Below the pieces are notes generated by a model. The model was not told the origin of the DNA. It was given only the letters and a program-made list of their open reading frames with translations, and did no database searches. From Nitrospirota bacterium (GTDB lineage Bacteria > Nitrospirota > Thermodesulfovibrionia > Thermodesulfovibrionales > JdFR-85): a DNA stretch of 38,079 bases. Location of the stretch: NCBI GenBank assembly GCA_035873375.1, contig JAYWMQ010000019.1, positions 1 to 38,079 on the forward strand, written 5' to 3'. The position numbers and the translations under genes were made by a program. Shown here one piece after another: positions 1 to 38,079 of this stretch (the stretch's first letter is position 1; each line of letters opens with the position of its first letter).

Positions 1-61
1 TTTAGGTTTTATGATGGGACTGATCGAGGCATTCATACTATTAAATCAGCGCTTCGAGAGA

Positions 62-1204
62 TTAACAGGCAAAAATGTAATTCGTCAATGGATAAGATGG
101 GGCTCTATGCAACTCATAGAAAAACCTCGCTTGTTTTAGGATTAGATTCAAAATGTGACATGCGGTTCTTTGAATATGATCATACGTATAAACTACGACA
201 GACTTTGTCAGGGTTTCCTTTTCACAAATCAGCTTAAGCTGGTTTGGCGTTAAATCACTTCCAATTATCAGAATGCACTTGGGATTTTCGAATAAGAGTC
301 CTTTCTCATCTTTAAGATAATTGCGTTGCCTATACACAAAACTCAAATATCGCTCCGATTGATTCCATGCATCGTTAAATGACGAGGAAAAATTATCTTT
401 CTGCTTGAAACAAGTTAGTAAAGGTTGCTTGATTTCAATAATATCTCGGGAATTATCATGACATCGGACAGCGGTGAAATCAGGTATATTCTCGTCATCA
501 AGGTTAGTGTGTCGGTCTATACTTTTGTATTGCCCGCCGAGCATCCAAGGATGTTCATGAAAAAGTTCCTGATATTTAGATTCCACCTCACACTTTGATT
601 CAATATATTGATTGAGTTGTTTGAAACCGTTCGACATTTCCGTGAAATTGTCCTCATTAGTTTTCATCCCCTCAGAGTCATAAACTAACGATTCCATGCC
701 CAATAATAATAAAGCTTGTTGGGCTAAAACCTTATCTACGCGAAATTGCCTTGGCTCTTGGCTGATATGCAAAGGGCCGAAGTCATAAAATAGCGACTTT
801 TTCCATCCTAAAGACCTTACAACTATGACTCCTACAGAATCTGGGATTTCTACTCCCAAATCTATAGAGTCGATAGCGCCAATGTCCTTTTGGTAAATTG
901 GTTCTCCTTTTTCAACATCCCTGTTAACTTTGATTTTTGCCTTTATTTCAAGTTCGTTAACATATGCGACACCGGTCAGATCATGATTTATAAGCACTAA
1001 AAGGTGGTCAATTTGGGATGGGGGCGGGAAATTTGGTATATTCTCAAAAACCATTGATTGCATATCTTCAAGACGCGTAACCAAAAGGTTAGAGTCAAGT
1101 GGTCCTATGAGCTCAGTCGTCATCACTTTGACTATCTCTTCCTTGACTGCGAAGCTTAAAGAAATACCAGCTGGCCTCACTTTTAGCTTAAACTCTTTTG
1201 GCAT
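62..1204 (-). CDS. Shedu-like (DUF4263) anti-phage nuclease
   Basis: A 380-residue protein whose C-terminal half has the layout of the Shedu/SduA nuclease domain (DUF4263, PD-(D/E)XK fold): an HPWML stretch near residue 218, PDF at 241-243, EIK at 257-259 and a Q-x3-Y pair at 282-286, then a strand-rich end (ILIIGSD near 311). Shedu proteins are single-gene phage-defence nucleases acting in the cytoplasm. The N-terminal 200 residues are of unrecognised type, as is usual in Shedu, where this part varies and probably senses the trigger. The ATG is preceded by AGAGGA at good spacing. The gene is the last visible member of a cassette array: an attC site lies directly upstream. The last 25 residues may be replaced sequence, because no attC follows before the window edge. 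Family call fairly sure; activity is inferred. Confidence 0.75.
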   Translation of the reverse strand: MPKEFKLKVRPAGISLSFAVKEEIVKVMTTELIGPLDSNLLVTRLEDMQSMVFENIPNFPPPSQIDHLLVLINHDLTGVAYVNELEIKAKIKVNRDVEKGEPIYQKDIGAIDSIDLGVEIPDSVGVIVVRSLGWKKSLFYDFGPLHISQEPRQFRVDKVLAQQALLLLGMESLVYDSEGMKTNEDNFTEMSNGFKQLNQYIESKCEVESKYQELFHEHPWMLGGQYKSIDRHTNLDDENIPDFTAVRCHDNSRDIIEIKQPLLTCFKQKDNFSSSFNDAWNQSERYLSFVYRQRNYLKDEKGLLFENPKCILIIGSDLTPNQLKLICEKETLTKSVVVYTYDHIQRTACHILNLILKQARFFYELHRAPSYPLTNYIFAC

Positions 1205-1221
1205 GATTCCTCTTTAGATGT

Positions 1222-1294
1222 GGCTAACGGCCTGCGTGAGGGGCGCGAATGAAGCGTTGCGAAATGAGCGTCCCTCTCGACGCCGTTGTTAGGG
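1222..1294 (-). other. attC recombination site of an integron cassette
   Basis: On the minus strand the site starts with CCCTAACAACGGCG and ends with GGCCGTTAGCC, 73 bp apart. The arms form an imperfect hairpin with unpaired bases, the normal build of an attC (59-base element). The outer AAC and GTT triplets pair. The TAA stop of the upstream nuclease gene (1289-1291) lies inside the CCCTAAC core, typical of compact integron cassettes. It ends the PUA-nuclease cassette and opens the Shedu cassette. Confidence 0.85.
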
Positions 1295-2209
1295 ATTCTC
1301 TTTCAACTTGAATGACACACTGTAGTACCGCACGTCAATGTTGTTTGTCATCTCCAAGGCATACGTCAGTTTTGGGTCATGGTTGCGGCAAATGACAAGC
1401 CCTCTGACAGTCTGTCCGTTTTCGCATAGGTTTCTCTTGACCCATCCCATATAGCGAAGAATTTGCCCCACGACACGATCTGAAGGCCGCCCCTTCTTCA
1501 GTTCAATCACTATAAACGCTTTCGTCTTCTCCTCAGTCGCAAGGATGTCAATGGGGCCAATGTCTGTTGTATACTGCTGACCGTCATTGCCCTCTGAGTC
1601 CTCAAATACGCGGAGATGGCCCTTGAAGATCGTATCGAAGTTGCTGACAATGAAATCCTCCAGATACTTCTCTAGGACGAACTCGCTTGGATCTTCCACT
1701 TCCGGTTCGGCTTCCGGTGGAGCAATGGGTGGACCAGAGCCCTCAACTACACTCCTGAACTGCTCTTCCGAGAACTCGGCAAGCGTATGCATCGGAAAGA
1801 CAATGCTGGGGAATGACTTGTCGCGGGGCTCTGCCTGCCATGCAACATCGAGAAAGCCAGGATGTTCAACATGCTGATTCCTGCCGGGTGAGAAAACGGC
1901 TGGACCCGTGATTTTGCCAATACCCGTCAGTGTCTTCCTTCCTCTCCTTGCGATTACGTAGTCTCCTGGCAGCATCTCGTGGTAGAACGACCACAGCATG
2001 TTTGTGTACAGCCCTTTGGTCTGAGAGGGTTTATCGGGGTAGGTTCTCGCAACGGCTTCCGCCAACTCATCTCTGGTCATGGCTGTAACGTCGCCAAGTT
2101 GCTTCCAGCCAATGGATATCACATTTTGGGCAAGATCGAATTGCCAGACCTTGCCGAACAGATCCGCTGGTTTCGATTCGACAGGAGCCATTACCCAGTA
2201 GCGTGACAT
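1289..2209 (-). CDS. PUA-like/NucS-like (PD-(D/E)XK) predicted restriction nuclease
   Basis: A 306-residue two-domain protein. Residues about 1-110 (start YWVMAPVES, later MLPGDYVIARRG) resemble EVE/PUA-type domains that read modified bases. Residues about 175-300 resemble the NucS/DUF91 endonuclease core: acidic D221 in GPIDIL, E236 and K238 in IELKKG, and Q249 in the QILRYMGW helix. Together this suggests a single-protein modification-dependent (type IV-like) restriction enzyme, but the substrate is not visible. I chose the ATG at 2209 because GGGAGG sits 8 nt upstream; an in-frame start 7 codons earlier lacks a ribosome site. The gene is bounded by attC sites on both sides and its stop codon is in the attC core, so it is a complete mobile cassette. 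GC content is higher than in the flanking cassettes, pointing to a different origin. Confidence 0.7.
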   Translation of the reverse strand: MSRYWVMAPVESKPADLFGKVWQFDLAQNVISIGWKQLGDVTAMTRDELAEAVARTYPDKPSQTKGLYTNMLWSFYHEMLPGDYVIARRGRKTLTGIGKITGPAVFSPGRNQHVEHPGFLDVAWQAEPRDKSFPSIVFPMHTLAEFSEEQFRSVVEGSGPPIAPPEAEPEVEDPSEFVLEKYLEDFIVSNFDTIFKGHLRVFEDSEGNDGQQYTTDIGPIDILATEEKTKAFIVIELKKGRPSDRVVGQILRYMGWVKRNLCENGQTVRGLVICRNHDPKLTYALEMTNNIDVRYYSVSFKLKENP

Positions 2210-2231
2210 CTCGTATCCTCCCTTCTGCAAT

Positions 2232-2303
2232 CCCTAACGACGCCAATAACCGGATTTTTGCGTAGCGTAGCAAAAAGTCCGAGTTAATTGGCATTGTTAG
2301 GGC
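2232..2303 (-). other. attC recombination site of an integron cassette
   Basis: Minus strand: GCCCTAACAATGCCAAT at the start and TTGGCGTCGTTAGGG at the end, 72 bp in all. The seven-base outer cores CCCTAAC and GTTAGGG are perfectly complementary. The inner arms (CCAATTAAC with GTTATTGG, TTTTTGC with GCAAAAA) pair with a few extrahelical bases and close on a short loop. This is the textbook attC fold. The stop TAA of the membrane-protein gene (2297-2299) lies within the first core. Confidence 0.92.
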
Positions 2304-2704
2304 TCAAATTCTGCTTTAACTTCACCATTTTTCTTTCTCTTGACCGCTTCTGCAAAAAATATCCCTATAGTCCCAGCTAAGTTGGAAATAATAAAAAGCA
2401 GCCAAAGAGAGAATGTACCTTCAGCTTTTAATATTCCAACTTTATCAAGAAAAATTGAAATGGCTGACATTAACCCGATAATTATTAACATGCCACTAGC
2501 TGTTCGCATCACTTCTTCAGCTGAGCTATCTGGCGACCCTAAAGCGTACAGAATAAAACCTCCAACATAGCACAGTAAGTACAAAAGCCAGAAGGTAAAT
2601 ACAGACCCTTGAACTTCAACACCAAAGGGAGATATAAATAACACTATTCCGCTAATTACCCCAAGCGATATTAGTATAATTCCAGCAACTCTAAAAATAA
2701 ACAT
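2297..2704 (-). CDS. Cassette-encoded four-TM membrane protein, unknown function
   Basis: A 135-residue very hydrophobic protein with four predicted membrane segments (about residues 5-27, 37-57, 68-87, 100-120), a short charged loop (SPDSSAEEV) and a basic-acidic tail (KRKKNGEVKAEFEP). No family is recognised. The ATG has AAAAGGAG five bases upstream. The gene sits between a GTTAGGGC cassette boundary 17 bases upstream and an attC that supplies its stop codon, so it is the first cassette of this array. Small membrane proteins of this size in cassette arrays can be defence effectors or TA toxins, but nothing in the sequence proves that. Confidence 0.7.
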   Translation of the reverse strand: MFIFRVAGIILISLGVISGIVLFISPFGVEVQGSVFTFWLLYLLCYVGGFILYALGSPDSSAEEVMRTASGMLIIIGLMSAISIFLDKVGILKAEGTFSLWLLFIISNLAGTIGIFFAEAVKRKKNGEVKAEFEP

Positions 2705-2720
2705 TTTTCTCCTTTTTATA

Positions 2721-2781
2721 GCCCTAACAAGTTAATGTACAGTTTTCTGTATAATACCAAAATCACCACAAAAAATATCAA
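2721..2781 (-). promoter_or_regulatory. First cassette boundary (attI-like half site) with Pc-like promoter
   Basis: On the minus strand GTTAGGGC (2728-2721) is the insertion-type core in front of the first cassette. No partner CCTAAC core lies within 150 bp upstream, so this is an attI-like or orphan half site rather than a full attC. Upstream TTGATA (2781-2776) and TATTAT (2756-2751), 19 bp apart, could be a weak cassette promoter. A TACAG-TTTT-CTGTA inverted repeat (2738-2751) overlaps the -10. No integrase gene is found to the right of it. The remainder to 3040 holds no gene I can support, only a short imperfect palindrome around 2922-2948. Confidence 0.45.
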
Positions 2782-3042
2782 AGCATAAAAGTCAACAGGC
2801 AGGCGGGGGCAACAGATTTTTCTTGATTTCTATGTGCTTGCAATCTTTAAGCAGTCCTATATCTCCCGTTTTGTAATGATATACCAAAAACCGGATATCT
2901 ACTGTTTTCGATATTTCTCCTGTCACCTGTCTGGCATCTGCACAGGCAGGTAAAAATTCGCCCAAATATCATTTCCAGGAGTTGCAACAGGAAGAGTCCT
3001 TTTTAATCCAAGCTCGGAGTTTATTTTCCAACTCATTGTTAT

Positions 3043-3079
3043 TTGATTTTCATTCATACTATAGACTATAATTATAGTC
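3043..3079 (+). promoter_or_regulatory. Toxin-antitoxin promoter with palindromic operator
   Basis: TTGATT (3043-3048) and TATAAT (3067-3072), 18 bp apart, make a good promoter for the downstream pair. A perfect 16-bp palindrome, GACTATAATTATAGTC (3064-3079), covers the -10. YefM/Phd antitoxins repress their own operons through palindromes placed like this, so it is the likely autoregulatory operator. Confidence 0.6.
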
Positions 3080-3121
3080 AAGACAGAAAGCCGCGGAATG
3101 ACAGAAATAAGGAGGAATGCC

Positions 3122-3394
3122 ATGACAAAGACTATCCCGCTTGCAGAGGCAAAAAAGAGCCTGTCTGCAATTGTAAGAGACGTTGATGAAAAATATGACC
3201 GTTTTGCCATAACCAAAAACGGCGTTGAGAAAGCCGTTATTCTCAGCAGTGATGAATTTGAAGGCCTGATGGAGACACTCGATATTCTCTCCCGTGAAGA
3301 AGAGAGAGAAGCGATAGCACGTGCAAAAAAACAGGTAAGAAAAGGCAAAACCATATCCCTTAGTGATTTTAAATCAAGGTTAAAGCTTAAATGA
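3122..3394 (+). CDS. Phd/YefM-family antitoxin
   Basis: A 90-residue antitoxin. The N-terminal half (TIPLAEAKKSLSAIVRDV, then FAITKNGVEKAVILSSDEFEGL) is the standard Phd/YefM DNA-binding fold; the charged helical C-terminus (EEEREAIARAKKQ..., ending SRLKLK) is the part that normally wraps the toxin. The start at 3122 is chosen because AAGGAGG lies 6 nt upstream; an earlier in-frame ATG at 3098 has no such site. It overlaps the toxin gene by four bases (ATGA), so the pair is translationally coupled. It is plus-strand and not flanked by attC, so it is not clearly part of the neighbouring cassette array. Confidence 0.85.
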   Translation: MTKTIPLAEAKKSLSAIVRDVDEKYDRFAITKNGVEKAVILSSDEFEGLMETLDILSREEEREAIARAKKQVRKGKTISLSDFKSRLKLK

Positions 3395-3651
3395 CCCACA
3401 GGATTGAGCTTGCAGGAGAGGCGGAATCCGACCTTGAATTTCTCCATGAGGCAGACAGAAAGCTATTTGGAAAGATACTTGCCAAGATAGAATTTCTCTC
3501 TGATAATCCAAAAGAGGGCAAGCCGCTTGCCGGGAACCACAAAGGCGAATTCTCTTTCAGGGTCGGTAATTACCGCATTGTCTATGAGCTTGATAACACC
3601 AGGCATATTGTCTATATCCTCACTGTAAAGCATCGGAAACATGTCTATTAA
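3391..3651 (+). CDS. RelE/ParE-family toxin
   Basis: An 86-residue toxin of the RelE/ParE superfamily: an N-terminal strand and helix with many acidic residues (ELAGEAESDLEFL), the LAGNHKGEFSFRVGNYRIVYEL core typical of RelE/YoeB-like mRNA interferases (residues about 47-67) and a basic C-terminus (VKHRKHVY). RelE toxins cut mRNA in the ribosomal A site; ParE relatives poison gyrase. The RVGNYRIVYE stretch favours RelE. It overlaps the antitoxin by ATGA and is full length. Confidence 0.85.
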   Translation: MTHRIELAGEAESDLEFLHEADRKLFGKILAKIEFLSDNPKEGKPLAGNHKGEFSFRVGNYRIVYELDNTRHIVYILTVKHRKHVY

Positions 3652-3809
3652 ATTCTCATCTCATACCCGCCTTGCCCAAAATCCGCACCCTTTTCCAACA
3701 TGCAAAACTTCTCCGGCCCTGATTAAACCCATAAACAGCAGCCGATAGACTATTGAAGAATTATCACTCTCTGCGGTGAAATACCGGGAAAGCTCCAGGA
3801 TTCGACATA

Positions 3810-4259
3810 TTATGAGAGACCCTGAATCAAGTTCAGGGTGACAATCTTTATTGATGGCGGATCCATTTTATAGTAGAGCTTTAATTCCTCGTAGAGTGCA
3901 GGATGCTTCTGTTTCAGCTTTGCAGGTTTTTTGAAAAACGCCTCTGTGATTACTGCAAAAAACTCCGCCGGATTGGTTGCTCCGTACGAGTCAATCACAT
4001 CCTTGTAATGTTTTTTCACCTTCTCAACGAGTTCCCCGTACTCCCTGCCCAGAATCCTCGCCCAGGCAACATAGCTGGAGCCCCGATCAAGAATCGGTCC
4101 ACCATCAGCGCGGCCATCCTCCTGATCCAGTTGGTGTGAAAATTCATGAAGAACAACATTGTGTCCGTCTCTGATATCCACGGACTCCTGCTTGACATGA
4201 TCCCAGGCCAGCACGAGTTCGCCGCTGTTCCATGACTCGCCAAGCCTGGCACTGCACAC
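3810..4259 (-). pseudogene. mtfA: 5'-truncated mtfA-like zinc peptidase
   Basis: 149 residues match the C-terminal part of MtfA (Mlc titration factor A), a cytoplasmic zinc peptidase: SWNSGELVLAW, the HEFSHQLD zinc motif (HExxH) and NPAEFFAVITEAFF, which carries the third zinc ligand. Full-length MtfA is about 260 residues; the N-terminal half is missing. In the same frame the sequence upstream runs into the palindromic repeat at 4289-4320, so the break coincides with that element. The last residues (TLNLIQGLS) are encoded by another palindromic repeat at 3819-3839. The listed start is a GTG without a ribosome site. The active-site motif is intact, but expression as a working enzyme is doubtful. 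Confidence 0.75.
3819..3839. repeat. Short palindromic repeat (ACCCTGAA/TTCAGGGT)
   Basis: ACCCTGAA and TTCAGGGT are perfect inverted repeats around a 5-base loop. This motif is of the dispersed-repeat type found in many bacterial genomes. Here it supplies the C-terminal codons of the mtfA fragment and may act as its transcription end. Confidence 0.6.
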
Positions 4260-4288
4260 CGTCCCCCTACCTATAAATCCAATATTCT

Positions 4289-4320
4289 CCCCTCTATCAA
4301 GAGGGGATTAAGGGGTGTGT
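4289..4320. repeat. Dispersed palindromic repeat, copy A
   Basis: CCCCTCT-ATCA-AGAGGGG forms a 7-bp stem, followed by ATTAAGGGGTGTGT. The identical 32-bp core recurs at 24247-24278, and a diverged inverted copy lies at 24150-24180. It looks like a REP/MITE-like element and sits exactly where the mtfA reading frame loses similarity. The 120 bases from 4321 to 4448 hold no recognisable gene. Confidence 0.75.
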
Positions 4321-4448
4321 GCCTCTTCTCTTTTCCTTCCATTTCCCCGGCTCTTATTCAGAAAAACCTCTTTGTCTGTAATATCTGCCTCTTAACCAGC
4401 TAAAAAACTCTGCCTTTATTTGCCGGTCAGCCTGCCGGCATACAAAAC

Positions 4449-4625
4449 TCACGTCTTATGCTCTTCTCTCTTTTCTTCTTCGTCTCTCTTTTCTTCTGCC
4501 TTTATACTCAGATCCCTCACAAAGTCAGGACACCTTATATCCTTACCTGATATGGAAAACTTTTTTTGGCAGGTGGCCCTCCACGCACAGACAGAACATA
4601 TTTCCACAAGTTTCTCCTCCTTCAT
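4449..4625 (-). CDS. Small Cys4 (zinc-ribbon-like) protein
   Basis: A 58-residue protein with cysteines arranged C-x2-C-x5-C-x12-C-P-D-F (EICSVCAWRATCQ, then RCPDFVRDL), followed by a highly charged tail (KAEEKRDEEEKREEHKT). The spacing suggests a zinc or Fe-S site. The ATG at 4625 overlaps the stop of the upstream nuclease-fold gene as ATGA, so translation is coupled; a GTG two codons earlier is possible. The function is unknown. It resembles, in its final C-P-x-F module, three other small proteins in this window. Confidence 0.65.
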   Translation of the reverse strand: MKEEKLVEICSVCAWRATCQKKFSISGKDIRCPDFVRDLSIKAEEKRDEEEKREEHKT

Positions 4626-5461
4626 AGACACCTCCTCCTCAGATAATAGCTTAACAGAGTCTCTATATTCCCTTCAATGGACGGCTTTGAGTTGATTATA
4701 AAGACCCTGTCCTCTATAGTGAAAAGTTCAGCCTTCAGTCTCCTCACCTGCGGGGGATTTTCAACCCTACTCCTCAGCTCATCCTCAAACATGACAACAA
4801 GCTTGTCCTTCATCCTCAGGTGGGTATCCATCAAAAAGACCGCCATGTCAGGGCAGAGGTCCTGGGTCCTTGACCAGAAGGCGCTTATCTCGGAGGCATA
4901 TATCTGTCTTGGCGGTGATGATTTTACCTCCATGTACAGAAGTCCGCTGTCAAGTTTAGCGATAAGATCATAATCACCGCCAACCCGCCGCCCCCTGAAC
5001 CTGATACCCCAGATGGTCTCCATCCTGAACTCCCGCTTCAATATCTCTGCAACAAACCACTCAAGGGTCTCACCAAAGCTCTTAATCGGTCGCTTCCTGA
5101 GTCTGTACCCTCCCGAGACCTTTTCAATCAGACCGGTTTTCAGTAGATAATCAATATATTCATCGGTAACCTCTGCCGTTGCATATCTCGTTACATCCTG
5201 AAGTGTGAATCCATCCTGATGCTTTATAATGTCCCTTAAGAAGAGCCTGAAGGAGTATCTCTTCATGGTCTCATAGTAAGAGTCAATATATTTTTCACTC
5301 GGGACAAGAAGATCTTCGGCAGGCTCTTTCTTATAAATACAGAAGCCCCGTCTCTTAAGGAGGGCCTCAAGCGGAGGAGTCAGTTCGGTAAGCCTCTGCC
5401 TCAGGAGCGCTATCTCTTCTCTCAGTCTCTCGCACTCCTTTTCCGGCTGTCCCATTTTCAT
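4622..5461 (-). CDS. Coiled-coil/winged-helix/PD-(D/E)XK-like conserved protein
   Basis: A 279-residue protein: an N-terminal coiled coil (ECERLREEIALLRQRL), a middle winged-helix-like region with repeated short helices (FTLQDVTRYATAEVTDEY, then GGYRLRKRPI), and a C-terminal nuclease-like core, GGDYDLIAKLDSGLLYMEVK. The spaced D and E-x-K of that core match the PD-(D/E)XK pattern of restriction-like nucleases. No symbol is recognised. The ATG at 5461 is preferred over a GTG 22 codons upstream because TATACT ends 6 nt before it, suggesting a leaderless message. It is divergent from the LipM-like gene and coupled to the small Cys4 gene. A DNA repair or housekeeping nuclease is as likely as defence. 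Confidence 0.65.
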   Translation of the reverse strand: MKMGQPEKECERLREEIALLRQRLTELTPPLEALLKRRGFCIYKKEPAEDLLVPSEKYIDSYYETMKRYSFRLFLRDIIKHQDGFTLQDVTRYATAEVTDEYIDYLLKTGLIEKVSGGYRLRKRPIKSFGETLEWFVAEILKREFRMETIWGIRFRGRRVGGDYDLIAKLDSGLLYMEVKSSPPRQIYASEISAFWSRTQDLCPDMAVFLMDTHLRMKDKLVVMFEDELRSRVENPPQVRRLKAELFTIEDRVFIINSKPSIEGNIETLLSYYLRRRCL

Positions 5462-5556
5462 ACTATCAGTATATAATAAAATTCCGATGGTTTGTGAGTC
5501 GATACTGTAATTGAGAGGGGGATACACAGAAGAGTCTGAAGGAGTGCCTTTGCATT

Positions 5557-6351
5557 ATGGAATCAACCTGGAGATATATAGATACAGGCATCTCTGATGC
5601 CTCCTGCAATATGGCCGTTGACGAGGCGATTGCAGAGATGGCCCTGAAGGGCAGGGTCCCACCTACGCTGAGGTTTTATGGCTGGGCTGTGCCGTCTGTA
5701 AGTCTGGGATGCTTTCAAAAGAGTGAAGAGATAGACAGGGGGTATTGCGAATACAGGGGCATCCCCATAGTAAGGCGGCCTACAGGAGGCCGGGCTATTT
5801 TGCATGGCAGGGAGGTTACCTACAGTTTCGCATCAAGGAATGCCGTGCCCCCTTTTTCTGAGGGCCTGCTGAGCAGCTACGGGCACCTGAGCAGGGCTTT
5901 TTACACTGCCCTTAAATCCCTCGGCATGGATGTGGAGATGAAGAATCGCAGGGAAAAGGGCCGCATACTTACAGGAAGCGCCCTCTGTTTCCAGTCCGTC
6001 TCATATGGTGAACTCTCCATCAACAAGCGGAAGGTAATCGGCTCGGCACAGAAGCGGTGGAAGGAGGGCTTCCTCCAGCAGGGCTCTATCCAGATGAAGA
6101 TAGACCCGGGGCTCATGGAACGGGTCTTCAGAAACGTTAATACCGAAAAAATATCCTTAACCATGACAGGGCTGACGGATCACTTGCCTACACTGTCACC
6201 TGATGAATTAAAGGGGGCTATTTTAGATGCCTTTGAAGAAATATTCGAGGTCAGTCTCCTGCCCATGGGGCTGACTGAAGAGGAGAAGATACTTGCCCTT
6301 CAGTTTCAAAGACAGAAATATCAGTCCCCTGAGTGGACGTATTGCCGTTGA
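5557..6351 (+). CDS. Lipoate/octanoate transferase of the LplA/LipM family
   Basis: A 264-residue member of the biotin/lipoate A/B protein ligase family, which attaches lipoyl or octanoyl groups to lysines of GcvH and 2-oxoacid dehydrogenase E2 proteins. Seen: RRPTGGRAILHGREVTYS (substrate-binding loop, residues about 73-90), the conserved lysine in KVIGSAQ near residue 160, and a cysteine in SALCFQSVSYGEL. A cysteine at this place is the nucleophile of LipM/LipL-type octanoyltransferases and is absent from ATP-dependent LplA ligases, so an octanoyl-ACP transferase is favoured. AAGGAG lies 12 nt before the ATG, a long but usable spacing. It converges with the membrane-protein gene at 6379. 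Confidence 0.8.
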   Translation: MESTWRYIDTGISDASCNMAVDEAIAEMALKGRVPPTLRFYGWAVPSVSLGCFQKSEEIDRGYCEYRGIPIVRRPTGGRAILHGREVTYSFASRNAVPPFSEGLLSSYGHLSRAFYTALKSLGMDVEMKNRREKGRILTGSALCFQSVSYGELSINKRKVIGSAQKRWKEGFLQQGSIQMKIDPGLMERVFRNVNTEKISLTMTGLTDHLPTLSPDELKGAILDAFEEIFEVSLLPMGLTEEEKILALQFQRQKYQSPEWTYCR

Positions 6352-6378
6352 AACGGAGATTTGTCATCAGGGTATTTG

Positions 6379-7335
6379 TCATCTAACATTGTCTTCCCCC
6401 TCTGTGATCTCTATGACCTCTGTGGTCTCTGAATCCTCAGTCAGGCCTGCGAGTTCCGTCTGATAATAATAAACAAAGGCTACTGCAAGTATAAACAGTC
6501 CCGCATATCCCTGCAGGGCATAGATTAAGAGCTGATATGGGAGGTTCAGGATTAACCCGATAAAGGGAACTACCTTCAGCGGCAACCCGGCCAATGCAAG
6601 GATGAGGCTGAAGATTATATATAGAGAGGCCATTATTACGTAAAGATAAAAGGCAGAGGGATTTTTCAATAAATATCTTGTTGTTTCAGTTACAGTAGCC
6701 ACCGGCCTTGAGTCCTTCAGGCTAATGGCAGCCAGGCCATAAACAGTCAATGAGAGAAGTCCGAAGAGGATGAAAAACCCTGAAACAACTCCTATGAGGG
6801 CAAAAAAGACGCCCAGGAACATGGAGAGAGCAAGGGACTGTGACTTTGCGTATGTAATGACAGCCGCAACAACTACGCCCGAGATTGCATAACACACAAT
6901 AATACCTATAGCAACAAGCCCCATAATGCTGATAAATCCGAGCACGGGGGAAAAGAGCCGCTTTCCCTCTTCAAAAAAGACCTTCATGCTGAATTTCTGC
7001 GACTCATCCCTGACAGTACGCGCAATAGTTCCTGCAGCAGCGGCAAAGGCATAAATCCCCGCTGTGGACACAATGAGTATATAAATGAGCAGCAGGAGAC
7101 CGCCAACGATTACTATACCGAAGTATTGGGTCATGAGGATATCAGGGGCACTTTCAATCCGGGAGAAAAACACAGGGCTGATCCCTATGATTAATAACGC
7201 AATGACAAGAGGGATTGCCACGATGAAGAAAAACCCTATACAGCTCAGCACTGTCACTGCAATCCGGACAAGCACAAGTTGCCAGTTACGGTTTGAAACT
7301 TTAAACCCCTGCTTTATTGCCTCCGAGTAAGTCAT
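6379..7335 (-). CDS. Multi-pass inner-membrane protein of unknown function
   Basis: A 318-residue protein with about six long hydrophobic segments (first near residues 20-47, then 65-90, 120-150, 160-195, 215-250, 260-290), separated by short loops. The tail is acidic (TEDSETTEVIEITEGEDNVR) and likely cytoplasmic. It resembles the membrane domain architecture seen in large families of uncharacterised permease-like proteins, with no motif that fixes a function. The start is set at the second ATG (7335): TATAAT (7348-7343) ends exactly 7 nt before it, and the first ATG overlaps that hexamer, so the message is probably leaderless. Confidence 0.6.
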   Translation of the reverse strand: MTYSEAIKQGFKVSNRNWQLVLVRIAVTVLSCIGFFFIVAIPLVIALLIIGISPVFFSRIESAPDILMTQYFGIVIVGGLLLLIYILIVSTAGIYAFAAAAGTIARTVRDESQKFSMKVFFEEGKRLFSPVLGFISIMGLVAIGIIVCYAISGVVVAAVITYAKSQSLALSMFLGVFFALIGVVSGFFILFGLLSLTVYGLAAISLKDSRPVATVTETTRYLLKNPSAFYLYVIMASLYIIFSLILALAGLPLKVVPFIGLILNLPYQLLIYALQGYAGLFILAVAFVYYYQTELAGLTEDSETTEVIEITEGEDNVR

Positions 7336-7342
7336 CCCCTTC

Positions 7343-7408
7343 ATTATAGCACAGGCTGACTTGCTGACTTGCTGCCGGCTTGACCCTGCCGGCTCTCATG
7401 GCTATAAT
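7343..7408. promoter_or_regulatory. Divergent promoters with leaderless-type spacing
   Basis: Minus strand: TGTGCTATAAT ends 7 nt before the ATG at 7335. Plus strand: TATAAT (7403-7408) lies 10 nt before the ATG at 7419. Neither gene has a clear ribosome binding site, so both messages are predicted to start at or a few bases before the start codon. The 65 bases between them also contain a GCCGGC-rich repeat. Confidence 0.45.
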
Positions 7409-7418
7409 AGCAGTAGTC

Positions 7419-8270
7419 ATGGCAACATTATCAAAAAATGAAGAATATCCCGAGATACCGTCAACCCGCAGGGACGATCTGCATAACCTGAAGGTGATGG
7501 AAGAGGCCCAGCTCGTCCTCTTTATGGCCGGCAATCAGTATATGGTTATGGAAAAATTGCTGGAGGCATTTAAGAAGAGACATCCCGAGGTAGAGAGAAT
7601 CTTTTATGAAACACTTCCTCCGGGTCTTGAATTGAGGCAGATACTTGCCGGTGGTGCCCTGTTTCAGGGCAGGACTATAACCGGCAGGCCTGATATATAT
7701 ACCTCGGTGACAAAAGATGCAACGGAAGAGCTTGCCATCCGGGGACTTGTTGATGAATACCACATCTACCTCCATAACAGGATTATTCTTATGGTACCGG
7801 AGGGTAATCCGGCCAATATCAGGAACGTCAGCGACCTCGGCAGGGACGATGTCCGCATATCACAACCTGGAGCCCTCGAAGACATTACTAAATATATTGT
7901 AGATATGTACGAACGGGCCGGGGGCAAGGCGCTTGTCAGGAGGATAATGGAAGAAAAAAGGGCTGAGGGCACCACCATTCTCACAATTGTCCATCACAGG
8001 GAGACACCTCTGAGGCTGCAAAAGGGCACTGTAGACGTCGGGCCTGTCTGGGCAACCGAGGCAGTGCACGCTAAAAGGGAGGGCCTTGGGTTTGAGGTTG
8101 TAGAGGTGGGAGAGAGGCTTGACCAGCGTCACAGTGTAAACTATTATATCACCAAACTCAGGAAGGCCCCAAACCCTCAAAATGCAGAGAAGTTCCTCTC
8201 TTTTATCCTCTCCAGAGAGGCGCAGATGATATATGAAAGCTATGGTTTTGTCCCATATGCCAAGGTATAA
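7419..8270 (+). CDS. ModA/PBP-like substrate-binding protein, apparently not exported
   Basis: About 283 residues with the two-lobe periplasmic-binding-protein pattern of the ModA/PstS type: AQLVLFMAGNQYMVMEKLLEAFKKRHP at the start of lobe 1 (read in two parts), RPDIYTSVT, a domain crossing at LHNRIILMVPEGNP, and FLSFILSREAQMIYESYGF at the end as in molybdate or tungstate binding proteins. A convincing signal peptide is missing for every start I can find (TTG 7380, ATG 7398, ATG 7419). 7419 is chosen from promoter position. It stands alone without permease or ATPase genes. A cytoplasmic ligand sensor or a degraded export gene are both possible. Confidence 0.55.
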   Translation: MATLSKNEEYPEIPSTRRDDLHNLKVMEEAQLVLFMAGNQYMVMEKLLEAFKKRHPEVERIFYETLPPGLELRQILAGGALFQGRTITGRPDIYTSVTKDATEELAIRGLVDEYHIYLHNRIILMVPEGNPANIRNVSDLGRDDVRISQPGALEDITKYIVDMYERAGGKALVRRIMEEKRAEGTTILTIVHHRETPLRLQKGTVDVGPVWATEAVHAKREGLGFEVVEVGERLDQRHSVNYYITKLRKAPNPQNAEKFLSFILSREAQMIYESYGFVPYAKV

Positions 8271-8315
8271 TCTCCATACCCTGACACAAATAAGTTTTAA
8301 ATCCTGAACAGTCTT

Positions 8316-8591
8316 TCATGCTCGCTCCAGTCTTACCCTGAGTTCTATCTCCTCCAGTATGGACGCTACATGTTCGCAACGCTCTCTCGGTCCTGTATAG
8401 CAAAGGGCCTCTCCCTGTGTATGGACCTGCCAGGTGATCTCCCTTGCCTGATCAGGTGAACATCCTGTAGCCTTCATCAATTGCACAATCACTTCATCAA
8501 AAGTATGCCGGTTATCATTGATGAGAATAACATTCCATGGCTCGATAACGAATGTTGAGGCTTCTTCAAAAAGTGATACCTTTGTGCCCAT
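8316..8591 (-). CDS. clpS: ClpS, adaptor of the ClpAP protease
   Basis: A 91-residue protein with the ClpS core: PWNVILINDNRHTFDEVI, the hallmark surface loop that binds N-degron side chains, then QAREITWQVHTQGEALCYTG and RCEHVASILEEI. ClpS delivers N-end-rule substrates to ClpA. The usual NDD triplet is NDN here, a known variation. The short N-terminal extension (MGTKVSLFEEASTFVIE) needed for delivery is present. TATAAT (8604-8599) ends 7 nt before the ATG and there is no ribosome site, so a leaderless message is likely. No clpA is in the window. Confidence 0.88.
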   Translation of the reverse strand: MGTKVSLFEEASTFVIEPWNVILINDNRHTFDEVIVQLMKATGCSPDQAREITWQVHTQGEALCYTGPRERCEHVASILEEIELRVRLERA

Positions 8592-8621
8592 GGTTTAAAT
8601 TATAGCACATGTCCAGTCCCG

Positions 8622-9437
8622 GACTATCTGAGGATTGTCGATGCATACGATGAGGCACTGGAAAAGTCACGCAAGCGCATACTTTTTCTTGAAAAGGAAT
8701 ATGCTGAGACGAAAGCAAAACTTCAGGCTTTGCATCAAAAACAGTTTAAGGCCAACAGAAAGAAAGATAAGCAAAAGAAGGGAAAGACTTCAGAGGTTGC
8801 CACTTCCATTTTAGGTGCAAACTTTGGTGGTGTGCTGGTTACCGATAGGTATGCTGCTTATAACAGTACTAATCCAGCAGAGCGGCAGACTTGCCTAGCC
8901 CATATTATTCGCCGTGCCAAGGAAATTGCTAAGGAACTATCGCTTCTTAACAATAACTATCGTGACGTAAAAGCCGAATCTTTTTGCGCCAGGATTGCCA
9001 AGCTTTTCTCAAGTGCCTGTAAAATTGGACAGAAACTTTCTTCCGGCCTTATTACCCTTAAAGAAACCCGCTCGATTGAAAAGAAGTTTCTCAAAAAACT
9101 CAAAACTTATTGTGCCCATACGTTAAATTTCTCTGCTGCTGAAACTCTCAGATCCAAACTGATCGGAAAAGAGATTGATCAGCTCTTTACTTTTCTCCGG
9201 CATCCCGATGTTCCTCCAACTAATAATCAGGCTGAACAGTCTCTCAGAAACATTGTTATTTTTAGAAAAATTATCTTCGGTACACGCTCGGCTTCCGGCC
9301 TGAAAACTCACAGTATCCTGCCCAGTCTTGTTCTCACTGCCCGCCGTCAGGGCCATCATCCCAGAGAATTCCTTCAAACTCTCCTCACTTCTGATGCCCC
9401 TACTGCTCAGGCTGCTCTCTTTAATAATTCTTCTTGA
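8622..9437 (+). pseudogene. IS66-family transposase remnant with internal deletion
   Basis: The C-terminal 200 residues match IS66-type TnpC: GVLVTDRYAAYN carries the second catalytic aspartate, CLAHIIRRAKE follows, and TNNQAEQSLRNIVIFRK carries the catalytic glutamate. In frame upstream, YLRIVDAYDEALEKSRKRI matches the N-terminal leucine-rich helix. Between them the sequence jumps from KDKQKKGK straight to TSEVATSILG, so roughly 200 residues containing the zinc-binding and helix-turn-helix regions and the first aspartate are deleted without breaking the frame. The true 5' end and terminal repeats are not visible. It cannot transpose. It abuts the left end of the cassette array and probably removed the last cassette's attC. 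Confidence 0.85.
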
Positions 9438-9490
9438 TTGATCGAATCCTGTTCGTATAAAGATGGAACTAAACTATTACGTCATATCCC

Positions 9491-10384
9491 TTATTTCTTA
9501 TGCCTTGTCACTTCGCGAAAATCGGTGTTTAACTTAATTATACGTTCAATTTCTTCTTGTGGTAAATCTAATTTTTGTGCAGCTAACCTGTGATTCCCAA
9601 GGGTTCCTTCATCGGTATATTGTCGAACAATTTCAGCTACATAATTTTCATATGGTATAGACTTTTCGCATAAATTCATAAAATAGTCATTAATAATTCC
9701 AGCAAGTTTAATACTCCGTAATCTCACCCATTCTAAGCTATGATGGTAATCATCCTTTTCGTGCTGCTTTGAATTGACGCCAATAACAACATCCTCTTCA
9801 TCAATTAACGTGAATCTCAAATCTGATAGCTTTAAATCAGAGGAGAAATACAATTTTAAATTTTTAATTAGGTTTAGTTCATAAGCGCCAGCAACACGGT
9901 CATATTCAGCACATGTGATAATTGTAATAGGAATTTTTGTTGCCATATTTCTAATTGCTTCGTTTACCCTTTTAGGCACATCTCCATTGCTTGACGTCTG
10001 AAGCATAGGAAAATGGAGTTTAATAGAAGAAGTGGCTTCTAATATTGCCCCAATAATTTTTGAAATGTATTGTTCCGAGTAATCTTTTTCATCTCGTATT
10101 TTATGGGTACCCACAATAAAATCTGAGTCGGCAACTGTCTTCTCTTGCGTTTGTTTATGGAAACGCATAAGGATCAAAAGGGTAAAGAAGAATCCAGCGG
10201 CAGCGCCACCGAATGTGTAACCTTTTCCAGACAAACTACCCGTTGACGAAAGTAAACCGAATGTAACATAAGCCACAAAGAGCGACAAAAGAACATATGC
10301 TACGGCAAAAACTATCGGTTGATACGTATCGCTTTTTTTAAGCCCTTTCTTTTTTATTATGCTATGTAACATATTTAGCTTCAC
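9491..10384 (-). CDS. 2-TM membrane protein with cytoplasmic domain, in viperin-like cassette
   Basis: A 297-residue protein with two membrane helices (about residues 24-46 and 56-75) and a cytoplasmic domain of about 220 residues. That domain contains KLHFPMLQTSS, IPITIITCAEYDR and RFTLIDEEDVVIGV, alternating strands and helices loosely recalling phospholipase-D-type folds, but no complete HKD motif is present. The C-terminus (GTLGNHRLAAQKLDLPQEEIERII) is helical. It begins 4 nt after the radical SAM stop (GTG, or ATG four codons later), so the two are one operon. A membrane effector or partner of the defence-type enzymes upstream is a reasonable guess; no family name can be given. Confidence 0.55.
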   Translation of the reverse strand: MKLNMLHSIIKKKGLKKSDTYQPIVFAVAYVLLSLFVAYVTFGLLSSTGSLSGKGYTFGGAAAGFFFTLLILMRFHKQTQEKTVADSDFIVGTHKIRDEKDYSEQYISKIIGAILEATSSIKLHFPMLQTSSNGDVPKRVNEAIRNMATKIPITIITCAEYDRVAGAYELNLIKNLKLYFSSDLKLSDLRFTLIDEEDVVIGVNSKQHEKDDYHHSLEWVRLRSIKLAGIINDYFMNLCEKSIPYENYVAEIVRQYTDEGTLGNHRLAAQKLDLPQEEIERIIKLNTDFREVTRHKK

Positions 10385-10388
10385 TGTT

Positions 10389-11243
10389 TTAAAATTCCGG
10401 CTGTCTTGCTATATAAATTTGTTTGTTTTCTTCAAAACAAAACTCGACTCGATTTAAAATGTTAGATAATGATTCGTCACATATATTTCCAAGGCACTGG
10501 TAATTGTTAAATTTAGGGATATGGATATCTCCGTTCGATCTCATAATAATGTAATTACTATTCAATTCAGAGCAATAAGCGATATCAATTGGTAAAGATG
10601 GATAGCGGTTTTTAAGTTTTATAAATTCTTCATCAATTATCGTTACGGGAACTTTTAAATGTGAAATATCAGAATTTACATTTGGGTTATCAGTTAGTTC
10701 AAAGATTTTCCAGAATACGCTTCCATTAATGGAGTTAAGAAACCGACCAATATTATCTAATTCGCTCAAGTTATGCTTAGTAATAACCGTATTGATTTTT
10801 AAAGGAATACCAATGTCTGAAGCCGTAAGGATGTTTTGAATTGTATTTTTCAAATCATAATTTTCTCCTCGAATAATACAGGCCGTTGAGGATGATAATG
10901 TGTCAAGGGAAATAGTTAGACGTTCAATCTTACCAGAAAGGAAATTTATGTTATTTTTGGTAGGCAATGTACCATTAGTAGTGATGGAGATATTGAAACA
11001 TGAATGAAAAAAATCAATTAATGTAAAGATAGACCTCTGCAGAAAGGGTTCCCCTCCCATCAGATTAACTTTAGTTATACCTTGCGAAGAGAGGGATTTG
11101 CCCACAGACAATAGTTGTTCAATACTAGGATCATCTCTTCCTTTAAAGGCATAACAAAATTTGCAAGATAGATTACATTTTTCAGTCATATACCAACATA
11201 CATAATAGGGTCTTTTGAAACTATCTATCATTTTTGATGCCAT
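10389..11243 (-). CDS. Viperin-like radical SAM enzyme (predicted antiviral ddhNTP synthase)
   Basis: A 284-residue radical SAM protein with C23-x3-C27-x2-C30 (CNLSCKFC) for the 4Fe-4S cluster and GGEPFLQ at 63-69 for SAM. Several stretches follow viperin more closely than generic radical SAM enzymes: KVNLMGGEPFLQ, ITTNGTL, LKINTVITKHNL and FWKIFEL in order, then IDEEF (compare viperin KINFSGGEPFLQ, SNGSL, FKINSVINRFN, RWKVFQ, GDEEF). Viperins turn CTP, UTP or GTP into 3'-deoxy-3',4'-didehydro nucleotides that stop phage transcription. The adjoining deoxynucleoside-kinase-like gene fits, since bacterial viperins are reported beside nucleotide kinases. It overlaps that gene by 23 bp. A non-viperin peptide-modifying radical SAM remains possible. 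Confidence 0.65.
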   Translation of the reverse strand: MASKMIDSFKRPYYVCWYMTEKCNLSCKFCYAFKGRDDPSIEQLLSVGKSLSSQGITKVNLMGGEPFLQRSIFTLIDFFHSCFNISITTNGTLPTKNNINFLSGKIERLTISLDTLSSSTACIIRGENYDLKNTIQNILTASDIGIPLKINTVITKHNLSELDNIGRFLNSINGSVFWKIFELTDNPNVNSDISHLKVPVTIIDEEFIKLKNRYPSLPIDIAYCSELNSNYIIMRSNGDIHIPKFNNYQCLGNICDESLSNILNRVEFCFEENKQIYIARQPEF

Positions 11244-11847
11244 TCATTAATGATTCAATGAAGTTAACTACAGTATTTAAAACTTCTTTTTTATCAAATG
11301 CAGATTTTACAATATCATATTTATCCATATCTATAACAATAACGTTTCTTTTCTTCTCAAATTTTACGAGTAAAGCTTCATAAAAAGGCTGGAAGACTAT
11401 AGGGTAGTCTTGTATCTTTTTTGTATCAGTTTGGGGGGATTTTCGACGGCTCATATTTCTATGGATAGTTTCAATACTTGCACGCAAGAAAATAAAACCA
11501 TCCGGTGAACATTCTATTTTATTGCTTATTATCCCAAATAGTTCATCATATAATTTCTTGTCATAATTTTTTAATGTTTGTCTGGCGAACATGGCATTTT
11601 CATCTAATGAACGTTCAATGCATGTAATACCTGAATCGTTTTTATAACTATTATATGCTTGCACGCAGGAAACTAAATAGTGCAACTCAAAACCAAGCAA
11701 TGCATTATCATTAGCATCTATTAGGCCTATGTATGGATTACTTTCAGGCTTTTCTGTATGAATTATGAATTCGGGGTAGTTTTGCACAAGCTGTTTCATT
11801 AGCGTTGTCTTGCCTGTAGCAATATTCCCGCTTAATATTAATAGCAT
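11221..11847 (-). CDS. Deoxynucleoside-kinase-like P-loop kinase
   Basis: A 208-residue P-loop protein: GNIATGKTT at 7-15, TEKPES near residue 31 (substrate loop with the conserved E), FELHYLVSCVQAY, and ERS at 78-80 in the ITCIERSLDENAMFA stretch, the ER motif of deoxynucleoside kinases (dCK/dGK/TK2 type), then a lid-like region with basic residues (MSRRKSPQTDTKK). It would phosphorylate a nucleoside or nucleotide in the cytoplasm. The ATG follows GGAGAAAAACTAA, and the gene starts 30 bases after an attC, so it opens a three-gene cassette. In this setting it may raise the supply of substrate, or phosphorylate the product, of the viperin-like enzyme encoded next. Confidence 0.7.
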   Translation of the reverse strand: MLLILSGNIATGKTTLMKQLVQNYPEFIIHTEKPESNPYIGLIDANDNALLGFELHYLVSCVQAYNSYKNDSGITCIERSLDENAMFARQTLKNYDKKLYDELFGIISNKIECSPDGFIFLRASIETIHRNMSRRKSPQTDTKKIQDYPIVFQPFYEALLVKFEKKRNVIVIDMDKYDIVKSAFDKKEVLNTVVNFIESLMNGIKNDR

Positions 11848-11876
11848 TTAGTTTTTCTCCGCATTTTTCTTAATGT

Positions 11877-11935
11877 TGCCAACGCCTAAATCAGCGGCGC
11901 GTCTTTTTGCGTTCGCTGGATTTTTTTGTTATGTG
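11877..11935 (-). other. attC site between the Thoeris and viperin-like cassettes
   Basis: Minus strand: CACATAACAAAAAAATCCA at the start and CGCTGATTTAGGCGTTGGCA at the end, 59 bp. The arm AAATCCAGCG pairs with CGCTGATTT leaving one extrahelical C, the asymmetry by which integrases choose the strand. Outer AAC and GTT pair. Base composition changes across it. It lies 3 bases after the stop of thsB. Confidence 0.75.
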
Positions 11936-11938
11936 TTT

Positions 11939-12508
11939 TCATCCTATCCAAGCTTCAAAATTATCATATCCATTATCTTCGATCCAGTCGTAGATAGAAT
12001 AGATCGTTGATAATCTAAATATTTTATTTCTTTTTGATTCAGCAACTTCTTTTACTGCCCATCCGTCTAAATCTGAGTATTTTTCCCATTTCCCTTTTAT
12101 GTAGTTATGAAGATTAATATTTTTACCCGTTTTATCGAAAGAATAACCTAAATAGTAAAACGGATTATTTCCTTTAGTTTTTGTTTTTTCGTCTTTCCCA
12201 TTAATTCCATTAATATGAATTGCAATAAGACCGTTCCCGTTATTGAGACTTTTCATTATTTCATAATCAACCCACCTGCGATTAAATGTATCGGTTCCAA
12301 CTAAAACACAGGTGACAGAAGTGTTTTTTAGCTCACTGTTTATTAGTCGTTTTAACGCTAAATCACTTGTCTTCTTAGCATCCTCCCAAATGGATGCATC
12401 AAAATAACCCGCATTATCATCCTTTGTTAATTTATGATTTCTAACAACATTTGCTCTGAAATCAATAACATCTTGATAATGAAAACTAAAAAACACTCTT
12501 TTTGCCAT
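11939..12508 (-). CDS. thsB: Thoeris ThsB, TIR-like sensor (long form)
   Basis: A 189-residue TIR-like protein (DUF1863/MTH538 type): KRVFFSFHYQDVIDFRANVVRN at the N-terminus (read as start of strand A and the following helix), then TSVTCVLVGTDTFNRRWVDYEIMKS (strand C to helix C with the conserved W-x3-E) and GLIAIHINGI. In Thoeris, ThsB senses infection and makes a cyclic ADP-ribose isomer that activates ThsA. It starts 1 nt after the thsA stop (TAATATG), so the two are coupled. The C-terminal 60 residues (NPFYYLGY, then DWIEDNGYDNFEAWIG) are typical of ThsB proteins. Last gene of its cassette. Confidence 0.88.
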   Translation of the reverse strand: MAKRVFFSFHYQDVIDFRANVVRNHKLTKDDNAGYFDASIWEDAKKTSDLALKRLINSELKNTSVTCVLVGTDTFNRRWVDYEIMKSLNNGNGLIAIHINGINGKDEKTKTKGNNPFYYLGYSFDKTGKNINLHNYIKGKWEKYSDLDGWAVKEVAESKRNKIFRLSTIYSIYDWIEDNGYDNFEAWIG

Positions 12509-12509
12509 A

Positions 12510-13949
12510 TTAAACCTGCCTTTGTAATAAATTGATTGCTTTCATTATATTGTTTATCAAATCACTGTCACTAAGTGTTGTATCTCCCAAACTTTCAATG
12601 ATTGTAATTAAATCATGATTATCTGGGTAAAATTCTTTTGTATCAGCCATTACTTTATCCCATATTTTTTTAGAGACAAAACCCGTAAGCCCTATTGGAA
12701 TAATTTTTACACCTTGTCTATGCGCTATTTCAAACTCTTGCAATAGACCATCAGAATCTTCTACTTTTCCATCTACTAATTTATTGCCAAAAAAGAATAG
12801 TGCTATTCCAGATTCAGAAATCATATCCTCACGATACTTTTCCCATAATGCATTTCTTTTGCTTGGATCAGATATGTTCTGGGGGAACGGTCTTAAAATC
12901 AGATAATCATCTAAATGTTTTTTTTGAGAAGAGTACACACTTGACAAGACACCATTTATAACAGAGCTACCGATGCCGAGTCCAAACCCTGATATGATTT
13001 TATAATTCGTTTCAGCAAGTTTTTTTGATAAATCAAAAACCAACTGTTCTGCTCTATATTTGTCAAAATCGCCATAATCATGTGCAGCACCCGAAATAAA
13101 AATATTTTGTCTTTTCAATTTCATCTTGATAAGCTGTAACACTTCTGTAATTTCAGAATATACATCAATTAAAAGTGCCTGGATCCCAAATCGTTTTAAA
13201 TCTTTAATTTTTAATTCTTGCTTGATCTTTGAATACTGAAAATCCTCATCAGTTTTATAATCATCCTTACTAACTGTTTTAAAAAAGCAATAATGATCTC
13301 TTTTATTTGTCCCTAACAAAATCTTTATGCGACTTAAAATGTAGTCTAGGTTAGGGTCTTCAAAACTGAATCCTATAAAAAGGAAGGTATTAGAAACTAA
13401 ATCTCCCTGTAATGCAGTAGTAAATAATTGTCGATTCTCATTATAATTCTCATAATCATCTTTAGTTAAAACTGCTTCGTGTGCTAAGTTAATATCCCCA
13501 TGCATTTTATAAACAACAGCATCTCTCCGTGGTTTATTAGTTGCCAAGTTTTCTGAACAAATTTTTGTGTCTATAGTTTTACCCTCTTTTTCAAGGGACT
13601 TTTCTATAAGAGCATCGTAATTTGTAGTCCAAAAAGTCTTAATAGGGAGTGTTGATAAAATTTTATGATTATCATTTATTGCTACATCCTTTGTAAACTC
13701 ATCAACCAATTGTGAATTGATACTGCCACGACCACCTTTCTCATTTTCATAATATTGAGCAATAGCAATTAAATCTTCTTCTTTATCAATATCAAGTTTG
13801 AGTTCGTTCGCAATTTCTCTTAATAATTCTTTCCAGTTAACTATCCCACTAGCAACGGACAATCCTGCTCCAGCAAATATTGCAGCCGTATCACTATTGA
13901 TAGCTTTAATATATTTACCAACGAATATTTCTAACTCTCTTTTCAACAT
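12510..13949 (-). CDS. thsA: Thoeris ThsA, SIR2-SLOG NADase effector
   Basis: A 479-residue protein with an N-terminal SIR2 domain (residues about 15-285) and a C-terminal SLOG domain (about 298-475). SIR2 motifs: FAGAGLS at 25-31, TTNYD with N110, and KMHGD with H150; the corresponding catalytic residues of Bacillus cereus ThsA are N112 and H152. FLFIGFSFEDPNLDYIL closes the domain. SLOG motifs: NIFISGAAHDYG, ISGFGLGIGSSV and SESGIALFFFGNK, the pocket that binds the ThsB signal. Activated ThsA destroys cellular NAD+ and aborts infection. Length equals that of known ThsA. The ribosome site is GGGAAGGGG. It sits between two different thsB genes in one operon. Confidence 0.93.
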   Translation of the reverse strand: MLKRELEIFVGKYIKAINSDTAAIFAGAGLSVASGIVNWKELLREIANELKLDIDKEEDLIAIAQYYENEKGGRGSINSQLVDEFTKDVAINDNHKILSTLPIKTFWTTNYDALIEKSLEKEGKTIDTKICSENLATNKPRRDAVVYKMHGDINLAHEAVLTKDDYENYNENRQLFTTALQGDLVSNTFLFIGFSFEDPNLDYILSRIKILLGTNKRDHYCFFKTVSKDDYKTDEDFQYSKIKQELKIKDLKRFGIQALLIDVYSEITEVLQLIKMKLKRQNIFISGAAHDYGDFDKYRAEQLVFDLSKKLAETNYKIISGFGLGIGSSVINGVLSSVYSSQKKHLDDYLILRPFPQNISDPSKRNALWEKYREDMISESGIALFFFGNKLVDGKVEDSDGLLQEFEIAHRQGVKIIPIGLTGFVSKKIWDKVMADTKEFYPDNHDLITIIESLGDTTLSDSDLINNIMKAINLLQRQV

Positions 13950-13960
13950 TCCCCTTCCCT

Positions 13961-14332
13961 CTATTTTAAAATCAACTTAAGGTTATCCCAAGTCCAGTTA
14001 TATAAAACACCAGCATCGACAACTTTTGAAGGGTTTGTATTTTGAACTTTTATTTGCACTATAGTAATGTTGTTTTTACGAGCTAATTTAACTTCTTTCT
14101 TTACGCCACTTGCTTTTGATGTTTTATCACCAACAATTACAACCACGACATTAGATCGTTTAATCTTTGCTTCAGCTTTATCTTCCCAATTTTTTTCAGG
14201 TGCAGCCTCTTTTAATGACCAGTCAGATATTTCAAAAGGAGAATCTGACAATTTCGCCTGACCCGCCAATAAATTTTTTAACTTTAGATCATTGTCAAAA
14301 TCAAAGCTGATAAATACTTTTTTCTTCGTCAT
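13961..14332 (-). CDS. thsB: Thoeris ThsB, TIR-like sensor (short form)
   Basis: A 123-residue TIR-like protein of the same superfamily: KKKVFISFDFDNDLKLKNLL, FEISDWSLKEAAPEKNW, the conserved VVVVIVGDKTSKASGVKKE (strand, loop and helix with the catalytic-type glutamate) and IVQIKVQN. It is a minimal TIR domain without the C-terminal extension of the second ThsB. It is first in the operon, 18 bases from an attC, with AAAAGGAG ahead of the ATG, and 11 nt from thsA. Thoeris operons often carry several ThsB proteins that recognise different phages. Confidence 0.85.
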   Translation of the reverse strand: MTKKKVFISFDFDNDLKLKNLLAGQAKLSDSPFEISDWSLKEAAPEKNWEDKAEAKIKRSNVVVVIVGDKTSKASGVKKEVKLARKNNITIVQIKVQNTNPSKVVDAGVLYNWTWDNLKLILK

Positions 14333-14350
14333 TATTTTTTCTCCTTTTTA

Positions 14351-14484
14351 CACATAACGAAAAATTCAGGGGCAAGAACCCTTGAAGCTGTTAACAAGGA
14401 GTATTGACTATGGAAAACAAAAAATCTAATCAAACTGAAAAGAAGACCGCTGGTTCTTGTCCCTCTGCAATGAATGGTTATCTG
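14351..14484 (-). other. Long attC site in front of the Thoeris cassette
   Basis: Minus strand: CAGATAACCATT at the start and TTTTTCGTTATGTG at the end, 134 bp. The arms pair over more than 25 bases: GGGACAAGAACC opposite GGTTCTTGCCCC, ATT with AAT, then ATAAC with GTTAT, with extrahelical bases. The central 70 bases form a large variable loop, as in long attC sites. The small reading frames seen across this loop are not genes. Confidence 0.72.
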
Positions 14485-14488
14485 TTTT

Positions 14489-14755
14489 TTATTTCCATTG
14501 TTCTTCGATCGCTTTCTCAACCACTTGTTCTGGATTTACACCTAATTCTTTCAATTTTTTCTTATAAATTTCTAAATGCCACCAGGGGCAACTCGGATGA
14601 CTACATGGCTCATCAGGGTCAACCTCATGTTCATACTCAAAATGAAAGCAAATCCAATGCATTTTTTCAAATGTTTCATAATTATCTTTATTCTTTTCTA
14701 CTGGTTGACCACAACGCACACAAATCAAATTTTTATCACTATTGTTTTTTTGCAT
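14489..14755 (-). CDS. Cassette-encoded zinc-ribbon protein, unknown function
   Basis: An 88-residue protein with an ICVRCGQPV knuckle (residues about 11-19), WICFHFEYEHE, and CSHPSCPWWHL (about 51-61), then a helical tail (YKKKLKELGVNPEQVVEKAIEEQW). The paired Cys and His residues suggest one or two zinc sites. No family is recognised. It ends just before an attC and is low in GC like its neighbours, so it is a cassette gene. The ATG lacks a strong ribosome site. Confidence 0.6.
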   Translation of the reverse strand: MQKNNSDKNLICVRCGQPVEKNKDNYETFEKMHWICFHFEYEHEVDPDEPCSHPSCPWWHLEIYKKKLKELGVNPEQVVEKAIEEQWK

Positions 14756-14774
14756 TTTTTATTCTTTTATTTTC

Positions 14775-14832
14775 AGATAATGCCGCTGATGAGGAGTGCC
14801 CGGAGGGCATCTGCTCAATCCGATGGTTACGC
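14775..14832 (-). other. Possible degenerate attC
   Basis: Minus strand GCGTAAC (14832-14826) and ATTATCT (14781-14775) bracket an imperfect hairpin with a strong inner stem GCCC-TCC-GGGC. Position fits the boundary of the next cassette, and ATTATCT resembles the GTTATCT core of the neighbouring site with one change. Pairing of the arms is poor, so this is a weak call. Confidence 0.25.
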
Positions 14833-14946
14833 AGCTCATTGTTTTTTCGCATCGTTTGCGATCCAAAATTTCAGACTCTGGCTGAAAGCCTAATAATGAG
14901 TTCTTGGCCCACAGCCATCACGAACGTGTAACCACGCGCCCAGGAT

Positions 14947-15642
14947 TCAACTCTCCTTGATCCGTGACAGCGCATCAAGCATGGCTTTTTTGCGTAATGT
15001 GAAAAGCTCCCTAATCCCGAGTATCCCCTGCAGGTGCTCTATTACTTTAGTTATAGCGATATAGTCTTCGTTACCGGCAAGGGGTTTCTTGTCTCCTGTG
15101 ATGACGTCAAATAGATGTTGTGCTTCTTCAAGCGCTTTCGCATCTTCTCGGTTCGATGGCACCTCCCCACCGACAGGAGATAACATTCCGATATCAAATA
15201 ACGCATGTTCGAAAAGCTCTAGGTTCTTATACACATCGGGCGATATCCATGTGACATACTTGATGCGCAGGACTTTCAGCCCCAATGCTATCCCCGCCGC
15301 ATCTGGTGTAGGACCTTGGGACATAAGTTTTGCGAAACCTTCCGTCATTTGAGTCATATAGGCTTCGCAGAACTCAACGTGTTTGTCAAAGGTAAGGTTT
15401 GCCATATGGGAAGTAACGCCTAAGCTGTAATCCTGCTGTTGCTGCTGCAGCATTTGTACTCGCTCATATGCAACATGATCGCGGAATATCTGGACGATTA
15501 CCCCAGACAAAGCGCCAACAGCCGGAATGCTGAGTAGTCCCTTGAAGAATTCCGACAGGTTCAATGAAATCGATAGGATCGCAGACGCGACCACAACGGT
15601 CCCAAGAACAAGATAGATATTCCATGTCAGTTTTAGCTTCAC
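14947..15642 (-). CDS. 2-TM membrane protein with helical cytoplasmic domain, unknown function
   Basis: A 231-residue protein with two N-terminal membrane segments (about residues 7-28 and 36-53) and a helical cytoplasmic region rich in glutamine near the membrane (MLQQQQQDYSL). Aromatic and acidic residues recur (FDKHVEFCEAYMTQM, KYVTWISPDVYKNLELFEHALFD). No family is recognised. It is the cassette-position gene nearest the integrase remnant, the place where the newest cassette would normally insert and be best expressed. GC is higher than in the Thoeris cassette. Two-TM proteins with a cytosolic sensor are common among defence genes, but that is context, not proof. Confidence 0.55.
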   Translation of the reverse strand: MKLKLTWNIYLVLGTVVVASAILSISLNLSEFFKGLLSIPAVGALSGVIVQIFRDHVAYERVQMLQQQQQDYSLGVTSHMANLTFDKHVEFCEAYMTQMTEGFAKLMSQGPTPDAAGIALGLKVLRIKYVTWISPDVYKNLELFEHALFDIGMLSPVGGEVPSNREDAKALEEAQHLFDVITGDKKPLAGNEDYIAITKVIEHLQGILGIRELFTLRKKAMLDALSRIKES

Positions 15643-15649
15643 TTAATTC

Positions 15650-15878
15650 GCTCCGCATTCGGGCGTGCGCAGCACGCACGAACAATTAATATACGAACTA
15701 CTTGTTTCTCCCCAAATTTCCTTACACTATAGCACACTTTAGAATCATGTGCAACTCTAATTGATTATTTTAATTGATTATTTCATAAAAAAATAAATAT
15801 TGTTTTTCGTGTTTAGTCTATAATATCAGCAATTACGTAATACGTATAATATTGGATAATTGCAAGGAAGGGTGTAAA
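15650..15878. promoter_or_regulatory. Intergenic control region between cassette array and integrase remnant
   Basis: This gap is where attI and the divergent cassette and integrase promoters would lie. Seen: a GCGTGC-GCA-GCACGC hairpin near 15664-15678, a TATAAT-like box in GTCTATAAT near 15816-15824, and an inverted repeat GCAATTA (15829-15835) and TAATTGC (15857-15863) just before the integrase start. An attI core with GTTRRRY could not be assigned. Confidence 0.35.
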
Positions 15879-15985
15879 ATGTCAACAAAGGCATTGCCTG
15901 AATTTCAGGAATTTCTAAGAGCACGAAAGATTATCCCTGACAGGAAAGTACCTTTTTATGCTCATTGGGTGAGCAGATTCATAGT
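15879..15985 (+). pseudogene. Integron-type tyrosine recombinase (intI), N-terminal fragment
   Basis: From ATG 15879 (GGAAGGGTG upstream) about 36 residues, ALPEFQEFLRARKIIP then RKVPFYAHWVSRFI, match the N-terminal SAM-like start of integron integrases and their XerC relatives (pattern F..FL....IP..K.PFY..WV.RF). Similarity ends after RFI; the frame runs on to 16058 with unrelated sequence and a stop. Catalytic R-H-R-Y residues are all absent. It is encoded on the strand opposite to the cassettes and placed at the head of the array, exactly where intI belongs. Only about a tenth of the gene remains. Confidence 0.6.
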
Positions 15986-16091
15986 TGTAGTCTATGAACA
16001 CACCTTCCCTTACCTCATCGCTTTCGGCTATATCTTCTTTCCTGAGAATCAGACTTAAGGTATCAATATCTGAATCGTATACAACTTTCAT
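15975..16091 (-). pseudogene. DUF2283 family protein, N-terminal fragment
   Basis: On the minus strand from ATG 16091 (AGAGGAG six bases upstream) the product begins MKVVYDSDIDTLSLILRK, then EDIAESDEVREGVFIDYNYE, matching the first two thirds of the small DUF2283 proteins (pattern KIxYDxxxDxLyI...E...GVxxDYd). The usual ending VVGIEIL is missing: the reading frame runs into the integrase fragment and stops at 15915. The two fragments meet tail to tail near 15975-15985, which marks a deletion junction. No gene is seen from 16092 to 16302. Confidence 0.6.
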
Positions 16092-16302
16092 GCAAACTCC
16101 TCTTTATCCAGCAGTTGCTTGTTTAAATACTACTTGCTTCTAGGCAATAAATTCAATAGAGCCAAGAAAAGAACTAAAGACGACATTTGCCGCAGATTTC
16201 GCAGATGGAAAAAAGAATCAAGGGGGCAGGATTGTGGGTTCAGAGATGGACGAGGATTATATACGGTTTGTTTTTTCCATTATAGAGCCACTATCCCTGT
16301 TC

Positions 16303-17868
16303 TCAAACACTGCTGAATGTACTTTGCCGGGCTGGCATAATCGAGTATTTATGATATCTGAGGTTTTCCCCGGAGCCCCTTCCGTAGTAATGCCATTTAG
16401 GGAAGTTGAAGTCTGACGTGATGGATTTTGGTTGCAGCAGGACTACCTTCAGGAATGCCTCCAGATCGGGTACATTATAAACATTAACCTCGAATCCCCA
16501 CTCATCCATTTGCCCCAACAGTTGCTGCAGATGCGGGGTCTTCCAACTGAGTGAAAAGCGGTTTATGCCCCAGCTACTGAAGGTGTTGAGCAGGTCCCTG
16601 GCCTTGTCCGGGAGGCTCAGGATAAGGGGATGCATGAAATCAACGGGACACTGGATTATGGAGCCTGGAAATGTCCCGGAAAGTCTGCGGAACCCACTTT
16701 CCATGTGCACTTCCACATTTCCATTGAACCATAGCCGTGAGTCATCAAATCTGTATTCCTTCAGTACTTCTATAGTCCTTTCAATCAGGATGCCGTTTTC
16801 CTTCAGGTCAAGCTTTATGGATTTTCCATCTGCTTTTTTCATATGCTCAAGAACCTCTTCAACAAAAAGGCAGTTCTCGTTTTCTCCTGAGGGGTGTGTT
16901 TCCAATGAATCATGCCGCAGTATTATACTGTCTCTGCGTGAATCGAGCCTCAGGTCACACTCACACCATTGAATGTTTGATGCAATGAACTGGCGCAGGT
17001 TTGCCCTGTCATTTACACCGTGCCATACAAACTGAACGTGACGCGGAAGCAGATGTTCATCGATTAACTCTGTAATGTCATATGCCTTGCCACTGACTGT
17101 GACAGCCGGTAACTGCACACGTTTTGACTCAAAAATCGTATCAGCATGAAGGAGGAGTATCTCCCTGTTTGTATCAACTTCAGAAACCGACCTTAAATTA
17201 AGGGGTTCATTATCAACAAAGGCAAATATGCGGTATCCCGCCTCATGTAAGTGGATAACCCCTGCTGCTTTTGAATCCCTGATATTCGTCTCCCAGTCGA
17301 GTGGGTTCATATCAAGCAGTTCATTGGTAAAGACGGCCTTGTATTGCCTGCCCAGCTCATTGAGAGTGGCGAGGGTTTCTCTCCTGATGGATTCCGGCCT
17401 TCCGGTGTTAAGGCCGACATATGTATTTGGCTGTATCTGGAACCACCGGATTACCTCCATGGCGCCTTGGAATGGACGGTGAGATTCTGTCATGGCTGCA
17501 CGGGTCCAGCGTTCCTTGAGGTACCAGTTATGGATATGCTCTATTTGCTGATCGGGTATCTCTAATCGGGTCAGCAGGGTTTTGACCTGATTTTCATGAA
17601 CCGTGATGTCGGAAATGTTCAGTCTTTCAAAATAAGAGGTGTTGTTCTTTTTATCAAAAAGCCTCAGGACGTAGAGGATCATGTATCTCATGTCAAGGAT
17701 CGTTCCGTCAATATCAAAGAGGATTATCAGCTTGTCGTCCGGGTATAGATTCCTCATTTTCTCATAATGAGAGGCGAGTTTTTTCAACCAGCTCGCTGTA
17801 TCTTTTTTTACAAGTGCAGACTCCGGGTTTATCGGGATTGAATTATCCTTTATGGCTGGTGTTATCAT
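16303..17868 (-). CDS. HAD phosphatase fused to menorin/GDPD-like TIM-barrel phosphodiesterase
   Basis: A 521-residue two-domain cytoplasmic protein. Residues about 45-270 are HAD-like: FDIDGTILD with D52 and D54, GLNTGRPES, and FAFVDNEP near the end. Residues about 278-500 resemble the FAM151/menorin branch of the GDPD/PLC-like phosphodiesterases: WHGVNDRANLRQF, WCECDLRLDS, ILRHD, SIKLDLK, LWFNGNV and RFSLSWKT in order. A nuclease or peptidase is unlikely. Both domains suggest stepwise release of phosphate from a phosphodiester, such as a glycerophospho-compound. The Pho-type promoter on its strand puts the start codon at the predicted transcription start. It is divergent from the small Cys/GH1 operon. 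The fusion is not one I know. Confidence 0.6.
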   Translation of the reverse strand: MITPAIKDNSIPINPESALVKKDTASWLKKLASHYEKMRNLYPDDKLIILFDIDGTILDMRYMILYVLRLFDKKNNTSYFERLNISDITVHENQVKTLLTRLEIPDQQIEHIHNWYLKERWTRAAMTESHRPFQGAMEVIRWFQIQPNTYVGLNTGRPESIRRETLATLNELGRQYKAVFTNELLDMNPLDWETNIRDSKAAGVIHLHEAGYRIFAFVDNEPLNLRSVSEVDTNREILLLHADTIFESKRVQLPAVTVSGKAYDITELIDEHLLPRHVQFVWHGVNDRANLRQFIASNIQWCECDLRLDSRRDSIILRHDSLETHPSGENENCLFVEEVLEHMKKADGKSIKLDLKENGILIERTIEVLKEYRFDDSRLWFNGNVEVHMESGFRRLSGTFPGSIIQCPVDFMHPLILSLPDKARDLLNTFSSWGINRFSLSWKTPHLQQLLGQMDEWGFEVNVYNVPDLEAFLKVVLLQPKSITSDFNFPKWHYYGRGSGENLRYHKYSIMPARQSTFSSV

Positions 17869-17874
17869 GCCTTT

Positions 17875-17918
17875 ATTATAAGAGATGCCTGTTACACGTT
17901 TATTACGTTTTTGTTAAG
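17875..17918 (-). promoter_or_regulatory. Pho-box promoter P1 (three 11-bp repeats)
   Basis: Minus strand repeats CTTAACAAAAA, CGTAATAAACG and TGTAACAGGCA are adjacent. They end 5 bp before TATAAT (17880-17875), whose last base is 7 nt before the A of the ATG at 17868. The boxes replace the -35, as expected for PhoB-activated promoters, and the message should be leaderless. Confidence 0.75.
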
Positions 17919-17946
17919 TTTTTGCATGACTGTGTTTGTACTGATA

Positions 17947-17990
17947 ATTAACCTCTCCTTAACACCTCTGTAACATTATGCTGTTATGAT
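17947..17990 (+). promoter_or_regulatory. Pho-box promoter P2 (three 11-bp repeats)
   Basis: ATTAACCTCTC, CTTAACACCTC and TGTAACATTAT follow one another and end 5 bp before TATGAT (17985-17990). It is back to back with P1 and drives the small Cys protein and GH1 genes. Confidence 0.75.
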
Positions 17991-18051
17991 ATTTTCCATC
18001 AACAAGAATCCCGGCAAAAAAATTCCAGGTTATGAAAAAAAGGAGGAGGGT

Positions 18052-18219
18052 ATGTGTCTACATATGGAAATGAAGGACAGGACGTGCAGGGTTGCAGGCA
18101 TAGAGGTGGAATCAATTGATTGCGCTGATATAAAGTTATGTACAGGCAAAAGTTATGAGGTCTGTCCGGTTTACTTTGTGGGTTTCTTTCTCCAGAACCG
18201 GTTGGTCCTCCGGACATAA
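18052..18219 (+). CDS. Small Cys-rich protein (C-x7-C-P-V-Y module), Pho-controlled
   Basis: A 55-residue protein starting at an ATG 5 nt after AGGAGGAGG. Cysteines lie at C2, C12, C24, C30 and C38 (DRTCRVAGI, IDCADIKLCTG, YEVCPVYFVGFF). The end module C-x7-C-P-V-Y recurs in the small proteins at 21537 and 32193. It has no signal peptide, although the C-terminal VYFVGFFLQ is hydrophobic. A metal or Fe-S site is suggested by spacing only. It is the first gene after Pho promoter P2 and 46 bp ahead of the GH1 gene. Function unknown. Confidence 0.6.
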   Translation: MCLHMEMKDRTCRVAGIEVESIDCADIKLCTGKSYEVCPVYFVGFFLQNRLVLRT

Positions 18220-18265
18220 CAGTGCACTATTACAATAACAGGAAGATGCTGCTGGGCTTTTATAA

Positions 18266-19525
18266 GTGACACCAGGGGAGAGGGCCAGGGGCTTTCCGTC
18301 TGATTTTCTCTGGGGTATTGCAACATCAGCCTTTCAGCTCGAAGGTTCCCTCAATGCTGACTGGGCTTCATGGGACAAGACCTTGAATGAAAAGCCTGAT
18401 GTAACAAACCATTATGACCTCTATAAGGAAGACCTGCGTTTACTCAAGGATCTGGGTGTAAATTCGTACCGTTTCTCCCTGGAATGGAGCAGGATACAGC
18501 CTGAAGAAAATGTATGGGACTATGATGCTATAGCTCATTATCAGGAGATAATCGATATTCTGCTCAAAAACAATATTGAGCCAATGATTACAATCCATCA
18601 CTTTACTCACCCCCTCTGGTTTATCAAAAAGGCATGGCATGACGATGCATCCATTGAAAAATTCCTGATCTATACAAAAAAGATAGTTTCAATATTGAAG
18701 GGTGTAAGATACTGGATAACATTTAATGAACCATATGTGCTCATCCTTGGCGGGTATCTTGAGGGATGTATGCCTCCCGGCATCAGGGATGTCTCCCTGG
18801 CAGTAAAGGCATTGGAGAATATACTTGTATGCCACGGGAAGGCTTACGACGTTATACATTCGCATATCCCTGATGCAATGGTGAGTGTTGCCCATAACAT
18901 GGCGGCCTTTGCCCCCTGGCACAGATGGAATCCGGCAGACAAACTCATTTCAAGGATAGCCAGGCACTTTTACAATAACTCCCTGCTGGATGCCTTCAGT
19001 ACAGGCACACTGAGGCTGCAGTTTCCATTTAAAAAGGCCATGGAGATTCCTGTTCCGATAAAGGATAAAATCGATTTTTTCGGCGTGAATTATTATACGC
19101 GGATGCATCTCAGGTTTAACCCGTTTAAAAAGATGGGGATTGAGCTGAGGCACCGGGATATCGAGGGCTACGGGCTTACGGATATGGGATGGGAAATACA
19201 TCCGCAGGGCCTTGAAAGGGTACTGAAACGTGCGTCAAGACTGAACGTTCCCCTGATAATAACAGAGAACGGTATTGCCACCCGTGACGACCAGAAGAAG
19301 ATAAGGTTTATGAAGAAGCATATAGATGTCATAGAGAGGTGTCTGAAACAGGGAATTGACATCAGGGGTTATTTCTACTGGTCCCTGATCGACAACTACG
19401 AATGGCTCCAGGGACTTGATGCATGTTTTGGCCTTTACAGGGTCAATTTTGATACCCTCGAGCGCAAGTCTACCAATGCTGCAGCATACTATTCCTACCT
19501 CATCAAAAGCAGGTCCTCCTTTTAA
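18266..19525 (+). CDS. Family 1 glycoside hydrolase (beta-glycosidase type)
   Basis: A 419-residue GH1 TIM barrel: FPSDFLWGIATSAFQLEGS near the start, RFSLEWSRI, the acid/base glutamate E155 in TFNEP, and the nucleophile E334 in ITENG, then YFYWSLIDNYEW. No signal peptide, so it acts in the cytoplasm or on the inner membrane face. Most GH1 enzymes cleave beta-glucosides or galactosides; some, like plant SFR2, transfer sugars between galactolipids. The start is a GTG at 18266 that overlaps the stop of a short upstream frame as GTGA; no ribosome site stands out, so the N-terminus is uncertain. It belongs to the P2 operon, and its last codons overlap the P3 Pho boxes. In a phosphate-starvation island a role in glycolipid or envelope glycan turnover is more likely than sugar feeding. 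Confidence 0.85.
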   Translation: MTPGERARGFPSDFLWGIATSAFQLEGSLNADWASWDKTLNEKPDVTNHYDLYKEDLRLLKDLGVNSYRFSLEWSRIQPEENVWDYDAIAHYQEIIDILLKNNIEPMITIHHFTHPLWFIKKAWHDDASIEKFLIYTKKIVSILKGVRYWITFNEPYVLILGGYLEGCMPPGIRDVSLAVKALENILVCHGKAYDVIHSHIPDAMVSVAHNMAAFAPWHRWNPADKLISRIARHFYNNSLLDAFSTGTLRLQFPFKKAMEIPVPIKDKIDFFGVNYYTRMHLRFNPFKKMGIELRHRDIEGYGLTDMGWEIHPQGLERVLKRASRLNVPLIITENGIATRDDQKKIRFMKKHIDVIERCLKQGIDIRGYFYWSLIDNYEWLQGLDACFGLYRVNFDTLERKSTNAAAYYSYLIKSRSSF

Positions 19526-19575
19526 CTTAAAGGTAACCTTTGCTTAATGCCCCTGTAATGACAGAGACGTATAAT
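19521..19575 (+). promoter_or_regulatory. Pho-box promoter P3 (four 11-bp repeats)
   Basis: TTTAACTTAAA, GGTAACCTTTG, CTTAATGCCCC and TGTAATGACAG, ending 5 bp before TATAAT (19570-19575). The start codon at 19585 is 9 nt after the -10, giving a leader of about 3 nt. The first repeat overlaps the end of the GH1 gene. Confidence 0.8.
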
Positions 19576-19584
19576 TGAAATACG

Positions 19585-20274
19585 ATGTTGTTGTGTGATT
19601 TCCATATTCACACCAGGTACTCCGACGGCTCAGTGGACCTCAGAAGAACGGTTGACCTTTTTGGGCAGGCGGGCTTTGATGTAATTGCCATAACAGACCA
19701 TGTGGTAAATGGAGACAACACCTTTGGAAGGCTCGCTCACAAATTCAAGTTCTCTGTCAGGGAAGATAACTTTGAGGAGTATATGAGCAGGATCCGGCAG
19801 GAGGCGGCACGGGCCTGGGATAAATACGGGCTGCTCATAATTCCGGGAGTCGAGATAAGCAAGAACCACCTGTCTGCAGACAAATCCGCGCATTTCCTCC
19901 TTCTCGATATAAAGGAATTTATCCCTGCCTGCTGGGACTACGAAAGGATATTCTTTGAGGCAAAAGACCAGGAGGCACTGATAATAGCATGTCATCCGCA
20001 CCACATGTCTGATCTGTCAAGGGACACCCTGTTTCTCTGGAACAACAGGGAACGCTACGCCAAATATATTGATGCGTGGGAGATAGCCAACAGGGATGAT
20101 GTCTTTAATGTAATAAGCCTCAAAAAATACCCCTATATTGCAAACAGTGATTTCCATAAGGTACGGCACCTGTATTCATGGAAAACGCTTTTGAACTGTG
20201 AAAAAAAGATTGCATCAATAAAGCAATGTATACGGCATAACAAAGGGGTTGCAATAACTCTTTTTAGACGCTAA
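19585..20274 (+). CDS. PHP-domain metal-dependent phosphoesterase
   Basis: A 229-residue PHP protein: DFHIHTRYSDG (metal ligands H7, H9 and D14 region), AITDH, IPGVEIS, CHPHH and ANSDFH, all motifs of the trinuclear-metal PHP phosphoesterases, in the usual order and length. Relatives hydrolyse small phosphate esters or nucleotides; the substrate is open. The message is predicted leaderless from Pho promoter P3. It is followed 12 nt later by a GT21 glycosyltransferase in the same operon. By position it could release diacylglycerol or a sugar from a phosphate ester for that enzyme, a job done in other bacteria by the unrelated PlcP; this is inference. Confidence 0.8.
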   Translation: MLLCDFHIHTRYSDGSVDLRRTVDLFGQAGFDVIAITDHVVNGDNTFGRLAHKFKFSVREDNFEEYMSRIRQEAARAWDKYGLLIIPGVEISKNHLSADKSAHFLLLDIKEFIPACWDYERIFFEAKDQEALIIACHPHHMSDLSRDTLFLWNNRERYAKYIDAWEIANRDDVFNVISLKKYPYIANSDFHKVRHLYSWKTLLNCEKKIASIKQCIRHNKGVAITLFRR

Positions 20275-20286
20275 GGGAGGAAAGAT

Positions 20287-21498
20287 ATGGAGATATTCTG
20301 GTTTTTTGCTGGTTTTACGATCCTTGGACTCATTGGTTACGGGTTTCAGATAATAGCGGTCCGTTCGCAGATTTCATCCCATAACGCTGCAGAAGGTCAA
20401 GCCTCTTCCCGTTCACCTTCTTATTTACCCCCTATCTCAGTCCTTAAACCCCTGAAAGGGATAGATGACAATCTGTTTGATAATCTCGAAAGCTTCTGTA
20501 TGCAGGATTATCCGGAATTTGAAATTATATTTTCACTTCAGGACCACAACGACCTGGCATATAAAGTAGCCCGCAAGATAAAAGAGAAGTATCCGGGCAA
20601 GGACATCTCTATCATAGTCGAAAGGTGTGATGACGGATTGAACCCGAAGGTTAATAACCTCATACCTGCCTGCAAGGCTTCAAAATACGGCTACATACTC
20701 GTAAGTGACAGCAATGTGCTGGTTGACGGAGACTACCTGAAGGAGATAGTCAAGCATATGCAGGACCCGGGGGTTGGTCTCGTAAGCAACATGATAAGAG
20801 GGGTGGGCGGACGCACATCCGGCTCAATATTTGAGAACCTTCATCTAAACTCCTTTGTCCTCGGAAGTGTATGTTTTCTTGACAGGTTTTTGAAGATGCC
20901 ATGTGTTGTAGGAAAGTCGATGCTGATGCGCAAGAGCGACCTTGAAGCCATCGGAGGTTTTAAGGCTGTAAAGGACGTGCTTGCCGAGGATTATATCATC
21001 GGGAGAAAGATGAAGGAAGCGGGCAGAAGGGTGGTGCTGTCAAACTACATGATAAATACTGTGAACAAACATTGGGGGATGAAGAATTTTCTTAACAGGC
21101 ATACAAGGTGGGGAAAGCTCAGGTGGAAGATTGGAGGCATACAATATGTATCCGAACTGATCACCAATGCCGTATTCATGTCTTTTATCCCGATACTCCT
21201 CTATAAACCTTCCCGGATAACCATAGCGTTTGCCCTCTTCACGAGCCTCCTCAAGATTATGGGAGACCTCTATCTTGGCAGGATTATGAAGGCAGATATA
21301 AAGTGCCCCTTTTACATGCTGTCCCCTGTTAAGGATATAGCCATAGGATGCATCTGGGTCATCCCTCTGCTTTCAAATACGGTTGTATGGAGAGGCAACA
21401 GGTACACTATCGGAAAGGCATCACTGCTGTCGCCATGTGCTGAAAACAGCAGATGGCGATACAGGATTGCAGATGTGATAAGGGCAAGATTTGCGTAA
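20287..21498 (+). CDS. GT21 (ceramide-glucosyltransferase-like) membrane glycosyltransferase
   Basis: A 403-residue inner-membrane glycosyltransferase: an N-terminal membrane anchor (residues about 2-24), a GT-A catalytic domain with ISVLKPLKGID, VSDSNVLV (D141), LAEDYIIGR (E234, D235) and RHTRW at 271-275, which is the D1,D2,D3,(Q/R)XXRW set of family GT21, and two or three C-terminal membrane segments (about 288-325 and 345-365). GT21 enzymes glycosylate ceramide, and in Agrobacterium a GT21 enzyme makes glycosyl-diacylglycerols when phosphate is scarce. GGGAGGAAAG lies before the ATG. Being under a Pho promoter, it most likely makes a phosphate-free glycolipid to replace phospholipid. A hopanoid-modifying (HpnI-type) role is the main alternative. 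Confidence 0.8.
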   Translation: MEIFWFFAGFTILGLIGYGFQIIAVRSQISSHNAAEGQASSRSPSYLPPISVLKPLKGIDDNLFDNLESFCMQDYPEFEIIFSLQDHNDLAYKVARKIKEKYPGKDISIIVERCDDGLNPKVNNLIPACKASKYGYILVSDSNVLVDGDYLKEIVKHMQDPGVGLVSNMIRGVGGRTSGSIFENLHLNSFVLGSVCFLDRFLKMPCVVGKSMLMRKSDLEAIGGFKAVKDVLAEDYIIGRKMKEAGRRVVLSNYMINTVNKHWGMKNFLNRHTRWGKLRWKIGGIQYVSELITNAVFMSFIPILLYKPSRITIAFALFTSLLKIMGDLYLGRIMKADIKCPFYMLSPVKDIAIGCIWVIPLLSNTVVWRGNRYTIGKASLLSPCAENSRWRYRIADVIRARFA

Positions 21499-21536
21499 CC
21501 GGAGGAGAAATCAAGAAAGGATTAAGGAGGGTTCAA

Positions 21537-21737
21537 ATGGAAGTCATATTGTCCGGCGGGTATTTACGTGAGGGGATAACAAGGCATAAAAATGTCTGTC
21601 CCTATAACCATGGAAGTGTCTGTGTTGCCTCTATATCCTCTTTCCTGATCGGGCATCAGAGAAAGGCGGATTGTTGCGAGACGGAAGAGTATGACAACTG
21701 CCCGATGTTTCTTTCGAAGATATTGAGAAAGGGGTGA
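21537..21737 (+). CDS. Small Cys-rich protein (CC-x7-C-P-M-F module)
   Basis: A 66-residue protein with the start 6 nt after AAGGAGG. Cysteines: KNVCPYNHGSVCVAS near the middle, then ADCCETEEYDNCPMFLSK near the end. The closing C-x7-C-P-[MV]-[FY] module is shared with the genes at 18052 and 32193. No signal peptide or membrane helix. It is the third gene of the P3 operon, 38 bp after the GT21 gene. Function unknown; the basic C-terminus (SKILRKG) and Cys pattern suggest a small metal-binding partner. The 97 bases after it hold nothing recognisable. Confidence 0.6.
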   Translation: MEVILSGGYLREGITRHKNVCPYNHGSVCVASISSFLIGHQRKADCCETEEYDNCPMFLSKILRKG

Positions 21738-21834
21738 AACTTGTGTGTCCTGAGTTGCCCGGGGGATATGTCGGATTGCTGCTGTTGAGCCTGAGCATGA
21801 TGAGTGTAAGGATTTTACTGTCAGAAGATCTGCC

Positions 21835-24069
21835 TTACCTGCAAAGGCTGTCGATTCCTATTATTCGCGGATAATCCCATATGCTCATATAAAGGGCATC
21901 AAAGCGTCTGTGCTTAATCTGATCCTCTTCCCGCTTCCAGAAGTAGAGATTGCTGACAGGGTAGAGGTAGCCGAATTCGTAGGCAGTAAAACTCTTCCTC
22001 TGCCTTGCGATCAAACCTACGGGGTAGCGATAGATTTGTTCCTGCTTTAAAACAAGTTTTTGTGCCCTGAGCCGGACCGCTTCGGCCTCCTTTAGAAGAT
22101 AACCGGCCTTGTTCGGAAGGTTTTTATTGTTTTTGTCCCCTTTCCGCATGGCGATCAGCGTCTTTAGAAGCAGGGCCTTGTGCCTGGCCCTCAGGGCGGT
22201 TACCTTCAGCCCCCTCGTCAGTTCCCCGGCTATCACTTTCAATTCAGGCGAGGCATCCCTGGTCCTCTTAATAAAAGAGGAGGTTTGAATCTCGATCTTA
22301 TCTGTGATCAGGTTCATCTTGCGGGCATATTCGTTAAGGGAATTAACCGGTCCGTTCAAGACCCGGGCTGTTTCCGCATAAGAGGCTTTGACAAGAAGCC
22401 ATTTGTATGCAAACGGAGGCCTTGGCTGAAAGGGTTTATTAAAGGGCCGGGGAAACTCGGCAGAAGGGTCAAGGGCAGCCAGAAAAGAGATTAACCCCAA
22501 CTGCTTCAAATAATACTTCTGCAGTTGAAGCGCTTCCTTCCATGACTGTTGAAGGTCATGGTCCGGAAAAATATCCCAGAGAATGCTGAGGGGATGAGTT
22601 TTCTTCACGATCCCGTCTTCCGTATATTTCCAGGACCAGCGTGCAATGCTCCAGTCTGTAAGCCAGTACCCCCACTCCCATCCCGAACTGAATGTGAGAT
22701 GGTTATCAACCCCGATCCGCTTCATTGTAACCATATCAGACCACCTTGCATCAAGATAGGGGAGCAGGAAGAGGGGCACAGAGTTGTCAAAGGTGACCCA
22801 GTATGCTGACTCAGGCCAGTACCAGACCTCCTGTCTTTTGTTTTCCCCGATTGCCTTTCGGAGCATGAAGCGCTGGTTTTTGTTGCCATATACCGGGGCA
22901 ACAGGCTCATCTATGGAATAGAACATGACCGTATGAATTAAAATTCCCGTCTTCCCAACCGGTTCTGTTTCCCTTTTCTTTTGCGCCTTTTTTGAGGAGA
23001 AGGGATTTGCCTTCTTCGATATTACATGCGTTGTAAACATGAGTTTTCTATTGTATTTCTCCGTAACCTGTTTCACCATATATTCCTTTGTCTCCGGCAT
23101 GACCGTGGCCAGGTCAGGAAGGTATTCTCCCATGGTGAAGTCAACAGTGACGAAATCCCATGGTGCCTTGAAGAGCCAGGCAAGGGTGTCGTCTATCTGT
23201 TTTCTGTAGGAAGGAAAAAACTTAAGTAACTTGATTGTCTGAAATGCCTTTTGCTGAAGCATGGAAAGCGATATCTCCACACCTGTAAGTATTCCCCGTT
23301 TATGTGCATAATCAACAAACTCTGCAGCATGTGCTATCCAGAGCTTGCGGTCAATGTCCCTGAGCAGGAAGAACTGAAAGAGGTTTTGCTGGTTTCGTGC
23401 AAGCCAGTCAATGTATTCCTTTATATCCGGGAGGGCATCCGGGTAGTCAGGGTCGTGAAGCTGTCTGCTGAGCTCAATGGGGTGGAGTGAATGGATATGA
23501 AAACCCTTTTTGTCAAAACGGGGGAATGCCTTCCACTGAAAACCGACGGGCAGAGGCCAGTTTTGATGGTGTGGGATTATGGTTCTTTTTGGATGATAAA
23601 ACTTGAATCCCAGCTTCTCCTGCAGGAGTCCGTAAAGGCCAAAACTCATACCTTCAAAGGACGGGGAGCTCAGCCTCAATATGATTGTTCCGTCTCTGCA
23701 GGAGGAATCCCATTGATACTCATGATCAGGGTAACGGAGATAATCATATTTTCTTCCCCTGATAAACCGTGAACTTCCGGCCTGACTGTCCGGATTGATG
23801 CTGTTCAGAATTATCTGTATATCTGCATCACGGTTGTTCAGTGATATGTCCAGGTTACTGAATCCTTGTCCGAGCAGCTGGATAACATCGTCTATGGTTG
23901 TCCCTGTAACAGAGTTTTCGAGTATCTCCACAGGTGCAATGAGACTGACGGTCTGAATGCCGGCCGGGTTACAGTAGGAAGAGGCGGTGACGGGTATTGT
24001 GAGAATAAATAGGATAAAAAATATTGAGGCATTTGCCTGCAAAATAAGGGAGTTTTTGAAAGTTTTCAT
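21835..24069 (-). CDS. Large exported protein with glycosidase-like TIM-barrel architecture
   Basis: A 744-residue protein with a signal peptide (hydrophobic stretch about residues 14-29, cleavage near VTASSYC). Residues about 30-170 resemble the alpha/beta domain in front of GH20/GH67/GH84-type glycosidases, ending GLYGLLQEKLGFKFYHP. A barrel-like region follows (PRFDKKGFHIHSL, WLARNQQNLFQF, HKRGILTGVEIS, WDFVTVDFTMGEY, HLTFSSGWEWGYW), then a long helical C-terminus with many basic residues. No catalytic pair can be assigned with confidence. It is alone on the minus strand between two Pho operons, with no clear Pho box; TATAAAAT-like sequence abuts its ATG. Probably a periplasmic or outer-surface glycan-acting protein. 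Confidence 0.5.
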   Translation of the reverse strand: MKTFKNSLILQANASIFFILFILTIPVTASSYCNPAGIQTVSLIAPVEILENSVTGTTIDDVIQLLGQGFSNLDISLNNRDADIQIILNSINPDSQAGSSRFIRGRKYDYLRYPDHEYQWDSSCRDGTIILRLSSPSFEGMSFGLYGLLQEKLGFKFYHPKRTIIPHHQNWPLPVGFQWKAFPRFDKKGFHIHSLHPIELSRQLHDPDYPDALPDIKEYIDWLARNQQNLFQFFLLRDIDRKLWIAHAAEFVDYAHKRGILTGVEISLSMLQQKAFQTIKLLKFFPSYRKQIDDTLAWLFKAPWDFVTVDFTMGEYLPDLATVMPETKEYMVKQVTEKYNRKLMFTTHVISKKANPFSSKKAQKKRETEPVGKTGILIHTVMFYSIDEPVAPVYGNKNQRFMLRKAIGENKRQEVWYWPESAYWVTFDNSVPLFLLPYLDARWSDMVTMKRIGVDNHLTFSSGWEWGYWLTDWSIARWSWKYTEDGIVKKTHPLSILWDIFPDHDLQQSWKEALQLQKYYLKQLGLISFLAALDPSAEFPRPFNKPFQPRPPFAYKWLLVKASYAETARVLNGPVNSLNEYARKMNLITDKIEIQTSSFIKRTRDASPELKVIAGELTRGLKVTALRARHKALLLKTLIAMRKGDKNNKNLPNKAGYLLKEAEAVRLRAQKLVLKQEQIYRYPVGLIARQRKSFTAYEFGYLYPVSNLYFWKREEDQIKHRRFDALYMSIWDYPRIIGIDSLCR

Positions 24070-24149
24070 ATTTTATGACTGAATCATCCGGCTGCCACCG
24101 CTATTATTAAGCCGAAACTGTTCAGAGAGACCAGCAAAAACTGCTCTTT

Positions 24150-24278
24150 ACACACCCCCTACCCCCTCTTTTTAGAGGGGAGTTATACACTCCCTTTTTA
24201 CCTCTCTGTCACTCCTTCCGCTATGACCAGAAATGTCTCAAACTTTCCCCTCTATCAAGAGGGGATTAAGGGGTGTGT
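24150..24278. repeat. Pair of inverted palindromic repeats, copies B and C
   Basis: Copy B (24247-24278) is identical over 32 bp to copy A at 4289-4320: CCCCTCT-ATCA-AGAGGGG followed by ATTAAGGGGTGTGT. Copy C (24150-24180) is a diverged version in opposite orientation, with CCCCTCT-TTTT-AGAGGGG. Together they make a 130-bp inverted pair between the exported protein and promoter P4. The rest of the 380-base gap (24070-24451) holds only the P4 Pho boxes. Confidence 0.7.
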
Positions 24279-24387
24279 TCCTTTTCTTCGGAACTGAATT
24301 ATTACAACAGACTAAAGTGTACATGAAGGGGATTACAGGGCCGTTACATTAATATGAAGAGATGATTAAATGCAGGAGGGGCATATT

Positions 24388-24442
24388 CTTAACAGAGATT
24401 TAATATTTCTTTAATGCCCGTGTAACAGCAGGGGCGTATCAT
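24388..24442 (+). promoter_or_regulatory. Pho-box promoter P4 (four 11-bp repeats)
   Basis: CTTAACAGAGA, TTTAATATTTC, TTTAATGCCCG and TGTAACAGCAG, ending 5 bp before TATCAT (24437-24442). The ATG at 24452 is 9 nt after the -10, the same as at P3, so the first gene should have a leader of about 3 nt. It heads the ulosonic-acid operon. Confidence 0.8.
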
Positions 24443-24451
24443 TAATATCGT

Positions 24452-25402
24452 ATGGGAAAGGTACTGTTTATATGCGGTTCCCTCAATCAGACCACGATTA
24501 TGCACGAGATATCCAGGCATCTTTCAGAGTTCGACTGCTATTTTACACCCTATTACGGTGATGGCCTCATACATGTTCTGAACAATTACGGGATGCTTGA
24601 TTTCACTGTTATGGGCGGAAGATTCAGGCAGCAGACAGACGACTATCTGAAGAGTGCGGGGGGCAGGATAGACTACAGGGGTGCTTCCAATGATTATGAC
24701 CTTGTGGTAACGTGCCAGGATTTGATTATCCAGAAGAATATCAGAAAAAAGAAAGTTGTACTTGTGCAGGAGGGAATGACTGATCCTGAAAACTTTATTT
24801 ACCGCCTTGTCAAGAGGTTTAAACTTCCCCGCTACCTTGCAAGCACTGCTGCTACAGGGCTGTCGGATGCCTACGAAAAATTCTGTGTTGCATCTGAAGG
24901 CTACAGGGAACACTTTATCGGGAAAGGTGTGAAGCCTGAAAAGATAGCAGTTACAGGCATACCGAATTTTGATAACGCTATCCAGTATCTGGACAACAGG
25001 TTTCCATACAGGGGTTATGTCCTTGTGGCAACCTCTGATACACGTGAGACTTTTAAGCTGGATAACAGGGAGAAATTTCTCAGGAATGCTGTCTCCATTG
25101 CAAACGGACGGCAATTGATCTTTAAACTCCATCCAAATGAAAAGGTGGAAAGATCAACAAGAGAAATAAATAGGCACGCACCTGATGCCGTTATATTTTC
25201 AGATGGCGATATCAACCCCATGATAGCAAATTGCGATGTGCTGATAACACAGTATTCGTCTGTCTCATTTATAGGTCTGGCCCTTGGTAAAGAGGTATAT
25301 TCCTACTTTGATTTGGATATGCTAAGGAGACTGCTTCCCATTCAGAACGGCGGTATATCGGCAAGGAGAATTGCAGAGGTATGCAGGGGGTATCTGCATT
25401 GA
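24452..25402 (+). CDS. GT-B-type glycosyl- or glycerophosphotransferase-like protein
   Basis: A 316-residue soluble protein with a two-lobe GT-B look: VLFICGSLNQTT at the N-terminal nucleotide-fold loop, DLVVTCQDLII, KKVVLVQEGMTDPENF, GVKPEKIAVTGIPNFDN at the interdomain link (a phrase common to UDP-GlcNAc 2-epimerase and CDP-glycerol transferase relatives), LIFKLHPNE and CDVLITQYSSVSFIGLALGKEV near the C-terminus. It probably transfers the acidic sugar built by the downstream genes. No RBS, in line with leaderless start from P4. It overlaps the cytidylyltransferase gene by up to 22 bp. Acceptor unknown. Confidence 0.6.
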   Translation: MGKVLFICGSLNQTTIMHEISRHLSEFDCYFTPYYGDGLIHVLNNYGMLDFTVMGGRFRQQTDDYLKSAGGRIDYRGASNDYDLVVTCQDLIIQKNIRKKKVVLVQEGMTDPENFIYRLVKRFKLPRYLASTAATGLSDAYEKFCVASEGYREHFIGKGVKPEKIAVTGIPNFDNAIQYLDNRFPYRGYVLVATSDTRETFKLDNREKFLRNAVSIANGRQLIFKLHPNEKVERSTREINRHAPDAVIFSDGDINPMIANCDVLITQYSSVSFIGLALGKEVYSYFDLDMLRRLLPIQNGGISARRIAEVCRGYLH

Positions 25403-26187
25403 GTCAAAACATCGTAATCGTGATACAGGCAAGGTCAGGCTCTACACGCCTTCCCCGCAAGGTCTTAAAACCACTTGCTGGCAAAACCGTGCTGTATCAT
25501 ATGGTAAAGAGGGTGGAGCGGGCAAGGCTGGCAAGCCATGTGGTTGTTGCAACTACAACGGACCCCGGGGATGATATTATTGAATCCCTCTGCAGGGACA
25601 ACGGCTTTGAGTGTTTCAGGGGGAATGAAACAGACCTCCTGGACAGACACTACAGGGCAGGTATCAAGTACAATGCAGACGTGGTTGTCAAGATTCCTTC
25701 AGACTGTCCGCTGATTGACCCGCAGATTATAGACAGGGTATTGAGATATCATCTGGACAATTGCGGGAGGTTCGATTATGTAAGTAACCTCCATCCACCA
25801 ACCTATCCGGATGGCAATGACGTTGAGGTCATGCCGATGCAGGTTCTTGAGACTGCCTGGAGGGAGGCAGAAAAAGAGTTTGAAAGGGAACACACCACAC
25901 CATTTATATGGAACAATCCCGAGAGGTTTCGCATAGGAAATGTAACGTGGGAGACCGGGCTGGATTTTTCGAATATCCTCAGGTGGGTGTTGGATTATGA
26001 AGAAGACTATCAGTTTATCAGGACTGTTTATGAGGAACTTTACCCGGTTAACCCTTTCTTCGGTTTTGACGATGTGTTGCACCTTTTGAGCATACGGCCC
26101 GAAATCAGGGGCCTTAATAATATGTACCGTGGAATGAACTGGTACGGGCAATACGAGCATGAATTGAAGGCCGTTGCACTTTCATGA
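25381..26187 (+). CDS. SpsF-type cytidylyltransferase (CMP-sugar synthase family)
   Basis: A protein of about 262-268 residues with the nucleotidyltransferase core IVIVIQARSGSTRLPRKVLK, VVATTTDPGDD, VVVKIPSDCPLIDPQ (metal-binding aspartate) and YPDGNDVEVM. It belongs to the CMP-NeuAc/CMP-Kdo synthetase superfamily, SpsF branch, and should activate the ulosonic acid as CMP-sugar. Start is open: ATG 25381 has AAGGAG 12 nt upstream; TTG 25399, with AGGGGG 8 nt upstream and overlapping the previous stop, gives MSQNIVIVIQAR, a better fit to family N-termini. Second gene of the P4 operon. Confidence 0.82.
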   Translation: MQGVSALSQNIVIVIQARSGSTRLPRKVLKPLAGKTVLYHMVKRVERARLASHVVVATTTDPGDDIIESLCRDNGFECFRGNETDLLDRHYRAGIKYNADVVVKIPSDCPLIDPQIIDRVLRYHLDNCGRFDYVSNLHPPTYPDGNDVEVMPMQVLETAWREAEKEFEREHTTPFIWNNPERFRIGNVTWETGLDFSNILRWVLDYEEDYQFIRTVYEELYPVNPFFGFDDVLHLLSIRPEIRGLNNMYRGMNWYGQYEHELKAVALS

Positions 26188-26213
26188 AGAGTTTGAATTG
26201 AGATTGTCTGGAG

Positions 26214-27068
26214 ATGGATAATCATATGGAAAAACATGCCCTGATAAGGCTGAAAGAACGTGCCCTGAAGGTGAGGGGGCATATACTCGGGATGGCGGCG
26301 AGGGGCGGCTGTTTTGTGGGCTCAGCCCTGTCATGTACTGACCTGGTGGTTTTCCTTTACTCCCGGTTTCTTAATATAGCAAAGGACAACCTGAACGACC
26401 CTGGCCGTGATTACCTCTTCCTGTCAAAGGGACACGCCGTCCCCGTGCTTTACGGCACCTTTGCCGAGCTCGGCTTCATTCACCCCGGCAGGCTGAAAAA
26501 TCATCTCAGCACGGATGACTCTGTCTACTGGCACCCTAACAGGGATATCCCCGGTATAGAATTTCACTCCGGCTCCCTGGGGCATATGCTTGCCGTAGCC
26601 TCGGGTGTGGCGCTGGAGTGCAAAATGAAAAAACAGGACAACAGAATAGTGGTGATTGTCGGCGACGGAGAGCTGAACGAAGGCTCGGTCTGGGAGGCCC
26701 TGCTCATTGCCTCTGCTTACAGGCTGGATAACCTCGTTATTGTAGTGGACAGGAACCGTCTTCAGGCAAACGCAGGGACTGAAGACCTCATCCCGCTGGA
26801 ACCGTTGATTCCAAAGCTCCAGGCCTTTGGCATGTCTGTAAAAAGCATTGACGGGCATGACTTTCAGGATATGGAGGATGTATTTTCCAATATCCCTTTT
26901 GAAGCTGACAGGCCCGGTGTTGTGATAGCTCATACAATTCGGGGAAAGGGGCTGCCGGAGATTGAAGACCGTGTGGATAAATGGTTTTGTAAGTATTCTG
27001 ATGAGGAGGCAGGGCGTTTGATAAAGGCGCTGAAATCCAGTAATGAACGGTTGTTGGAAGCGATATGA
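26214..27068 (+). CDS. Transketolase, N-terminal (TPP-binding) subunit
   Basis: A 284-residue half-transketolase: SKGHAVPVLYG, HPNRDIPGIEFHSGSLGH, and the thiamine diphosphate motif GDGELNEGS through VDRNRLQ (residues about 148-180), ending GKGLPEIEDR. It pairs with the C-terminal subunit at 27300. Split transketolases are common in nucleotide-sugar clusters, where they make or cleave unusual ketoses. A 231-bp gap with two hairpins separates the halves. Confidence 0.88.
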   Translation: MDNHMEKHALIRLKERALKVRGHILGMAARGGCFVGSALSCTDLVVFLYSRFLNIAKDNLNDPGRDYLFLSKGHAVPVLYGTFAELGFIHPGRLKNHLSTDDSVYWHPNRDIPGIEFHSGSLGHMLAVASGVALECKMKKQDNRIVVIVGDGELNEGSVWEALLIASAYRLDNLVIVVDRNRLQANAGTEDLIPLEPLIPKLQAFGMSVKSIDGHDFQDMEDVFSNIPFEADRPGVVIAHTIRGKGLPEIEDRVDKWFCKYSDEEAGRLIKALKSSNERLLEAI

Positions 27069-27088
27069 CAGAGTCTTCACTCATTCTC

Positions 27089-27158
27089 GTCCCGGCATCC
27101 CGCCGGGACTCCGAGGTAATTTCGCAATTCACCATCCGGGTGAATTTAGTGCGAAATT
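27089..27158. repeat. Two strong hairpins between the transketolase halves
   Basis: First, GTCCCGGC-ATCCC-GCCGGGAC (27089-27109), a perfect 8-bp stem. Second, 27118-27158: AATTTCGC with GCGAAATT outside and ATTCACC with GGTGAAT inside. No T-tract follows either. They may be a dispersed repeat, mRNA processing or stabilising structures. The remaining bases to 27299 hold only the ribosome site GGAAGGAG for the next gene. Confidence 0.6.
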
Positions 27159-27299
27159 AAAACCGTTCAGAGTCTATCATTTCGCTCTCTTTCTATAATT
27201 GAGGCTTTTTAACGCTGGATCTGGGATTTAAAGATATTGCGCAAACTCTTTCGTCTTTGGAGAAGTGGCTGAGCACATAATGGCAGGAAGGAGCATGAG

Positions 27300-28223
27300 A
27301 TGAACTATGAAGAGCTATTAAAAGAGATTGTCCTGAGTGACGAGAGGTTTGTTGTGATGACTGCTGAAAACCGTTCAGCTATAAGGAATATTCCTGAGTG
27401 CCTTGGAGAGAGATTTATTGATGTGGGGATTGCTGAGCAGTCAATGATCGGCATTGCCGCCGGATTGGCACTGAGGGGACGGATTCCCGTTGTCCATGCA
27501 CTGTCAGCCTTTCTTACGATGAGGGCCTTTGAGTTTATCCGGACGGATATAGGCATTGCAGGTCTGCCAATAAAACTGGTCGGTGCGTTTCCGGGCTTCC
27601 TCTCAGAGGCGAACGGGCCAACCCATCAGGCCATTGAGGATATTGCGCTTATGCGGGGTATCCCTTCCATGAATGTGTTCTGTCCATCTGATGAGGAGGA
27701 TATGCTCATAGGGCTGGAGACGATACTGAAGAGTCCCCGGCCTTCATATATTCGTTTTAATGACCTTGAATCCTCAGTCAAACACGATAATGTTTTTCAT
27801 ACAGGAAGGGCTGAGATTCTTTCCGAGGGAGAGGATATCACGATTCTGACGTATGGCACCCTTTTCAGGGAGGCAAACAGGGCCATGAGGCTCCTGGAGG
27901 CAGAGGGCAAGTCAGTAGGGCTTATTAATCTCAGGACGCTGAAACCCATTGATGAAGAGACGATAATAAATGCCGCAATGCAGACATCTCTGCTCGTAAC
28001 TGTGGAGGACCACTTTCTTGCGGGAGGGCTTTTCTCGATTCTGGGAGAGATGTTTTTAAGACATAACGTTACCTGCAGGGTTCTCCCCTTCGGGCTGGAT
28101 GAAAGATGGTTCAGACCGGCCATGCTTCAGGATATCCTTGAGTGCGAAGGGCTGACAGGAGAGAAGATAGCGGATAAAATCCTAAAGGAGTCAGAAAAAT
28201 ATGCTGAGTACATTAAAGTTTAA
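27300..28223 (+). CDS. Transketolase, C-terminal subunit
   Basis: A 307-residue subunit with the pyrimidine-binding and C-terminal transketolase domains: RFIDVGIAEQSMIGIAAGLAL (the glutamate that activates thiamine diphosphate), GPTHQAIEDIALMRGIP, YIRFND and LINLRTLKPID. GGAAGGAG lies before the ATG. It overlaps the aminotransferase gene by 23 bp, so these are coupled. With the N-terminal subunit it should move two-carbon units to give the aldose or ketose precursor. Confidence 0.88.
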   Translation: MNYEELLKEIVLSDERFVVMTAENRSAIRNIPECLGERFIDVGIAEQSMIGIAAGLALRGRIPVVHALSAFLTMRAFEFIRTDIGIAGLPIKLVGAFPGFLSEANGPTHQAIEDIALMRGIPSMNVFCPSDEEDMLIGLETILKSPRPSYIRFNDLESSVKHDNVFHTGRAEILSEGEDITILTYGTLFREANRAMRLLEAEGKSVGLINLRTLKPIDEETIINAAMQTSLLVTVEDHFLAGGLFSILGEMFLRHNVTCRVLPFGLDERWFRPAMLQDILECEGLTGEKIADKILKESEKYAEYIKV

Positions 28224-29532
28224 AAAGTCTAATCCTGATATTGCCGGGTCTGACAGGCTGTATCTCCGGGCATTGGGCCTAATCCCCAATGTCACGCAGA
28301 CACTTGCCAAGGGTCCCACCCAGCATGTAAAGGGAGTTGCACCAAAGTATCTTGTAAGTGGCAAAGGTTCTCACGTTCTGGATGTGGACGGTAACGAGTT
28401 TGTTGATTTTGATATGGCGATAGGCCCTGTCTCCCTCGGCTACTGTTATGACCCGGTGGATGATGCTATCAGGAGGCAGCTTGATGAGGGGATAACGTTT
28501 TCATTGATGCATCCCCTGGAGGTAGAGGTTGCGGAGCTGATACAGAGCGTAATTCCTAATGCAGAGTCAGTTCGTTTCAGCAAGACCGGGGCGGATGTAA
28601 CCAGCGCTGCAGTCAGGCTTGCCAGGGCTTTTACAGGCAGGAATAAAATCCTCTGCTGTGGATATCATGGATGGCACGACTGGTATATTGGTATAACAAG
28701 CAGAAGCAACGGGGTTCCCCAGGCAGTCAGGGACCTTACATATACCTTCAACTACAATGATATTGATTCTGTAATGGAGGCCCTTGATGACGACACCGCG
28801 TGTGTCATCCTGGAGCCTGTTGTGTTTGAAGCCCCAAGGGATAACTTCCTGCACGCCTTGCAGGATATCTGCCGGCGCAATGGCACGCTGCTGATATTTG
28901 ATGAGATGTGGACGGGTTTCAGGCTTGCAGTAGGAGGTGCCCAGGAGTATTTTTCAGTCACTCCCGACCTTGCCTGTTACTCAAAGGCGATTGCAAACGG
29001 TATGCCCCTGTCTGTGCTGACAGGCAGAAGAGACGTTATGTCGCTCCTTGAGGAGGATGTCTTTTTCTTTACAACCTTTGGTGGTGAGGCCCTCTCCCTT
29101 GCTGCAGCACAGGCAACCATTACCGAGATAAAGACTAAGGATGTGCCTGCGTATATTTCGCTTCAGGGAAAGATATTAAAGGACGGATACAACAGGATTG
29201 CTGAAGGTCTGGATATGCCCTATACCCGCTGCACTGGATTTGATTGCCGGAGCATCGTCACCTTTGATGCATCTGCCGGTAATCCCCTGGAGATGAAATC
29301 CCTCATGCAGCAGGAGATGATAAAGCGGGGGATTCTGTGGTCAGGCTTTCATAATATCTGCTTCAGCCATACGGATGAAGACATCGAGTATACACTGAAT
29401 GTATACAGTGAGGTGTTGCAGATTTTGAAGCAGGCTGTTTCAGCAGGGGATGTCAGGGGATTTCTCGAAGGAAAGCCCCTTGAGCCGGTCTTCAGAAAAA
29501 CGTCTGGGTTCAATATAAAACCCGGAAAGTAG
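28201..29532 (+). CDS. Class III PLP aminotransferase (glutamate-1-semialdehyde-mutase-like)
   Basis: A 443-residue fold-type I PLP enzyme: KGSHVLDVDGNEFVDFDMAIG, SKTGADVTSAAVRLARAFTGR, GYHGWHDWY, LIFDEMWTGFR (PLP-ring aspartate) and CYSKAIANGMPLS with the Schiff-base lysine, then TTFGGEALSLAAA. It is closest in style to HemL, but its place inside a sugar operon and the absence of other haem genes indicate amination of a sugar keto or aldehyde group. AAAGGAG precedes the start. Confidence 0.82.
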   Translation: MLSTLKFKKSNPDIAGSDRLYLRALGLIPNVTQTLAKGPTQHVKGVAPKYLVSGKGSHVLDVDGNEFVDFDMAIGPVSLGYCYDPVDDAIRRQLDEGITFSLMHPLEVEVAELIQSVIPNAESVRFSKTGADVTSAAVRLARAFTGRNKILCCGYHGWHDWYIGITSRSNGVPQAVRDLTYTFNYNDIDSVMEALDDDTACVILEPVVFEAPRDNFLHALQDICRRNGTLLIFDEMWTGFRLAVGGAQEYFSVTPDLACYSKAIANGMPLSVLTGRRDVMSLLEEDVFFFTTFGGEALSLAAAQATITEIKTKDVPAYISLQGKILKDGYNRIAEGLDMPYTRCTGFDCRSIVTFDASAGNPLEMKSLMQQEMIKRGILWSGFHNICFSHTDEDIEYTLNVYSEVLQILKQAVSAGDVRGFLEGKPLEPVFRKTSGFNIKPGK

Positions 29533-29538
29533 GTGGTT

Positions 29539-30342
29539 ATGGATAACTTTTCATTGGAGGGCAAGGTGGCGGTTGTGACCGGCGGGCTCGGACTGCTTGG
29601 CAGGGAGCACTGCCATGCCCTCTCAGAGGCCGGGGCAAAAGTAATAGTTGCAGATCTTGATGAGAGTATGAGTCAGGAGTTTGCAGATACTCTTCCCTCT
29701 GATTCCCGGGGAATCTTCCTTGATGTAACAGAGGCTGATTCCATTAAAAAATTCCTTCAGAGGGTGACAGGAGAGTTCGGGCAGGTGGATATCCTTGTCA
29801 ATAACGCAGGGGTCAATGATATGTTTGAAAATCCTGCCCTTGCACCAGAGCTGTCAAAGTTTGAAAACTATCCGCTTCAGATGTGGAAGAAGATGATGGA
29901 TGTAAATGTAACCGGCGTATTCCTTTGCTCCCAGGTTATAGGGGGACAAATGGCCAGGCAGGGCAGCGGCAGTATCATCAATATTGCATCCATATACGGG
30001 GTTGTTGCCCCGGACCAGTCGATTTACTGCAAGCCGACGGGTGAGCAGCAATTCTACAAATCTCCCGCATATCCAGCAAGCAAGGGCGCAGTTCTCTCCC
30101 TTACAAGGTTTCTGGCATCGTACTGGGGACGGTCGGGTGTGCGTGTAAATGCCATCTCTCCAGGGGGTGTTGAAAATTCGCAGGCCACGCACTTTATAGA
30201 AAACTATTCCCGGAAGACCCCGCTTTGCAGGATGGCGAAGAGTTCGGATTACAGGGGGGCGATTGTCTTCCTGGCAAGCGAGGCATCCGGGTATATGACG
30301 GGTGCAAACATGATAGTTGACGGGGGGCTGGTTGTTATATGA
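29539..30342 (+). CDS. Short-chain dehydrogenase/reductase
   Basis: A 267-residue classical SDR: TGGLGLLG for NAD(P) binding near residue 16, VNNAGVN, the catalytic serine in IINIASIYG and YPASKGAVLSL (Tyr and Lys), then RVNAISPGGVENSQ. DLDES after the second strand suggests NAD(H). It presumably oxidises or reduces the sugar intermediate. ATG 29539 is preferred over GTG 29533, with AGGTGG in between. Four-base ATGA overlap with the next gene. Confidence 0.85.
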   Translation: MDNFSLEGKVAVVTGGLGLLGREHCHALSEAGAKVIVADLDESMSQEFADTLPSDSRGIFLDVTEADSIKKFLQRVTGEFGQVDILVNNAGVNDMFENPALAPELSKFENYPLQMWKKMMDVNVTGVFLCSQVIGGQMARQGSGSIINIASIYGVVAPDQSIYCKPTGEQQFYKSPAYPASKGAVLSLTRFLASYWGRSGVRVNAISPGGVENSQATHFIENYSRKTPLCRMAKSSDYRGAIVFLASEASGYMTGANMIVDGGLVVI

Positions 30343-30839
30343 GTCACAGCCTGAAGGAAAAGGCAGGGAAGATAAAACTCCTGATAAGTGATGTAGACGG
30401 CGTATGGACTGATGCGGGAGTATTTTATTCTGAAGACGGGGAGTTGTTAAAGCGGTTCTCCATAAGGGATGGTATGGGTGTAGAACGGCTGAGGGAACTT
30501 GTGAATGTGGAGACAGGAATTATTACAGGTGAAAACTCGGGTGCTGTTAGAAAGCGTGCCGAGAAGCTCAGGATAAAAGAGGTGAAACTGAACGTCAGGG
30601 ATAAGGCAGGGGCCTTGAAGGAGATTATGGAGAGGAGAAACCTGAGCAGTGAGGAGATATCATACATAGGGGATGATGTAAACGATATCGCAGTAATGGA
30701 GATGGTGGGGCTTTCCGCGTGTCCTGCCGATGCCATTGCATCTGTCAGGGATATTGCGGATTTTGTCTGTAACAACACCGGCGGCAACGGTGCCTTCAGG
30801 GATTTTGCCGAGATGATCATACTTTTTAAAAAGAGGTGA
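30339..30839 (+). CDS. KdsC-like HAD phosphatase
   Basis: A 166-residue HAD enzyme of the KdsC type: LLISDVDGVWTDAGVFYS (nucleophile aspartate near residue 18), GIITGENSGAVRKRAEKL and YIGDDVNDIAVM, at the family's standard length without a cap domain. KdsC removes phosphate from Kdo-8-phosphate; relatives do so for 9-phospho-nonulosonates. Placed between SDR and NeuB-like genes, it should dephosphorylate the ulosonate. Translationally coupled to the SDR. Confidence 0.85.
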   Translation: MSHSLKEKAGKIKLLISDVDGVWTDAGVFYSEDGELLKRFSIRDGMGVERLRELVNVETGIITGENSGAVRKRAEKLRIKEVKLNVRDKAGALKEIMERRNLSSEEISYIGDDVNDIAVMEMVGLSACPADAIASVRDIADFVCNNTGGNGAFRDFAEMIILFKKR

Positions 30840-30843
30840 TACT

Positions 30844-31740
30844 ATGAGAAAGGTAAGATTGAAGGACAGATTTATAGGTGATGGTGAGCCGGTTTATGTC
30901 ATTGGCGAGATAGGCATAAACCACAATGGCTCAATGGATGTGGCAAAGAAGTTGATTGACGGTGCGGCCTTTGCCGGGTGCAATGCCGTTAAATTTCAGA
31001 AGCGGACTCCTGAGAAATGCGTTCCAAAGGACCAGTGGCATATTGAGAGGGATACCCCGTGGGGAAGGATGACCTATATTGAATACAGGCACAGGGTTGA
31101 GTTCAACTGCCCTCAATACGAAGAGCTTATAAAGTATTGTTTGGCAAAGGGTATAGACTGGTTTGCCTCTTGCTGGGATGAGGAGGCTGTTGATTTTATT
31201 GAAGAGTTCTCTCCTCCCCTTCATAAGGCCCCGTCTGCAGCATTAACAGACCATTCGCTGCTTTCAAGAATGAGGTTGACCGGCAGGCCGCTTATAATAT
31301 CCACAGGTATGTCGACCATGCAGGAGATATCTGAGGCCGTAAAGGTTGTCGGGACAGAGGACCTTCTGATCGCCCATTCCACATCGACCTATCCCTGCGG
31401 CCTGGATGAATTGAACCTGAAGATGCTTATGACCCTGAGGGAGATGTTTCCTGCCGTGCCGATCGGCTACTCAGGACACGAGATAGGGCTTGCACCAACA
31501 TGGTCGGCCGTTACTCTCGGGGCCTCCTTTGTTGAACGCCATATCACCCTTGACCGTGCAATGTGGGGGACGGATCAGGCAGCCTCAGTGGAGATTATAG
31601 GAATGCATCGGCTTATAAGAAACATCAGGGATATTGAGAAGGCCATGGGAGACGGTGTTAAGCGGGTTTACGAAAGTGAACTGAGTTCCCTCAGGAAGAT
31701 GCGCCGGCAGCACAGGGAAACCGTGATGAGTGACGTCTGA
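30844..31740 (+). CDS. NeuB-like ulosonic acid synthase lacking the SAF domain
   Basis: A 298-residue NeuB-family TIM barrel: YVIGEIGINHNGSMDVAKKLID, GCNAVKFQKRTPEK, DWFASCWDEEAVDF, ISTGMSTMQEISEAV, AHSTSTYPC, IGYSGHE and ERHITLDRAMWGTDQAAS. These enzymes condense phosphoenolpyruvate with an aldose to give a sialic-acid-like or related ulosonic acid. Full-length NeuB, SpsE or PseI proteins carry a C-terminal antifreeze-like (SAF) domain of about 60 residues that contributes to the active site; here the chain ends right after the barrel (GDGVKRVYESELSSLRKMRR). That and the transketolase genes suggest an unusual product. The ATG follows AAGAGGTG. Confidence 0.85.
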   Translation: MRKVRLKDRFIGDGEPVYVIGEIGINHNGSMDVAKKLIDGAAFAGCNAVKFQKRTPEKCVPKDQWHIERDTPWGRMTYIEYRHRVEFNCPQYEELIKYCLAKGIDWFASCWDEEAVDFIEEFSPPLHKAPSAALTDHSLLSRMRLTGRPLIISTGMSTMQEISEAVKVVGTEDLLIAHSTSTYPCGLDELNLKMLMTLREMFPAVPIGYSGHEIGLAPTWSAVTLGASFVERHITLDRAMWGTDQAASVEIIGMHRLIRNIRDIEKAMGDGVKRVYESELSSLRKMRRQHRETVMSDV

Positions 31741-31748
31741 AACCCTCA

Positions 31749-32069
31749 ATGCACTGGGTTTATCTGATTATAGCCGGAGTATTGGAGGTTGGGTGGATAT
31801 ACAGCCTCAAATTCACAGAGGGGTTTACCCGTTTACTGCCAATACTCTCCTATGCCTTGTTCGGGGCAGGGGCCGCTTTCTTCCTCTCCCTGTCATTAAA
31901 GGTCCTGCCCGTGGGTATTACATATGCCATCTGGACAGGTATAGCGATTGCCGGCAGTAATGTTGTAGGGATGCTTATCTTTGAGGAACCCTACAGGTTC
32001 CTGCAACTGTTTTATATCTTCCTTATACTCTTTGGGGTAGCCGGACTTCAAATATCCTCCATGCGCTGA
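31749..32069 (+). CDS. SMR-family small multidrug/metabolite transporter
   Basis: A 106-residue four-helix SMR protein: the essential glutamate in LIIAGVLEVGWIYSLK (E13 region), LSYALFGAGAAFFLSLSLKVLP, VGITYAIWTGIAIAGSNVVG and FLILFGVAGLQISS. SMR dimers export cations such as guanidinium or quaternary amines by proton antiport. EVGWIYSLK lies between the Gdx and EmrE types. It starts 8 nt after the NeuB-like stop without a clear ribosome site and is the last gene of the operon; its link with sugar synthesis is unclear. Confidence 0.85.
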   Translation: MHWVYLIIAGVLEVGWIYSLKFTEGFTRLLPILSYALFGAGAAFFLSLSLKVLPVGITYAIWTGIAIAGSNVVGMLIFEEPYRFLQLFYIFLILFGVAGLQISSMR

Positions 32070-32104
32070 TTAAAAGAGGGGTCAGGTTCCGGATTTCTTG
32101 AAGA

Positions 32105-32148
32105 CGTAATACAGCTTTAATATTACTGTAGCATTGCCGTGTTAGTAT
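32105..32148 (+). promoter_or_regulatory. Pho-box promoter P5 (three 11-bp repeats, weaker)
   Basis: CGTAATACAGC, TTTAATATTAC and TGTAGCATTGC in phase, ending 5 bp before TAGTAT (32143-32148). The third repeat departs from consensus at one base. It precedes the small Cys gene at 32193 and likely phoA. Confidence 0.6.
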
Positions 32149-32192
32149 AAAATTATCAAAAGGTAAGAAAAACCTGAAAAACAGGGGGATAG

Positions 32193-32423
32193 ATGGTCTG
32201 TAAATATTATCTTGAAAACAACAATGAATGTAAACACAGCTTGCCGGTGGTGCCATCGTACAGCAACTTCATATGTGCGCAATTTCCTGAAAAATGTCCC
32301 GTCTTTCTCTGGAAGCACGCTGCCTTGACAGAGAATATCGATCATTATGAAGGGGCAATTGAGGAGAGTGTCAAGACAGGGGTGAAACTGAAGACGTTCA
32401 GTGATAATCCTGTCGTTTCCTAA
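32193..32423 (+). CDS. Small Cys-rich protein (C-x6-C-P-V-F module), upstream of phoA
   Basis: A 76-residue protein; the ATG follows AGGGGGATAG. Cysteines: MVCKYY, NNECKHS, NFICAQFPEKCPVFLW. The C-x6-C-P-V-F end of the Cys region matches the small proteins at 18052 and 21537; a helical acidic tail follows (TENIDHYEGAIEESVKTGVK). No signal peptide. It is the first gene behind P5, 100 bp ahead of phoA. A possible pair of degenerate Pho repeats (CCTAATCGTTT, CTTAATCATTA at 32419-32440) overlaps its end. Function unknown. Confidence 0.6.
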   Translation: MVCKYYLENNNECKHSLPVVPSYSNFICAQFPEKCPVFLWKHAALTENIDHYEGAIEESVKTGVKLKTFSDNPVVS

Positions 32424-32523
32424 TCGTTTCTTAATCATTAAAGGTGTGTGCTGTTTTTTGACTCAGGCTGCAGGCGAAGATGTTGATAAACCAAACAATT
32501 TTTATCAAAGGAGGAGGCATTTC

Positions 32524-34086
32524 GTGAAGACAGGGAATCGTTTCAAGGGTTTTTTTGCAGTAAGCTCTATATTTCTTCTTTTCTACGTGCTTATGGTCTT
32601 CAGCCCGGGGGTTGCAAGGGCTGAAAACCCTGAACAATGGTTTGAGGATGGACAAAAGGCTGTTGAGGCTGCCAAGAGGCTGAAACCCGTTAACAGGCGT
32701 GCAAGGAATGTAATCCTCTTTATCGGTGATGGCATGGGTGTTTCAACTGTCACTGCCGCCCGAATCCTTGAGGGACAGCTAAGGGGAGAAACCGGGGAAG
32801 AGAATCTGCTGAGCTTTGAAAGGCTGCCTTATGTGGCGCTTTCAAAGACCTACAACACCAACCAGCAGGTGCCTGATTCAGCAGGGGCCATGACCGCAAT
32901 GGTGACAGGCGTAAAGACCAAGGCAGGCCTTATAGCCGTCAACCAGAATGTTATACGCGGTGATTACACCACTGTTTCAGGGAACGAACTCACCACAATA
33001 CTTGAGATAGCGGAGAAGGCCGGGATGTCAACAGGCGTGGTAACTACAACCCGCATAACCCATGCAACCCCGGCTGCGACCTATTCACACAGTCCCGAGC
33101 GCAACTGGGAAGATGACCATGACCTTCCCGCTGATGCAAAGGCGGCTGATTTTCCGGATATCGCCCGTCAATTAATAGAGTTTCCCTATGGCGACGGACT
33201 GGAGGTCGTGCTTGGTGGTGGTCGCCGCAGCTTCCTGCCAAGAAGCATGTCAGACCCTGAGTATCCGGACAGGACAGGTGAGAGGGATGATGGCCGTTAT
33301 CTGGCAGAAGAGTGGCAGGAAAAGTATCCCTTTTCAGTCTATGTCTGGAACAAAACCCAGTTTAATGCCGTTGATCCTTACAGTACGAAACACCTGCTCG
33401 GATTATTTGAACCCTCACATATGAAGTATGAGTACGACCGTTCCGGTGATGCTGCCGGAGAACCTTCCCTGAGCGAGATGACTTCAAAGGCCATTGATAT
33501 CCTTTCAAGGAATAAAAAAGGCTTTTTCCTGATGGTTGAAGGAGGCCGGATTGACCATGCCAGCCATGCCGGCAATGCATTCCGTGCCCTTACAGAGGCC
33601 ATTGAATTTTCAAATGCGGTTAAGACCGCTATGGAGAAGATCAACCCTGAAGATACACTGGTTATAGTTACGGCAGACCATAGTCATGTATTCACGATGG
33701 CAGGTTATCCGACCCGTGGAAACGACATCCTGGGTAAGGTCATCGGCAACGACAGCAGGGGAGAGCCCTTGACGGATTATGCAACGGACTCCAACGGCCT
33801 TCCATACACTACTCTTGGCTATGCCAACGGCCCCGGTTACATCCCGGGAGACAGGCCTGACCTTACCGGTGTGGATACCGCCGCTCCCGACTACAGGCAG
33901 GAGGCAACCATTCCCAAACGCAGTGAGACACATGCCGGGGAGGATGTTGCAATCTATGCCGGGGGCCCGGGGGCAAGTCTGCTGCACGGTGTTCAGGAGC
34001 AGAACGTGATTTATCACGTCATTGCTGAGGCGTTAAAGGCAGGACATATTGGACATAAGGGAGATTATGGAAAAGGCAGAAGATAG
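32524..34086 (+). CDS. phoA: Exported alkaline phosphatase (PhoA superfamily)
   Basis: A 520-residue periplasmic phosphatase. The GTG at 32524 is chosen because AAAGGAGGAGG lies 6 nt upstream and it starts a clean signal peptide (basic KTGNRFK, hydrophobic core, cleavage after GVARA). Metal and active-site motifs: FIGDGMG (D69 region), VPDSAGAMTA with nucleophile S119, VEGGRIDHASHAGNA, VTADHSHV and ETHAGEDVAIY. It frees phosphate from organic monoesters. It is followed by a strong terminator and then pstSCAB, and preceded by the small Cys protein gene behind P5. The chain is somewhat longer than E. coli PhoA. Confidence 0.92.
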   Translation: MKTGNRFKGFFAVSSIFLLFYVLMVFSPGVARAENPEQWFEDGQKAVEAAKRLKPVNRRARNVILFIGDGMGVSTVTAARILEGQLRGETGEENLLSFERLPYVALSKTYNTNQQVPDSAGAMTAMVTGVKTKAGLIAVNQNVIRGDYTTVSGNELTTILEIAEKAGMSTGVVTTTRITHATPAATYSHSPERNWEDDHDLPADAKAADFPDIARQLIEFPYGDGLEVVLGGGRRSFLPRSMSDPEYPDRTGERDDGRYLAEEWQEKYPFSVYVWNKTQFNAVDPYSTKHLLGLFEPSHMKYEYDRSGDAAGEPSLSEMTSKAIDILSRNKKGFFLMVEGGRIDHASHAGNAFRALTEAIEFSNAVKTAMEKINPEDTLVIVTADHSHVFTMAGYPTRGNDILGKVIGNDSRGEPLTDYATDSNGLPYTTLGYANGPGYIPGDRPDLTGVDTAAPDYRQEATIPKRSETHAGEDVAIYAGGPGASLLHGVQEQNVIYHVIAEALKAGHIGHKGDYGKGRR

Positions 34087-34134
34087 ACCCAGGGTTGTTT
34101 GAGTACAAAACGGATTGAACCATGATAACCGCAC

Positions 34135-34178
34135 TCCCCGCACTTTCCCCTTTCAGGGAAGGGGCGGGGAATTTTTTA
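34135..34178 (+). terminator. Rho-independent terminator after phoA
   Basis: Arms CCCCGCACTTTCCC and GGGAAGGGGCGGGG pair with one mismatch around a short TTTCA loop, followed by ATTTTTTATC. This ends the phoA message before the pst promoters. Confidence 0.85.
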
Positions 34179-34207
34179 TCCCATCAAAACAGCCTTCTTC
34201 CTGAAAA

Positions 34208-34251
34208 ATTAACGTATCTGTAATATTACCGTAACACGCAGATGTTAATAT
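34208..34251 (+). promoter_or_regulatory. Pho-box promoter P7 (distal pst promoter)
   Basis: ATTAACGTATC, TGTAATATTAC and CGTAACACGCA, ending 5 bp before TAATAT (34246-34251). Its transcript would begin near 34258 and read through the mini-ORF and the second Pho array into pstS. Confidence 0.75.
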
Positions 34252-34282
34252 CCATCATTCTTTTTTATCAGGGAGGTGAGAT

Positions 34283-34312
34283 ATGAGCAAGAAGCAAGTA
34301 ATGCCTTTTTAA
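34283..34312 (+). CDS. Nine-codon leader-type ORF before pstS
   Basis: ATG 34283 follows a strong GGGAGGTGAG and encodes MSKKQVMPF then TAA. The stop codon lies inside the first repeat of P8. The ribosome site is better than that of many real genes nearby, so translation is plausible. It could be a leader peptide, or the remains of a gene lost when the two Pho promoters came together. Confidence 0.35.
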   Translation: MSKKQVMPF

Positions 34313-34362
34313 CAGAACTGTAACAGTCTTGTAACATTGCTGTAACATAAGAGAAGTAAAAT
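34308..34362 (+). promoter_or_regulatory. Pho-box promoter P8 of pstSCAB (four 11-bp repeats)
   Basis: TTTAACAGAAC, TGTAACAGTCT, TGTAACATTGC and TGTAACATAAG, the best-conserved set in the window, ending 5 bp before TAAAAT (34357-34362). pstS follows with AAGGAGG before its ATG. This is the reference for calling the other arrays Pho boxes. Confidence 0.88.
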
Positions 34363-34377
34363 TACTAAGGAGGATAT

Positions 34378-35388
34378 ATGAAGACTATTTTGACACTGGT
34401 AGCAGCAATTACACTCATCTTTTCATTTGGCATTGCCGGAGCGGCAGAAACGCTTAATGGTGCAGGTGCCTCTTTTCCCTATCCTGTCTATTCTGCATGG
34501 GGATATAATTACAACAAGGCCACAGGCATTAGACTCAATTACCAGTCCATAGGCTCAGGTGGCGGGGTTAGGCAGATCATAAACAGGACAGTTGATTTTG
34601 GTGCCTCTGATGCTCCGCTGAAGCCGGAAAAGCTTGAAAAAGAGAATCTGATGCAGTTTCCTGCAGTGATTGGCGGGGTTGTTCCTGTGTTTAATCTGCC
34701 GGGTATAGAGCCTGGTGCAATCAAGCTGACCTCCAATGCACTGTGCAAGGTGCTGCTTGGTGATATAACGTACTGGGATAACAAGGATATCAAGAAATTG
34801 AATCCGGATGTGCCACTTAAACATAAAAAGATTACAGTTGTCCGCAGGTCCGACGGATCAGGCACAACAGCGATATTTACGACATATCTGAGCCAGGTAT
34901 GTCCAGAGTGGAAAGAAAAGGTTGGTGCAGGAAAGGCGGTTAAATGGCCTGTCGGTATAGGCGGCAAGGGCAATGAGGGTGTGGCAAACTATGTGCAGAA
35001 GGTTAAGAACTCAATCGGATATGTTGAGTTTGCCTATGCAAAACAGAACAAACTCTCCTACCTTCGACTGGAGAACGCTGCCGGTAATTTTGTTAAGCCG
35101 AGCTTTGAGAGTTTTCAGGATGCAGCAGCCTCAGGCGATTTTGACCCGTCGAAACACTTCTATCTCTGGCTCACAAACGCCCCAGGTAAAAATGCATGGC
35201 CTATATCAGGTGCCACATTTATACTCCTTGCAAAGGAGAAGAAAGAGTCGAATCCGAAGGTTGTCAAGTTTTTTGACTGGGCATTTAAAAATGGCGATGA
35301 TACTGCCAAAAGACTCGTTTATGTGCCCTTACCCGAGCCTTTAAAGAACAAGGTCAGAAAGTACTGGAAGTCTCAGGGGATTTATTAA
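34378..35388 (+). CDS. pstS: PstS, periplasmic phosphate-binding protein
   Basis: A 336-residue binding protein with signal peptide (cleavage near GIAGAAE, residues 18-24). Phosphate-binding motifs: LNGAGASFPYPVYSAW, YQSIGSGGG, DFGASDAPL, VRRSDGSGTT and GVANYVQKVKNSIGYVEFAYA. It captures phosphate for the PstCAB importer and helps control the Pho regulon. AAGGAGG sits 5 nt before the ATG. A hairpin between pstS and pstC probably lowers expression of the membrane parts, as usual for binding-protein operons. Confidence 0.97.
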   Translation: MKTILTLVAAITLIFSFGIAGAAETLNGAGASFPYPVYSAWGYNYNKATGIRLNYQSIGSGGGVRQIINRTVDFGASDAPLKPEKLEKENLMQFPAVIGGVVPVFNLPGIEPGAIKLTSNALCKVLLGDITYWDNKDIKKLNPDVPLKHKKITVVRRSDGSGTTAIFTTYLSQVCPEWKEKVGAGKAVKWPVGIGGKGNEGVANYVQKVKNSIGYVEFAYAKQNKLSYLRLENAAGNFVKPSFESFQDAAASGDFDPSKHFYLWLTNAPGKNAWPISGATFILLAKEKKESNPKVVKFFDWAFKNGDDTAKRLVYVPLPEPLKNKVRKYWKSQGIY

Positions 35389-35423
35389 GAAATCAGAATG
35401 CATTATTTGAAGAATATTTAAGG

Positions 35424-35468
35424 AATAGGGCCGGGTGTCTGCTACAATACTTGATACCTGGCCCTATT
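35424..35468 (+). terminator. Hairpin between pstS and pstC (attenuating terminator)
   Basis: AATAGGGCC (35424-35432) pairs with GGCCCTATT (35460-35468), 27-nt loop, followed by TATTTGTC. The T-tract is imperfect, so partial termination or 3'-end protection of the pstS message is likely. Confidence 0.6.
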
Positions 35469-35541
35469 TATTTGTCTTCAGGGTTTGCAAATGAGTCAGT
35501 GAATTTTTTATTATGCCCTGCATATAAAGGAGAGATAAAAG

Positions 35542-36483
35542 TTGCCGGTACTTTTCAAGAAAAACCCGATTGACGTAGCATTCTCAATTATTACCGGCCT
35601 GGCCTCCCTGTCCGTTCTTGTCTTTATCATTGGAATACTGTATGTATTATTTACGGAATCATCACCTGCCATAGAAAAATTTGGAGTAATGAAGTTCCTG
35701 ACCTCGACAGACTGGGACCCTGTGAGGGAGTCTTTCGGGGCAGCCACATCACTGTATGGCACGGCAGTAGCGACTGCAATAGCCCTCTTTATTGCCATAC
35801 CTGTAGCAATCGGCATAGCGGTGTTTATAACTGAAATTTCCCCTGACTTTCTCAAGTCGCCTATAGGCATTGCCATTGAGCTCCTTGCCGCAATACCGAG
35901 CATCATTTACGGTATGTGGGGGCTCTTTGTTCTTGTGCCCATAATGGCAGACTATATAGAGCCGGCACTCCAGAGCACTTTGGGGAAAATCCCCCTCATA
36001 GGGATACTCTTTGAAGGCACACCCATGGGTATTGATCTTCTGACAGCAGGAATTATCCTGAGCATCATGATTATTCCCTTTACGGCAAGCATATCAAGGG
36101 ATGCCTTTAACCTCACTCCGGAGATTGTAAAGGAATCCGCCTATGCCCTTGGGGCTACAAAGTGGGAGGTGGTAAAAAACGTTGTTATCCCCTATTCCAA
36201 GTTAGGCGTTTTTGGGGGCATAGTGCTTTCTCTTGGCAGGGCGCTTGGGGAGACAATGGCAGTTGCCTTTGTGCTTGGTAATAACCATCAGATTACCACA
36301 TCACTCCTTGATGCCGCAGCAACAATCACGGTCACACTTGCAAATGAATTTACAGAGGCGGATTCGGATATATACCTTGCATCCCTCTTTTATCTGGCAC
36401 TGATACTCTTTGTAATGAGCTTTATAACCCTGGCCATTGCAAAGTTCTTCCTCCTGAGGGCTGAAAGGAGGTTTACGAGGTGA
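35542..36483 (+). CDS. pstC: PstC, phosphate ABC transporter permease
   Basis: A 313-residue permease with six membrane segments and the PstC pattern: FGAATSLYGTAVATAIALF, IPSIIYGMWGLFVLVP, FTASISRDAF, the coupling-helix region ESAYALGATKWEVVKNVVIP and SLGRALGETMAVAFVLGN. Start is a TTG at 35542, with AAAGGAGAG 8 nt upstream; no ATG fits better. Its stop overlaps the pstA start (GTGA). Confidence 0.95.
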   Translation: MPVLFKKNPIDVAFSIITGLASLSVLVFIIGILYVLFTESSPAIEKFGVMKFLTSTDWDPVRESFGAATSLYGTAVATAIALFIAIPVAIGIAVFITEISPDFLKSPIGIAIELLAAIPSIIYGMWGLFVLVPIMADYIEPALQSTLGKIPLIGILFEGTPMGIDLLTAGIILSIMIIPFTASISRDAFNLTPEIVKESAYALGATKWEVVKNVVIPYSKLGVFGGIVLSLGRALGETMAVAFVLGNNHQITTSLLDAAATITVTLANEFTEADSDIYLASLFYLALILFVMSFITLAIAKFFLLRAERRFTR

Positions 36484-37325
36484 AGAGGGAAAGAAAGAGG
36501 AAGATCGAGAGCTTTATTGCCCTCTCTCTGAGTACGCTTGCTGCCCTGTTCGGCCTCTTCTGGCTTGTCTTTATCCTTGGTGATGTCCTGATAGAAGGAA
36601 TCGAGGCACTTAGCCCGGCCCTGTTTCTCAATGATCCGGTCCCTCCGGGTATGGCGGGAGGGGGGTTGAGAAATGCATTTGTGGGACAGTTGATGATAAC
36701 CTTTTTTGCCACGCTTATCGGTGTCCCTGTAGGTGTGCTTGGCGGGACATTCCTTGCAGAGTATGCCCGGGGCAGGAAGGTTGCAAGGGTGATAAGCGTC
36801 CTCTCCGACATAATGGTCAGCGTTCCCTCCATTGTAATCGGGACATTTATATACGCAATACTCGTAAAGCCCGTTGGTCACTTCAACGGATGGGCAGGGT
36901 CGGCGGCACTTGCAATAATAATGATTCCCGTTGTCCTGAGAACCACAGAGGATATGCTCTCCCTTGTGCCATGGACACTAAGGGAGGCCGCCTTTGCCTT
37001 GGGGGCTCCTTATTACAAGGTGATTATTCAGGTGGTCTACAGGGGAGCGGCAGCCGGAATCCTTACAGGTATATTGCTCTCAATAGCCAGGGTTGCCGGT
37101 GAGACGGCACCGCTGCTCTTTACATCCTTTAACAACTCCTATTTCTCTACAAACATGAATGAACCGATAGCTTCACTTACAGTAAGCATATTTCAATACG
37201 CGATGGGCCCTTATGACAGCTGGCATGCACAGGCATGGGCTGCGTCTCTCATGATAACGGTATTTATCCTGATGCTGACGATCCTGGGCAGAGTTATAAT
37301 CAGATGGAGGTATGGGAAGAGATGA
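36480..37325 (+). CDS. pstA: PstA, phosphate ABC transporter permease
   Basis: A 281-residue permease: [53 protein letters not shown], the coupling helix [20 protein letters not shown] and [23 protein letters not shown], which is diagnostic of PstA. It begins with GTG overlapping the pstC stop and ends overlapping pstB (ATGA), so all three are translated together. It forms the channel with PstC. Confidence 0.95.
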
Positions 37326-38079
37326 GCGACACTGTTGAAATTGAAGTCAAGAGGCTTGATTTTTACTATTCAGGCGGAACACATGCCCTGAAAGAGATAT
37401 CCTTGTCGGCATATAAAAATAACGTTATTGCCCTTATCGGGCCCTCCGGCTGTGGAAAGACCACGCTGCTGAGGTGTTTTAACAGAATGCATGACCTCTA
37501 TCCTGGCAACAGGTATGAAGGAGAGATTATATTCAAGGACAGGGATATACTCTCAAAAGATATTGACCTGATTGATCTCAGGAGCCGTATCGGTATGGTG
37601 TTTCAGAAGCCCACACCCTTTCCCATGAGTATATTTGACAATATAGCCTACGGCCTGAAACTCAGGGGTGTGAAAAACAGGACAGAACTCTCTGAGCACG
37701 TTGAGCAGGCGCTCAGGCATGCAGCACTCTGGGATGAGGTGAAGGACAAGCTCCACTCAAGCGCCTATACCCTGTCCGGTGGCCAGCAGCAGAGACTCGT
37801 TATAGCGAGGGCACTTGCCGTGAAGCCTGAAGTGCTTCTGTTTGATGAACCAACATCTGCACTTGACCCCATCTCAACTGCTAAAATAGAAGAACTTGCC
37901 ATAAACCTGAAGCGGGAGATAACGATCATTATAGTCACCCACAACATGCAGCAGGCGGCAAGGATTTCGGACTGGACGGGGTTTCTGATGCTTGGTGAGT
38001 TGATAGAATTTGACAGAACTGATAAAATCTTTACAAATCCCTCTCAGAAACTGACGGAAGACTATATAACAGGGAGGTT
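37322..38079 (+). CDS. pstB: PstB, phosphate ABC transporter ATPase (runs off window)
   Basis: 252 complete codons are present before the window ends; only one or a few codons should be missing (the chain has reached EDYITGR, the family's usual end). Walker [10 protein letters not shown] near residue 40, Q-loop [10 protein letters not shown] typical of PstB, signature LSGGQQQR, Walker B VLLFDEP, switch histidine in VTHNMQQA. It powers the PstCA importer. Start ATG overlaps the pstA stop as ATGA. Confidence 0.96.

Follow-up and report, generated by a model that had tools for sequence, protein, structure and literature searches.

A predicted Pho-controlled operon of Nitrospirota that probably swaps phospholipids for sugar lipids through an enzyme unrelated to PlcP

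Known remodelling systems and the Nitrospirota locus

The closest described systems are the PlcP–Agt gene pairs of Sinorhizobium, Agrobacterium, SAR11, Methylosinus and Pseudomonas, each consisting of a phosphate-linked phosphoesterase and a lipid glycosyltransferase. In these systems, phospholipid is converted to diacylglycerol and diacylglycerol to glycolipid (PMC9239053, PMC3972451). When phosphate is low, the anaerobe Desulfovibrio alaskensis likewise puts glycolipids and ornithine lipids in place of most of its phospholipids (PMC5193443). Unlike the glycosyltransferase described below, its enzyme (Dde_3613) is of the glycosyltransferase group 1 (Agt) type, and the main text of that report makes no mention of PlcP.

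The window considered here, the whole 38,079-nucleotide stretch of Nitrospirota contig JAYWMQ010000019.1 (Table 1), carries a gene pair for which the same logic is proposed. However, its phosphoesterase has a PHP fold, whereas PlcP is calcineurin-like; its glycosyltransferase belongs to GT21 rather than to GT4 as Agt does; a GH1 gene is added; and the phyla are different. The original prediction assembled four Pho-boxed genes, encoding a HAD fusion, GH1, PHP and GT21, into a PlcP-independent remodelling module between 16303 and 21737. All four lie where it placed them, and 21737 is the end of a small Cys-rich open reading frame (ORF). PHP and GT21 are separated by 12 nt, and GH1 and PHP by 59 nt.

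Table 1. Features of the window
Feature	Position	Strand	Remarks
HAD/Menorin-GDPD-like fusion ORF	16303-17868	-	HAD phosphatase domain and putative Menorin/GDPD-like barrel; lineage-specific neighbour, not core
Pho box, 3 units, ahead of HAD gene	17887-17919	-	ACTTAACAAAAACGTAATAAACGTGTAACAGGC
Pho box ahead of small Cys-rich ORF and GH1	17957-17978	+	CCTTAACACCTCTGTAACATTA
Small Cys-rich protein, 55 aa	18052-18219	+	First ORF after Pho box; read from sequence
GH1 beta-glycosidase	18266-19525	+	Pfam PF00232 7e-86
Weak Pho box ahead of PHP	19520-19541	+	TTTTAACTTAAAGGTAACCTTT
PHP-family phosphoesterase	19585-20274	+	Proposed PlcP substitute; PF02811 1e-7
GT21 lipid glycosyltransferase	20287-21498	+	PF13506 4e-46, 157 bits
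Small Cys-rich protein, 66 aa	21537-21737	+	Operon end; likely ATG start
Pho box	32104-32136	+	Ahead of Cys-rich ORF and alkaline-phosphatase-like gene
Small Cys-rich ORF	32193-32423	+	Between Pho box and alkaline-phosphatase-like gene
Alkaline-phosphatase-like gene	32401-34086	+	
Pho boxes ahead of pst genes	34207-34350	+	
pstS, pstC, pstA	34378-37325	+	

The 55-aa Cys-rich ORF stands between GH1 and its Pho box. Its product had no match in Pfam or PHROG, and a copy 65% identical occupies the same place in a relative (L008). The 66-aa Cys-rich protein had no family match either; homologues lie 3ʹ of GT21 in several relatives. The alkaline-phosphatase-like gene and pstSCA share the window with these genes and had gone unused in the original prediction.

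The expected absence of PlcP was borne out across the genome, where neither the LpxH model nor the Metallophos family revealed a PlcP/LpxH-like enzyme; its six Metallophos proteins resemble YfcE-, LpxG/YaeI-, SbcD- and YmdB-type enzymes. Among 45 PHP-positive genomes, the LpxH model gave one weak match. MGDG synthase was likewise sought in the genome and not found, and the idea that either enzyme is encoded elsewhere in it was consequently rejected.

Gene linkage and predicted phosphate control

PHP and GT21 form a two-gene unit. Among 246 Nitrospirota genomes searched, all 45 with either gene have both, side by side at a median gap of 34 nt, and in a second collection the two are paired at 66 of 68 loci. 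The unit resembles PlcP–Agt in its Pho box and in the adjacency of phosphoesterase and glycosyltransferase, but the search of the genome gave no PlcP/LpxH-like enzyme. The proposed membership of GH1 also agrees with the distribution, the gene lying immediately upstream of PHP in 36 of 64 loci and close by in a further 19. Moreover, the GH1-PHP-GT21 triad recurs in Desulfurella, where pstS, EAL and phoA genes follow, in Desulfobacterota and in Acidobacteriota (32-44% identity). Thermodesulfovibrio and Desulfurella acetivorans are among the bacteria with the PHP-GT21 pair. The module is nevertheless distributed patchily, and three genomes of the same family do not have it.

Pho boxes are direct repeats of (C/T)TGTAACA with a spacing of 11. 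They were scored with a unit model that omits spacer positions and was trained exclusively on the pstS upstream regions of other genomes; it superseded an earlier model that fitted the spacers of Thermodesulfovibrio too closely and failed to pick up the GH1 box. The HAD box (17887) reached a three-unit score of 19.0 and the box ahead of the small ORF and GH1 (17957) a two-unit score of 18.2, each with 0.01 expected per shuffled window, and the latter was recovered by a genome-wide pattern scan as well. With a score of 9.2, the PHP box (19520) is a weak one in this genome. In relatives, the box at this position has a median score of 11.7 (31 sequences), and a score of at least 11 is reached by 17 of 31, compared with 27 of 422 other genes (6%; Fisher p 3e-11, for genomes that are related and hence non-independent). 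A box ahead of PHP is kept in Nitrospirota and is also present at three further loci (L206, L207, L208), and pst, phoU, PhoR-like and phoA genes are often found near the module. The upstream regions of the Verrucomicrobiota PHP fusions described below held no convincing Pho box. As the original prediction had proposed, phosphate-starvation control of the module is supported, as a prediction from sequence, by a model built independently of it.

The HAD fusion is a different matter. Its Pfam matches are Acid_phosphat_B (1e-7) and Menorin (4e-4; 20.3 bits, cut-off 25), and a low-confidence structure model matches HADs and the GDPD 3no3. The fusion occurs in only 5 of 246 Nitrospirota genomes; none of the other four has the PHP-GT21 pair or a clear Pho box, and in three of them it lies beside an inositol-1-phosphate-synthase-like gene. 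It was rejected as a core part on the strength of this distribution. That it nevertheless belongs to the module, freeing phosphate from the glycerophosphodiesters of phospholipid breakdown, is doubtful, even though in this genome it has a strong Pho box and is divergently placed, its fold match is of GDPD type and it lies next to the operon in a near species (L110).

Candidate enzymes

The PHP protein has the fold and trinuclear metal ligands that mark its family, and the ligands (H7, H9, H39, E90, H137, D189 and H191) do not vary among 20 sequences drawn from several phyla. It belongs to the same subfamily as TM0559 of Thermotoga maritima (PDB 2anu), a PHP-family protein of unknown function that it matches at full length with about 43% identity (sequence match 2e-73; fold TM 0.85-0.87). 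All 14 PHP relatives found in or near Verrucomicrobiota form the C-terminal part of a fusion whose N-terminus is a UgtP/MGDG-synthase-type (GT28) glycosyltransferase (diglucosyl-diacylglycerol synthase model, 1e-47). This partner points to diacylglycerol; the Nitrospirota genome has GT21 in its place. A polyphosphate-kinase-like gene beside one fusion (L180) was rejected as a shared partner, not being near the others. A second Pho-boxed PHP fusion, PHP-GT4, is encoded elsewhere in the Nitrospirota genome, so the module may not be its sole glycolipid route. Although PHP diesterases exist, phosphodiesterase activity is rare among PHP enzymes (PMC11656708), and phospholipase C action would therefore be new. 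A search of the available literature found no publication linking a PHP domain with glycolipid synthesis. The subfamily that includes TM0559/2anu may well be the first lipid phosphoesterase of the PHP superfamily, acting as phospholipase C or phosphatidate phosphatase. In five or more phyla it would stand in for PlcP, and its coupling to a lipid glycosyltransferase would take three forms: in an operon with GT21 and a membrane-type GH1, in an operon with GT2 and by fusion to MGDG synthase.

GT21 carries the Glyco_transf_21 domain and matches structures of ceramide glucosyltransferase (UGCG, GT21) over the catalytic half (2e-40). The D..D..(Q/R)xxRW motifs are found in 60-64 of 64 orthologues, and (Q/R/H/K)xxRW in all 64. 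Unlike UGCG, the enzyme is encoded in a bacterial operon and its predicted acceptor is diacylglycerol; the acceptor could be ceramide or another lipid. Pgt, the processive glycosyltransferase of Agrobacterium and Mesorhizobium, is presumably also a GT21 enzyme. In Agrobacterium, Pgt prefers diacylglycerol to ceramide and has a predicted Pho box (PMC3972451). It makes glycosyl-diacylglycerol, the product predicted for the enzyme described here, and has similar predicted regulation, but its products are diglycosyl lipids and neither a PHP enzyme nor GH1 has been reported with it.

GH1 has both catalytic glutamate motifs, TFNEP and ITENG, and NEP and ENG are present in all 44 orthologues. The original prediction likened its possible editing of the glycolipid to the action of plant SFR2, a galactolipid transferase. 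The nearest solved relative of GH1 is BGPh of Pyrococcus horikoshii (1vff; 1e-89, 304 bits, most others scoring about 225), a membrane-associated enzyme that favours long alkyl glucosides (PMC4687101). BGPh differs in being archaeal and is not known to be under Pho regulation. No export signal or signal peptide was seen by eye in GH1 or PHP. A hydrolase is an odd presence inside a synthesis operon.

Proposed pathway, alternatives and significance

The genes present and their linkage were observed, as were Pho boxes, a fold with its metal sites, and gene fusions; these observations lie behind the likely reading of GH1-PHP-GT21 as a phosphate-starvation lipid-remodelling operon, which probably swaps phospholipids for sugar lipids by means of an enzyme unrelated to PlcP. 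At low phosphate, a Pho regulator would switch the operon on. PHP, as a soluble trinuclear-metal phosphoesterase, would act on phospholipid or phosphatidate at the inner membrane, on its inner face, and free diacylglycerol. To this the membrane enzyme GT21, which is of ceramide-glucosyltransferase type, would add a sugar, probably glucose from UDP-glucose, to give a phosphorus-free glycolipid. GH1, as kin of membrane-associated beta-glycosidases that favour hydrophobic aglycones, may trim, transfer or recycle the sugar, editing the product. We infer the substrates, the direction and the role of PHP, for which phospholipase C is slightly preferred over phosphatidate phosphatase. Of the module as originally drawn, Pho control, the PHP-GT21 unit, GH1 and the lack of a PlcP/LpxH-like enzyme are supported; inclusion of the HAD fusion is not.

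The same Pho-controlled module might instead employ PHP as a phosphatidate phosphatase that diverts new phosphatidate to diacylglycerol and spares existing phospholipids. This version is possible though less probable: most PHP enzymes are monoester phosphatases, and fusion to a diacylglycerol glycosyltransferase fits either diacylglycerol source, but in the phosphate-starvation pathways already known, the enzyme is a phospholipase C (PlcP), and diesterases do occur among PHP enzymes. It is unlikely that GT21 acts on ceramide or another neutral lipid whose phospho-form (e.g., ceramide phosphate) is dephosphorylated by PHP. Ceramide glucosyltransferase is indeed the best solved match of GT21, and Caulobacter forms glycosphingolipids under phosphate starvation (PMC6445935); however, the PHP domain of Verrucomicrobiota is fused to a diacylglycerol-type glycosyltransferase, and bacterial Pgt favours diacylglycerol.

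A hopanoid acceptor, which the original prediction had named as fatal to its case, would make GT21 the hopanoid-modifying enzyme HpnI, with no tie to phospholipid replacement. HpnI is the best named NCBIfam model for GT21, but its 254 bits fall below the cut-off of 310, no hopene cyclase was found in this genome or in most PHP-positive relatives, and separate HpnI-like paralogues (about 31% identical) lie near hopene cyclase on the same contigs in other genomes. This identification was accordingly rejected and has very little chance of being right. Finally, PHP enzymes often act on nucleotides, GH1 enzymes are often catabolic and Pho regulons are rich in scavenging enzymes, as would suit a Pho-regulated scavenging set of a nucleotide or sugar-phosphate phosphatase, an ordinary beta-glucosidase and a GT21 for surface glycan. 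Such a set is improbable: it would hardly explain the invariant pairing of PHP with a glycosyltransferase or the PHP-MGDG-synthase fusions, the apparent lack of export signals on PHP and GH1 argues against it, and the nearest relative of GH1 is a membrane-type enzyme.

Replacement of phospholipids under phosphate limitation is usually sought by looking for plcP. If the PHP-glycosyltransferase unit does the job of PlcP, remodelling has been overlooked in Nitrospirota, Desulfurella, Desulfobacterota, Acidobacteriota and Verrucomicrobiota. These groups are important in the cycling of sulfur and nitrogen and in groundwater poor in phosphorus. The same finding, if true, would give a testable function to 2anu, a structure solved (released 2005) but uncharacterised, and would provide a candidate source of the glycolipids seen in anoxic waters.

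Gene order and its conservation

The source genome is 2.67 Mb in size and 99% complete, and the window is a single contig of 38,079 bases (C19). In the closest named record, the Nitrospirota MAG L110, the GH1, PHP and GT21 proteins are 93–96% identical to those of the window.

Features of the predicted phosphate-associated loci
Feature	Location	Strand
HAD domain fused to Menorin/GDPD-like barrel	Window, within 16.3–21.7 kb	minus
55-aa Cys-rich ORF, GH1 glycosidase, PHP phosphoesterase, GT21 glycosyltransferase, 66-aa Cys-rich ORF	Window, within 16.3–21.7 kb	plus
Operon with Pho boxes 5ʹ: NeuB-like synthase, KDO-type cytidylyltransferase, KDN-9-phosphatase-like HAD, split transketolase/DXS-like genes	Window 24387–31740	
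Pho-boxed alkaline-phosphatase-like gene, pstS-pstC-pstA	Farther along window	
Small Cys-rich ORFs	Window 18052–18219 (the 55-aa ORF), 21537–21737 (the 66-aa ORF), 32193–32423	
Small Cys-rich ORF	L244:8517–8792	minus
Cys-rich ORF, 804-aa PHP-GT4 fusion, radical SAM gene; perfect Pho box	L244:4802–8442 (contig C17, same genome)	minus

Of 246 Nitrospirota genomes, 45 encode a PHP orthologue (69–87% identical). These 45, and no others, also encode a GT21 orthologue; the two genes always adjoin, separated by 34 nt at the median, and the sole unpaired case is the second PHP copy of one genome. The pairing recurs in 66 of the 68 loci of a named collection. GH1 lies immediately 5ʹ of the pair in 36 of 64 loci and close by in 19 more; in Thermodesulfovibrio, it is displaced by a few kilobases and still clusters with pst genes. 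At roughly half of the loci, the PHP-GT21 unit has Pst, PhoU, PhoR-like or PhoA genes beside it, and a PstB-type ATPase is encoded nearby in 17. At nine loci (L078, L082, L085, L087, L091, L093, L094, L100 and L102), a conserved 238-aa Metallophos_2 protein is encoded at or near the unit, in several with an alkaline phosphatase gene in between.

Because related genomes are not independent, the cross-phylum cases, with phylum labels taken, where a genome has no name of its own, from the named record at the centre of each search, carry most weight. Desulfurella acetivorans has the order GH1-PHP-GT21-pstS with phoA close by, and further cases come from Desulfobacterota (L175, L176, L178 and L205–L209). 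The triad is also present in Acidobacteriota L203 and L204 at only 32–44% identity, and in L184, L201 and L202 of the same phylum a GT2-like gene is immediately 5ʹ of PHP. Separately, in Desulfobacterota L210, L212 and L213, a related PHP domain forms the protein's N-terminus and PhoB- or PhoR-like genes adjoin; in L210 the protein runs on into a response regulator and histidine kinase.

Predicted phosphate control

The 11-base repeat was modelled as a weight matrix from sequences 5ʹ of pstS in other genomes, with the window excluded from training. The matrix recovered the window's own pstS boxes at 25 bits. Good boxes lie upstream of the HAD gene and of the small ORF/GH1 (each 0.01 expected per whole shuffled window). 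In the window, the box in front of PHP is weak; across relatives, scores at the corresponding position have a median of 11.7 versus -0.8 for other genes, with 17 of 31 reaching at least 11 versus 27 of 422. A pattern scan found four perfect matches genome-wide, three in C19, all inside the pstS promoter, and the fourth upstream of the PHP-GT4 locus. The original prediction of a Pho-controlled lipid-remodelling module lacking PlcP is well supported by comparisons beyond its own view; the enzyme chemistry that it proposes is putative.

The small Cys-rich proteins form a family of about 55–95 aa with the motif C..C...C....[YH]..CP[FV] and no Pfam or PHROG match; in relatives, 8 of 11 members of one cluster of these proteins and 5 of 6 of another are encoded by the first gene behind a Pho box. 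The operon at 24387–31740 is perhaps one for nonulosonate-type sugar synthesis under phosphate control.

The HAD fusion, which the original prediction had counted in the module, should be trimmed from it and described on its own: in the phylum sample, no genome with the PHP-GT21 unit other than the source genome has it. In L110, a close species, it does adjoin the operon. Its Pho box in the window and the fold matches of a low-confidence model, GDPD structures among them, make it plausible that the protein would salvage phosphate from glycerophosphodiesters. Orthologues in L106–L108, without a clear Pho box, adjoin a gene resembling inositol-1-phosphate synthase (named by eye).

Enzymes and a second locus

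The best single argument that PHP may supply, or otherwise serve, diacylglycerol glycosylation comes from Verrucomicrobiota, where all PHP relatives found are the C-terminal portion of a longer frame. They comprise eight loci from one collection, including one in an unclassified MAG, and another six among 195 genomes. The scanned fusions carry MGDG_synth (PF06925) and mostly also GT28 domains; one, truncated at a contig end, shows the GT28 part only. For the N-terminal half of one fusion, the top named model is diglucosyl-diacylglycerol synthase (1e-47).

PHP resembles Thermotoga maritima TM0559 (2anu) in fold (TM 0.85–0.87), and its metal ligands are kept in 20 of 20 sequences compared. We infer that it would act as a phospholipase C; phosphodiester-cleaving PHP enzymes are known and rare (PMC11656708), and because of this rarity phosphatidate phosphatase activity is a serious alternative. 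Ceramide glucosyltransferase structures match GT21 at 2e-40, and its score falls under the HpnI cut-off; no hopene cyclase was found in its own genome, and in other genomes distinct HpnI-like paralogues share contigs with hopene cyclase. GH1 has both catalytic glutamates, and its nearest relative of solved structure is Pyrococcus BGPh, which is membrane-associated and prefers long alkyl glucosides (PMC4687101). Recycling, chain editing and SFR2-like transfer are all candidate roles for GH1 in the operon.

A search with an LpxH model found no LpxH/PlcP-like protein in the genome, whose six Metallophos proteins resemble other families; no MGDG synthase was found there either. The L244 locus, in which an 804-aa protein joins a PHP-type N-terminus to a GT4 domain and is followed by the radical SAM gene, is not a plcP-agt pair. 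It is possibly a second phosphate-controlled glycolipid route, so knock-out of the GH1-PHP-GT21 module alone might be masked.
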